In this document: positions 1 through 64,000 of the stretch, piece by piece
Position numbering within the stretch: position 1 is the first letter of the stretch
How the letters are laid out: every line of letters starts with the position of its first letter
Made by a program: the position numbers and the translations under genes
Source of the DNA: Labia minor
Taxonomy: Eukaryota; Arthropoda; Insecta; Dermaptera; Spongiphoridae
Direction: 5' to 3'
Assembly: GCA_963082975.1 (NCBI GenBank)
Contig: OY720344.1
Location: forward strand, 7,303,580 to 7,367,579
DNA length: 64,000 bases
Notes under the pieces: generated by a model
Databases searched by the model: none
What the model was told of the DNA's origin: nothing
The model's input: only the letters and a program-made list of their open reading frames with translations

Positions 1-78
1 CTATGTTTGTTTTGTCAGTTCTTGGGGAACCCCAAGAAAAAAGGGTCTGGGTAAAAAGTTGGCTGCGAGATAGAGAGG

Positions 79-435
79 TTAGCTCTCACATTCCTCACTC
101 CCAATCGACGCTCTAGTTTCTTCATGGTCGGCTGTAAACAATAGCAAGTCGAAATACCACAGTGACGGGGTGTATACGTCATCACCCGATGAGCCCGACT
201 TTTGCTGTTTTACTTTCTTCAACTCTTTACGGAACGCACATCTCAAGTTATTAATTTTTTTTTTCACTGTGTCAATGGTGGCTGACGGCACAGTTTTTTG
301 ATAGAACTTCAACAACTCACCGTACGCCTCATCCCGCGATCTTTTATTAGCGTAGGCATCGTTCTTGACTTTCCATAAACAGGGGTAGGCCCGATATAAT
401 TAAATAAATGCAGAAATGAAAGGTTTCCAGTCCAT
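79..435 (-). pseudogene. MADF-domain (Adf-1-like) protein, one in-frame stop
   Basis: Read on the minus strand from an ATG at 435, the frame gives MDWKPFISAFI, a TAA at 400-402, then LYRAYPCLWKVKNDAYANK and on through KKINNLRCAFRKELKKV and PSLWYFDLLLF to a stop at 79. This is the MADF fold: an N-terminal 'F-I-x-x-YPCLW' helix, a middle 'DEAYGELLKFY' helix and the late 'SLWYFDLLxF' signature. MADF proteins are sequence-specific DNA-binding factors and also accessory proteins of PIF/Harbinger transposons. The usual residue at the TAA is E, so one G-to-T change (GAA to TAA) explains the stop. The rest of the domain is intact, so inactivation looks recent, or the base is a sequencing error. A possible donor (GTGAGG, 93-98) near the C-end means coding could continue left of the window. 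No BESS domain is visible. Confidence 0.7.
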
Positions 436-1000
436 CTTTCCTCGTCAGTCCAATCTCGGCTGGTGAATGATCTCACGAAAATTATCTCACGCAAAACTGA
501 TGGAAAAGGTGACAACAGATCGTTTGCCTGCAGGCTAACTGACAGTGTGTGGTGGGGGGCACATGAGATCATTATCCGACAGGTCGCTGCCTGTCGCGAA
601 TCTCTCATCCTATCCCCGCCTGCCCGGCGACCACACACCTTCAGTCCGGGCGAACTGCAGTCCATTATCTTCAGATCAACTGATAAATGTGTGGGCAATC
701 CCGATCTACGGCCTTACGATTATCTTCAGTTAAACTGACAGTGTATGGGGCGCTTAAGTGTATGGAACTCGGCGATATTGGTCTTACGATCGCCTGTTGA
801 GGCGACGGCCTGCAGGCAATCGCATAGTGTATGGCCCCCATAAGACCCAGAATCCCAAAAAATATTCCCACCTAAATAATCTCTTGAAAATGGCGCCAAA
901 TGGGTGCCGAAACGTCGAGAAAACAATCTTACAAAAATATGTGATTATATCCCTGATAAATCTGATAGTAATATTAACAATAACATTCACGGAAATCTAA
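436..1000. repeat. GC-richer repeat-like block with short palindromes
   Basis: This block is clearly less A+T-rich than its surroundings. It contains the palindrome GCCTGCAGGC twice (526-535 and 810-819), two near-copies of 'aactgacagtgt(g/a)tgg' (about 536 and 734), and a small hairpin at about 579-597. ORFs in several frames overlap without resembling a known family. It may be the non-coding end of the transposon that carried the adjacent MADF sequence (PIF/Harbinger elements encode one), but I could not find paired terminal repeats. Confidence 0.35.
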
Positions 1001-1001
1001 A

Positions 1002-1046
<45 letters not shown>

Positions 1047-2065
1047 ATTATAAAGTAGACAGGGCGAAGCGAATAGTCATCCCCCTCCCTCGAGATTTTC
1101 ATCTTAATCAATTTTACATAAAAATAAGTGAATAATAAATTTATTTAAAATTTAACACTTTTAATGTTTATGTTTACATTTTCTAAAATTGTTGACATTT
1201 TTCTTTTCTATACTTTAGAGAAGCAAACTTTGAGAATTTAAAGCTTAAAGTGAAAAATCTTGACCATGGTAGATTGTAAGTAGTTTCTCAGGGACCCCCT
1301 TCCTTCCCCTCCGCCTAGTGATTGCCACTACACTTATAGCTTTATACTTTTTATAGGTAGAAGAATTGGAATTTTATAATATCAACCTTGAGAAAATATT
1401 AATAATTTTAAAAATTTTTAAATATAATTTTAATTTAATTAAATTAATGTAAGTAAATCGATTAATAAAGAAATATTAAAATATAAAAAAAAACAACTAA
1501 ACGTTATAAAAAGTATTATATATTCATAGAAATGAATGGATGATATGAATCATGATTTTAGGGGTTTAGATTACAGAGAATTTGACAAAAAACAATAATA
1601 AAATAAATATTTTTATTTTAAATAGAAATCATTTGGTCATAGTATAGTTTGAATGATGGTGAATATGTGAGAGGAGGAAGAATAGAAGAAAAGAGGGGAA
1701 AATATATAAAAATTTATAGAAGAGAATGAGGAGAAGATATAGAAATTGAATGAAAGAGGCTCAAGATAAAGTGAATTGTAGCCAGTAGTTTGAGTTCAGT
1801 AGTGCCACATTTTTATAATATAAATATTAGAAATTTATTATTGGAATTTATTTCTTATTTTTATAAAATAAAACAATAAACACTTAATTATAAATTTGCT
1901 TTTTCTGGTGTGATATTTATTATTATATTAGTGCAAAGTTTATTCATAGAGAGAAATCAAAAGATCAATGGGAGGAGTAAATTTAAATATTCGTTTGAAA
2001 CATTTGAAAATCTTAGCAAATCAGGAGGATTTGTTTTAAAAATTTGATTTGTTAATCTAAAATAA
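1001..2065. other. A+T-rich intergenic, (AT)n microsatellite
   Basis: An (AT)n tract runs from about 1003 to 1041. The remainder is A+T-rich with a few purine-rich patches (1660-1760). I see no coding exon, RNA gene or paired repeat. Confidence 0.5.
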
Positions 2066-2101
2066 ACAATACCTCCCTTACTATCGTCGGTCGGTAAAAA
2101 T
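2066..2101 (-). mobile_element. Family A (HINE-like) 5'-end fragment
   Basis: The segment ends CTATCGTCGGTCGGTAAAAA and matches the first ~35 bp of family A, reversed. It includes the sub-terminal motif ACCGACCGACG. The rest of the element is absent. It lies about 300 bp downstream of the CIAPIN1 stop codon. Confidence 0.7.
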
Positions 2102-2391
2102 TAAATGGAAATAAAAAATCAAATTCTTTTAATTAAACAAGTCACTGTTCAAAAATACGAATAAGAGGAGCGAGAGACCATGAGGGTACAGAGGGGGACA
2201 GAGTATAGGAAGGTAGTAAGTCTTCTGAAGACGAAGTCATTATATATATATATAATAAAATTATATTAGTAAAATGTATAAGGTAAAATAAATTAGCAGA
2301 ATTATTTTTTTAATTATTTATTATTGAGTGCAATTATATTATATAAGACATTAAAATTTAATATATTTTATATATAAAAGAAACAAATTAT

Positions 2392-4166
2392 TTATAGATC
2401 AGGTTTGAGAAGATTCTCAGAAAGTTGTATTTTTTCTCCAGGTTTAAAAGCTGGCATGCCAAGATATGGGCAGCTAGCACACCGGAATGCATCACCTAAG
2501 TAACACTTGAAAAAAAAAAAATATTTATTAAAATAACATAATGAAAATGAGAGGAATATAATTAATTTAGATTAAGATTTATTTAAAAATAGAACACTAA
2601 ATTATTTTCTGTTAATTTTTCAAAAATGTTTATGTTTAAGTCTTGTTAATATTGTTTTATTTAGTCTTGTTCATGAAAAATGAGCTCGTATAAGGAAATT
2701 CATCTAAAATTTTTTTACTTAATAAAATAAAGTCTAATAGTTTAAACTTCTTGATTGTGTAATCTGTATAAATTTATAATTAAGAAAACCAAGACCATAA
2801 GAATGAGTTTAATATTAAATGTATTTTAAATATATTAATGTAATTTATTTCTTGTATTTGTTATTTAAAATTTTGATTGTTTTTGTTGAATAATCATAAT
2901 AAAATAAAAATATAACTTTACATTTCCACAGGAAGATTTAATTTCATTTGTAGGTTGTCCCTTCTTTTCTTGTTCCAATTCTTCAGCAAGTCCACATGAA
3001 CAATTTTTACATGCTTTCCTCTTGCCAGTCGTGCCACAAACTTTTGAATAAATTGATTATTTAAAAATAAATATATATATATATATGGTATATAAAATAA
3101 AATATTAAAATAATACCTTTTAATGAAGATGGATCAGGTTTTTTTAAATCCTCCTCATCTAATAAATTATTAGAATCAATTGTTTCTTCTTCATTAGTAT
3201 CATCCGCATCCAACTTCCAAACAGCCGCGACTGATTCAGATGGAGTTGTGTGTTTAACACCTAAATTGATTTTTACTGAAGATCCAACTTCAAAATTTGG
3301 TTTTTCTGCTTCTAAACGAATAATATTAATTTCTCCATCTAATTTTTTCTCTTTTTTTGTATAAACTAAATCTTCTTCATTTGGAATAAATTCTTTTACC
3401 AAAGTATTTGTGAAACCATTAATTTTTAAAGTACTAATAAGTTTTTCCTTAGAAATCAATTGTGTTTTAGAATCAGAGTCATTGGCAATTACTTCATTTA
3501 AAATTATTTTTCCTTTGGGTTTTAACAATTTTATATACTGTGTTAATAATTCAGCTGAATGATTAATAGTAAATGGTGGAATAATTCCAGATAAAATAAC
3601 ATCAAATGTTGAGGGTGTATAAGTGGCTGAAATAATAATTAATATAAATATCAAAATAGTGATACAGATTTTTTATTTTAAATATTACTTAAATATTCAA
3701 TTCAAACTAAAAGTCTCAGAATTAATAAAGGGCAAAAAAAAAAATTGGTGATTTTCAGATTAGTTGTCATATCAATTTGAAAAAAAAATTTACCAGTGGG
3801 ATTTGCTTTATAATTTTGACATTTCAATTATTTTAAAGGTTTAAAAATTAGTTGAAATTTTATTTATTTTAATTATATTGATTTATATATATATTTATTG
3901 ACTTAAATTTTTATTAAAAATATAGATGACTATTTCTCACATATAGAATAATTTACATTATTAAAAAATAAAGTATAAACCAAAAATTAAAATATATTAT
4001 ATATATTTTTACCTAAATGAAGACGATTTATATTGTCCAAAGATAATTTTATCGATGGAATATTTTGACGTAATTCTTCTACATGACTTTGTAATTTATC
4101 AGAATTTAAATCCCACAATAATAGAATATTTTGATTTTCCTTTAAATCTTTAATATCAATAGTCAT
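2392..4166 (-). CDS. CIAPIN1: Anamorsin, cytosolic Fe-S assembly factor
   Basis: Four exons on the minus strand, 4166-4013, 3626-3117, 3040-2922 and 2505-2392, join in phase with GT-AG introns to encode 298 residues, close to the family length (human about 312). Anamorsin (yeast Dre2) binds Fe-S clusters and passes electrons from the diflavin reductase NDOR1/Tah18 to cytosolic iron-sulfur assembly. Residues 1 to about 175 form the methyltransferase-like domain, including [12 protein letters not shown] and [13 protein letters not shown] linker rich in D and E leads to [20 protein letters not shown]. The C-terminal CIAPIN1 domain has both cysteine motifs: [15 protein letters not shown], then the twin CX2C motif [15 protein letters not shown] followed by [14 protein letters not shown] chose the ATG giving MTIDIKDLK because it opens the conserved domain; an upstream in-frame ATG at 4214 is possible. 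The gene is head-to-head with MsrA. Confidence 0.96.
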
Positions 4167-4574
4167 TTTGTTTTTAATTGTGATGAAATTATTCAAAATT
4201 AATAAATAATACAAAATTAGGAAAAAATACTTGTTAATGACAGTGAAATAAAATTGAAAACATGAATTTGCAAGAAATTGAAGTAATATCCTTGACTTAT
4301 AGATGTCGCTTTTTTTTGTTATTTGTCATGTGAGCTGAAAATTCAAGGGAGAGTAATATTCTGTGTATGTGTGTGTGTGGAGTGGTAGGGATAGTTCTGG
4401 ATAGTTATTTTAACTACTTTTCTACTTTCCAATTTTAACTTTCTATTTTCTTCAACTTAATTTATATTTGCACAATCACAATTAAAATTTGTCTTCTAAT
4501 TTCACGTTCACTGTTTTTGGATAAAAAGTCAATTTTATTTCAGAATATTTAAATTTAAATACATTTTTGATTTT
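4167..4574. promoter_or_regulatory. Shared divergent promoter of CIAPIN1 and MsrA
   Basis: These 408 bp separate the start codons of two divergent genes and must hold both promoters and 5' UTRs. There is no TATA box at a convincing distance. The motif AGATGTCG (4301-4308, within TTATAGATGTCGC) recurs, in the opposite orientation on this strand, upstream of NDUFV2 at 8754-8761. A short TG-rich run lies at about 4364-4379. Transcription start sites cannot be fixed by eye. Confidence 0.6.
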
Positions 4575-7108
4575 ATGTTCAGTCGATTTTTCTCAAAAGC
4601 TTCTAAGGTAATAAGATAATTAGATATAAACTTTATGTTGACAAAATACTATTTCTAACAATTAACTTAAGCGATTTTAAAATAATATTTAGAGAATCTT
4701 TTAGAACTTGAAAAAGAGGGCGAGGTTTGAGTATACTATTAATATAGACAAGTATTATTTTCTCCAAACAATATCTTCGATTCAAATTTATTTATTTCCT
4801 TGTTATTCATAAGAACTTCTACTACTTATTATTAAAAAATGAATAGGATTCAAATTATATTTTTAATAATTTTGATTAATAATACAAAATTATTAAATAT
4901 TTTAAATAATTTAGAAATAAATATTATACTAGAATAATTCCAGAATCTACAATTTATATATTGAACATAATTTTCTTAAATAGGAAGAGCAATTAATTTT
5001 AATCCAAACGTTTTCCTGGAGTGTTATTCAATTTTGTAAATTATTAACTATTGAAGTGAATATATATTAATGAAGGCTAGGTTTAGAGACAAAATAAAAA
5101 TTTTTTAGCGTATAAAAATGTTCTTAATTTCAAGAATAATTATTATATGTATATTTGAAGGGGGCATTAGGGTCTTACAGAGAACAAGAAGTTTTCTTTG
5201 CTACTAATTCAGTGAATGATTTAAATAAAAAAAGTCTTATTGAACTTTCTTATTTAATTTTAATTGATATAAGATAAATAATTGTTATTTAAATTAATTT
5301 CATTGTCTCTATGCAACATAATTGTCTAATTCTAATGACAATTTTTATTACAGAAAATGTCTCCATTGCATGATCTCGATGTATTAACTAACCGTGCTAC
5401 ATTTGCTATGGGCTGTTTTTGGGGACCTGATTCCCTGTTTGGAGCACATCTCGGTGTGGTTCGCACTCGAGTGGGTTATAGCGGTGGTTCAAAAAACAAC
5501 CCCACATATAAATCACTGTAATTGACATTAATTTCTTTTGAAATGTTTCATAGAAAATTTACAAACAAATATTTATTTTATTTTATATGTTTTCTTTAAC
5601 TAATTTGTCAACTAACAAGGGGAGGTCACGGCGTGATGCCAATCGATTTTGATGAAACTCGTTGTATCGATAGGGTATCACGTCAAGTCATTCTGGGTAA
5701 AAGGATAAGACGCACTACTTAAGTGTTCGCGAGAAAATCGTAATTGAAAATTTTTACTATTTTCACACATTATCGTAAAAAAAAAAACAATTACATTTAT
5801 TTCCACAGGATATTTACGGATTAACAGTAAAATATAGAAATAAATATCAAAAACATTTTTATAATAGACAAATAAATAATTAAAATGTATTACAACATTA
5901 TAAAATTAACATTATATAATTAATTTTGTTTAAAAATTGTATTAATATATTAATTAAAAAAATAATTAAAAAAAACGATTACACTCGTCGAAATTTGAAC
6001 CAGCAACGTCAAAAGTATAAGTCTAGCAAGCTGCCGCCGTGCTACGCGCTTCTCGACCTTAAAGCTCATACGGCGCTCGCAATTTTCAATTACGATTTTC
6101 TCGCGAACGCTTGACTAGTGCGTCATATCCTTTTATCCAGAAAGACTTGACAAGATACCCTATCGATACAATGAGTTTCATCAAAATCGATTGGTATCAC
6201 GTCGTGACCTCCCCTTCTAAGATCAAAATTCTAGAAATTTATTTGAATGTTTTTTCCTTTATTAATACTCCCATTTTTCTATATTTTAAGAGGAGATCAT
6301 ACAGAGAGTATTGAGATTGAATTTGATCCATCGAAAGTAAATTATAATGAGTTGTTGGAAATCTTTTGGAATAATCATAATCCTTCTGAACATAATTCGA
6401 TTCAGGTAATATTATACTTTTATAATATTTAAATTGCATATAATTAGAAAATTTATTTTTTCAATTGGCTGTTTTTAATTTATAATATAATTTATAGCAA
6501 GATTTTTCAATCCCATAAATTTACTAATTAAAGAATTGACATTAATTTATTATAACAATTTTTTTTTTTTTGGGGAATTCTATTTAAATTAATTTAGTTT
6601 TTATTCAAATAAATTAAAATCTTTCTTCTTTTTAAAACTTTTTTTTAGTACACATCAAGAATATTTTATCATGATGATAAACAAAAAGATATTGCTGAGA
6701 AATCATTAAAAGAATGGCAAGGAAAATATTCTAAACCCTTAGAAACAAAAATAATTAAAGCAGGAGAATTTTATAACGCAGAAAAGTATTATTTTATATT
6801 ATTCAAAATATACAATAATAAAACATTATTAACTATGAATAAATTTCAATTTTTTTTTATATGGTATATAAAGTTATCACCAAAAATATCGTCTTCAGCA
6901 GCATGGTTATCTGGTTGATGAAATTGGTTTAAAAGAAAATAACTTATTAAGTTCCCACATTGCTGCAAGATTGAATGGTTATGTTGTTGGAATGGGCGGA
7001 GTTCAACAATTTGATCAAGAAGCATCCTCATTAGGGCTGAGTGAAAAAGCAACAGAATACGTACGAAAACTAGTTAAAAAGTATGAAGGGCATGGAATGA
7101 CCTGTTAA
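4575..7108 (+). CDS. MsrA: Peptide methionine sulfoxide reductase MsrA
   Basis: Five exons, 4575-4607, 5354-5517, 6291-6405, 6649-6785 and 6874-7108, join in phase to give 227 residues. The enzyme reduces the S-epimer of methionine sulfoxide in proteins, using thioredoxin, and protects against oxidative damage. The catalytic motif is FAMGCFWGPDSLFG, with the nucleophilic Cys in GCFWG. Family blocks follow in order: VVRTRVGYSGGSKNNPTY, LGDHTESIEIEFDP, FWNNHNPSEHN, YTSRIFYHD, YHQKYRLQQH and HIAARLNGYVVGMG. The C-terminus is GHGMTC, whose Cys is a candidate resolving residue. Exon 1 encodes MFSRFFSKASK, basic and aromatic like a mitochondrial presequence. A second ATG (MSPLHDLDV, 5357) could give a cytosolic form. 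Intron 2 carries a 600-bp inverted-repeat element. The exon 4 acceptor (TTTTTTAG) and the exon 5 acceptor (TATAAAG) were chosen because they restore the family sequence. Confidence 0.96.
5617..6216. mobile_element. 600-bp element with ~135-bp terminal inverted repeats
   Basis: The left arm (5617-5751) and right arm (6082-6216) are near-perfect inverted repeats beginning AAGGGGAGGTCACG. They diverge at only a few positions. The element lies inside MsrA intron 2, away from both splice sites. The flanks read ...ACTAAC and CTAAGA..., compatible with a TAA target duplication but not decisive. The interior holds A+T-rich sequence plus a tRNA-like segment at 5984-6050. No transposase is present, so it is non-autonomous; I do not recognise the superfamily. 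Two such arms in one intron could fold into a long hairpin in the pre-mRNA. Confidence 0.8.
5984..6050 (-). ncRNA. tRNA-like segment inside the inverted-repeat element
   Basis: On the minus strand the segment contains TAGCACGGCGG, which fits a Pol III box A, and about 45 nt later GGTTCAAATTTCG, which fits box B. Between them the D-loop-like GGCAGCTTGCTA and an arm with ACTTATAC can be traced. The outer acceptor stem is not convincing, so it is probably a tRNA pseudogene or the head of a SINE carried by the element, not a working tRNA gene. Confidence 0.45.
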
Positions 7109-7347
7109 ATGAATTATTTTTATAAGATTCATTTTTAATAATTGAATATAATTATTATAGAAGGAAATGAAATCTAATCAATATATTGAATAATTTATCA
7201 TTTATATAATTTTATATGGAAAGGGATAAAATATATTTAAACCATTTATATTTAATATAATTTAATTATATTTATATAATAATATATTTTAATCAAATAA
7301 ATTTTATATTTACAAATAACTATTAGTAATTTTTTGATTTCTTCTAT
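7109..7347. other. Short convergent intergenic gap
   Basis: These 239 bp lie between the stop codons of MsrA and NDUFV2. They are almost pure A/T and must contain both 3' UTRs. Several AATAAA-like words occur on both strands, so I do not assign a specific poly(A) site. Confidence 0.6.
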
Positions 7348-8566
7348 CTATAATCCACTTTGCAATCCAAATCCAGGGCCTTTGGGTTCTTCTTTAAGTG
7401 ATGTTAACTCTCCAGCCGGTTCGGCTGCAAATCTCCCATTCCTAAAAATATATACAAAATAGAATCGCTAATTAGAAAATTGACATGTCTAATATCTAAA
7501 TGATTTTTTAAAAAGAAACATGAATGGAATATTTATTATAAAAATAACTTACATAGGCCCATGAGGTGGAATAATATCTTTTTGAAGTTGATCTATAATT
7601 TTTGACATATCTTCAGCAGTTAAATCTTCCTATAAAGATAGTTCAAAGGGTTTAATATGAAAAATCAAAATTTTTATTTAAAAGAAAAAAAATAAATAAA
7701 TAAAATTCTTATTTACATAATAATTATCATTAATTTGAATCATGGGTGCATTGACACAGGCTCCTAAACATTCAACTTCTCCACATGAAAATTTTTTATC
7801 ATTGGTCATTTCACCGGGTTTAATATTCAATTTTTCTTTAATTACTTTGAGCATGTCATCTGAACCGCGAAGCCAACATGGTGTTGTTGTACACACTTGA
7901 ATGTTATATTTACCAACAGGATTTCTATGAAACATTGTGTAAAAAGTGGCTACTTCATAAACACGCATTTTAGGCATATTTAAAATTTCAGCCACTTTAT
8001 GCATTGCACTAATAGGTAACCATCCAGCTTGTCTTTGAGCAAGATCAAGTAAAGGGATAAGTGCAGCCCTTTTATGTCCTTCTGGGTAAATTCCTATTAT
8101 TGCTTCCGCTCTCTATAAAAAATTTCATTAAATTTTTAATAATTTATAAAGAAATTAACTAACTCATTTAACTAATTGAAAAGTTGTTATTTAAAAAATT
8201 AAATATAAATTTTAAAGAGTTTCTACTAATATGTATTAAATTAATATTTAAAATATTTACTTTCTTATTTTCGTCATTGAACTCAAAAGGGGTATCAGGA
8301 TTATTTTCATCTGAATCTCGGTGCTGAAAATAATGGAATATATTTATTCTTTTCCGAAGTAAACTTAATGATATAAATTAATTATGAAACTAACAACAAA
8401 GAGTGCTCCTCCATGTCTTGTGATTGCTGATGAATGAAATACTCTTGAATTTAATTTCTGAAAAATATATAAAAGTCAATCAAAGACCCAAATCATCATC
8501 ATGAAATTATATATATATATATATACGTACAATGGATTCAGCAATTGTTCTTATTACAGAAAGCAT
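7348..8566 (-). CDS. NDUFV2: NADH dehydrogenase flavoprotein 2 (24 kDa)
   Basis: Six exons on the minus strand, 8566-8531, 8457-8395, 8323-8261, 8112-7717, 7629-7553 and 7441-7348, join in phase to give 242 residues, the normal length. The protein is a peripheral-arm subunit of mitochondrial complex I and holds the 2Fe-2S cluster N1a next to the FMN site. It starts [12 protein letters not shown], followed by a basic, serine-containing stretch, a plausible mitochondrial presequence. The mature part begins near [21 protein letters not shown]. Core blocks are [35 protein letters not shown] and [15 protein letters not shown]. The cluster cysteines are visible in CTTTPCW and in [10 protein letters not shown]. 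The C-terminus [19 protein letters not shown] is family-typical. All splice sites are GT-AG. It converges on MsrA. Confidence 0.97.
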
Positions 8567-8770
8567 TTTAACTGTATAAAAGTTTAAAGATTAAATATAT
8601 ATTTAATTAATTAAAACAAATATTGTGTATTTATTAAATATAACCTATTTATGAATATATTTATGTAAGAAATCTCAGTGGAATCCAGGTAATTGCCAAA
8701 TTAGTTGTATAAATATAAATAAGATGGCAGTCCAATACATTCCTGATTACTACCGACATCTACGTTTATT
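8567..8770 (-). promoter_or_regulatory. NDUFV2 promoter region
   Basis: This is the upstream region of NDUFV2. It holds CGACATCT (8754-8761), the reverse of the AGATGTCG word in the CIAPIN1/MsrA promoter, about 190 bp from the start codon. AAGATGGCAG (about 8721) resembles the core of a YY1/Pho-type site. There is no TATA box at a convincing distance. Confidence 0.4.
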
Positions 8771-10430
8771 TTTTGAGTTAAGTTTTAAATTCAAAAATTT
8801 GAATTATAAATTTGATGAATTTTAATTTTCAAAAATTAATTAATTTTTCTTCTGAAATAGTAATAAATAAATTAATATATTATATAAAAATTTATAAAAT
8901 TAAAAATAAAACTTTATTTCTTAATATCCATTTGAGCATAGGTATTAAAATTTTAAATTAATTAATGTGTTTCAAATTATTTAATATGAATTCTAATTAT
9001 TTATATTTAATAAATATTTATATATCTTGTTCTGCCCGTCACTAACTATTTTCTATATTCCCCACTGGTAAAACAACTTTTAAATAACAGTAGAGTGATT
9101 AGTTTTAATATAATAATAATAAGAAATACTTAATATATCGATCTATTTGGATTGAAAAAATATTTATTTATCTAAGTAAAACAAAATAATGGTATATAAA
9201 TTTACAATAATTACATTAAAAATTCTCAGAAATACATTTCACTTAGTTTTTGTTATCACCTATCTAATATAATCCACAATAAATAATTCATTTGGGTTCC
9301 AATGTGGAGCTCTAATCCATATTTTGTAAAATTTTCTTTTTCTTTTTATGATTATAAATATTTGATTTTGTAAGACTGAATTCTATATTCTAAAAATCTA
9401 AATCATTATTATCAACAAAGATTACAAGTTTTCTTGTTCTAAAATAAAACAAACAAAAAAATGTGCTCTACTTTTGAATATTTGGGATTGGAAAATGGTG
9501 ATTGATGGAATTGAGTTGACATGCAACAACAAAATAATTTCTTCTATTAATTTTCCAAGTCGATGAATCTTAATTGCTTTTCTTGGTAAATATATTTTCA
9601 ATTTAAGAGTGATATGAATAATTATTAAAAGATTGAGTTATATTAACTTGAAGAAGATCATCAGGTCTCAAAAAAAATTAGGCAATTGTAAGGTATATTT
9701 GCAAGAAAAAATTGAATTACATGGGAAGGAATTTTTAAAAAATGTTTTTTATTTTATTTTTTGTGAAATTTGTGAATTATTATCACGATAACATTATCAT
9801 TAAAATACAATTTATTATTAATTTAAATTTAAAAATTTATAAATTTGTTTAATAAAAATATTGAACAACATATTAAAATTTATCATGAAAAAATATTACA
9901 TTTTGAAATTATTAGTTAAAATAATTATTTTTTTTATGATTAATTTAATATCAACATTTTGATATTTTATTTTTGTATAGATTTGTTTTTTATTTATTAT
10001 TATTATTTTTTTTATTATAACGTTTTTATAAACTCCACTTCATGTCTGTTTGTCTGTCTGTTCGCTAAAATGTAAAAATACAATGGATTTTTCTTCAACT
10101 TTAAATTAAAGGAAAAGAAGAAATATAATTGAATTATAATTAATCAATTTAATGTAATTAGCGAATAAAATTAATGATGTGTGTATTTTATTAGTAGAAG
10201 TATCAAGTATTAAGACAAATAAAAATATTTCTATTTGAGAATTGGTCATTCCAAAAGATGAATTTTGCTAGATCTATCTTCGTGATTCCCAAACAAGGCC
10301 CAAAACTTGTATATTATTATGTAACACATTATAAAAGAATAATGACTTTCTTAAATGTATAAGAGTTTTTTTTTTATTTTTCACTGTACAGACATTCAAT
10401 AACATTTAAAAATTAATTTCTTTCTCGTGG
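8771..10430. other. A+T-rich intergenic, no features seen
   Basis: Very A+T-rich. The only recognisable word is a short GTCT/TGTC run at about 10043-10062, which resembles the microsatellite core of the HINE-like families without their ends. I see no exon or RNA gene. Confidence 0.5.
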
Positions 10431-10431
10431 C

Positions 10432-10650
10432 GAGAATAAGAGATGAAAAACTGGTGAAAAATATATTTGTGGGAAGATCGGTTGGAAGACTGAGAACGCG
10501 GTAAGCGGACAATTTAGGAATAGAAAAAGGTGAGAGAGAGATGGGAGAAAATAGAAGTTGGATGAGTATAGCTCAGGGTATTTCAAGGAATGTGATGATT
10601 GCTGCGACCAAAAACTTTCGAGTTCTGTAGAGCCACAGGGTTAGATAAAT
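10432..10650 (+). pseudogene. Non-LTR retrotransposon 3'-end remnant
   Basis: Broken translations on this strand resemble the C-terminal tail of arthropod non-LTR retrotransposon ORFs, with pieces like 'NIFVGRSVGRLR' and 'AATKNFRVL' near the end. It closes with an AGATAAATAA tail. The same tail region appears at 24060-24300 (minus), 36290-36665 (minus) and 58130-58270 (plus), always ending in TAGA/AGAT-type repeats. Confidence 0.6.
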
Positions 10651-10930
10651 AAAATTTTTAAATCTCTCTTTTTGATTTAGTGAAATTCAAATGATGTCAG
10701 TTTCTATACCATTGAATAATCTTTTACTATAATATTACTTTTACCAGAGAGACACTAAAATGGGAAATTTGAAACCAAGTTTGTTTACTTCTTAGAAGTC
10801 CCAGATCATCTACAATCATGGTTTATAAAGTAAATATAATTTTATTATTTAAAAAATTATATATTATATGTACATATATTTAAATAATTATTGTAATATT
10901 AAAATGTATAAAATTTGGTATGTTTTTCAG

Positions 10931-11064
10931 ATCTACTTGGTCTCTCATTTGGTAAAATGCTTAAATACTGTGTATGGCGCCTTCACTTTGAAGTCCACGA
11001 TTTTTGTACAGTAGAGAAGAAAAGATTACTTCCTGGAACAATACCCCAGAATGTACATCAAGAT
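10931..11064 (+). CDS. Candidate internal exon, unrecognised
   Basis: An open frame runs from about 10915 to 11163. Inside it, TTTTTCAG at 10923-10930 and GATG|GTATGT near 11064 make a well-formed exon. The reading frame gives LLGLSFGKMLKYCVWR, then HFEVHDFCTVEKK and RLLPGTIPQNVHQD. The composition is balanced and the base content richer in G+C than the flanks, as expected of real coding. I do not recognise the family and see no neighbouring exon that joins it. It may be an exon of a gene with very long introns, or a host fragment carried by a transposon. A dispersed repeat begins about 30 bp downstream. Confidence 0.35.
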
Positions 11065-11093
11065 GGTATGTTTTATGAAAAATTAAGTGGAAC

Positions 11094-11218
11094 TAGCTGC
11101 TCCGAGCGCCTACGGCGCTCTTCACACCTAGACGGGGGCTCCGCCCCCTGTACCCCCGAGTGATACATAATATTTGGTTGAAAGTCTGTATGTAAAAGGT
11201 TTTCATCCATTTTGTTTG
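11094..11218 (+). repeat. Dispersed repeat F, copy 1
   Basis: A GC-rich head (containing GGGGGCTCCGCCCCCTGTACC) is followed by 'atatttggttgaaagt' and 'gtaaaaggttttcatc'. A diverged inverted copy lies at 58385-58490, so this is a repeat and not unique sequence. The class is unknown. Confidence 0.6.
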
Positions 11219-11339
11219 AATCAGTATAAGTAGATAAGACATGTATTTGTTTTCTTGTAAAATATATTTTAATTTAATCAGTAAATTAATTATATATTAT
11301 TATTGTATATGTTATATTTATCTAACTCTGTGTTTCCCA

Positions 11340-11820
11340 ATCGATTTCTCCCAATTTCTAGTTTCTCCAATTCCAACCACATCCCCTTCCCATCCCAGCC
11401 TTCTTGATTTTATAACCTTAACTATATCTGGACATTATTTCTCGTCATGCCATCTCCGCCATCCCCCTGTGACCTCATCTTCTTTTGGCCTATAAATGCT
11501 GCAAACAATATTAATCTCACAAATACTCTAAATCTACTCTCGTCTACCAGAGTCATCGATAGGGTGACCAAACGTCCAGTCTTTAGGTGCTCTGTCCCAA
11601 AAATGTCTTCGGGACACCCTACTGTTTTTTCAATATTTAGGACATTTCGTAATTTTTTTTTCAAAATTTTTTCAATTTAGTTTTAAAAAATACTGTTTGT
11701 CCCGGTTTGGTGTTTTCGAAATATGGTCACCCTAGACATCGATCAACATGAAAAATAATTGTTTTATATATTTTAATTTTGATCCTCTTTGATGAGATAA
11801 GCCCCTTTACTGAATAATAA
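11340..11820 (-). pseudogene. Non-LTR retrotransposon remnant, split by a MITE
   Basis: On the minus strand the frame gives TLVDESRFRVF, followed by GQKKMRSQGDGGDG, resembling the 'DES-R-FERR...GPKRDEVTGEWRR' region of the C-terminal part of arthropod non-LTR polymerases. The frame then decays. The remnant is interrupted at 11560-11734 by a hAT-like MITE. Its upstream flank (near 11770-11830, 'gatgagataagccccttta') matches the copy at 36600-36665. Confidence 0.6.
11560..11734. mobile_element. hAT-like MITE (TAGGGTGACC ends), copy 1
   Basis: The element begins TAGGGTGACCAAACG and ends GGTCACCCTA, terminal inverted repeats of about 10 bp. The flanking octamers GTCATCGA (11552-11559) and GACATCGA (11735-11742) match at 7 of 8 positions, as expected of a hAT target duplication. 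It is 175 bp long with no coding capacity. A second copy lies at 44349-44514. Confidence 0.8.
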
Positions 11821-12146
11821 CAGGCGTTACTCAATTACAACGTCGATTTAAATTCTTCTCGAATATTATTATTTTTCGTGATTAGAGATCTTAAGTATTT
11901 AAATATTTATACTTTTTCAAATTCTACATTTTGTATCTTAATTGTATGTAAGTCGTATCCGTATCATAATTCTTGAATTTTTTTTTTAATTACATTTCGG
12001 TTGATTTTTCCCCAATTTCTCTAATCATATGTCTCCTCTTCCAGTCCAATTCATTTACCTATCAATGTTGCATAAGGAATTTAAATTTCTTAATTTGGCT
12101 AGAACACTCCATTTTTTAATATTTTAAATAGAGGGAGAGAGAGAGG

Positions 12147-12201
<55 letters not shown>

Positions 12202-12623
12202 GTTTCTATGACAGCAAAAAAGTAAACAAATTACATTCATACAAACTCTCCTTTATATATATTTCTGGAAAATGGAACACCCGCAGCTCAGCTCAGGAGT
12301 TACCTAAGATTCTAATTTCTTTTTTATTTTTCATCATTTGAGGTACCCTTCGCCTCAGAAAAATTTGGTTATCTTACTCCTTGTAGTTTAGGCTCTGGAG
12401 TTTTTTGCGTACAGACGGACACTATCGTATTAAATATATAGATGTTAAGTGAAAAATTAAATACAATGTGTGATAAAACAATACTCAAAAAATTTATGTT
12501 TATTAGTGAGATCATCACAAATTTTGTATATAGTATTTTGTCATTGTAATTTATTTTCAAATAAATATTGTATAATACATAGAACATTATTCGTTTCTTT
12601 TAGATATGTAAATTACATAAAAG
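11821..12623. other. A+T-rich stretch with long (AT)n tract
   Basis: An (AT)n microsatellite spans about 12153-12199, preceded by a short GA run. No exon or paired repeat is visible. Confidence 0.5.
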
Positions 12624-12772
12624 ATTGTAGAATTTTCAGTTAAATGAACAATTATTTATTTGGATATAAAGCCAACAATTCGGCAATACTCTGAGAAAAG
12701 CATAATTGATAACTGAAATGTCTATTTTATCTCCAAATAAATAATTTTTCACTGGACTGAAAATTCTACAAT
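12624..12772. repeat. 149-bp palindromic MITE-like element
   Basis: The ends ATTGTAGAATTTTCAGT (12624) and ACTGAAAATTCTACAAT (12772) are inverted repeats that extend with a few mismatches to about 46 bp per arm. Around 55 bp of loop lie between. It could be a very short MITE or a foldback. It has no coding capacity, and I found no second copy in the window. Confidence 0.65.
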
Positions 12773-13050
12773 TTTTTTTTTTAATTCCAGATATTCCTTC
12801 TAAATAAAAATAAATTTAAAAAACTTGCCAAGCCCGCTTTTTTTTGATTTAGTTCTTCTTAGAGCCCCTTGGGGCGCTAAACAGTTTTTCAAAAATTCAA
12901 ATTGAGTGTCCGAGTCTATGACTTTTACTTGTAATTTTTTAAATTTTTTAAGTGAGCTATTTAATAACTTGTACGGCCCATAATTCTTGTTAAATAATTG
13001 ATATAAAAATATATTTGTATGATATAAAATTGTAATTAATTTTTAAGAAG

Positions 13051-13085
<35 letters not shown>

Positions 13086-14235
13086 ATTGATACTAGTTAG
13101 CATGTTAATTTTTTAAAAAAAATAATCCTAATTAATATATAATAATATTATATAAAATAAAATTTAAATTTATTTTTTCTTGTTTTAAGAAAAAAATTTT
13201 CATATCTTCATAATATATATATATATATAATTAAAAAAAAATACTTAAAATTAATTCTCTCACTCGTATATTTAATTTATAGAAATATTTTTATCAATAT
13301 ATTTTTTTTCCTCCATTTATCGATCAATACCTTTATGGAATGATTTCATTTAAAAAGATTCTCGCCTATTACATTTTCTTGATTAAAATTGTACTTAAGA
13401 GTTGAATCTTTTGATCAATTTATATAGATTTTTTTTTAACTCTTCCTTGCTAATTTCTATACAAAGAATACAGTCTCTTGCTTCAAGGCTTTGTAATTTA
13501 AAGGAATGTTTCATCTTTTTTCTTATAAAATCTATTTAATATATTCTTTTTATTAAAGCGGGAATATCTTATCGCCCTTTTCTTGCTTAAGGCATTTTCA
13601 ATTATTTCACCAAATAAGATCTACTTTTAATACTTTTTCGTTATTTTCATTATTATTATTAGTAGTATTGTTATTATTACTTTGACTTGTAAAGTAGACA
13701 TTCTTTCTTTAACGAAAAGTTTCTAGTACAAAGAACCCTTAAAATCTTCTTAGTAAAATAATAAAATATAATCAATCTTTAGTTAACAAATGAAACTTCA
13801 TTTAAGATATTTATTTGTATAAATACAAAAAAAAAAAGAAAAAGAAAAAAAAGAACAATCCTAAAAAAATTATTTTCTATTATGTATTGTCATAAATTGT
13901 AATACTCTGCTAGATATCATTATAATAATATAATAAATCATCATCTACATAGTTAAACATTCTATTGAAAAATTATTAAAGTGAATTAAAAAAAAAATAA
14001 AAATATTATTTTCTTAAATTAAACTCAAAATCGATTATGACAACGTGTCATGTTTTATTATCATATTTTAATATTTAACGAAAATAAATAATTAAATAGA
14101 AAAACTAATGAAAATGACTTATAAATTTTAGAAAATATATGAATAATTAAATTATTTAAATATTTTTTTCTAATGATGAGATAATAAATATATTTTCTTT
14201 TCAAAGTTTTATCTTTTATCTGATTTTTCTACTTT
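12773..14235. other. A+T-rich stretch, (CT)n microsatellite
   Basis: A (TC)n microsatellite lies at about 13059-13085. The rest is A+T-rich with poly-A and poly-T runs. I see nothing else. Confidence 0.5.
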
Positions 14236-14248
14236 TTATTTAATAAAT

Positions 14249-14533
14249 GAGGCGCCACAGGGTGGGAGGTAGCGTACCTGGCTAACATTCTCAAGTCCCG
14301 GATCTGGTAAGGGAATTTCTCTAGCTAGGGTGTATGGGACGGAGTCAACACTGCCTCGGGGATCAAAATTGGGAAGCTTTTTGATAAAAAGTAGCGCCTT
14401 CGATGATAAAAATCAAGGTAAAGGTTGATAGGACTCGTTTTACTGATCATAGGACACCTCATTTATATAACTGACTTGATAGGCCTTGTCCTCGCGTAGG
14501 ACCTAGGACGTAGGACAAAGTCAGTAAGTTTTT
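14249..14533 (+). mobile_element. tRNA-derived SINE, copy 1, with 13-bp duplication
   Basis: The element starts GGCGCCACAGGGTGGGAGG and ends near AGGACAAAGTCAGTAAG. It is flanked by perfect 13-bp direct repeats TTATTTAATAAAT (14236-14248 and 14534-14546), the mark of LINE-driven retrotransposition. Copies at 16272-16548 (minus) and 35544-35812 show the tRNA-type box A (TAGCGAAGCTG) and box B (GGTTCAAGTCC) more clearly; here both are degenerate. The tail after the tRNA part ('tgataggac...actgatcataggacacc') is shared by all copies. Confidence 0.8.
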
Positions 14534-14546
14534 TTATTTAATAAAT

Positions 14547-16261
14547 AAAATAATAGTAAAATAATACATAGATAGGTAATCCTTTGTATATTTATAACAG
14601 GAAATAAGTCTTATATGTTTTGAATAATTCTATTTTATGGTGGTGATTCAACTGACCATACCTACATATAAATAGTCGAAAGCAGATATAAAAGAACAAA
14701 AATTAATAAACATAGACATAAATCTATACATTTTTTATACAACCAAGAAAATGTAATTTATTTAACAAATTACTAAATGTTTTTTTTTTTTTTTGAAATT
14801 GTCGAACATTTTGGTTTGCTTCATTTCTTCAGTATTCATGTTATTCCAGCTATAAAATACAATTTGGAACTTTTCACGAAACTACACACTTTATATTATA
14901 CTTATATATACACAAGTAATAATTTCAACTAGAATTCTACATAATTCTAATGATTAGAAGAAGAAAAAAAAAATTTCTCCCTTTCTATTTGAAATGTTGT
15001 CAAAATTGTCAACATGCTAAAAGTGTAATGGTGCAAACATTACCTCCCCTTTTTTCTTCTTCAATAAACTACCCTCTTGCATGCTGAAAGATAAAAAAAT
15101 AAAAAAAAAAAAGTTCGATAAAAATGTCGCATCGTTTCTCTCCCCTAGTCGCCTCCACTTTCATGGCCACCCTTTATCGGCCAATTGAAATCTTTATTAA
15201 AATCCGTCGTCAAAAGTTCTTTTAATTTCCAACCACCCCAACCTCGTTTTCTTTAACATTTCCCTCACTTCATCACCTTCTTTATTCTCACATTTCTTAA
15301 TTCATTCTTAAATCAAAAAAAAGCCACCCCGTTAAATAATACACATTTTTTTTATTATTAAAAATATTCACTTCCATTTAGAGTGTGATAAATTCTACCC
15401 TCTTTAAATTGTTTTAACTAATAATCTTCCATTGCAAGATTATTATTATTGTTATTATTGTAGTTTTTTTTTTCATTCTCTGCAACTTGTCATAAAATTA
15501 ATCTGATTATCAAAAAAAAAAAAAAAAAAAAATGAATTCAATTAAGTAACCATTCAATGTGTCTGTGTGTGTGGTGTGTATGTCTATTTCTCCTTACCCT
15601 GGGTAAGATAAACTTGTATATTAAACATTCAAAAGAGAAAGGGTAAAAAATCTTTAACAACAAAAATCAAAAAATAAATAAATAAAAATTGTTTTAGTTG
15701 AATAAAAAAATTTATTTTCTTATATTGATTATATTATATACTATTTTAAATTAAATATATTTGTATATACATTTTCACATTCAATTCTTTTTTTATTAAG
15801 AAATTTTTGTTTTTTTTTATAATTTTTAAAAAAATTATCTAAATTTATTTACAATTTTCAAGTGTGAGTAAATTAATCTATAAAGTTATATTTTTTAATT
15901 TTTATTACTTTTTTTAAAAAAAATTATTTAATATGTATTTTAGCAAAGGAAAGTCCTTTAATATACCAATAGAATTAGTATAGAAACATTTTAGCAATGT
16001 TACTAAAAAAAAAATTTGTCACCAAGCAAGCATAATTCATATTTTTTTTTAAAAAAAAAATTTAATATTAACATTTAATTCAAATATACGTTGGGATTTA
16101 TTGCCTCACCCCCTCATATTATAAAATAAATTATGGACAATAATTCCAGTGGTTCAACTACATATATGTAATAATAATTATATGTAAGAGATTTCATTTT
16201 CAGTAGTATAAATAAAAATTTTTCTTCCATTGAATTATCAATTTAAACTTAAATTTTAATG
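14547..16261. other. A+T-rich stretch, no features seen
   Basis: Homopolymer runs, a short TG run near 15563-15580, and a cytosine-richer patch at 15140-15260 with no open frame or splice signals. Nothing else is supported. Confidence 0.5.
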
Positions 16262-16271
16262 AAGAATACCT

Positions 16272-16548
16272 AAAACCTCTAACTTTTGTACATCCTACTT
16301 AAGGACTATGCCTATCAAGTGTAGAAGGTGTCCTATGATCAGTAGAACGGGTCCTATCAATCATTTCCTTGATTTTCTTGATCGGAGGCGCTATCGAGTA
16401 GCTTTCCCAATTTTGATCCCAGATGTTGGGTTGATTCAGTCCCATAGACCGCAGTTAGAGAAATTCTCTTGCCAGGCCCAGGACTTGAACCTGGGACTAC
16501 GAGAATGTAAGGTAGCTTCGCTAACCTCTCACCCTGTGGCGCCTCTAA
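16272..16548 (-). mobile_element. tRNA-derived SINE, copy 2
   Basis: On the minus strand the head is GGCGCCACAGGGTGAGAGG. Box A TAGCGAAGCTA and box B GGTTCAAGTCC lie about 32 bp apart, a good internal Pol III promoter. Flanking direct repeats AAGAATACCT (16262-16271 and 16549-16558) support a retrotransposition event. An ORF crossing this copy is a by-product and not a gene. Confidence 0.85.
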
Positions 16549-16558
16549 AAGAATACCT

Positions 16559-17519
16559 TATGATATTTTTATTTCAATGTGTATTTGAAGGATTGAATAT
16601 AATTATTTTAAATAAAATATGTGCTTTTGTTAGTTTCTTTATAACATTTCATTTTTTTAATTTAATTGAAATATTGAATTTGATGAATATCTACTCTTTT
16701 TCACAAATTTTGTAGAATGATAATTAATATATTTTATTAATAAGTAAGTTATAAGTATATATATACATTTTGATTGATGATATTTATATATATATATATA
16801 TATATATATACTTACTATTTTTTTATTCTTTAAATTTGTACATATTAACGTTGGATTAAATTTTAATTGTATTTATTACATTTTATTTATTTTTTTAATC
16901 TATTCTAAATGTTAATGTTGATTTTATATATAGATTATATTATATATCTTATAATTTTTTTAAAGTTGACTATGTTTTTTTTTAATTTATTTTCTCTTTA
17001 AAGAATTAAAGACATTGAATTTTAATTTAATACTTATAAATTCATTATTATCTTTCATCTATAAAATTAATGAATAAATGGGAGAAGAATTGAACAATAT
17101 TTATATTTTATTGAAAAAGGGTGACTTTAATGTCAAAGTACCAAATAATCCTTAGGTATATGTGTATACACAAAAAACAAAATAATAACAAAATAATAAA
17201 ATGAAAAAAAAAATATTAAATAATTTTAAATTGTTATTTTTACCTAAAATTTTATTTAAAAAATAAAAATTCAATACACACCATATACCATAATTTAAAT
17301 TAATTTATTTAAATTATTTTCTAATTTAATAATAATAATTTATTCATTTTTTTTATATACATATAATACTTATAATAATATTTCAAATAAAATAATAATA
17401 ATAATAATTATTATTATTATTATTATTTAACATGTTGACAGTGAATCATATAATATAAAATTTTTAATTTATTCTTTTCTTTTTTTCTTTAGAAAATTTT
17501 TATGATAATTCATTTGATA
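16559..17519. other. A+T-rich stretch
   Basis: An (AT)n tract at about 16785-16810 and ATT/AAT trinucleotide runs at about 17393-17426. No exon or RNA gene is visible. Confidence 0.5.
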
Positions 17520-17527
17520 CTATTTTT

Positions 17528-17796
17528 CAGGGGTGTCTAAACTATGACCATTCGAGGGCCACATTTCAAAAAAAAAAAAAAAAAAAAAAAATGCTGGGCT
17601 GCACATAAATATCATTTTACCTTTTTTTAGAACCATATTGAAAAATTTAAAAAAGTCGCAAAATATTTAAAAATCTATTCCCAAAATTATTTTACCTTTT
17701 ATTTTTTTTTTAGAACCTTATTGAAAAAATTTAAATATTTCCATAATTTGCGTTTGGGCCGCATTTGGCCCGGGGGCTCTAGTTTAGACACCCCTG
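17528..17796. mobile_element. hAT-like MITE (CAGGGGTGTC ends)
   Basis: It begins CAGGGGTGTCTAAACT and ends AGTTTAGACACCCCTG, a perfect 16-bp terminal inverted repeat. The inner sequence has the 'gggccgcatttggcccgggggctct' type of motif common in hAT MITEs. The flanking octamers CTATTTTT and CTCTAGTT match only partly, so the target duplication has decayed or differs. Confidence 0.8.
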
Positions 17797-17804
17797 CTCT
17801 AGTT

Positions 17805-18389
17805 ATTAAAGTGAGAAAAATAGTTTGTTTTTTTTAAAGGTATAAAATATTTTGGAATATGAATTTTCATTAAAAAAAATTTTTAGTTAATATTATAATT
17901 TCTACAAAAATAGCTACTTAATTGTAAATTAAAATGTAAAATAAAAATGCTAAATACAAGAGAGAAAGAGAGAGAATTATTTTATTTATTTAAAAAAAGC
18001 TCATTATACCTGGTTAAGTGGTCTGTGTATTACAATCTACATATGATTTTTTTTTAATTCAAATATTTAAAAATAAATTATGATAAATAATAATATTATA
18101 TTTCATTTACAGTCACCAGACATTTAATAATATTATTTAATAATTTATTTATTGTTTGAAATTGACTGTATTAATTGATAAAATATCTTGGATCTAATAT
18201 TTTGATATTATTATTATTATTATTATTTTATAATCATCATTACTTTTGTCTTTGAAATAAAGTTTTTATTGATTTCTTGAATATATATAGTATATTTTAT
18301 TTAATTCTTCAACTTATAATGTAAATTTTATTAATTTATTTATTAGATAAAATAAATTTTTTTTTTTTTTTTTGGAACACCCTATAAAA
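17805..18389. other. A+T-rich stretch
   Basis: Only homopolymer runs and an ATT repeat near 18208-18230. Nothing else is supported. Confidence 0.5.
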
Positions 18390-18560
18390 GAGAGAGAGAG
18401 AGAGAGAGAGGTCCGTCCATCTTGTTTGCTCCCCTTGAAGCCACGCCCCCTGCTGATCAATATCGACCAATGAGCGTCCAGCGCCCCTTAAAGCAAGTAT
18501 ACACGCGCAACTCCCATTCCATCCCTTATCCCTTCCTTCCCCTTCCTAAACAACTCATTG
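18390..18560. promoter_or_regulatory. Promoter-like GC-richer island
   Basis: A (GA)n run (about 18389-18411), a possible GAGA-factor target, is followed by GCCACGCCCCCTG (an Sp/KLF-type GC box), ACCAATGAGC (a CCAAT-type box) and ACACGCGCAAC. This density of promoter words in an A+T-rich background is unusual. No splice donor or convincing coding exon follows within 500 bp, so the assignment is weak. Confidence 0.3.
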
Positions 18561-18945
18561 TGTTTGTATGTGTGTGTATCTGTTTGTCTGTGCATGGCTT
18601 ATTTCTGACTAAATTCACTCAACCAATTCTATTCCCAATTTTAAAATCATTTCATGTAAATTAAATAAAAAAATAAAAAAAAAAAACAAAAAAACAAAAA
18701 CTGGCATAATAAATTTATATAACAAGCAAATACATACAAGATAAGAGGAATAAAAGAACAAAAATTGAATACAATTATATTTCTAAGAAAAAACACTAAC
18801 AAATTTTAAATGAAAATGTAAAATTTATTATACTACTTCTATGAGACATCTATCATTCACCACGTCTTCTCACACTGATTTTTTTTTTATTACCGAATAA
18901 GAGTCCCGTTTACAATAAAAATGCAAATGAAATTAATGTTTTATC
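18561..18945. other. Low-complexity A+T-rich stretch
   Basis: Includes a short TG run and poly-A. No gene seen. Confidence 0.5.
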
Positions 18946-19697
18946 GGTAATTATATTAAATGGTCATCTAGTTGGATAAAACTTTACCAATAGCGTCCTT
19001 TTTTAATTCGAAACAAAATTTACTTATGCAATTTTTGCGGGTCGCTTCTAGTATAAGAGATAAAAATGATTAAAATTTGCATATAAATCTATTTAGCTAC
19101 TATGTTTAATTATTTGACCATAAGAGGGTTCCACTAATTTTTGTATTTTTTTCAGTTCGTATTAGATATAGAAAAATTAAAAAATTAATGAATAAAATAA
19201 TTTTCCCATATCCAAACCGAACAGAAAAAAATAAAAAATTAAGAATAAGATAATAATTAGTGAATTAGTCAATAAAACATTACTTAATGACATCATATTT
19301 CGAGGTTCATAATAAACTAATTTGACAAAATTTAATCCTCTTTATCTCGTAAAACTATAAGCGACGCGCAAAAACAAAGAACCAACTGGTAAAGTTTTAA
19401 ATGAAATAAAATTAATATTTTATTGATGATTATATTAAATGGTCATCTAGTCATGGATTTGGATAAAACTTTACCAATGGCTACCTTTTTTAATTCCAAA
19501 CATAATTTACTTGTGGTCAAATAATGAAACATGGTAGTTAAATAGATTCATATGCAAATTTTAATCCTTTTTATCTCGTAAAACCAGAAGTGACCCGCGA
19601 AAATTGCATAAGAAAAGATTATTAGGAATTAAAAAAGGAACGCACTGGTAAAGTTTTATCCAAATTCTTGACTGGATGACCATTTAATATAATTACC
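18946..19697. mobile_element. Long-TIR MITE family D, tandem double copy
   Basis: It begins GGTAATTATATTAAATGGTC and ends with the reverse of the same sequence. A second start ('gattatattaaatggtcatc') lies at about 19430, preceded by a stretch that resembles the left flank ('aaattaatattttat'). This suggests a tandem duplication that included flanking DNA. Shared inner words are 'aaaactttacca', 'gcaatttttgcggg' and 'tttatctcgtaaa'. Other copies are at 34163-34683 and 61171-61706. No coding sequence. Confidence 0.7.
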
Positions 19698-20414
19698 ATT
19701 TTATTTTGTTTACATTTGATTTTTAGTTTTCATAAATAAATAAATATCTTTGTTGAAATATACACATAAAAAGTAGAAAAGTATTATTTTTTTTTTAATT
19801 TGTTTTTTTATGCTTATTTTATAAATAAAATTAAATATTTAACAAAATCTAATGATAATGGGATAAAAAAACATTGAATAAAATTAACTTTTTAAAAATA
19901 GAAAAAAAAAGCTATTACTAATACCATAACATGATAATCTAGTCTATTATCTCATTCATATGAATGTTAATTAAGAGTATCTCGTTACTTGCCATCAGGA
20001 CAAATGAATTAAAATGATTAAAATGATTAAATGGAGTCTAGTTGTAATACCATGAATGTAATAATCCCTCATTTTATTCCCTCTTCTTCCAATGGAATGG
20101 ATTTTTCATTTAACATTGTAGAATAAACTTATAGGACTATTGATACCTTCATATCTCATCGAACTTATTCTTAAATGAAATGAAATTTATTTTCCTTAAT
20201 TTATTAGACGTATGCCAGAAATTTTAGAAACATTTGTTTTGTAAAATATAATTATTATTAGGATGTTCGGAAAGTAATTTCGCTTTAAAAAAAAGGGTTA
20301 ATTTGTATTTTTTGCATCTTACTTCACACTTAAAACCTATTACCAATATATATTTTTAGAGTTAATATAACACAAGAGTTGTGTGTAAAGAAATTCATGT
20401 AATTTTACGTAATC
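19698..20414. other. A+T-rich stretch, possible mariner end
   Basis: The words 'ttaggatgttcggaaagtaa' at about 20268 resemble a mariner-type terminal repeat. No partner end or transposase is present, so I leave it as a possible fragment. Confidence 0.3.
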
Positions 20415-20422
20415 GTTTAAGG

Positions 20423-20886
20423 CAGAGGTTCTTAAACTGTGGTCCGCGGACCCCTGGGGGTCCGCGAAGCCTTTACTGGGGGTCCGCAAAGCCATCGTAC
20501 AGGTGCACGAGAAAATGATGAGTCAGTTAAAACTTTAATTAATATAAAAGAAGCGATGGCATGGCTTTGTGAGGAAACAGAGATCAAATACCCAAATTCA
20601 ACGAAATGTGCAAGAAAACTATTGCTACCGTTTCCATCTTCATATTTAGCTGAATTTTCTTTCTTCAATATTATAATTTCTAATAAAATGTGTTCTACTA
20701 TATGCAAAAAAATCGTTATTCACCAATCACTGTTAGAAATATCCATCATATATCCTTGTTCTTATGAGATCGTAAGCCAGAAATTAACTAATAAAATGAC
20801 GTAAAGTACCTAAAGTTGGGATGGGGTCCGTCAAAATTTTTTTTTCAAGTGGGGGTCCGCGGAGTACAAAGGTTTAAGAACCTCTG
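20423..20886 (+). mobile_element. hAT element, deleted, with transposase remnant
   Basis: The ends CAGAGGTTCTTAAAC and GTTTAAGAACCTCTG are perfect 15-bp inverted repeats. The flanking octamer GTTTAAGG occurs exactly on both sides (20415-20422 and 20887-20894), a hAT target duplication. An open frame at 20554-20690 reads MAWLCEETEIKYPNSTKCAR then KLLLPFPSSYLAEFSF, which resembles the C-terminal dimerisation region of ZBED/hAT transposases ('FPSSYLxExxFS'). The rest of the transposase is gone. The perfect duplication suggests a fairly young insertion. Confidence 0.85.
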
Positions 20887-21009
20887 GTTTAAGGTTTGTG
20901 CCCTTTTAAATATGGAGAGCAATAAGTAACATTTTCGCCATATTTTATTTTTTTTTTATTATAGAAAAAGAAAAGGTAAGAATACTATTCAAGTCAGAAA
21001 TAAAATTGG

Positions 21010-21575
21010 CTGGAGTGTCTCCACTCGACTATCTCGCAATTTGAATTGGATTAAATAACATAATATATTATATTTAAATTAAATTTAATTAATTATAAAT
21101 TATAAATTAAAATTAATAAATCATATTTATTAAACCAGCGAGTATTTGGCTCTTTGTTGATGGAACCACGTCACGTGTTGGCTCGAGATTTGCAGTGTTA
21201 AAAAATTGATTCTGGTACTTTCAGCGATTCAATCAAGCTGAGATTCTATATATAGCAGTTTTATACAATTTTTAATCATGAGAAAAACTATCAAAAATAT
21301 ATCTTTATTTTTACGGTCACTTTAGAGGAAAAAAAAATCAAAACGTGGTAGGTAATGACCCTCTTCTGGTTGAGCTACATTCCTCAAAAGTTGATAGAAA
21401 TCTATGAATTTTGAATAATGCCCATGTATCAAATTTCATCATTCTACCTCAAACCTTTTTTGCGTAATCTTGTCGACATACACACACATATACACAACAC
21501 ACAGACATTTTTCTCAACCTTAGTGAAAATGATTCAAGAACCTTCAAAATGAAAATGATTCAAAAACATCAAAAA
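21010..21575 (-). mobile_element. Family B HINE-like element, 5' end missing
   Basis: It starts with the 3'-end hairpin CTGGAGTGTCTCCACTCG and sub-terminal ACTATCTCGC, then carries the family B body ('ttcaatcaagctgaaattct', 'ctatatatagcag'). It stops near the CA/ACAC microsatellite region without the usual 5' end. Confidence 0.75.
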
Positions 21576-22202
21576 ATTAATAAAATATCTAATAATTTCT
21601 ATTTCATTCTAAATTGATTTTGATAAGTTAAACATATAAATTGTAATTATCTATTATATATTATTAAAGATCTTAAAAAGAAATTCAATCATTTGTTTTA
21701 TTTTTTTAATATGACTAATAATAATAATAATATTACTTTTATGTTTTAAATTGTAAAAACTATAATTATATTATCCTATTTTAGTATATATATTCATCTT
21801 ATTATTTTATATTATATTTTCCTAAATATTAATATTTTATTTTTTTTCTAGAGAATGATTAATTAATTTGAAGAATTGAACGGGACTCGCCAGCACAATT
21901 TGGACGTTGCTGTTATTATAATCGAGTGATAAGCAAGTCGGCCAATTCCATGAAAAGGAATTAAAAAAGAAAAAATAGAATTTATTTAGTATCTAATGAG
22001 CAGTGATATGGTTAAGACGCCAAGCTGGTTTAATGAACCTTACTAGGTAAGAAATACATTCATTTTTAATTATTATTAATAATTAATAATATAGAATACA
22101 TTATATATAAGAATATTAATAAGTAAATATTAAGTATATACGAGTATTATCTAATTAATCCTCTGTACCTGGTTCATTTCATAGCATTTCTAAATAAATA
22201 AG

Positions 22203-22764
22203 CTGGAGTGTCTCCACTCGACTATCTCGAAATTTGTATTGGATTAAATAATATTAAGATAATATATTATATTTAAATTAATTTAAATTAATTATAAATT
22301 AATAAATAATATTTATTAAACCAGCACATGTTTGACTCTTTGTTGATGGCCCACGTCACGTGTTGGCGCGTGATTTGCAGTGTTAAAAAATTAATTCCGT
22401 TACTTTCAGCGATTTAATCAAGCTGAAATTCTATATATAGTAGTTTTATACAATTTTTAATCACGTGAAAAACTATCAAACATATATCTTTATTTTTACG
22501 GGCACTTTAGAGGAAAAAAATTTCTCAAAAGTTGATAGCAAACTACGAATTTTGAATAATGCCCGTATACCAAATTTCATGATTCTAGCTCAAACCGTTT
22601 TTGCGTAATCTTGTCTACATACATACACACAAATACACAGACATTTTTCTCAACCTTAGTGAAAATGATTCAAGAACCTTCAAAAAGTATAAAAACATCA
22701 AAATCTCAACCTCGAAAATTTTCGTGATCGCAACACTTACTATCTCTTTCGAGATAGTAAAAAA
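22203..22764 (-). mobile_element. Family B HINE-like element, both ends present
   Basis: It runs from CTGGAGTGTCTCCACTCG to GAGATAGTAAAAA. Both sub-terminal motifs (ACTATCTCGA, GAGATAGT) are present with the 5' palindrome ACTATCTC...GAGATAGT. The central part has short ACATAC/ACAC repeats. A stretch of about 60 bp seen in other copies is missing near 22525. Confidence 0.8.
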
Positions 22765-23394
22765 TAAAGATCGTGTCTAATATCGGCCCAAGAAAATGTT
22801 GAAAAATAAAATAAGATTACAGATTGCAAATGCTTAGTAGCACAAGACAATAAAAAGTAGGTAAAGTATTCAATAAGTAGATATTTTTTGGAACCTACAA
22901 CATATATATATATTATTATATTAATTATAATCATTTGTAATAATATTTATCTAGAAATTTATAAATACATTATAAAGGTCGGGAAGAGGGGGTAAAACTA
23001 AAAGAAGGAGAAGGTCGAATATATATATATTTGTATTTATTTTGCAGAAAAACTTTTTAAATGAATAATTAATATTAAAAAGACAAGGATAAATAAATAT
23101 ATTAATAATCAAAAATTCATAAATTAAACTACATATTTAATGTTTTCATTGATAAGATAAAAAAAATGTAAATTTAAAACAACGTGGCAACATCTACCTA
23201 TACATGTACATAGGTACATATTTTAATACTATATATATTTCTATATAAAAAAATAAATTAATAATTTTTTTTAATATAAGAAAATAATTTTTAAAAAGTA
23301 TTCAGTAATTAAATCTGAGTATAAATGATAAATAAATACTATTTATAGTGTAAATTAAGAATTAAATTTATGTTTAATAATTAAATGTTCATTT
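22765..23394. other. A+T-rich stretch
   Basis: No exon, RNA gene or paired repeat seen. Confidence 0.5.
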
Positions 23395-24020
23395 TTACCG
23401 ACCGACGATAGTAAGGGAGGTATTGTTTTCACACCAAATTTCACATGTGGATATTTTTAGGTACATATCTCCACGAATCATGCATTTTCTTAACAGAAAA
23501 AAGTATTTCTAGCATGATGTCTGTCCGTTCGTATAGATGTGTACAGCCTGAACGGCTGAATGGATATTGATGAAATTTGGTATATTTACTTAATGCATCA
23601 GTGGGATGAATTGATCAACTTTTGGTGCAAATCCGGAAACCGGAAGTGGTAGTATTAGCGATCGACGATAGGAAGGGAAGGGTTATTTTCACACCAAATT
23701 TCACATGAGGAGATTTTTTTATATATCACCACGAATCATGCACTTTGTATTGGTTTTATCCTCGGGAAAATCATATTTATTAGTTTTTTCTTGATTTAAA
23801 ATTATATGACGTCATCCAGCCATTCATGACGTCACAGCCTGGTCTTTCGTATATATTATATTATAAATAAAATAAAATTAAAAATATTTATGTTATATCC
23901 ATATCTGTTTTTTATTACATTAATAGATATATTAAAATTATTTGAAATTGTTTCTGTGGCTGGAAATTAATTTATTTCAAACCGTCGGTCGGTTCGGACC
24001 TGGCCACAGGTCAACTTATT
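23395..24020 (+). mobile_element. Family A HINE-like element, both ends present
   Basis: The 5' end is TTACCGACCGACGATAG. The 3' end has the inverted sub-terminal motif CGTCGGTCGGT followed by GACCTGGCCACAGGTC, a 6-bp-stem hairpin, then AACTTATT. The centre has a short GTCY run and 'gatgaaatttggtatattta'. Two perfect TGACGTCA palindromes lie at 23807-23814 and 23827-23834. Confidence 0.85.
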
Positions 24021-24059
24021 CTTTGTTATGAGCAAATTGAAAAGGAAATCAAAAGAAAA

Positions 24060-24300
24060 TTTCATCTAACTATCTCTGTGTCGCTCTATGGAACTTATAA
24101 AGTTCTTAGCCGCAGCAACCACATTCCTCCAAGTGTCTATCCTGATCCACAACCATCCAACCCCTACCCTCTCCCATCTCCCAATTGTCCACCAACCGCA
24201 TCCTTGGTTTCCCAATCGGTCTCCCCACCAATATATTTTTCAACATTCGTTCCTCTCCCATTCTAACCACGTTCCTTGCCCATTTTTGTTTTAACATCAG
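24060..24300 (-). pseudogene. Non-LTR retrotransposon C-terminal remnant
   Basis: On the minus strand the frame reads KWARNVVRMGEERMLKNILV then GRPIGKPRMRLVDNW and EMGEGRGWMVVDQDRHL, the typical 'RxRWxGHVxRMxEER...GRPxGRRRxRWxD' tail of arthropod non-LTR polymerases. It ends near an AGATAGTTAGATG tail. Confidence 0.75.
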
Positions 24301-24364
24301 TTTTTATAACAAACATCAATTCTTTGGAATTTTCTTTTTTAATTTTTAATTATTTTAACTAAAA

Positions 24365-24408
<44 letters not shown>

Positions 24409-24672
24409 AAAGAAACATTTTATTTTTTCTAATTTTCCTCTTCATTTTATAATTATAAGCATTGAAATTAATAAATTATATTTAATTAAGATACATCAAC
24501 TCAGAAAAAAGTAAATTATTATGTTTATTATTTTTTTTTTGATATGTCACGGGAAACAATTTACTTTTTTCTTATTTGATAATAATAATAAAAGAAAGTC
24601 GAATGCTTTTAAAAAATGAACAAATAAGGATCACGTATTTGCGTTGGTTCGGTCTCTCTCCCTCTCTACACT

Positions 24673-24709
<37 letters not shown>

Positions 24710-24936
24710 TATATCTGAAGGTGGGGTTTGTCTTAAAATCGGATAGATGTATAAAAAGAAAAAGAAGTAGAAAAAAGACGAGAGGGAGATTTGGATGAGG
24801 GTTGATAATAAAATGCTAAAGACAAGTCAAGACGATTCGATGGAATTAATGGATGGATGAATGAGAAAAAAAAAACAGAAAAGTTAAAAAAAATATAGAA
24901 TGGAAAAAGGGGAAAATAGACAAGAGAGTGTGTACA

Positions 24937-24972
<36 letters not shown>

Positions 24973-25960
24973 AGCCCTCTTTTATCTCTGCATCTGACAT
25001 CACAAGACATTTACAAAGAGATGGTCACGTTCAGGAGGGAAGAGAGAGAGAGAGAGAGTAAAGAAATTATTCAGAAAAAGAAAAAAAATAAATGGATTAG
25101 CATAACGGAGATGAAGTTTTTTCTTCTTTTGAATTTAAATATTAATTAAACGAATTCTCATCTCCATCTTCAAATTATTTGACAAATCAGGAAAAATCTA
25201 TTTTCATTTTAATGATATTATCAAAAAAAAAAAAAGAAAAAAAACGTGATATTTTGACTAAAAAATATTTCTTATATATTAGTATCTAAAGAAATAATTA
25301 TCAAAAAAAAAAACTCTATTAAGAAAATTTGTTAAGTGTTAATAACATAGAAATTAACCAAAGTATTTATATATATATATAACGATCCTAACATGTATGT
25401 ATACATATTGTATATACCTAGCAAAGTGATATAATTCTATTATAATTATTATGTATCTATTTAACATATATATTTGTAGAAATTTACATTTCTATTTAAA
25501 ATATTTTTATTTGTTAGTATATATATGGTAAACGATTGATTTGGAGGGAACCTCAATACACTTTCTCTTATCTATCTCTCCCATCTGCTACTTCTCATTA
25601 GTAATCTTATAAATGTAATTTAAATTATTTAAAAATAAAATAACGACAACAACAACAACAACCACATCAATTACGCATAAGTCTACAAATATGAATGTTT
25701 ATAGACAACAAAATTAACAGAGTAAATTAATTGGGAAAAGGATATTTATGCTATTATTGGAGGAAGTTAAAAGCTTTTAGTTGAAGCACATTCATCATTG
25801 AAATTGAAATTTTTTCATCTAAGTTATTTACTATATATATATATATATATATAAATAACCTTTTAGGGTTCATTATCAATATAGGGGAATCTTAGTGCAT
25901 TATAAATTATATGCATTTCTGTATTTGTTGAATTGTTCAATTGATATTCACATTAATTCA

Positions 25961-25991
<31 letters not shown>

Positions 25992-26340
25992 AATGTACCG
26001 TATATTACAGTTAAAGTAAAAATTTGAAAATGTATACTTTAACTAAAAAATCAGAGAAAGTATAAACAAATAAATTTTTGAATATTTCCAATTGTTATTG
26101 TATCGAACTTCTATAGATTAGTTAAAGTATTTAACTATAAATTTTTTTTTAGTATCTACTGTCATATATAATAGATTTTGGACAATTAATTTATTAATAT
26201 TTTTCACTACATTTTTTTATATTTGAGTATTAGATATGTTGGGAGCATTTTATATAAATATATAGAATCACACCAAAAGCAGCACGTTTCCATATTGATG
26301 TCAAATAAAAATCTTTATTATTCTACAAATCTTCAGTCGT
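24301..26340. other. A+T-rich stretch with microsatellites
   Basis: (AT)n tracts at about 24371-24405, 24686-24710, 25832-25852 and 25962-25986; (TC)n at about 24671-24689; (GA)n at about 24938-24964 and 25043-25058. The patch 24820-25140 is purine-rich and holds no recognisable protein. No exon seen. Confidence 0.5.
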
Positions 26341-26343
26341 TAG

Positions 26344-26430
26344 AGGGTGGTGGTTGTGGTTGTAGTGTTGAGAATTAAGAGAACAGACAACAATTATTAT
26401 TCTAATTCTCAACAGCACCACCACAACCCT
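26344..26430. repeat. Imperfect hairpin, possible small-RNA precursor
   Basis: The inner arms TGTTGAGAATTA (about 26366-26377) and TAATTCTCAACA (26403-26414) are perfectly complementary. The outer arms are GT-rich and AC-rich and pair less regularly, with bulges. The loop is about 25 nt. The size suits a pre-miRNA, but I recognise no known mature sequence. Confidence 0.35.
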
Positions 26431-27659
26431 TTAACGCATAAAATCATAATAATAATAATGATTCAAATAGGTAATATTATACATTTAATAGCCGATATTC
26501 TAATTGTTAGTAAGAATCACACTAATATGAATTAACTGAAGTTACCAGAGAAATAATAATAATAATAATTTTATTTCAATTTAAAAGAAAATACAAAATT
26601 ATAGACTAAAATAATATACTTAATTATGTATTTTCGTAAAAAACAAATTTCATAATATTTTTAACCGAGAAATTATCATTAATAAATCATTTCTTTAAAA
26701 ATTTTAAGGATATAATCATTCAACTAATATTATTATTAATGTGAAGCAAGTGGGTGTATATACTCACTAGTAGTTAATGAATGCAATGACTAGATAATAA
26801 AGTTAGTATCATTTGAAATAATGTATGAGTATCTTTACTTTCACTTAATCAACAAGTGAAAGCGTACATTAACTAGTAAATGAATTCACTCACTTTAATT
26901 AATGCTTTAATTGTGATATACATTATATACGATATTATATTTTAACCCAGTTAGTTCTACATCCTTAAATATTATATAATAAATAAATTTTGACAATTTT
27001 GAGTTTCAGTAATAGTTTTATTAAAAATACTTTTGATATATTTTCAAAACATTAAAAATAAAAAAAAATTAATCTAATATGAATTTTAATTGCAATTTTC
27101 AAATTAAAATTAAAATAAATATATTTTAGGTTGTAACTATGGCGAATATACTGATGGTATCAAGTATCTACATACGTACATTACAGATGGGCCCATTCAT
27201 TATTTTTTCCCCGAAAATTATATAATAAATATAGATAGAATATTAAATTGCTGAATTGAATGAGATTAAAGGTAATGCAATTTTGATTTTAGAATGAAAA
27301 ATATTATTTATTTATGTAAAATATTTTAAAAATAATGAATTATGTTTTATGATATATATATATATATATATATATAATGAGATTTATAAATGATTATTAT
27401 CTTAATGAATAAGATCGGACCATTGCTATTATAATTTAGATAATGTTAATTAATTTGAATAATTATATCCTTGAAATTATAATAAAATGAATTGAAAAGA
27501 AAAAAAAATGAGTTATTTATTATTTGAAATTTAAATGAGTTATTTGTTTTCATTTTGATTTATAATGAAGGTTATCCTTAAAATACATATATCACATTAA
27601 TATTGATGAGAGTGATAAATGAAACACTTGTACACTTTAACATTGACACTTAACACTAT
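26431..27659. other. A+T-rich stretch
   Basis: An (AT)n tract at about 27354-27376. The words 'actagtagttaatg' (26767) and 'cattaactagtaaatg' (26868) form a short inverted pair of unclear meaning. No gene seen. Confidence 0.45.
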
Positions 27660-28255
27660 CAATAACATTAAATTGATACTAGCGGAGTGGTGACTTGAAC
27701 GCACTAATAAAACGCCACTGGTTGCTGTTTTATGTCTGACAAATTCCAAACATCACACTAAACTATCTCCTTACATGTCGGCGAGTGGACTCACTTGAAA
27801 TTGTGAATGGTCCCTTTAGGGCAGGCCGGTTCCCTTGACCCTTATTTTTCAGTGGCAAACTTGTTACATGCATATATAATTAAGTAATGGATGTGAAAGA
27901 AAAACGTTACAATACTTTAAAAAGAGGCTACCCGCTGCGAAAGGGTTTTGTTTCGGGTACTCATTTGCATGCTGGGTGGACCCCCTCCCCCTGAAACTTG
28001 ACACGGAACGACCCTGTTACTTTTGGTATGCGCTTTAGGAAAAATTATTTATTTATGTCTCTCTGTATGCAAATGAAAAAAATGAGGAATAATAAAAAAA
28101 AAAAACAGGTCTCACTCACCCAAGGCCACGGTACATTTAATTATTATAAGAGCCCCTTGCACTTTGTATTGCCTCCAACTAACGCTTTGTCCTTAAAGAG
28201 AGTGGGAAACGACATTCCTGTTTGTCCAAAATGCAAATTACGACCCTGAGACAAA
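27660..28255. promoter_or_regulatory. GC-richer island with three octamer motifs
   Basis: This block stands out from its A+T-rich surroundings and does not resemble any repeat elsewhere in the window. It has three perfect POU-type octamers: ATTTGCAT at 27963-27970, ATGCAAAT at 28067-28074 and ATGCAAAT at 28231-28238. An open frame (27998-28249) crosses part of it but has no recognisable domain. A distal enhancer or an unannotated untranslated exon would both fit; a single-copy transposon remnant is the main alternative. Confidence 0.35.
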
Positions 28256-28911
28256 AAAAGAAAAAAGAAAAAAAAAAGTTTCATCATAGAAATACAAAAA
28301 TGACAGTTTGAAACAATAATAATAAACCATTATGGTTAAATGGAAAGGAATAATTTTAAAATGTCAGCGATCATTTTTATTCTTTATACAGATGAAAAAA
28401 TCAATTCATCAAAAAATTAACAAAAAAAAACAAAAAACAAAACAATAAAGTTTAGTTAAATGTGTTTTGGTTTTGTATTTTTATGAAAGAAATTAAAAAA
28501 AACAACTTTATAAATAAATTTGAAATTTTATTTAATTGTTTAAAAATATTAATAATAACTTGTATTAAATAAATAAATAAACAATAATTAATTGATTACA
28601 TATTAACACATTAAAGGATTAAAATAAGTAATATCATTCTTTTATATAAATAAATAAAAAATATTCTATTAAACAATTTTCACAAATTAACTTTAACTCT
28701 TTTGACATCTTAGAAAAAAAGATACTGTAAATAATAATAAATCATAATAGTAAATTATAAAAAAAAATATAGTATTTCAAAATGAAATTAAACATTTTTA
28801 TTTAATTGTATGTTGTTTTTTTCAATTCCTACTATTAGGCCACAGTCTCCCTATATTTATTTGTGTATTTCTCCTGTACAAATTTTCAATCACTAAAAAA
28901 ATTCTTTAAAC
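28256..28911. other. A+T-rich stretch
   Basis: Poly-A runs and simple A/T sequence only. Confidence 0.5.
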
Positions 28912-29060
28912 TTGTAGTGCAGTGATTCTCAACCCCTGTGCCGCGGCACTTTTGTGTACAGCAAGATTTTCCAAATGTGCCGTCAAATTTTACAAATATA
29001 AAGAGGCTCTTAAACATTTCCGACTTTTTTTTCAATTTTTTTCAATATCGTTCTAAAATA

Positions 29061-29991
29061 AGCGGGAGTGTCCTCCCCTAGACTTTCCCGCATATAAATA
29101 GGTATAAAGAGTTGTGAATGAATATTTAGAATGTAATAAAGTGCTACTTCCGGTTAACTGATATTTTAAATGTAAAAAAAAACAGATATGGATATAATAT
29201 AAATATTTTTAATTTTATTTTATTTATAATATATAAGGGCTGGCTGTGACGTCATGAAGTGCGGGATGACGTCATATAATTTTAAATTAAGAAAAAACTA
29301 ATGAAGATGATTTTTCTCGAGGATAAAACCAATACAAAGTGCATAACACGTGGAGATATGCCTTCACGTGAAATTTGATATGAAAATAACCCTTCACTTC
29401 CTCTCTTCGATCGGCAATACTAGCACTTCCGGTTTCCGGATTTGCACCAAAAGTTGAACAATTCATCCTACTGATGTATTAAGTAAATATACCAAATTTC
29501 ATCAAAATCCGTTGAGCCATTCAGGCTGTACACATCTATACGGACGGACGGACAGACGGACGGACAGACATCATGCTAAAAATACTTTTTTCTGTTAAGA
29601 AAATGCATGATTCGTGGAGATATGTACCTAAAAATATCCACAGGTGAAATTTGGTGTGAAAACAATACCTCCCTTACTATCGTCGGTCGGTAAAAAGGAA
29701 ACGTTACTTGTATAGGTAAAATGTCACTTCCGGTAGTCAGATCATGATGAAATTTGGTATCTGAATTTTTTTCATATTTTTAAATCTATATACAAAATAT
29801 GAAGCAAATACCTCGAAGCAAACTGGTACTTTACTTGAAAGGTAAACGCAACCATTGTAGGTAAAGTACCACTTCCGGTTAACCGATTTTGACGAAATTT
29901 TGATAGAAATCTACAAACTGTGAATAATATCGATGTACAAAATTTCGAAGTCCTAGCTTGATTAGTTTTTGAGTAAATTTGCTTACAGACA

Positions 29992-30022
<31 letters not shown>

Positions 30023-30171
30023 CATACATACATACATACACACAGACATAATTCGAAAAATGGTATTTTCCGACTCAGGGAGGTCTAAAACGTCAAGATC
30101 TATCAAAATCTCGAAGTCGAAATTTTTGACGATTCCAATACTTCCCTTATACGAAGTATGCGGGAAAGTAA
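29061..30171 (-). mobile_element. Family C HINE-like element, holding a family A copy
   Basis: It begins with hairpin GGGAGTGTCCTCCC and sub-terminal ACTTTCCCGC, and ends GCGGGAAAGTAAAAA. This has the family B layout with a different motif. The 5' end is homologous to family B ('gtattgg-atcgtcaaaa', 'cgagattttgat'). The centre has (CATA)n at 29997-30040. A family A copy interrupts it at 29174-29696. Confidence 0.8.
29174..29696 (-). mobile_element. Family A HINE-like element, 3' end missing
   Basis: The copy runs from 'aaacagatatggatata' to CTATCGTCGGTCGGTAAAAA. Its 3' hairpin and inverted motif are absent. It keeps the GTCY core (29549-29571, here as GGAC/CAGA repeats) and two CRE-type palindromes near 29249-29275. 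It sits inside a family C element that sits inside a hAT-like MITE. Confidence 0.8.
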
Positions 30172-30297
30172 AAAAGGTAACATGTTTTTTGGATCCGACT
30201 TTTACACTTATCTTTTTCTTTGTGTGCCGCCAAATTTTTAAATCATTAAAAGTGTGCCGCAGTAAAAAAAAAAAGGTTTAGAGTCACTGTTGTAGTG

Positions 30298-31254
30298 GAT
30301 GACAATTGATATTAATACAACAGCTTATTTTCCCAAATATTTATACATTAAAAAACAAATTCTGTTATATATGTACATTAGGCAGAATATAAATGTGTCT
30401 TGTAATGGCTGCAGTTAGTAGAGCATTAGATTAGAAAATTTCATATCTTGAAGAATAACATTTTTTTTATTTTATTTTCAATTAATTTCTAATACTTTAG
30501 CTTTAGTTTTAGCGGTTTTAAGTATAAATTCACTTTAAATTTCTTTTATTTAATAAGTATAACTTGTGAAATGTAGATTAACTTGTTGAAATATTTTTTT
30601 CTTTTTTTTTTTTTTTAATAACATTATTAATTTAAAAAATAATTTTAAAATAATTAAAAACTGTGTAGAATGTGATTACAAGATCTTATATTGTATGTTA
30701 TTATGAGAATTGTTTGTTAAAAAAAGATATGTTCTCTATACATATTGAATTTCAAAAGGATCGTTAAAAAATAAAGATTGTCTCTTTTTACATCCTTGTA
30801 ATTGAAATGATTGAATTCAAGTTCCCTTCAAATTGTTCCATTAGATAGGCAAACAAAGAGTGCCACCCTCTCAATATTCCTATCCCTTTTTTTTTTTTTT
30901 TTATTAATTTTGCCACTCACTTCCTACATGTTTCTTTTCTTTCTGAAATCTAATCTCAATGATCATTTTTTTTTTGCTAAACTTTACTATTTTCTAGTGT
31001 TGTTGTAGCTTTCTTTAATATCTCTTATGTAGGAGTATGTAATTGAATAAAACAACTTTAAAAGTTATAAATAAATTAATAGAATTGTCATTTAAAAAAA
31101 ATATTATATTGTATTCTACAATGTAGATAGATCTTGTAATATGTTTTAAATTAATCCCTGTCTGTCCGAATTTACCTCTGTTTTCGACTTTATATGTTTT
31201 GAAAACAACTTTTAAAGTCCTTTTTCGAAAGACTCTTTAAAATTACTGTCACAT
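30298..31254. other. A+T-rich stretch
   Basis: No exon, RNA gene or paired repeat seen. Confidence 0.5.
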
Positions 31255-32036
31255 TTTTACCGACCGACGATAGTAAGGGAGGTATTGTTTTCACACCAAA
31301 TTTCACATGTGGAGATTTTTACATATCTCCACGAATCATGCATTTTCTTAACAGAAAAAAGTATTTTTAGCATGATGTCTGTCCGTCCGTCTGTCCGTCC
31401 GTCCGTATAGATGTGTACAGCCTGAACGGCTCAACCGATTTTGATGAAATTTGGTATATTTACTTAATGCATCAGTGGGATGAATTGATCAACTTTTGGT
31501 GCAAATCCGGAAACCGGAAGTGGTACGTCCGTCCGTCCGTCCGTCAATATAGATGTGTACAGCCTGAACGGCTCAACCGATTTTGATGAAATTTGGTATA
31601 TTTACTTAATGCATCAGTGGGATGAATTGATCAACTTTTGGTACAAATCCGGAAACCGGAAGTGGTAGTATTAGCGATCGACGATAAGAAGGGAAGGGTT
31701 ATTTTCGCACCAAATTTCACATAAGGAGATTTTTTTACATATCACCACGAATGTATTGGTTTTATCCTCGGGAAAAATCATCTTCATTATGTTTTTCTTA
31801 ATTTAAAATTATATGACGTCACCCAGCCCTTCATGACGTCACAGCCTCGGGTAACGCCGGCTACTTCAGCTATATATTATAAATAAAATAAAATTAAAAA
31901 TATTTATGTTATATCCATATCTGTTTTTTATTACATTAATAGATATATTAAAATTATTTGAAATTGTTTCTGTAGCTGGAAATTAATTTACTTCAAACCG
32001 TCGGTCGGTTCGGACCTGGCAACAGGTCAACTTATT
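31255..32036 (+). mobile_element. Family A HINE-like element with internal duplication
   Basis: Both ends are present (TTACCGACCGACGATAG and the GACCTGGCAACAGGTC hairpin, one loop change). The part from the GTCY core through 'ggaaaccggaagtggta' occurs twice in tandem (about 31381-31526 and 31527-31668), so this copy is longer than the usual 640 bp. Both TGACGTCA palindromes are kept in slightly altered form near 31815 and 31834. Confidence 0.85.
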
Positions 32037-32072
32037 CTTAATGTTTTTAACATCTACAAGTTAAATTTATGT

Positions 32073-32560
32073 TTTTACCGACCGACGATAGGAAGGGAAG
32101 GTATTGTTTTCACATAAAATTTAACATGTAGAGATTTTTACAAATCAAATTTGTTCACAGAAAAAAGTATTTTTAGCATGATGTCTGTCCGTATGTCCGT
32201 CTGTCGTCCGTTGAGTGTCCGTATAGACATATATAGCTCAACGGATTTTGATAAAATTTGGTATATTTATTTAATAGTATGAATTCATCAACTTTTGGTT
32301 TATATCCCATAAACTGGAAGTGGTACTTTACGAAGTATTAATTTTATATTCATTGTCGGAAATTTTTCACTTAAAATATATTAGCAATTAATAATTGAGT
32401 AATTAAACTAAAAATAAAAACAAAGATCATAAAATTAAGTCATTTTAATTCAAATTTTAAAAATATATTTTATTTTCAATATTTTTAATTTGATATATAT
32501 ATAAAATGTTTGGAAATTAATTTATTTCAAATTATCGGTCAGTCCTCTACCTGGCGATAG
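32073..32560 (+). mobile_element. Family A HINE-like element, diverged
   Basis: It starts TTTTTACCGACCGACGATAG directly after the previous copy. The 3' part is degraded (inverted motif TATCGGTCAGT, hairpin barely recognisable). The stretch at 32340-32500 does not match the family. Confidence 0.65.
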
Positions 32561-33426
32561 CTTTTTTTTTTTTTTTACAAAAAAATTATTAATAAAAATT
32601 TTATCCAAGTACAATAATCTTTCATTGTATGTCTATTTATTATTTTTATGAAGATACTATATACGTATATACGATATACATATGGTACATATGGTACATT
32701 TATACGAAATTTCAATCAATCAGATTCCAATGGAATTTATTTTATTTTTTAATTTTTTTTTCTTTTATAAGAAAAAATTATACTACTATATCAATTATGA
32801 TCTTTTTATATGTTTGTGTAAACATAAAATAATATTAAAATGATAATATTCAAGACTATTGTATTATATCCATATTTTTAATTATTTTTTCAATAAAAAT
32901 GTATAAATTATAATCATAAATTATAATATAATAAATTAAATTAATTAAAATAAAAATTAAAAATTAAAAAAATAAATTAAATATTAAATAAAATTAAAAA
33001 TTAAAATTAAATAAATAATAATAAATATAAATTATAATAAAATACAATCTTTTTTTTATATATGTACGAGTATATACCAAGAAATATAGATTTCAAATGG
33101 CAGATGTGTATATTAGGTATCTAATTTGACCTCTAAATATTAAGTACCAATGTATATACATAGTAATTATTTAAAGTAGAATTAATCAGCCACAAGCCAA
33201 TTGAAGTAGGTATTTTTTTTTTCATACGGCGCAGATGTAAGATACTGCATGCATGTGGTCAAGGTGTCATTGTCCAGCACCATAGTAACACCAAAGATAG
33301 TTGTTTATCCAGTTTAGTTAATTAATCAATGTCTTTCAACCATTTTGGCTGCGTAGCGTCCTTAATTATAATTTAACTTTCTTTTTTTATCTTTCTCTCT
33401 TTCTCTTTATCAATCTTTCTCTTTTT
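32561..33426. other. A+T-rich stretch
   Basis: Mostly A/T repeats. A slightly richer patch at 33225-33365 has no open frame or splice signals that I trust. Confidence 0.45.
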
Positions 33427-34017
33427 TTACTATCTCGCCAGAGATAGTATTGCGATCACGAAAATTTTCGATGTTGAGATTTTGATGTTTTTATACGTTT
33501 TGAAGGTTCCTGAATCATTTTCACTAAGGTTGAGAAAAATGTCTGTATGTGTCTGTATGTATGTAGACAAGATTACGCAAAAACGGTTTGAGCTAGAATG
33601 ATGCAATTTGGTACATGAGCATTATTCAAAATTCATAGTTTTCTATCAACTTTTGAGAAATGTAGCTCAACCAGAAGAGGGTCATTACCTACAACATTTT
33701 GATTTTTTTTCCTCTAAAGTGATCGTAAAAATAAAGATATTTGTTTGATAATTTTTCACATGATTAATAATTGTAAAAAACTGCTATATATAGAATTTCA
33801 GCTTGATTGAATCGCTGAAAGTACCAGAATTAATTTTTTAACACTGCAAATCTCACGCGCCAACACATGACGTGGTGCCATCAACAAAAAGCCAATCATG
33901 CGCTGGTTTAATATTTATTATTTATAATTTATAATTAATTAAATTTAATTTAAATATAATATATTTTGTTATTTAATCCAATTCAAATTGCGAGATAGTC
34001 GAGTGGAGACACTCCAG
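33427..34017 (+). mobile_element. Family B HINE-like element, complete reference copy
   Basis: This is the clearest family B copy. The 5' end is TTACTATCTCGCCAGAGATAGTA, whose ACTATCTC/GAGATAGT forms a palindrome. The core has TG/TATG repeats (33541-33570) followed by 'gatgcaatttggtacat'. The 3' end has GCGAGATAGTCGAGTGGAG and hairpin TGGAGACACTCCA. An E-box-like CACATG/CACGTG lies before the 3' A+T-rich block. Confidence 0.88.
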
Positions 34018-34162
34018 CTAATTTTTTTTGAGAAATAAGGTGAAGTATTTTCGTTTTATTATTAGAAAATAAATAATAAATAAATGATTATCTCTCTAAA
34101 ATGCTAAAATTTAGCATTAATTTAAATTCAAATGACAATTAATTAATATATAATTAAAAAAA

Positions 34163-34683
34163 GGTAATTATAATAAATGGTCATCCAATCATGGATTAGG
34201 AGTCAATTTTACCAGTGGGTACTTTTTTTAATTCCAAATAAAATTATCTTATGCAATTTTTGCGGGACATTTCTATTTTACGAGATAAAAAGTTTGCCAG
34301 ATTAGCTTATTATGAACCTCAAAATATGATGTCATTAAGTAATGTTTTATTGACTAATTCACTAATTCTTAACTTATTCGTAATTTTTTATTTTTTTCTG
34401 TTCAGTTTGGACAAAGGAAAATTATTTAATTCATTAATTTTTTAATTTTTCTATATCTAATATGAACTGAAAACAACACGAAAATTAGTGGAACCCTCTT
34501 ATGGTCAAATAATAAAACATAGTAGCTAAATAGATTTATATGCAAATTTTAATCATTTTTATCTCGTATACTATAAACGACTCACAAAAATTGCATAAGG
34601 AAAGTTTGTTTCGAATTAAAAAAGGAACCCACTGGTAAAGTTTTATTATAATCCATGACTGGATGATCATTTAATATAATTAC
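34163..34683. mobile_element. Long-TIR MITE family D, single copy
   Basis: It begins GGTAATTATAATAAATGGTC and ends with an inverse copy. The arms of about 110 bp share 'cccactggtaaa' and 'gcaatttttgcgg' words. The centre has 'attagtggaaccctcttatgg', as in the other copies. An ORF across it is not a gene. Confidence 0.75.
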
Positions 34684-35543
34684 AAAAAAAAAAAAAAAAA
34701 TAATAATAATAAAAAAATTCTCCAATATATCACACAAATTCTTACTACATGCTATCATACCTACAATGTAGAGACTTACAAAAGTTTGTAGATTAAAAAT
34801 ATTTTGAGTACTCTAAAAATTTAGAATTACCCCTAACATCTAATATACATTAGTAATCATCTCTAATGAATTATACTCATTAAACTAAACTAAAAAGTAA
34901 AACAAAACTGCAAAGGGAATCAGATTTATTATTAATTCTCAGCTAAATTGAGGGTGACTGCTTAGAAAAGTAAAATTGAAGAAAAAAAAGGGAGGAGATG
35001 GATTAAAAAAAAAACAAAAAACAAAAAGAAGAAAAAATATTAAATGTAAAATTGCTGACTTGCTTAATAAGGATAGGGAGTTTAATAATTGAAGTAATTA
35101 ATTGAAACATTGTAGTAACATAAAGGAACTTTTTTTTCATAATGAAGAAACTCAATTGGGAACGCCTTTTTCGTTTTTGTACAGTTCGTAGGGGTGGTTC
35201 GTCACGACCAGTCACCACCCTTACATCCCTAACCTAACCCACCCACTACCATCCTCCTCGAATTGCGTCATTTACTTTGACTCTTTTTTTTAATTATCTT
35301 TTCAGTCAACACCCATCTTCTAACTACTTACTCTTCTTTATTTCTTTCGTTTTTTTTTATCTAACGAATGCCTTTCATGTCTTAGATTTCGTTATCGTTT
35401 TTTTTTTCTGAAAAAAATCGTTGTCTCCCTTTACATTAATTTTTCATTAAAAGTTGTTGAAAGGTTTTTTTCTTTTTCTTATTTGATTATTAATATTATT
35501 ATTATTATAATTTTAATATCAATATATATATATAAGATAGTAA
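34684..35543. other. A+T-rich stretch with a CT-rich patch
   Basis: The patch at 35150-35290 is less A+T-rich and contains 'ccctaacctaaccc', a two-unit echo of the insect telomere repeat, too short to mean anything alone. ATT repeats at about 35491-35508. No exon seen. Confidence 0.45.
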
Positions 35544-35812
35544 GGCGCCACAGGGTGAGAGGTTAGCGAAGCTGCCTCACATTCTCGTGTTCTCAGGTTT
35601 AAGCCCCGGGCATGGCAAGGGAATTTCTCTAGTTGGGGTCTATGGGAAGGAATCAATCCAGCCTCCGGGATCAAAATTGGGAAAGCTAATGATAACGCCT
35701 CCGAACAAGAAAATCAAGGTAAAGGTTGATAGGACCCGTTCTACTGATCATAAGACACCTCATTGATATAACCGACTTGTCCTTTCGTAGGACGTACCAA
35801 AGTCAGAGGTTG
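35544..35812 (+). mobile_element. tRNA-derived SINE, copy 3
   Basis: The head GGCGCCACAGGGTGAGAGG is followed by box A TAGCGAAGCTG (exact fit to TRGCNNAGNNG) and box B GGTTTAAGCCCCG. The tail includes 'ttgataggacccgttctact' and ends in AGTCAGAGG. Flanks are simple TA sequence, so target duplications cannot be judged. Confidence 0.85.
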
Positions 35813-36289
35813 TTTTTTATATATAATATAAATAAATAATTTAATATAAAATTTATTAATTATAAATTAATAGAAATTATTATTATTATTATTATTTTTG
35901 GTTTTTGTGATCAAACACAAATTGAATATTTGTCTTATATAATAATTTTATTCACTTTAGATTAAATAAAAAAATATTTTCAAGTTTAAAGAATATGAAA
36001 AATAATAATTCAACAATTCAATAATTTTTCTTATGGAACATTCACTATTAACTAACATTAATATTCATTCATTTAAATCTATCAATCTTCCACATAATCA
36101 TAATTAATAATAATAATAACATTTTATTGAGTGCAATTTCTAGATAAAATAAAAAAAAAAATTATGTAAATTTCAATGATGTAAAGTAATAATAATTAAT
36201 TTGAATAAATATTTTTTGTTTAGTTTTAAAAATTGGTTATTTATATGATATTGAACTTGAATTGATTAATCATTTTGATTAGTTTAGTA
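35813..36289. other. A+T-rich stretch
   Basis: ATT repeats and simple A/T sequence only. Confidence 0.5.
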
Positions 36290-36665
36290 AATCTATCTAT
36301 CGATCTATCTCTGAGGCCCTAGGGAACTCAAAAATTCTTGGTCTCAATCGATCTCCCCACCAATATATATTTTCGCCATTCTTTCCTCCCCCATTCTAGC
36401 CACGAGTCCTCCCCATCGTAGCCTTCTCGATTTTATTACCCTAACTATGTCCAGAGATGCACAGAGGTCATGTAATTCCTCGTTGTTATGCAGTCTCATC
36501 TTTCTTTAGCCCAGCAATCTTTCAAAGAATCCTATCTTACTCTCGTCTCTTAAGGTCATTGACCATGCCTCACACCCATATCATAGACCGGCAATATAAT
36601 TGTTTTATATATATTAATTTTGATTCCCTTTGATAATAATTTTGACGAGATAAGCCCCTTTACTG
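36290..36665 (-). pseudogene. Non-LTR retrotransposon C-terminal remnant
   Basis: On the minus strand YGCEAWSMTLRDESKIGFFE is followed by RKMRLHNNEELHDLCASLDI and VRVIKSRRLRWGGLVARMGE, a strong match to the 'YGSEAWTLTKKDE...RRLRWAGHVARM' tail of arthropod non-LTR polymerases. Stops interrupt it. It ends at a GATA-type tetranucleotide tail (36296-36312). Confidence 0.85.
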
Positions 36666-38716
36666 TTTGATAACAGAGATAGAATATATTTTTATATGCT
36701 ATTCATAATTAAGAATCGTATCATTAGGATTGAAACATAATTAATATAAACGACTTTGCTATCATCATCTGATGCTGGACTCATTAATAGATTATGAGTA
36801 AAAGTTTGTAACAACATTTGTATCATTCCTCCTTTCCTTTCTACTTTTTTTTTTTTTTTGGCAGAAAACTTCTCTTTCGCCATTCTTTCTACTCAATGAT
36901 AATGAATTAAATAACATTCATTTAATCATTGATATGCCGCTAGTCGAATTCATGATTCATAAATTTAAAAAAAAAAAATTAAGGTTTAAAAAAATCTATT
37001 AAAAAATTATGAAGCATAATAAAGCGACTTTTGAATGAATTATGCACGGGGGTTGAAAATGTAGTTGAAAAGACAATAGAAGACCAAAAGGTCCCAAATG
37101 TGACAAACCCCTCTTCCCCCCCCCAGTCATCACCCTTTTTTTTTCTTTTAAAGCGAATGAAACAAAAAATACATATACATATTATAATAATACAATTTTA
37201 TTATTTCAATGAATTACTATTGCATTGTTTTCCATTCGAGTGACACAGCTGATGTATAAAACTGGTTTTGCTGGATACACTAAAATTGCATTGTCTCTCT
37301 TTTTCTCTTTCTCTGTTCTCACACGTTTTCCTTTCTATTTTTTTCTTTTTCTCTCTTCTACCTAGGTTATACATACATATATTATATAAATTAATCCAAC
37401 TGCTCAATTCAAAAAAAAAAATTAACTGAAATTCTTTTGTTATTTTTTTTTTTGTTCTATTCGATTCTTTTAAAATTATTATTTGACTTTTTATTAAATT
37501 TTCTTTTATATATCTATAGAAAATAATTTTTAGATTAAAATAATATATAAATATAATATTATATTATATATTGTTCATTTTTATTTTATCCATATGATAA
37601 ATAATACTTGAATTTTAACTAAAAAAAAAATAATTTCAATAATATTTTTTTTATTTAGGAATTAGATATTTTTATACGCTTTTTATTAACTTGACTTTTC
37701 TGTCTGTCTGTAATGTTAATAATTTGTAATTGGATTTTAAGCAATTTACTCAAATTTGAAACGTATATTGAAAGTCGATGACACTGCAATAATCAAAAAG
37801 TAATATTTTGAATTTTTCAAAAATACGGATTTTCAAAATTTGTAAATTTAAATCATTGATGTTACTACAATGTTATATTTATATTTACAATTTTTTTATA
37901 TTTTATATTTTATATTTACATAAATTTTCTATACAATGTGCTTGTGTGCTCAGTGCCGCATAGTATGCCGATAAGCTACTTGCATAATCAATGTCATCAA
38001 GAAAAGGCCTAGAAACTTCGTATAAAATCTAATATCATTGAGAATAACAGATTTAAATAATAGTCAATAGTGCAATGTTTTATATTATAATAATATTAAA
38101 TTCTTTACCAACTATGTTTCTTCTTATACGCCTAGGCTTTTTTGTTGGGCATATGTAAAGGATAATATTCAATATTTAATTAATATTTTATTTTCTAATT
38201 TTTAGGGCATTTTTGATAAAAAAAGAGTGTATATTAAAGAGTATTTTTTGATTATTAAAGATTTAAATTATACTTTGGTAAATTTAATTGAATTTTAATT
38301 GGCATAATGTTTTGTTCAGATCATTCTCTTTTTTTTACAAATTTTGTTTGTATAAAAATAATTTTAACTTTTAATCCAACTCCCTGTTTTGCTTACTTCC
38401 ATTTGTTTTAATTCACCACCGAATTCTAATTATGTTTTTCTAAAAATTAATAAAACAATTTCATTTTACGAAACTAATGCTTCATCAAATAAAAATACAT
38501 TACTTTTAAGAAGTGGACCCTCAGAAACAAAAGCCTAATTGGGAAGCTACTTAAATTAAAATTAAAAAAATCAAGATTAAGGTTGAGAGGACTTGTTTTA
38601 CTGATCATAGAACATTCTTAACATGCTCTTATTACTTACATCACACGAAAGTTTATTGAACATTTTTTCACACTTTACACTTTTACACTATTTTACACTT
38701 TATATAGGTTCATTTT
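36666..38716. other. A+T-rich stretch
   Basis: Scattered open frames (36692-36883, 37031-37243) lack recognisable domains. A partial match to the SINE tail ('aaggttgagaggacttgttttactgatcatag') lies at about 38579-38610. Nothing else is supported. Confidence 0.45.
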
Positions 38717-39178
38717 TTACTATCTCGCCAGAGATAGTATTGCGATCAAGAAAATTTTCAATGTTGAGATTTCGATGTTTTTATACGTTTTGAAAGTTCC
38801 TGAATCATTTTCACTAAGGTTGAGAAAAATGTCTGTCTATGTGTATGTATGAATGAGCTAGAATAATGAAATTTGGTACACAAGCATTATTCAAAATTCA
38901 TAGTTTTTTTATCAACTTTTAAGAAATGTACCTCATTCGGAAGACGACTATTACCTCCACCTTTTCATTTTTTATAGGAATAAACTGACCGTAAAAATAA
39001 AGATTGCTATGTTTGATAGTTTTTCACATGATTAAAAATTGTATAAAACTGCTATATATAGAATTTCAGCTTGATTGAATCGCTGAAAGTACAGGAATTA
39101 TTAATTTTTAAATTTTTTTAACACGTTGACTGCCAACCACGCACCAGCACGTGGTGTGATCAACAAAGAGCCAATGTA
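38717..39178 (+). mobile_element. Family B HINE-like element, 3' end missing
   Basis: The 5' end TTACTATCTCGCCAGAGATAG and the core are present. The copy stops near 'caaagagccaatgta', just before the usual A+T-rich block and hairpin. A poly-G run follows. Confidence 0.8.
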
Positions 39179-39589
39179 TGGGGGGGGGGAGAATCTAAAT
39201 CTAAGAAAAAGAAGGGTTGGTCTCAAATGTGTAATGGAAAAGGGTGGACTTTGAATCTGACCTGGAGATCTGGACTACAAAAAAAAAGAGAAAGATGTTA
39301 TTTATCATTAAGAATAAAATTTATAATAAGATTTATTATATTTAATGTAATATAAATTTTTAAAACCTTTAAAGATTTAAATGTAAAGATTTTAAATTAT
39401 AAAATTATGTACAGTACATGTTTTTTTATATTTTTTATAAAAAAATATATAAAGACGTTTTATAAAAGTTATAAGTAAACCAATATTTGTGGGTAAACAA
39501 TTTTTTTTAATTCTTGAATTACAAAATAAAAAACAATCCTTCTTGGAAAACAATATTTTGTTAATAATGTAGCTGAAGGATCTTCTCTG
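39179..39589. other. A+T-rich stretch
   Basis: No exon or paired repeat seen. A short GC-richer patch at 39205-39280 holds no recognisable gene. Confidence 0.45.
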
Positions 39590-39958
39590 TAAGAGATGTA
39601 ATGGTGGTCCTTTTTTTCTTCTAATGCGTCTGCTCTCGACGGTAGCCCACGAACGACTGCCCTTGTCTCTTTTCAACAACTAATAATAATCCTTTCCAAA
39701 AATAAATTTATTTTAAAGAAAGTTTTTTTTTTGTTTTTTTAAGGATTAATATTTTAAAAATATCATTACAATATATTATAATCAACAAGAATTATTATTA
39801 TTAATAATAATAATAATTATTATACTGAGTAAGTGTGAAAACTCGGATAATAATAATAATACAGATAATAATTCGCACTTTGAAAATTTTGATAATAATA
39901 ATAGTAATAATAGTAAAAAATATTATAAAGTATTTTATTTTATACATATATATATATA

Positions 39959-41640
39959 CAGTCCCTGGCCAAATTATTAGACGCACTGCAAGATTTCATG
40001 TAAAATATTAATTACCGAGTGATATTGTACTTATAAATTGAATTGTTTTTTATTTTTATATTAATCAATGAAAATAAAATAAAACAGCATTAATTTAGAA
40101 AATTATATGTTTATTAAGTATTAAAGAAAAATGAAAATACATAATGTAAATAAAAGTCAATATTTAGTCGAGCCACCTTTAGCCGCTATCAAAGCTTCAA
40201 CTCTGCGCGGCCTGCTATCAATGCAAGACTGTACTGTCTCCTGCATTTGAGGGTGATGATTCCACAAATGAATAATTTTTTCTAGGAGCTGGGTTTTGTT
40301 GGTGATCACATCTTTAGCCACTTCTCTTTTCACTAGCTCCCACACATTTCCAATTGGGTTCATATCGGGGCTATTACCCGGCCAATCCAACAGAGGGATA
40401 TTTTCTTCTGCCAAAAAAGCTTTAACAGGCCGAGCAGTGTGGCAGGGAGCTCCATCTTGCATGAAAGTGAATGGTTCCCCATTTAGAAACCATTCTTTGA
40501 GCTGCGGAATTAACCGATTTTGTAATACTTCTTTTTATTGGTGTTGCCTCATTATTCCATTTACGACGTATAGACGTCCAGCACCCTTGCCGCTGATGAC
40601 CGACCAAATCATCACTTTGGTTGGATGTTTCACCGTTGGAACGACACAGACAGGATGAAACTTTTCTCCATGACGACGACGCACATACAGAGCTTTATTC
40701 TGCAAAATTTCAAACGTGCTTTCGTCACTGAAGCAAACCTGTAAAATAAACAAAATATATAAACTTCCATGTTTCTTTGCTTTATTTAACTGAAAATGAT
40801 TATAATGTATCAATTTTTTATAAAATTACAAAATCTTATCGATCTCCAGAAGTCCACATCTTTGTCTTTCCATTGTTTGGCCCACTTCAGGCGCTTTGCT
40901 TTCATGGCAGCTGTTAACTTGGGCTTCCTGGCGGGGCGACAGGCCTTAAAATCTAATTCTTTTAATTTTCTTCGAATAGTGCGTTCAGAAGCATTTACCC
41001 TAGCATCCTGGAGTTGTGATTTTATCATCTTTGTGGTAGCAAATCTGTTTTCTAGACAAATTTTCTTCAAACATTTCTCTGACCGTGGAGTGAAAATTAG
41101 TTTTCTACTGCATCTTTTCTTTCTTTTTGAGCTTAATTCCTCCCCAGACTCAATTTTCTTTTTTATGCGGCGTACACTGGCTTCAGAAACCTTCAATCTT
41201 CGTGATATTTCCCGGTTTGTAAATGTATTTGCATTCACAAGGGCCTTCACTTCAGCTTTTTTACGTGGTGTAAGATCGACTTTTCTACCCATAATAAAAA
41301 TAGTCCAAATATTTTTTTCAAACACTCTAAACAAAATAAAGTAATAATTGAGTAGTTAAAGAAACAAAGACAGTCCATAAAGCCACAGAAACACGTACGT
41401 ACCTGCCGCGATCCCGATCACGATTGATACAGATTTGTTCTTGTTTACGTTCATGTATCACTTTGTCAACACAGTGTTGCCATTTTTTTAAAATAAATAC
41501 AAATAGATAGTCTACGACAAATCTTTTAAATAAAAATCAATAATATTGTAGTTTAAATATACAATGACTGTATAAAAACTCTTAAGAATCATAAAATTAT
41601 TAAAAAAATACAGTGCGTCTAATAATTTGGCCAGGGACTG
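39959..41640 (-). mobile_element. Tc1-like transposon, full length
   Basis: The 1682-bp element has 30-bp terminal inverted repeats starting CAGTCCCTGGCCAAATTATT and is flanked by TA on both sides (39957-39958 and 41641-41642). The inverted duplicate near 56740 is the empty site with one TA, confirming the borders. It encodes one transposase on the minus strand. Confidence 0.95.
40157..41292 (-). pseudogene. Tc1-type DD34E transposase, three lesions
   Basis: Joining 41292-40840 and 40738-40157 gives 345 codons, the normal length of a Tc1 transposase. The protein starts MGRKVDLTPRKKAEVKALV with a paired HTH region ('TFTNREISRRLKVSEASVRR'), then 'RRKLKELDFKACRPARKP'. The DDE domain has D in CFSDESTFEI and D in MQDGAPCHTARP. 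The third residue, 34 residues later, is G in PDMNPIGNVWELVKREV where active relatives have E. A TAA at 40535-40537 replaces a codon in HQ-KEVLQN. The 101-bp gap at 40739-40839 ends in a good acceptor (TTTTACAG) but starts ATAAGA, not GTAAGA. It is therefore inactive. No other frame breaks are seen. Confidence 0.9.
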
Positions 41641-41865
41641 TATTATATTAAAAAAATATTGTTCATGTAAATAAATTAAAAGATATATTATTATTACTTG
41701 TTTTAAGTTATTATGTTATGTCATTAAATTATTGATAATTTAATAATAATAATAATAATTGATCAATTACTTATAGATATGTAGATTATATATCGTTTAT
41801 TTCTCGTTTGAGAATATAATCGTTTTAAATAAATGATTTACATATGTCAATCAATTTATTATTTT

Positions 41866-42486
41866 TTACTATCTCGCCAGACATAGTATTGCGATCAAGA
41901 AAATTTTCGATGTTGAGATTTTGATGTTTTTATACGTTTTGAAGGTTTCTGTATCATTTTCACTCTGGTTGACAAAGATATCTATGTGTGTATGTATGTA
42001 GACAAGATTATGCAAAAATCATGAAATTTGGTACATGGACATTATTCAAAATTCATAGTTTTCTATCAACTTTTGAGAAATGTAGCTCAACCGGAAGAGG
42101 GTCATTACCTACAACGTTTTGATTTTTTCCTCTAAAGTGACCGTAAAAATAAAGATATATGTTTGATAATTTTTCATATGATTAAAAATTGTATAAAACT
42201 GCTATATATATTATAAAATTTCAGCTTGATTGAATCTTTGAAAAAGCGGGAATTAATTTTTAAAATTTTTAAATTTAAACTTAAAAATGAAGGTAAAGGT
42301 TTTATAAATTTAAATTTAATATATATTAATTAATTAATTTAATTGAATAACAATACTATATACTGCAAATTTACATTTTTCAATTAATTAATTCAATTCA
42401 ATTATACTTAATTTATAATTTTTAATTAATTAAATTTAATTTAAATATAATATTTTAATTGATTCAATTCAAATTTGTGAGAGATT
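41866..42486 (+). mobile_element. Family B HINE-like element, 3' end degraded
   Basis: The 5' end TTACTATCTCGCCAGACATAG and core are present. The 3' part is rearranged, with an extra block near 42280-42380, and the terminal hairpin is lost ('aaatttgtgagagat'). Confidence 0.75.
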
Positions 42487-43530
42487 TTTTTTCTTTGAAT
42501 TCATGGCAACCGACGAACCACACTTGTAACTTGTCTTTGTAATTAATCTATTTTTTTACTGAAGAGTTTACCTTACTATTCATCTTATAATTATAATCCA
42601 TCAATCCCATCCAATGGGTAAGGTAACATAATTGTAAAGAAAAATATGATCTAGTTACTTAAAAAACAAATACATTTTATAAATTATACACTAATATTTA
42701 TTAGTATGTTATATTTATTTTTATTAATTTAAAAAAAGTATTTTTTTTTCAAATATTTATTATTTTTTACAAGTGCAATTCATGTTTGTTCAATATGAAT
42801 TTAAACAGGTGAAATCTTCAGGTTAATTCAATTTGTAACTTAAAAATAAATTTAAGTAAAGACACAATATAATAATTTTAATTAATTAGTTTATTTAATT
42901 ATCCTTCAAAAAGTCTATGAGTGGGTGCAATTACTAAATTTAACAATTAATTGAAATTCAGATATTATAATTTCAAAATATTTTTTAGAAGGGATTGAAT
43001 TGACTGAATCCAAGTATAAAACTAAATATAAGTATATTTTTAATTTGATAACATAAAAAATCTCATCAATCAAATATGAAAGACTTAATTATATCCTCCA
43101 TTTTATTATTATACTTGAAGACACTATCTTGCTAATGTTGCTGAGTAAGATTCTACAAAGATAATTTATAATAATATTATACTCCTATATTATTATTATT
43201 ATTATTATTATTCTTTATCTAAGTAGATTATGATTTTAAACGGAAATAATAGTCTAGGCTTTATAATTTTTCTATTATTATGGTACATATATATATACTA
43301 TTGTTAATTCACTAATATATATTAACTAACTAATATAAGTTATGGTACGAGTTTTTTTTTTTTATAATACTTTATTTATGATACATTTATATATCTTATC
43401 TCATTATACTAGCAAAAATTGTATATATATATATATATATATATTTGTATTTTTGAAATATTAAACCACTCGAAGGATTTTTTTGAAATTCTCACCATAG
43501 ATACATTTTATAAAGAAAGATCGATCAATA
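42487..43530. other. A+T-rich stretch
   Basis: ATT repeats at about 43189-43212 and (AT)n at about 43422-43443. No exon seen. Confidence 0.5.
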
Positions 43531-43800
43531 TTGGATTGAGCCTCGGGAAAAATCATCTTTATTACTTTTTTCTTAATTTAAAATAGGAAATTTAAATGAC
43601 GTCAGAAACTACGTCAGACAGCGCTTCCTCAAATAGAAAATACGTATTATAAATATAAATAAAATAAATATTATATCCACAAGCCATACTTTTTCTGTTT
43701 TTCAGTGCATTAATATGTACGTTTAAGGGTTCTATGTTTTATGACTATTTTTTTTTTAAATTTATGTTCTAAATTATTTGAACGGCGGCTCGGTGAACCA
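43531..43800 (+). repeat. Family E repeat (related to family A), copy 1
   Basis: The stretch 'cctcgggaaaaatcatcttt' and a TGACGTCA-like pair ('aatgacgtcagaaactacgtcaga') recall the 3' half of family A. It then follows its own path to a different end, GCGGCTCGGTGAACCA. A partial copy lies at 48468-48642. It looks like a fourth lineage of the same element type. Confidence 0.6.
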
Positions 43801-44348
43801 TTAATTAATGGTTATTGAGAAGATTCATTTTATATTTTACTAAAATAGATAATATATTGTGGAGTCTTATGTATATATTTATACACATAAAATATATCAG
43901 GGATTAATTCATATATTCAGTCTTTCTCTCTCTCCCCCTCTTTCTTTGGTTCTAAAGGTTATCGTGATTCATTTCTCACCCCCCATCCCTCACTCTTGCT
44001 CCTTGCAATTACCCTGATTCAGACTGATTACTCTGCTTCCATTTGCATATCCCCAAATCCTTAACATTCTTGGACACTTTGTCCTCTCAACAAGTTCTTG
44101 GCCTGTCATTTCTTTATTCACATCCATCAATGTTTTATTTATTTTTTTTACTCTCAACAGTTCAATCTACTTTGGCTAGTTAATTCATAAATTCTTATTA
44201 TTTTTTCTTTCAAAATATGTACAGAGTTATTGTATTTTATACTTATTATTTTTAAAATGTTAAAAATACTATAATGAATATATTTTAAAGCTAAATTTTG
44301 AATGTTAAAATTTAGATAATAAAAGATACTTAATTAGTTCAAATAAAT
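43801..44348. other. A+T-rich stretch with a CT-rich patch
   Basis: The C+T-rich patch 43920-44110 has no open frame or splice signals that I trust. Confidence 0.45.
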
Positions 44349-44514
44349 TAGAGTCACCAAACGTCCCGAAAAATGTCTTCGGGACAGTCTATTGTCCCGG
44401 TTTTTAAATATATAGGACATTTCGTACTTTTTTTTCAAAAATTTTTCAATTTGGTTCTAAAAAAAAGGTTGTCTCGGTTTGGTGTTTTCGAAAAATGGTC
44501 TCTCTCTCACCCTA
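44349..44514. mobile_element. hAT-like MITE (TAGGGTGACC ends), copy 2
   Basis: It begins TAGAGTCACCAAACGTCCCG and ends near TCTCACCCTA, with inner words 'aaaatgtcttcgggaca' and 'ggtttggtgttttcg' shared with the copy at 11560-11734. Both ends carry substitutions and the target duplication is not clear. Confidence 0.75.
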
Positions 44515-44937
44515 AAATAAATTATATATTAATTTCATATTATTATTTACAAAAATTTGATTTCATGTTTTCAATTTCACTCTTGCATTGAACCACAAAA
44601 GAATAAATAAATATTAGATTTTATAAAATATAAAAATATCATAAATGTATGAGGGGTGATTGGGATTTCAATATGGGCTATCACAATGTTGTTGGCTCAA
44701 CAAGCAAGGGCCCCGGCACCCCTCGACCCAGGCAACCATTCATGACAATCATAAGTCATAAAATAAATAACCATTCATCTGCGAGGTCAATAGAAATTTA
44801 TTTAAGACTGAAAAAAAGAATCATTTCGATGCCCACCTGTTATGAAGCTATCTATAAATAATGGGTATAGTAATAAGTGAGTAATTATGAGTAAATTTCC
44901 ATTAGAATTTCTGAACAAATCTACAATAAAAAAAAAA
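44515..44937. other. A+T-rich stretch with an unassigned open frame
   Basis: The frame 44649-44861 contains a short GC-richer segment (44690-44740) with no recognisable domain. I do not call it a gene. Confidence 0.4.
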
Positions 44938-45544
44938 CTGGAGTGTCCACTCGACTATCTCGCAAATTTGAATTGGATTAAATAACTTATATTAATTTAA
45001 ATTAAATTAAATTAATTAAATTATAAATTAAAATTAATAAATAATATTTATTAAACATGTTTGACTCTTTGTTGATGGCACCACGTCACGTGTTGGCGCG
45101 TGAGATTTGCAGTGTTAAAAAAATTAATTCTGGTACTTTCAGCGATTCAATCAAGCTGAAATTCTATATATAGCAGTTTTATACAATTTTTAATCATGTG
45201 AAAAATTATCAAACATATATCTTTATTTTTACGGTCACTTTAGAAGAAAAAAATCAAAACGTTGTAGGTAATAACCCTCTTCCGGTTGAGCTACATTTCT
45301 CAAAAGTTGATAGAAAACTATGAATTTTGAATAATGCTCGTGTACCAAATTTCATCATTCTAGCTCAAACCGTTTTTGCGTAATCATGGTTAAAACGTAT
45401 AAAAATTTACATACAAACACACCGACATTTTTCTCAACCTTAGTGAAAATGATTCAGGAACCTTCAAAACGTATAAAAACATCAAAATCTCAACATCGAA
45501 AATTTTCGTGATCGCAATATTATATCTGGCGAGATAGTAAAAAT
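44938..45544 (-). mobile_element. Family B HINE-like element, both ends present
   Basis: It starts CTGGAGTGTCCACTCG (two bases shorter than other copies) and ends GGCGAGATAGTAAAAA. It is nearly complete and typical, with the body words 'agcgattcaatcaagctgaa' and 'accaaatttcatcattctag'. Confidence 0.85.
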
Positions 45545-46228
45545 TTAATTATATAGGCCAATTATAATTAATTTCATAAAAAATTCAAATTTTTTTATTT
45601 TAAAAATAGGTCCTATTCAAAACGTTGTAAAATATGATAAATTATGATAATAAATTCTCCTTTACACTAAATTCTCAGCATTCAGAAAGTAAAAATTACA
45701 TATATGCCATATGTCACTTGCTTACAACAAATCAATTATTTAATAAATTAGTTTACTACTCTTTAATTAATTAGACTCAAGGAATGGAGAGAATACTCGA
45801 GATTAAAATTAATTAAATAAATTTAAACGTAATATAAATATAATAAATATAAAAGAATGAATCTAGTAGATTTCTTGAAGTAGGAGCATGTCTATTCATT
45901 AACTATAACTAACTAACAAATAATAAAAACAAAAATTAGGAATACCCCCCTCCCCCCAGGGAGGGAGGATAATCATGGTATAAATTCTATTGTCATTTAA
46001 TCAATAATAAATATCATACAAATCTTCAATATATTTATATTTATATATAATTTATTTATTTTTATAATACAATTGTTTATAAGAATCATTTGTCTCCAAA
46101 AGTTAGATAAAATTTTTCTTAAAAACAAAAAATAAATTTATATATAGATATTATTTATATAATTTAATGAATAAAATACTAAAGTACTAAAAAATAATTT
46201 ATTTTTTCAATGAGATATTAAATGAAAT
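45545..46228. other. A+T-rich stretch
   Basis: Nothing supported. Confidence 0.5.
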
Positions 46229-46456
46229 ATGGATGAAAAAACAGTTTTAGCTGGCATAAATAAATGGACAGATGAATGTCGATTGTGTTGTGTTTTGTTA
46301 GAAATGAAGTTTTTTTCTAAGGCAGGAAAGTTGGCTGCCGAAGTGGGTCTCCTCTTTATTGACAGCTACCTTAACGAAAAGTTCCCCAACAAAAAAGACG
46401 CCAACAACTTTCCACTCACTGCCCACCTTGGAGATATAATGCCAGCTCGGAAATAA
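46229..46456 (+). CDS. Small open frame of 75 codons, unrecognised
   Basis: The frame starts MDEKTVLAGINKWTDECRL, continues SKAGKLAAEVGLLFIDSYL and ends GDIMPARK. Its base composition is much less A+T-rich than the flanks from about 46310 on, and amino-acid use is balanced. An overlapping minus-strand frame (46298-46510) is also open, so the strand is uncertain. No splice sites clearly bound it. It may be a fragment of a host or transposon gene; I recognise no family. Confidence 0.25.
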   Translation: MDEKTVLAGINKWTDECRLCCVLLEMKFFSKAGKLAAEVGLLFIDSYLNEKFPNKKDANNFPLTAHLGDIMPARK

Positions 46457-47020
46457 ACCTTCAATAGTTCTCTGGCGCCCATGAAACATAAAAAACTTTT
46501 TCGTATCCAAGAAAAACGACCACTTGTTTTGAGTTTTAAAGAATAAACATTCGCCTACCTTATAAACAATTTTTATTGACTTTTCCCAACTTTTATATCA
46601 TTTCGAAATTTTTTTTCTTTTCTTTTTTTTTATATAGAATTCTTTAAGGTGTCACGTGAAATTATTCATCCATAGACATTTTATGTAAAAATAGTCTTAA
46701 AAATAATTTCCCCGTTTTAATAGTTAATAATAATTACTATTTATTATGTTTTTGTAGTAAATGAATAATTTCTTTGAAATGATTTACAATCTGTCAAACC
46801 AAATACAAAATTCATATTAAAATGATATAAGATAAAAATAAGTCACGCACAGAATGTTTGATGAATAAGTGAACATTACATGATTTGAAAAGAAATTTTA
46901 AATGTTCATTAAACTTTCATTGAGTGACTTTTATTTATATATGAAAATGTCTTTATTCTAAAAAATTGATAAAATAACTTAAATATCATTGTTTTTAAAA
47001 TGAATTAAATTAGAATATAG
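46457..47020. other. A+T-rich stretch
   Basis: Nothing supported beyond the tail of the preceding open frame. Confidence 0.45.
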
Positions 47021-47990
47021 GGTGACCCAGCCAGTAGTTGAACAAATAAAGCCAGTTTACCACGGATCCTGTTGTAAGTTTTATACTATTAGCCGTAAAA
47101 CTAAGCTAATGGATTTTTAACAAAGCTTTATTATTGTAGTTATTAAAAAAAATATTAAACAGTGCTTAACTGAAAAATAAAAAGCAAAAAAAAAATTCAC
47201 AACATTTTTTATGATTTTATCCCAGTGGTTGAACAGACATGTCCAGTTTTTGAACGCTCGATATTCCAGTAATTGAACACCCGTTATTTCATAGTTTTTT
47301 TTTATTGTAAGTTTAGGTACACATCCAAAACGACTTAACAAATATCTAGGCCTATAGCTTGAGCACTCATAACACAATACAAGGCTGATTCACATTCCAA
47401 ACATTGCTCAATGTTTAAATTATAATAATAATAATAACAATAATACATATATTTATTTATTTATTTATTTCAAACAAACACCAATCAGCAATATACACAT
47501 AAGATACAAAATTAAAAATATTTTTAAAATTTTTTAAACTTTTGATACGAAATTGCTTTGGGAGTCGGGTCCCGTTTCTGCATACAGATTCCTGGTTTTA
47601 CTTTACTTTACTTTAGGCGAGTCCGTTTGTCTTGAAAGTGTTGCTTGGATTGCACTAACATTCAATGCTGAAGGTGAGGCATCAAAATTATGATTAATTT
47701 CGGGCTCTTTTTCAATACACTCAGACAAAAGGCCATTTGTCTGAGTTTCATTAAGACATTTGCTCCGAAGCCTTTTCCAAAACTGAAACAGTTCACGCGC
47801 CTCAATATTACCCTCCCACTCTTCCCCTGCACTTTTCTAAATTCTTCAGGCCTACCCTTGGGGAAGAGGGATTCAAGGTATAAGAGGGATTGAACATTAA
47901 CAGTCTGGTGATCTTCAATGACGGGCAACGTTCACCACTGTTCAATTACTGGAATTTGTGCATTGTAACAGTGCCATTAGTTGAACAGTC
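47021..47990 (-). pseudogene. Degenerate coding remnant with repeated TTGAACA words
   Basis: On the minus strand an open frame gives SLLYLESLFPKGRPEEFRKV and then QGKSGRVILRR. A shift of frame continues with ELFQFWKRLRSKCLNETQTN and later LNVSAIQATLSRQTDSP, so a decayed coding sequence with at least one frameshift is likely. Around it the words 'ccagt(a/g)(a/g)ttgaaca' recur at about 47033, 47223 and 47266, with the inverse of CCAGTAATTGAACA at 47939-47952. The family is not recognised; a transposon remnant is my best guess. Confidence 0.4.
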
Positions 47991-48185
47991 AGTTTAGAGC
48001 TCTAAAAAATAAAAAATATCTATACCTTAATATCATGCTTCAAAATGTAGTCCTTTAGCTTTAATTTAAGACCAATTCGGTAAAAATATCTCTAAAAATG
48101 ACTAGGATGCACGTGGATTACTTTTACTTACCGTATTTTCAGTAGACTAGTCGTGAATGCAAAAACAAGCATTTCATTTGAGAAA
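47991..48185. other. A+T-rich stretch
   Basis: Nothing supported. Confidence 0.4.
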
Positions 48186-48467
48186 ATAAGTTGACCTGTG
48201 GCCAGGTCCGAACCGACCGACGGTTTGAAAAATTAATTTCCAGCTACAGAAACAATTTCAAATAATTTTAATATATCTATTAATGTAATAAAACACAGAT
48301 AGGCATATTACATAAATATTTTTAATTTTATTTTGTTTATAATATATTTGTAAGACCAGGCTGTGACGTCATGAATGACTGGATGACGTCATATAATTTT
48401 AAATCAAGAAAAAACTAATAAATATGATTTTTCTCGAGGATAAAACCAATACAAAGTGCATGATTCG
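48186..48467 (-). mobile_element. Family A HINE-like element, 3' part only
   Basis: It starts with ATAAGTTGACCTGTGGCCAG (the 3' hairpin) and ACCGACCGACGG, and includes both TGACGTCA palindromes. It stops near 'aaagtgcatgattcg', before the GTCY core. A family E fragment follows immediately. Confidence 0.8.
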
Positions 48468-48642
48468 TCCCTAAATATAAATAAAGTTAAATTAAGAAAT
48501 ATATTTTATTATGTTATATCCACAGGCCATATTTTCTGTCTTTCAATGGATTAATATGTATGTTTAAGGGGTGTATGTTTTATGATTATTTTTTTTTAAT
48601 TTATGTTATTTTAAATTATTTGAAAAGCGGCCCGGTGAACCA
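48468..48642 (+). repeat. Family E repeat, copy 2 (partial)
   Basis: It matches 43640-43800 from 'ttatatccaca' to GCGGCCCGGTGAACCA. A further lone end (GGCTACTCGGTGAACCA) lies at about 48697-48713. Confidence 0.6.
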
Positions 48643-48719
48643 AGTATATTACCATCCAAACCCGATAATAAGAAATATTTATTTTTAATAACCAAGCGGC
48701 TACTCGGTGAACCAGGTAC

Positions 48720-49776
48720 TTATGACCTTTCTTCATTGATATTTAAGATTATAATTATAGAAAATGAGCAGGATTTTTTAAATTTATTTCAATTAATTTT
48801 CAGTAAAAAAAATTTACTTATATAAAAATATTCAAATAAAACTAATATTTTTTAAATAAAAAAAGTTAATCGATTAAATTAGCTGAATGAATAAAACTAA
48901 ATTCAACAAATTATTAAAATAATAATAATCTAATGAAAGTAAATAAAAGCGTCGTTAACAATCATAATTTAATGAAAATTATTTTATTGAAATTTCAAAT
49001 AAAATGCACATAAAATTTTATTTAAAAATTAAAAATTTATATGCAAATCATATAGAAAATCATGAAAATAGGAATGCCTATTTATTCAGTCTTTGGCGAC
49101 GATTATTTCTATAATTAATCTTTCGATCAATTTTTTAGACAAATCATTCTGCCAATTTTGTTTTATTGAAAATTCAAAGTGATTCAAAAAAATTCTATGC
49201 CTGATTGGTAAACGAATGAAAATTAAATGCAATTCTGTCGCTTTTGAAAAGTTATAGATGATTCAAATTTTGAATTTGACACCCATCGCGAAATTATAAT
49301 TCTCAATCTCTCCTCGAAATGAATTTTTACTTTAATCATTTGAAAGTAATTATTGGCCTGTGGACAAATGACAAAATAGAAAAAGAAAATTGTCATCAAA
49401 TCCAATTAAGAAAACCTATTATTTTCAATGATATATTTTCATGTTATATATCAGTATTAAAAGAAATATATAAAAAATAGGACATTATAAAAAATTATTT
49501 AATAATTTAAGTTGAAATAATCTAGAGAAAGTCTTTATTTATTTAATTGGATTAATATATTAAAGCATCTAATATATAAATCTATTCTCCCTTTCTTTGT
49601 TTTTTTTTATCTTTTGTTTTGGTTTTATTAAATAAAATAAATATTTTTTTAAAAAAATCTCTTTTCATAATCATTTTATTTTTAAATAAATAAATATTTA
49701 TATTAAAATATCACAACTTTTAAATTACTAATTTATAAAAAAAATTTGGATATTAATTAAAGAAAGTTTTAGATAA
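48720..49776. other. A+T-rich stretch
   Basis: Nothing supported. Confidence 0.5.
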
Positions 49777-49778
49777 TA

Positions 49779-50037
49779 TTAGGTTGGCAACTAAGTCATT
49801 GCCGATTTCATTCATAGATGACTTCAGTTGAATTTTTAGGTTTGCCGACGTAGTCCAAATGTAAAACATATTTTGGTATTTGATAGTTGGTAATTCAGCT
49901 GTCAATCAGTAAAAAAAGTTTTTTGATCGGTTCCGTAGTTTTCGTTTGACGTTCGTTGAAAGAAATGTTTTCTCTTTTAAAATAAAACTGGAGGAAAAAA
50001 ATACAAGCTCAAAGCTTTTCTTTTAAAGGGTTGTTAA
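49779..50037 (+). mobile_element. Mariner (mellifera-type) 5'-end fragment
   Basis: After a TA dinucleotide the sequence reads TTAGGTTGGCAACTAAGTCA, the terminal repeat of mellifera-subfamily mariners, followed by the usual untranslated leader ('atttttaggtttgccgacgt'). The transposase and the other end are missing. It stops at about 50037. Confidence 0.8.
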
Positions 50038-50132
50038 TAGGCGTCGCGGTAACCAAGGCAACCAGGCAGAACAACCCTTTTGTAAGGGTCAATAAATTCT
50101 ACAGTGTTGTTGGATGTTGTGCTCTCTTCCAT
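50034..50132 (-). CDS. Very short open frame (32 codons), unrecognised
   Basis: Minus-strand frame from an ATG at 50132: MEESTTSNNTVEFIDPYKRV then VLPGCLGYRDAY and a stop. It is GC-richer than its flanks and a T-rich tract precedes the ATG, so it may be the last exon of something or a small peptide gene. No homologue is recognised. It abuts the mariner fragment. Confidence 0.2.
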   Translation of the reverse strand: MEESTTSNNTVEFIDPYKRVVLPGCLGYRDAY

Positions 50133-50345
50133 CTTATCATTCAAAAAGAAAAACAAAAAATATTTTACTTTTTTTTTATATTTAGATAATTGATTATATG
50201 GAAGTTTGATTTGGAACAATTCTCGATTCATTAATATAATTATTGTTCAATAAAATTAAAATTATCATCTGAAAAATCAAAGAGTTTGATAATATCGGGT
50301 CTAATTTATTCATGATAGATTTTGATTGATTTATTATTATTCGTT
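50133..50345. other. A+T-rich stretch
   Basis: Nothing supported. Confidence 0.4.
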
Positions 50346-50887
50346 TTTTACTATCTCGCCAGTCGATGTTGAGATTTTGATGTTTTTATACGTTTTGAAG
50401 GTTACTGGATCATTTTCACTAAGGTTGAGAAAAATATCTGTCTGTGTGTGTATGTGTATGTATGTAGACAAGATTACTCAAAAACTGTTTGAGCTAGATT
50501 AATGAAATTTGGTGGACGGGCATTATTCAAATTTCGTAGTTTTACCTACCACGTTTTGATTTTTTTTCCTCTAAAGTGATCGTAAAAATAAAGATATATG
50601 TTTGATAATTTTTCACATGATTAAAAATTGTATAAAACTGCTATATATATTATAAAATTTCAGCTTGATTGAATCGCTGAAAGTAGCAGAATTAATTTTT
50701 TAACACTGCAAATCTCACGCGCCAACCTGGTGACCTGGTGCCATCAACAAAGAGCCAAAATTGCGCTGGTTTAATAAATATTATTTATTAATTTTAATTT
50801 ATAAATAATTAAATTTAATTTAAATATAATATATTATGTTATTTAAACCAATTCAAATTGCGAGATAGTCGAATGGAGACACTCCAG
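50346..50887 (+). mobile_element. Family B HINE-like element, short 5' palindrome
   Basis: The 5' end is TTACTATCTCGCCAGTCGATG, so the second half of the usual palindrome is deleted. The core has TGTG/TATG repeats (50440-50465). The 3' end GCGAGATAGTCGAATGGAG with hairpin TGGAGACACTCCA is intact. Confidence 0.85.
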
Positions 50888-51030
50888 CTAATTATTTTAT
50901 GGATTAGTGTATGCTAATGATAATACCATTTTTAAACAATTTTCAGCAAAAAAAAAAAAAAAACTATTTATAATTTTTTTTTCGTAATACATACTTGAAA
51001 GATTCAACTTTTAAATGAAACAATTATTTG
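50888..51030. other. A+T-rich stretch
   Basis: Nothing supported. Confidence 0.4.
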
Positions 51031-51370
51031 TACACCTATCCCCCGATTTACACGGTACTTGTTTTACACGTTTTCGCTTTTACACGGTTTTCCAAATAAT
51101 TTTTTTTTACTAAATGCTACTGTGTTTGAACACGTGCGCTGTGTACACATCTCACGGGGAATCCCGAGCTTATGTGCTGACTTGGTGCACATACACACTG
51201 TGTCTGTATTTCTTTGCATAAAATTAAAGTTTTATCTACGGAAAATTGTATTTTAGTGAAAGTTTCACAATTTCAGAAACATTTAATTTTCCATATTCGT
51301 AAATTACAAGTGAGTGCATAATTTAGATTATTATAAATTAACATTAATTAAAAAAAAATATAGACTTATA

Positions 51371-51726
51371 ATGTCGAAAGAAGTTAAAAGAAAAGTTCTT
51401 TCTTTAGAAATTAAAATCGAAATTTTGGATCGCTAACGAAAGGGAAGATAGAGTAGTAGATGTTGCAAAATCATATACCATGAACGATGCTACAATAAGA
51501 ACTATTAGAACAAATGAAAACACAATTAGAAAGAGTGTTGCAGCTGGCAATGCCACGAGTATGGGCACAATTGTTAATAACCGATTTTATTACCACCTCT
51601 CAGAATGTAAATATTTCTGCTTCAAACATCTAATCGGCACAAATAACTTCGAGTGATGAAAGTGAATTCCAACCTTCGATTCCGAAAAAAAGAATGAGAG
51701 TAATTTCTGATAGTGATGAAGGATAA
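51371..51726 (+). pseudogene. pogo/Tigger transposase remnant (CENP-B-type HTH)
   Basis: The frame begins MSKEVKRKVLSLEIKIEILD, the CENP-B/Tigger-type N-terminal helix-turn-helix ('KRKxLSLExKxxIL'). Two frame shifts and a stop follow. The next readable parts are VVDVAKSYTMNDATIRTIRT and NENTIRKSVAAG, matching 'SLAKEYGVGxATIxxIxKNExxI'. The end, ITSSDESEFQPSIPKK and ISDSDEG, looks like an acidic C-terminal tail, so the central DDE domain is deleted. Confidence 0.75.
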
Positions 51727-51784
51727 TAAAACACCTTTGGTTTTATTTTTTGTTCTTCTGTTTAATGTATTTTAATTAAATAAA

Positions 51785-52437
51785 GATAAGTTGACCTGTG
51801 GCCAGGTCCGAACCGACCGACGGTTTGAAATAAATTAATTTCCAGCTACAGAAACAATTTCAAATAATTTTCATATATCTATTAATGTAATAAAAAACAG
51901 ATATGGATACATAAATAATAAATATAAACATTTTTAATTTTATTTTATTTATAATATATATGCAAGACCAGGCTGTGACGTCATGAATGGCTGGATGACG
52001 TCATATAATTTTAAATCAAGAAAAAACTAATAAATATGATTTTTCTCGAGGATAAAACCAATACAAAGTGCATGATTCGTGGTGATATATAAAAAAATCT
52101 CCTTTGGTGTGAAAATAACCCTTTCCTTCCTATCGTCGATCGCTAATACTACCACTTCCGGTTTTCGGAATTGCAAAAAAAGTTGATCAATTCATCCCAC
52201 TGATGCATTAAGTAAATATACCAAATTTCATCAAAATCGGTTGAGCCGTTCAGGCTGTACACATCTAAACGGACGGACGGACAGACGGACAGACGGACGG
52301 ACAGACATCATGCTAAAAATACTTTTTTCTGTTTAGAAAATGCATGATTCGTGGAGATATGTAAAAATCTCCACATGTGAAATTTGGTGTGAAAACAATA
52401 CCTCCCTTACTATCGTCGGTCGGTAAAAAGAAAAGCT
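51785..52437 (-). mobile_element. Family A HINE-like element, both ends present
   Basis: It starts ATAAGTTGACCTGTGGCCAG and ends CTATCGTCGGTCGGTAAAAA. The GTCY core is at 52269-52309 and TGACGTCA palindromes lie near 51976 and 51996. It is inserted in the pogo/Tigger element. Confidence 0.88.
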
Positions 52438-52954
52438 ATATATAAAAAAACGTAAATTTGAGGGTATAAATAAATGACTTTAATGGTTTTCATAGTAGTC
52501 ACCTTTAAGATCTATATATAAACTCTTAAATATAATAAATAAATTATTTGAATATATTAAATATAATGTTATTTATATATTAAATTTGAAAATAAGCCTT
52601 CTTTGATAATTGAATTGTCATTAATTATTGACCATCTTTAAATTCATTTAAAACTATTAATATAATGAAGAATATTGTTTTAGTCAAATCAAATGTGTTG
52701 AAGGTGTATAAATCCTTTGCAACATAAAATTTCAATCCTTGTTTTACTGGGATTTGATTATCAAGGAAAATATAGTATTTGTAGTAATATTATTTTCTCT
52801 TTATTTGTCAAGAGTACTGCTTAATAAAATGATTGATTTAATTTTATTTTTAATATTATTCTTATTTTAATAAAATTAAAGTGTTAAGTGTTTTCAAGGG
52901 TTCACTGACTGTTAAAAGGCTTTTATTTAATTTTTTTTTTTTTTTATAACATTT
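51785..52954 (+). repeat. Large inverted repeat, left arm
   Basis: This arm contains a family A element (51785-52437, reversed) plus about 500 bp of other sequence. It is repeated in reverse at 53672-54838. Rare variants such as 'aacatttttaattttatttt' after an 'aataataaata' stretch are shared, so the arms come from one duplication. Confidence 0.9.
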
Positions 52955-53053
52955 TTTAGAAAATGCATGATTCGTGGAGATATGTAAAAATCTCCACATG
53001 TGAAATTTGGTGTGAAAACAATACCTCCCTTACTATCGTCGGTCGGTAAAAAC
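52955..53053 (-). mobile_element. Family A 5'-end fragment
   Basis: A 98-bp repeat of the terminal part of the neighbouring family A copy, from 'agaaaatgcatgattcgtgg' to GTCGGTCGGTAAAAA. Together the two define a direct repeat around the ~500-bp segment 52438-52954. Confidence 0.75.
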
Positions 53054-53275
53054 AGTGTTTCCGTAATATATTACATATTTTAACCTGTCAATGCATTTTA
53101 TTTTTATTTCTATGTACACCTAAAAATATTGAAAAAAATCAAAACTGTTAAATAGCAAAATTATGCATTTTCTGCAAGCTTTTCGATTTACACGGTTTTG
53201 ACTTGAAAATTTTTAATTTTCGATTTACACGTTTTTCTCAGGAACGTATCTACCGTGAAAATCGGGGGATAGGTG

Positions 53276-53457
53276 TAATTATGTAGAATAAAAGTAAATG
53301 ATAATTATTATTATTATAATTTATAAAAAATATGACTCTTCGTATATCATTGAATAGATTATTCAAATTTTATAAAATAGAAAACAAAACAAAAATAAAT
53401 AAATGATTCAAAAATAAAGAAAGATTTTCAATGACTTTTATCATCCCCTATGAAGCG

Positions 53458-53497
<40 letters not shown>

Positions 53498-53671
53498 GCA
53501 AGTGTTATGTGGCGCCTCCAGGGGAAAGGGAGAGGGAGTCAATTGAAGCATCTGGCATCTGGCTCCATTCACAAGATTATTATTCAGACACAACCATTCG
53601 CCCCGTGAGTGGATTTTGTCAGTTGTCGACCCCACAAAATACGATTAAAAAAAAAAAAATTGATAAAAAAA
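53276..53671. other. Spacer between the inverted arms
   Basis: An (AT)n tract at 53465-53495 is followed by a GC-richer patch (53510-53640), with short open frames on both strands and no recognisable protein. Confidence 0.45.
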
Positions 53672-54838
53672 ATGTTATAAAAAAAAAAAAAAATTAAATA
53701 AAAGCCTTTTAACAGTCAGTGAACCCTTGAAAACACTTAACACTTTAATTTTATTAAAATAAGAATAATATTAAAAATAAAATTAAATCAATCATTTTAT
53801 TAAGCAGTACTCTTGACAAATAAAGAGAAAATAATATTACTACAAATACTATATTTTCCTTGATAATCAAATCCCAGTAAAACAAGGATTGAAATTTTAT
53901 GTTGCAAAGGATTTATACACCTTCAACACATTTGATTTGACTAAAACAATATTCTTCATTATATTAATAGTTTTAAATGAATTTAAAGATGGTCAATAAT
54001 TAATGACAATTCAATTATCAAAGAAGGCTTATTTTCAAATTTAATATATAAATAACATTATATTTAATATATTCAAATAATTTATTTATTATATTTAAGA
54101 GTTTATATATAGATCTTAAAGGTGACTACTATGAAAACCATTAAAGTCATTTATTTATACCCTCAAATTTACGTTTTTTTATATATAGCTTTTCTTTTTA
54201 CCGACCGACGATAGTAAGGGAGGTATTGTTTTCACACCAAATTTCACATGTGGAGATTTTTACATATCTCCACGAATCATGCATTTTCTAAACAGAAAAA
54301 AGTATTTTTAGCATGATGTCTGTCCGTCCGTCCGTCCGTCCGTCCGTATAGATGTGTACAGCCTGAACGGCTCAACCGATTTTGATGAAATTTGGTATAT
54401 TTACTTAATGCATCAGTGGGATGAATTGATCAACTTTTGGTGCAATTCCGGAAACCGGAAGTGGTAGTATTAGCGATCGACGATAGGAAGGAAAGGGTTA
54501 TTTTCACACCAAAGGAGATTTTTTTATATATCACCACGAATCATGCACTTTGTATTGGTTTTATCCTCGAGAAAAATCATATTTATTAGTTTTTTCTTGA
54601 TTTAAAATTATATGACGTCATCCAGCCATTCATGACGTCACAGCCTGGTCTTGCATATATATTATAAATAAAATAAAATTAAAAATGTTTATATTTATTA
54701 TTTATGTATCCATATCTGTTTTTTATTACATTAATAGATATATTAAAATTATTTGAAATTGTTTCTGTAGCTGGAAATTAATTTATTTCAAACAGTCGGT
54801 CGGTTCGGACCTGGCCACAGGTCAACTTATTTTTTCTA
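53672..54838 (-). repeat. Large inverted repeat, right arm
   Basis: Reverse of 51785-52954. The boundary at the left is in an A-rich tract; the right boundary is the end of the family A element. The arms differ mainly in the GTCY repeat number and a few single bases. Confidence 0.9.
54199..54838 (+). mobile_element. Family A HINE-like element, both ends present
   Basis: It runs from TTTTTACCGACCGACGATAG to the GACCTGGCCACAGGTC hairpin and AACTTATT. The GTCY core is long (54318-54348). TGACGTCA palindromes are at 54613-54620 and 54633-54640. A family B element follows directly. Confidence 0.9.
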
Positions 54839-55509
54839 CTATTATATCTCGCTAGAGATAGTATTGAGATCACGAAAATTTTCGATGTCGAAATTTTAAC
54901 TTTTTTACACGTTTTGAAGGCTCCTAAGTCATTTTTTCACTAAGGTTGATAAAAATGTCTCTGTGTGTGTATGTAGACAAGATTACTCAAAAACGGTTTG
55001 AGCTAGATTAATGAAATTTGGTGGAGGGGCATTATTCAAAATTCCTAGTTTTCTATCAACTTTTGAGAAATGTAGCTAATTCGGAAGAGGACCATTTCCT
55101 ACCACGTTTTGATTTTTTTTCCTCTAAAGTGATCGTAAAAATAAAGATATATGTTTGATAGTTTTTCACATGATTAAAAATTGTATAAAACTGCTATATA
55201 TAGAATTTCAGCTTGAAGTACAGGAATTAATTTTTAAAAATTTTTAACACGTTGACTGCCAATCACGCACCAGCACGTGGTGTCATTTCAGCTTGATTGA
55301 ATTGTTGAAAGTACCGGAATTAATTTTTTAACAAATCACGTACCTGCACGAAACGTGGTACAATCAACAAAGAGCCAAACACGCGCTGGTTTAATAAATA
55401 TTATTTATTAGTTTTAATTTATAATTTAATTAATTAAATTTAATTTAAATTAATATATGTTATTTAATCCAATTCAAATTTGCGAGATAGTCGAGTGGAG
55501 ACACTCCAG
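54837..55509 (+). mobile_element. Family B HINE-like element with internal duplication
   Basis: The 5' end is altered (CTACTATTATATCTCGCTAG). The segment around 'ttcagcttga...gaattaattttt...acgt' occurs twice (about 55205-55280 and 55287-55350). The 3' end GCGAGATAGTCGAGTGGAG with hairpin TGGAGACACTCCA is intact. Confidence 0.8.
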
Positions 55510-55744
55510 ATTTGTTATAATTGATATTATCAATTTCAATTAATCCTGTATTTAAAATGAACTTTTATGTTTGACTTAAATATAAAGTTAAAGGATTTAT
55601 TTACGTTGAAAAAACCAAAACAATGTTGATATTATTTGATTCCTTTCTTATTTCAATAAAATGTTATCAGTGAAAATTATGTTATAAACGTTAAATCCTA
55701 TAATCAGAATGAATAAAATTTTAACTAATTTTCAAATATAGAAA

Positions 55745-55784
55745 AAATTCAAATTTTCGAGATAGCCGAGTGGAAACAGTCCAG
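55745..55784 (+). mobile_element. Family B solitary 3' end
   Basis: Only 'ttcaaattttcgagatagcc' and GAGTGGAAACAGTCCAG are present, the last 40 bp of the family. The rest of a family B element is not seen immediately upstream. Confidence 0.6.
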
Positions 55785-56504
55785 ATTTTTTTTAAACTTT
55801 TGCATCATCCTTCAAATAGATATAGGCAATTTGTGAAGACATTGGTAGTCATAAAACCAGCATAGTTACTAATTGTAAAGTGAAACGCAAGATTGTAAAA
55901 ACTGATTTACTAATTAAACTGGAAAAAATGTGAAAATTCTTTCGATTTTCAACGTATTTCCAAAAAAACAGTTTTTATCTGAGCAATGTGTAACCAATAT
56001 TCTATCCACACTCTTAAATAGAATACATTCGTTTTCTGTCTAATGAAAATTTGAATTTTATGGAAATTTGTTAAGACATAATTTATCTAGTAGTTGTATG
56101 ATTTTTAGATAAGAACTATTAAAAATTGCTTAACCATATGAAAACAGATTCTTATCAAGACGATCAATTTGAAAGAAATAATTATAATCTAGCTGAAACA
56201 TGATCACAAACAAAAGTTATAAAAAAAGACTTAATCGTTTTTTTTTTAAATATTGTTTAAGCTTTGTATAATTTATTAAAAAAAAGGTGCCTAATGTATG
56301 GAATTAAAATTCATATAGATAAGAGAGAGAGAGAGAGAGAGAAAAAGAGAGTTTTACATTTTATCATAAATTTCAATCGAAATTATAAGTTCAAAAGCAT
56401 TTCATTACAATAATGTTTCTTTAAAGAAAAAAATACAACAATTTATTAGGTTGGAGAGAGAAAAATTGAAAAAAAATAATAGGGAAGTAAACACGAAAAA
56501 AAAA
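55785..56504. other. A+T-rich stretch, (GA)n microsatellite
   Basis: (GA)n at about 56323-56341. A 'ttaggttgg' word at 56446 recalls a mariner end but goes no further. Nothing else supported. Confidence 0.45.
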
Positions 56505-56608
56505 AATAATAAATTGATTGACATATGTAAATCATTTATTTAAAACGATTATATTCTCAAACGAGAAATAAACGATATATAATCTACATATCTATAAGTA
56601 ATTGATCA

Positions 56609-56646
<38 letters not shown>

Positions 56647-57126
56647 ATTATCAATAATTTAATGACATAACATAATAACTTAAAACAAGTAATAATAATA
56701 TATCTTTTAATTTATTTACATGAACAATATTTTTTTTAATATAATATATATATGTATAAAATAAAATACTTTATAATATTTTTTACTATTATTACTATTA
56801 TTATTATAAAAATTTTCAAAGTGCGAATTATTATCTGTATTATTATTATTATCCGAGTTTTCACACTTACTCAGTATAATAATTATTATTATTATTAATA
56901 ATAATAATTCTTGTTGATTATAATATATTGTAATGATATTTTTAAAATATCATTAATCCTAAAAAAAAAAAAAAAAAATTTATTTATTTAAAAATAAATT
57001 TATTTTTGGAAAGGATTATTATTGTAAAACGTTTCCCCAGAAGAGACTAGTTGTTGAAAAGAGACAAGGGCACTCGTTCGTGGGCTACCGTCGAGAGCAG
57101 ACGGAAGAAAAAAAGGACCACCATTA
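56505..57126 (-). repeat. Inverted duplication, copy 2 (no Tc1)
   Basis: Reverse of 39590-41868 without the Tc1 element. At about 56740 the sequence runs through a single TA where copy 1 holds 1682 bp. The right limit coincides with a MITE at 57127. Confidence 0.9.
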
Positions 57127-57660
57127 GGCCCGATTCACACACAAGTGGCGTATGGCACTGGCGTGGTTCTGGCGTGGAACAGGTTTGTTTATGTAATTGC
57201 ATTAGCTTATGACTCAATACCCACAGATATGGCGTGTTGGAGGCGTGGAAAATGGCACGAAGACCACTCCACTCCGACGCGACCGGTGGCTCGTAGGGAC
57301 TTTGCACGCCACTTCTAGACCATTTCATTATTCATTTCAACTTTTTAATCAAATTTTATATTTTGCCAGCATTTAATTATAAAAACGTGTTTTTTGTGCT
57401 ACTTTTTTTATGCTACTTTAAATGTTATTAATTTATTTAAAAAAAAATCAAAGTAAACAAAATAAAAATAAAATATAAAATTAGCATAACACTAAACTAC
57501 TATAAAAATAATATTAAAAAATATATTATATATTAAAATCTTACGTGAAAATCCAATTATGAGATCAAATTTTCTTAATTAAAATAATTTACTCACATAA
57601 TCTTAAGAACCACGCCAGAACCACGCCAGTGCCATACGCCACTTGTGTGTGAATCGGGCC
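57127..57660. mobile_element. PIF/Harbinger-like MITE
   Basis: The 534-bp element has perfect 51-bp terminal inverted repeats (57127-57177 and 57610-57660) beginning GGCCCGATTCACACACAAGT. TTA flanks both ends (57124-57126 and 57661-57663). Copy 1 of the duplication has the unfilled site with one TTA ('ccaccattacatc' on its minus strand). The GGCCC start and TWA-type duplication fit PIF/Harbinger. There is no transposase. Confidence 0.88.
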
Positions 57661-57663
57661 TTA

Positions 57664-57930
57664 CACTCGGTCGTCCACGGACTATTTCTTACAGAAGGAA
57701 GTGACTTTAGAATTTTTCATGTCTGTCTGTCTGTCCGGAAATTCTGACGTTATAGACTCAAAATAGCCTGAACCAATTTTGATGAAATTACATCACAATA
57801 TTCTTGCATATCTCTATTTGAACATAGGCTATAAATTTTATTAATATCTAATCAATAACTGCAGAAATTAATTTTTAAAAATTTGATATGCACATGGTGT
57901 CATTCAGCAGCGCAAAGAATACAATGCAAA
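57664..57930 (+). repeat. GTCY-containing repeat fragment
   Basis: GTCTGTCTGTCTGTCC at about 57720-57735 is followed by 'gaaccaattttgatgaaatt', the core signature shared with families A to C. 'attaatttttaaaaat' and 'gtgtcattcagcagcgcaaag' resemble the family B body. Ends are not recognisable, so it is a degraded or fourth-lineage copy. Confidence 0.5.
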
Positions 57931-58129
57931 GAATGTTTATAATATTTATATTTTTTTTCCAATATACAAAATATTTTAATTGATCATATTGGCCTTTTTA
58001 ACTTATTTAACACACTGAAAACATTCACATTACGGGTTTATTACCTCTTTTTTAATTTTTTGAGTATATGAATAAATAATTTTAATTGTATTCTCATAAT
58101 TGGATTTTCACGTAAGTTTTTAATATTGG
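57931..58129. other. A+T-rich stretch
   Basis: Nothing supported. Confidence 0.4.
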
Positions 58130-58275
58130 CGGACAATGTAGGAAGGGACATGAGAGAGATAGGACAGGGTAGGAGTTAGATCGTTATAGCTCTGGATAGG
58201 GACACTTGGAGAAATCTGGTTGTTGCGGCCAAGAACTTTCTAGTACCGTGGAACCTCAGAGGTAGATAGATAGAT
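58130..58275 (+). pseudogene. Non-LTR retrotransposon 3'-end remnant
   Basis: The frame gives LADNVGRDMREIGQGRS and, after a stop, IALDRDTWRNLVVAAKNFLV, the extreme C-terminus seen in the other remnants, and ends in a TAGA tetranucleotide tail (58260-58275). Confidence 0.7.
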
Positions 58276-58384
58276 ATAATATATACAATAATAAGATATA
58301 ATTAATTTATTGATTAAATTAAAATATATTTTATATAAGAACACAAAAACAAATGAATATTTTATGTAATATACTGACAGAAAC

Positions 58385-58490
58385 AAAATAGATGAAAACC
58401 TTTTACATGTAAACTTTCAACCAAATACTATGCATTACTTTGGAGGTACAGGGGGCAGAGGGGTCTGAGCAACTACTATTATATAAAATA
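58385..58490 (-). repeat. Dispersed repeat F, copy 2
   Basis: Reverse-strand match to 11094-11218: 'gatgaaaaccttttacatgt', 'aactttcaaccaaatact' and a GC-rich end with 'tacagggggcagaggggt'. Confidence 0.6.
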
Positions 58491-58829
58491 ATCTTATTAA
58501 AAATTAATTATATAATTATCTAAGTAAAATAAATTCTTATTTTCAATTTTACAAAACAAAAATTATAGAAATAATTTATGATTTACCTAACATAAATAGA
58601 ATGTAGGTATACATACATTAATGATCAATAAAAAAATATTGCTACATACATAAATAGATGAAAAAAAAATCATCGAGTTAATAGAAAAAAAAAATAATTC
58701 ATTGATTAATAAATTAAATTAATCAAATAAATAATTAAAAGTTTAGATCAGAAAATTTGTTAGTTTAATTTAATTTAATAATTTAATAATTTATTTATAT
58801 TTATTTATTGGATGATTTATCTATATTTA
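58491..58829. other. A+T-rich stretch
   Basis: Nothing supported. Confidence 0.45.
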
Positions 58830-59056
58830 ACCCCCACGGCAGCGAATAACAAATTTGGGGGTCCATGAAATGAAAATGGGGGTCTACGGAGGTCTAGGGG
58901 GTCCACGCGCTTCCCGACATGGATTTTTTGAATATATCTTTAAAAAAAAAGAAAAAACTCAATCGTTAATAAAAGATAAAAATCAATTTAGGAGGTCTAT
59001 CCAAAACCGAAAAACATGCCAAGGGGTCCACGACAAAAAAAAGTTTGGGAATTTAT
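58830..59056. repeat. GGGGGTCC-rich hAT-type MITE remnant
   Basis: The words 'tttgggggtccatgaaa', 'ctagggggtccacgcgc' and 'aaggggtccacgacaaaaaa' resemble the body of the hAT element at 20423-20886 ('gggggtccgc'). The terminal repeats have decayed. An open frame across it is not a gene. Confidence 0.5.
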
Positions 59057-59518
59057 GATTATATGAATTTTAACTATAAAAGAAAATTTTTTTTAAACAA
59101 TATTTCTTCTTTATAATTTTGGTAATAATTAATTTTTCAATTCTTCAAATGTATGGAAATGTATGGGTTTGGTATCATTTATTATAAAGCACTGTTTTAT
59201 ATGAAACCAATCCATTAACTGAAAAAAAAACATTTTTAAAATCATTTACTCATATTATTTATTAAATTTAAAGGATAATCATCTGTTTCCAATTTATGAA
59301 TTTTCCAAGATATATATATATAGATATAATTTTATTTTACTTTTTAATATGACATTCGTTCGTAATTCTATTAAATTTTAAAATTAATATATAAAGCATT
59401 CATATATTTTTTATTTTTTAAAATTATTATTAATTACCTCATATGAATTATTATTATTATTATTATAGTTTTTGCACTTATATACTCAAGTTAAATTTTC
59501 ACCTATCCTCTTTTGGTC
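59057..59518. other. A+T-rich stretch
   Basis: Nothing supported. Confidence 0.45.
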
Positions 59519-60096
59519 TTTTTTCTCGCTAAAGATTCGTCGAGATTTTGATGTTTTTATACGTTTTAAAGGTTCCTGAATTATTTTCACTAAGGTTGAG
59601 AAAAATTTCTGTCTGTCTGTGTGTGTATGTGTGTATGTATGTAGACAAGATTACGCAAAAACGGTTTGAGCTAGAATCATGAAATTTGGTACATGGGTAT
59701 TATTCAAAGTTCGTAGTTTTCTATCAACTTTTGAGAAATGTAGCTCAACCGGAAGAGGGTCATTACTTACAATGTTTTGATTTTTTTTCCTCTAAAGTGA
59801 CCGTAAAAATAAAGATATAGGTTTGATAGTTTTTCCCATGATTAAAAATTGTATAAAACTGCTATATATAGAATTTCAGCTTGATTGAATAGCTGAAAGT
59901 ACCAGAATTAATTTTTTAACACTGCAAATCAACACGTGACGTGGTGCCATCAACAAAGATCCAAACATGCGCTGATTTAATAAATATTATTTATTATTTT
60001 AATTAATAATTTATAATTAATTAAATTTAATTTAAATATAAAATATGTTATTTAATCCAATTCAAATTGCGAGATAGTCGAGTGGAGACACTCCAG
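59519..60096 (+). mobile_element. Family B HINE-like element, 5' end altered
   Basis: The 5' end is 'ttttttctcgctaaagattc', with the palindrome lost. The core (TGTG/TATG repeats at 59610-59642) and the 3' end with GCGAGATAGTCGAGTGGAG and hairpin TGGAGACACTCCA are intact. Confidence 0.8.
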
Positions 60097-60399
60097 CTTT
60101 TTGGAATTAGGCTCAGACGATGTGAAATAATTATTATTATTATTAAATGTTTTTATTTCTATTTTGGAATGTATGGAATTTCTATATTTTCTAGCACCTT
60201 CACCATTCTTTATACTAATACTACTACTACTACTACTAATAATAATAATACAAGTAATAATATCGTAATATCAGTGAAGGAATAATAGGTACGTATTATC
60301 TCTCTTTTGGTTCTTTTTATAGATTGAGTATAGTTTTTAAATTTTTATTTTTTTTATATTAGGTATCTTTTATATTCTTATCGTTGATTTCGATTGGTT
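60097..60399. other. A+T-rich stretch
   Basis: A trinucleotide ACT/AAT run at about 60219-60250. Nothing else. Confidence 0.45.
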
Positions 60400-60760
60400 G
60401 TTTAAGACCAGCAAGAGATCGGATCATTATTCATTGAGTTTATGTAGTTTTCTGTACCCTGAAGGTCAGTTTCCATTCTCCCACGAAGGCCTCTCTCACT
60501 TGGATTAGGCCAGGTGTGTACTGTATGCGTAATGTGTACGCTTGGGACATATGCATATGCCAGCCGCAGTTGCTCTATAGACAGACGGACAGACAGACAG
60601 ACAAACAGACAACCATTGGCCAAGGGCCTGGGCTAAGCAGACAACCACTCTATAGATGACCTTTTGAACCACCACCACCATCATCATCATCCTCATCATC
60701 TGCCTGCTGCCATATAGAAAGAGTGGGAGAGAAAAAGAAAGGGTCAATAACCCTTTATCC
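60400..60760. promoter_or_regulatory. GC-richer island with GACA and CCA/TCA runs
   Basis: This island is distinctly richer in G+C than its flanks. It has a GACA/GACG run (60579-60610), a CCA/TCA trinucleotide run (60670-60700) and words such as 'ggcctgggctaagc'. Both strands have open frames without a known domain. It could be a regulatory region or an untranslated exon; I cannot decide. Confidence 0.25.
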
Positions 60761-61170
60761 GTATATAACCTAAAAATTATATATCCTCCCTGTACTTACT
60801 TTCTCACTTAATTTCCCCCCTCCCCCTCTCTCTCTCTCTTTCTTTCTTTCTTTCTCATTATTCAATTTATAAATTTTAAATTAATTAAAATCTTTATTTG
60901 TAAAAACTAATCAATTATCATTAAATAAATTTATATTATATTTTATTATATTTCATGAAAAAAAATAATATTCTATTAGAAAGTTATTATAAAAGATCTG
61001 ATTTTTTAAAATTATTTTAAATTTATTAAATTTTTTATTTATATATCTACCGCATATAAGATATCTTATTTTATGGTTTAAAAAAAAATTTCAAAGAAAT
61101 TAAACAGTTCTGTTATAATTTATAACATTTAATTAATAATAATAATTTTACGTATACATATTATTTTATT
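60761..61170. other. A+T-rich stretch, (TC)n microsatellite
   Basis: CT-type repeats at about 60825-60856. Nothing else. Confidence 0.45.
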
Positions 61171-61706
61171 GGTAATTATTTAGTCTAATCGATGTATCAT
61201 GGATTCGGATAAAACTTTACCAGTGATTCCATTTTGGATTCAAAACAAACTTTCATTAAGCAGTATGTGGCGGTTGCTTATAGTTTACGAGATAAAAATT
61301 ATTAAAATTTGCATATAAATCCATTGATATTCTATTTAGCTACCATTTATTATTATTTGACCACCAGAGGGCTCCACTAGTTTTCTAGTTTTTATTTTCA
61401 TTTCCGTTTGGATATAAGAAGATTAAAAAATTAATTAATTAAATAGTTTTTCTATATCCAAACCGAGCTTATAAAAACCGAAAATTAGTGAATGAGTGAA
61501 TAATTAGTGAATTAGTCAATAAAACATTATTAAATGGCTGTTCATTCATAACTAGTTTATCAGTCAAACTTTAATAATTTTTATCTCGTAAACTAGAATC
61601 GACCGCCACATACTTATTAAGGAAAGTTTGTTTTGAATCAGAAAAGAAATCTACTGGTAAAGTTTTATCAAAATCCATCATACATCTTTTAGACTAAATA
61701 ATTACC
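61171..61706. mobile_element. Long-TIR MITE family D, clearest copy
   Basis: It begins GGTAATTATTTAGTCTAA and ends TTAGACTAAATAATTACC. The arms pair over about 145 bp and include 'gataaaactttaccagt' and 'gtatgtggcggt'. The centre matches the copies at 18946 and 34163. Superfamily unknown. Confidence 0.85.
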
Positions 61707-62929
61707 AAAAAAATCATTAAAATAAATAATGATAGATTTTTGTTTTCCATTCGCATTTGTTTTATTATTATTTTTTTTTTTTGAAGTTTTATTATTAATT
61801 ACATTTTTAGTTTTATTATTATTATTATTATTTTGGAATAATAAACAGCTCGACATTGATATGAATATTACTTACTCTGATAGATATCTAAATATCAATT
61901 ATTGAAATGAAAGGGACTATAAATCAACAAAGTGGCATGAATACCTCCCCCTTTTTCTTTTTTTTTTTTTTTAACTCTCACTCAAATGTGTATGTGAATG
62001 AGAGATAGATGGACGATCTCATTTTTTATTTTATGTTGTCCGATATATATATAAGTATAGCCCTTCAAAGAGATGATGGACGCCCAAATGGGATGAGCCA
62101 TCGATAAAGGTAACGGTGCCTGTTCCAACGTATAATTAACCAAACAACTGGACAAATAAGAGTGAGAGAAAGTAGTAAGCTTTAAGGAAATACAATCTTG
62201 AAAAACATTTAAAATTTAAAAGAAAATTAAAAAAAAAAAATTAGAAAGAATGAGAAATATTTTCAAAAATAGATATTTTTTTTCTCTAATTCACAAGTCT
62301 ACGATAGAAACTATGTGAACATAAAACAATAAAATAAAAATTTTGTTAAAATTGGAAATAGGTGGAATAAATATATCTATTATTGATTTTTTAATATATT
62401 TACAAAGGATCACCATTATTATAGAAAAAAAAGTCAAAAATTAAGGATTAAAAAAGATAATAAATAAATAAATAATTTTAATTAATAATAAATAAATAAA
62501 TAAATAAATATATCTATAAAGAGAACAATATTAATTTTGTTCGTTACATGAATTATAATGGAAAATTGAGACAAAGCCCTTGGCACGTTTCAAATTCATC
62601 CCTTTTTCAAAATTATTATTTATATTTAAATGATGTTTTGTCTCTGTCCCTCTTATTAATTGTTCGTGGTATTAATTTTCAAAGGGCCTCCTCTCTCTTG
62701 ACATAACAAATATAATATCAAAATTAATTTCTCTTAGGAATTGAGTTGTTTGAATAATAATAATAATAATAATAAAAGGGATGACCAAAAAAGAGATTGA
62801 ATTCAAATAAAGGGCTTGAATTTTTTTATTATTATTGGATTGAAGATTATAATCTCCAGAGGCCATTGGCCAGCCCAAAAAGGGCTTGAACAGAGGCATC
62901 CGGCCCGTTGAGTTTTTGTTGTATTTTAG
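61707..62929. other. Mixed A+T-rich stretch
   Basis: A TATATATAAG word at about 62045 precedes a less A+T-rich patch (62060-62135), a weak promoter candidate. AAT repeats at about 62756-62776. A GC-richer patch at 62855-62910 leads into the next feature. No exon seen. Confidence 0.4.
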
Positions 62930-63311
62930 GGTGACCCTTTTATAAGCCCCCCCCCCCTCCCCCTACTCCCAACAACGTAATCGCGCCCTTCGTCCCGGAT
63001 GCCGGTCAGCCGGTCCAGCGACCGACCCTCTGACACCCTTTTATACCACAAAACGTAATCCACTCGAGGACAATGGCCTTCCTTAAAAAGGGTCGGTTGA
63101 CCCTTTGATGGTCAAAAATAAAAATTTCTTTAGATATGTATATATAATTAGGGAAGCTGAATAGATTCCAAAATGGAAGGAGAAGGGGAAAGGGAATTTA
63201 GAACAGGAAGAGTAAGCAATCGGGATCTCCTCACCTTCTGTCTAGTTGAATAGTCAGTCGCGTACCGGACCGTGACCGTGGTCAACGTATCGTAAATGCA
63301 CCCCGGAAGGT
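62930..63311 (+). promoter_or_regulatory. Putative promoter and first exon ending in a splice donor
   Basis: A GC-richer block holds two direct repeats of ACCCTTTTATA (about 62934 and 63035), an arthropod-type initiator TCAGTC at 63254-63259, and a strong donor CCGGAAG|GTAAGC with the exon ending at 63309. GGTCAACG (63280-63287) resembles a downstream promoter element but sits about 3 bp off the standard spacing. An ATG at 63296 (ATGCACCCCGGAAG) would start a protein M-H-P-G that continues beyond the donor. The gene would run right, out of the window. Confidence 0.4.
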
Positions 63312-63610
63312 AAGCTTACCCTTCCATCCCCCCCCCCCCCTTAACCTCTCTTTCTCTCTCTCTTTCTCTCATTATTCATTTGAACAACAACATTTGCAAA
63401 TTTACAATTGTTTTTTTCTTTTCAATATTTGTATTTATTATATTGGATCATATCGTTTATCATATACTAATACGAAGTAGTATTAATCAATTTTATTATT
63501 TAAATATATCAATATTAGTCAATAAATTGTCATTAAGTAGATATTGTATGTATATATAAAAGTAATGAAAATCCCTACATTTATTTATTTATTAGAGATT
63601 TTAATATTAG
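63312..63610. other. Downstream sequence, possibly the first intron
   Basis: A poly-C run (63329-63340) and CT repeats follow the donor, then A+T-rich sequence. Nothing else. Confidence 0.4.
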
Positions 63611-64000
63611 CTGGAGTGTCTCCACTCGACTATCTTGCAATTTGAATTGGATTAAATAACATAATATATTATATTTAAATTAAATTAAATTAATTATAAA
63701 TTATAAATTAAAATTAATAAATAATATTTATTAAATCAGCGCATGTTTGGCTCTTTCTTGATGGCACCACGTCACGTGTTGGCACGTGAGATTTGCAGTG
63801 TTAAAAAATTAATTCTGGTACTTTCAGCTATTCAATCAAGCTGAAATTCTATATATAGCAGTTTTATACAATTTTTAATCATGGGAAAAACTATCAAACA
63901 TATATCTTTATTTTTACGGTCACTTTAGAGGAAAAAAAATCAAAACATTGTAAGTAATGACCATCTTCCGGTTGAGCTATATATCTCAAAAGTTGATAGA
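63611..64000 (-). mobile_element. Family B HINE-like element, cut by the window edge
   Basis: It starts CTGGAGTGTCTCCACTCG and follows the family through 'aggaaaaaaaatcaaaac' to the last base. The 5' end lies outside the window. Confidence 0.85.

Follow-up and report, generated by a model that had tools for sequence, protein, structure and literature searches.

A 0.6-kb block of sequence is present twice, in opposite orientation and about 15 kb apart, in the 64,000-nucleotide stretch of Labia minor DNA that we analysed (the window; contig OY720344.1, positions 7,303,580 to 7,367,579), and one copy retains the uninterrupted target site of a Tc1-type transposon that splits the other. A sequence-only reading of this DNA had proposed that each copy is an empty site for the transposon associated with its partner. 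This holds for the Tc1-type element in copy 1. At the miniature element (MITE) that adjoins copy 2, homology between the copies is found on the inner side only, and no flank shared by the two copies could be detected at either end of the block. With roughly even confidence, we favour a recent 0.6-kb copy-insertion, joined at a T-run on one side and at the edge of the MITE on the other, followed by insertion of the Tc1-type element into copy 1. The locus looks like an ordinary, if tidy, genome rearrangement of a well-known kind, and the main result carries a caution: a matching 3-bp flank beside one-sided homology is no empty site.

Table 1. Positions in the window of the two block copies and of the mobile elements that interrupt or adjoin them.
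Feature	Positions	Strand	Basis or remark
Copy 1, part left of Tc1-type element	39599..39958	+	39599-39955 aligned to 56744-57126 reversed
Tc1-type transposon, 1682 bp	39959..41640	- (degenerate transposase on minus strand)	30-bp perfect terminal inverted repeats, empty site, Pfam
C-terminal transposase piece	40157..40534	-	Pfam DDE_3, E 6e-10
N-terminal transposase frame, Tc3-type helix-turn-helix	40810..41355	-	Pfam HTH_Tnp_Tc3_2, E 6e-16
Copy 1, part right of Tc1-type element	41641..41867	+	Aligned to 56501-56746 reversed
Dispersed repeat X member adjoining copy 1 right edge	41868..42484, right end approximate	+	Family 3' hairpin absent
Copy 2; two-sided empty site for Tc1-type element	56501..57126	-	BLAST and alignment
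534-bp MITE	57127..57660	.	51-bp perfect terminal inverted repeats, TTA both sides; inner edge is the end of homology

The inverted repeat itself is real. BLAST self-comparison of the window recovers the two halves of the block with E-values of 9e-147 and 1e-101, and pairwise alignment of copy 1, with the Tc1-type element removed, to the reverse of copy 2 yields 569 matches, 5 mismatches and 8 gaps. Its edges, earlier given as 39590-41868 and 56505-57126, are corrected here to 39599-41867 against 57126-56501 (Table 1), which leaves 14.6 kb between the copies; the first 9 bases formerly assigned to copy 1 (39590-39598) have no match in copy 2. Two of the five mismatches lie outside an A/T-rich low-complexity run, and substitution between the copies is 0.35-0.87% (2 to 5 of 574). 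Among the gaps are 25 bases found only in copy 2, 5 bases found only in copy 1 and several simple-repeat changes, and the longest identical tracts measure 142, 127, 91 and 64 bases. A 25-codon frame from ATG opens copy 2 (57124-57047, minus strand), and its counterpart in copy 1 (39601-39624) is brought to a stop after 7 codons by a 5-base insertion; the frame is probably there by chance.

In the alignment, the sequence that the Tc1-type element interrupts runs unbroken through the corresponding site in copy 2 and is homologous to either side of it, which makes copy 2 a genuine, two-sided empty site for this element. Paralogous pre-insertion sites, also called related empty sites, are generally used to define transposon ends. 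Copy 2 resembles these in showing a Tc1-type pre-insertion sequence with homology on either side, and differs from them in that its target falls within a (TA)n run of variable length and the MITE half of the comparison is one-sided. Both the 1682-bp length of the element and its empty site stand as originally described. However, that copy 2 passes through a single TA is not directly readable from the sequence. To the left of the element the flank ends in ATATATATATATA and to the right it begins with TATTATATT, with TA on both sides within the (TA)n run, and the run in copy 2 is, by hand count, 4 bases shorter than duplication of one TA predicts. Because the run differs in length between the copies, the exact target duplication is not readable, and the flanks are best described as consistent with a TA duplication. 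The two-sided homology supports the earlier inference that the duplication preceded the Tc1 insertion, and a clean pre-insertion site is now available for one Tc1-type element.

The Tc1-type element carries two transposase pieces that score above the Pfam cut-offs. These are in different frames, an in-frame stop precedes the DDE_3 piece, and the segment directly before that piece (40535-40741) gave no match in the Pfam scan. When the DDE_3 piece is aligned to Sleeping Beauty (5cr4_A), a Gly occupies the position of the Glu of NPIEN, the usual catalytic Glu, which suggests that this copy of the element is probably inactive.

The element adjoining copy 2, a candidate member of the PIF/Harbinger superfamily, is a 534-bp MITE with TTA on both sides, as had been read from the sequence, and its inverted arms are perfect over 52 bases when the adjoining base is counted. 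PIF-type transposons prefer TTA or TAA targets. If the family uses only such targets, the TTA on both sides of the MITE is weak evidence. One source describes PIF repeats of about 15 bp and target duplications that are typically 3 bp (PMC9710019).

Homology between the two copies begins at the TAA on the inner side of the MITE. Beyond its outer side, local alignment to the left flank of copy 1, judged against random pairs from the window, revealed no convincing homology: scores for the nearest 30, 40, 60, 100, 200 and 400 bases were equalled or exceeded by 67%, 7%, 11%, 29%, 69% and 29% of random pairs, respectively. Since the block is about 99% identical between copies, a true flank beyond the MITE would be expected to be about 99% identical as well. 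A 12-base resemblance, TCTGTAAGARAT, occurs near both left flanks and is equalled in 7% of comparisons between random 40-base stretches; it was set aside because a true flank at the divergence of the block should match almost perfectly. Judged by these comparisons, copy 1 is a one-sided match and no demonstrated empty site for the MITE, contrary to what had been claimed. With homology on one side only, the proposal that the duplication is older than the MITE insertion is likewise unsupported, and arrival of the MITE may have preceded, accompanied or followed the duplication. Nor are both target duplications directly readable, as had been held, given the variable TA run at one element and the missing two-sided empty site at the other. 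About 400 bases past the MITE, a 65-base stretch (58062-58126) is 79% identical to part of the MITE interior in opposite orientation, and may represent an older remnant of that family.

At the right edge of the block a T-run is present in both copies, and in copy 1 it leads into a member of the dispersed repeat X. Ten pieces of X are present in the 64 kb (20998-21574, 22191-22763, 33420-34029, 38710-39174, 41863-42484, 44928-45543, 50363-50900, 54838-55513, 59539-60102 and 63602-64000). One of the ten aligned pieces is cut by the window end and another lacks the 5' end, and by eye six of the eight that have a 5' end start directly after five or more T. The family 3' end is absent from two of the ten, including the member beside copy 1. 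By eye, the family carries CTATCTCG near its 5' end and CGAGATAG near its 3' end, with a hairpin at each. Asymmetric short inverted repeats, terminal hairpins and insertion beside T are given as features of Helentron-derived elements in PMC5148889, and X has the look of a non-autonomous element of this origin.

Over its first 380 bases, the X member beside copy 1 differs from the consensus of the other pieces at 15 of 357 sites (4.2%), and 12 of these differences are private. This makes it ordinary among the ten pieces, whose 5' parts are 2.6-9.4% diverged. Its divergence over the full length is 15.1%, and we take the excess to come from the AT-rich 3' part. Compared with at most 0.87% substitution between the block copies, 12 private substitutions give a Poisson tail of 1e-4, a figure that draws on the 10 pieces of this window and presupposes an X source copy that was not already divergent. 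On that premise, more private substitutions are present than could have gathered since the duplication, and thus this X member is probably older than the duplication of the block.

No homology between the copies was found to the right of the block either. The flanks directly adjacent to it score no higher than 46-78% of random pairs, the flank of copy 2 and the stretch that follows X no higher than 9-57%, and a 1.5-kb comparison on this side was equalled by 22 of 145 random pairs. Searches near and far for homology resuming past the MITE or past X returned, among the matches listed, only low-complexity sequence, members of the X family and other dispersed repeats.

The block is therefore bounded by a transposon end in copy 2 (the MITE) and by a repeat end in copy 1 (X). 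Copy 2 holds 90 TTA or TAA positions, and insertion of a MITE at the terminal one has a chance of about 1 in 90, or about 1%. Runs of six or more A or six or more T number 451 in the window, and their frequency makes an edge at a T-run less surprising. These features suggest that the block is a bounded unit or, alternatively, a duplication for which repeats fixed the breakpoints.

Under the reading we favour, a second copy of a 0.6-kb segment would have been inserted in inverted orientation about 15 kb from the first, and a repair-associated route such as templated insertion or template switching is the most likely means. The copied tract would end at the T-run, which in copy 1 leads into the older X, and at the TAA that borders the MITE in copy 2. 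Later, the Tc1-type element, probably mobilised in trans, would have inserted into the (TA)n run of copy 1. The duplication, the empty site of the Tc1-type element and the lack of a detectable shared flank are observed directly; the donor copy, the copying mechanism, the relative age of X and the time at which the MITE arrived are inferred.

A possible alternative, although one we doubt, is that the block belongs to an undescribed dispersed repeat with defined ends, which inserted twice independently, with the MITE and X merely situated at its ends. Such a repeat would account for the same two edges in both copies with no flank in common, and X elements occupy positions of the same kind as the T-run edge. 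However, only two copies are present in the 64 kb, other places among the matches listed score no more than 55 bits and are short and AT-rich, and the block has by eye no terminal inverted repeats. Furthermore, the window has no Rfam match at the gathering threshold, and the landing of the MITE at the last of so many potential targets would be a coincidence at the 1% level.

We consider it improbable that the inverted pair is the scar of a 14.6-kb inversion that arose when one end was broken in a staggered fashion. The earlier remark that the pair can promote inversion is a generic one, and such a repeat may just as well be what a past staggered-break inversion left behind (PMC5080602). Among the three inversion mechanisms that PMC5080602 names, staggered breaks are the one reported to produce segmental duplications where the breaks occur. 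The position and orientation of the two copies are those of such scars, and one original and one new flank for each copy would fit the absence of shared flanks. In the inverted duplications at Drosophila inversion breakpoints described there (PMC5080602), inverted copies likewise flank a segment. In contrast to those cases, the locus studied here is known from one arrangement only.

That the duplication came before both insertions, with each copy a clean empty site for the transposon of the other, now appears very improbable. This sequence of events holds for the Tc1-type element, and at the MITE it can point to the TTA on both sides and to two further bases (TG) directly past the TAA that agree by eye between the copy 1 flank and the outer MITE flank. 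Two bases are too few to count, homology does not resume past the MITE, and the two-sided match is absent.

Very little weight is also given to a transposase-cut edge. Here, aberrant excision of a PIF-type element in a replicated region would have produced an end starting with the target-duplication TAA, and joining of this end elsewhere would have generated an inverted duplication with one transposon-defined edge. Composite insertions formed by alternative transposition in maize (PMC4270019) are similar in that the edge of a segmental duplication coincides with a transposon end. Unlike the maize case (PMC4270019), the duplication here measures 0.6 kb with a MITE at one end only, there is no second element or target duplication that would prove the reaction, and the element belongs to a different superfamily. 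If transposase made the edges, the locus would provide a natural example, on a small scale, of an insect segmental duplication driven by a transposon.

An assembly artefact, whether serial placement of two haplotypes or an amplification chimera, is scarcely credible: the substitution level is within the range that alleles can show, but haplotypes in series are disfavoured by the opposite orientation of the copies and the lack of a shared flank on either side, the copies differ by indels of 5, 25 and 1682 bp, and a chimera would be expected to yield near-identical copies.

The remainder of the window (26.35% G+C) contains many dispersed repeats in self-comparison. Four of the ten reading-frame pieces scanned are recognised by Pfam: the two transposase pieces, an anamorsin N-terminus and a 2Fe-2S thioredoxin-like protein, which we take to be the complex I subunit NDUFV2. 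Viral contigs contained 0 matches to each of the exact patterns taken from the block, from the Tc1 and MITE ends and from the ends of X and Y, and the N-terminal transposase piece picked out 25 stretches by pattern in these contigs, of which tblastn confirmed 0.

A stronger inverted repeat lies inside the interval between the block copies (51782-52957 and 53667-54834, with a 709-bp spacer), aligning with 1160 matches, 8 mismatches and one 8-base gap. All 8 mismatches fall in the outer 510 of 1176 columns and the inner part is identical, a distribution with a chance of about 0.001 if mismatches were evenly spread. As judged by eye, the outer edges of this inverted repeat coincide with the 3' end of another dispersed repeat, Y (23364-24027, 29169-29701, 31254-32039, 48185-48485, 51779-52459 and 54165-54835), and the start of its spacer (52955-53052) matches 98 bases of Y. 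Like the block, this 1.2-kb inverted repeat stops at the terminus of a repeat, and it could stem from the same rearrangement burst as the putative transposase-cut edge. Several copies of Y end in TTTTTACCGACCGACGATAG and GTCGGTCGGTTCGGACCTGGCCACAGGTCAACTTATT; sub-terminal inverted repeats and a hairpin at the 3' end can be made out by eye, and the family is Helentron-derived in look. Finally, a 0.55-kb palindrome-like repeat at 61160-61717 is 74% identical to its own reverse complement and has relatives at 34188-34694 and 18939-19365.
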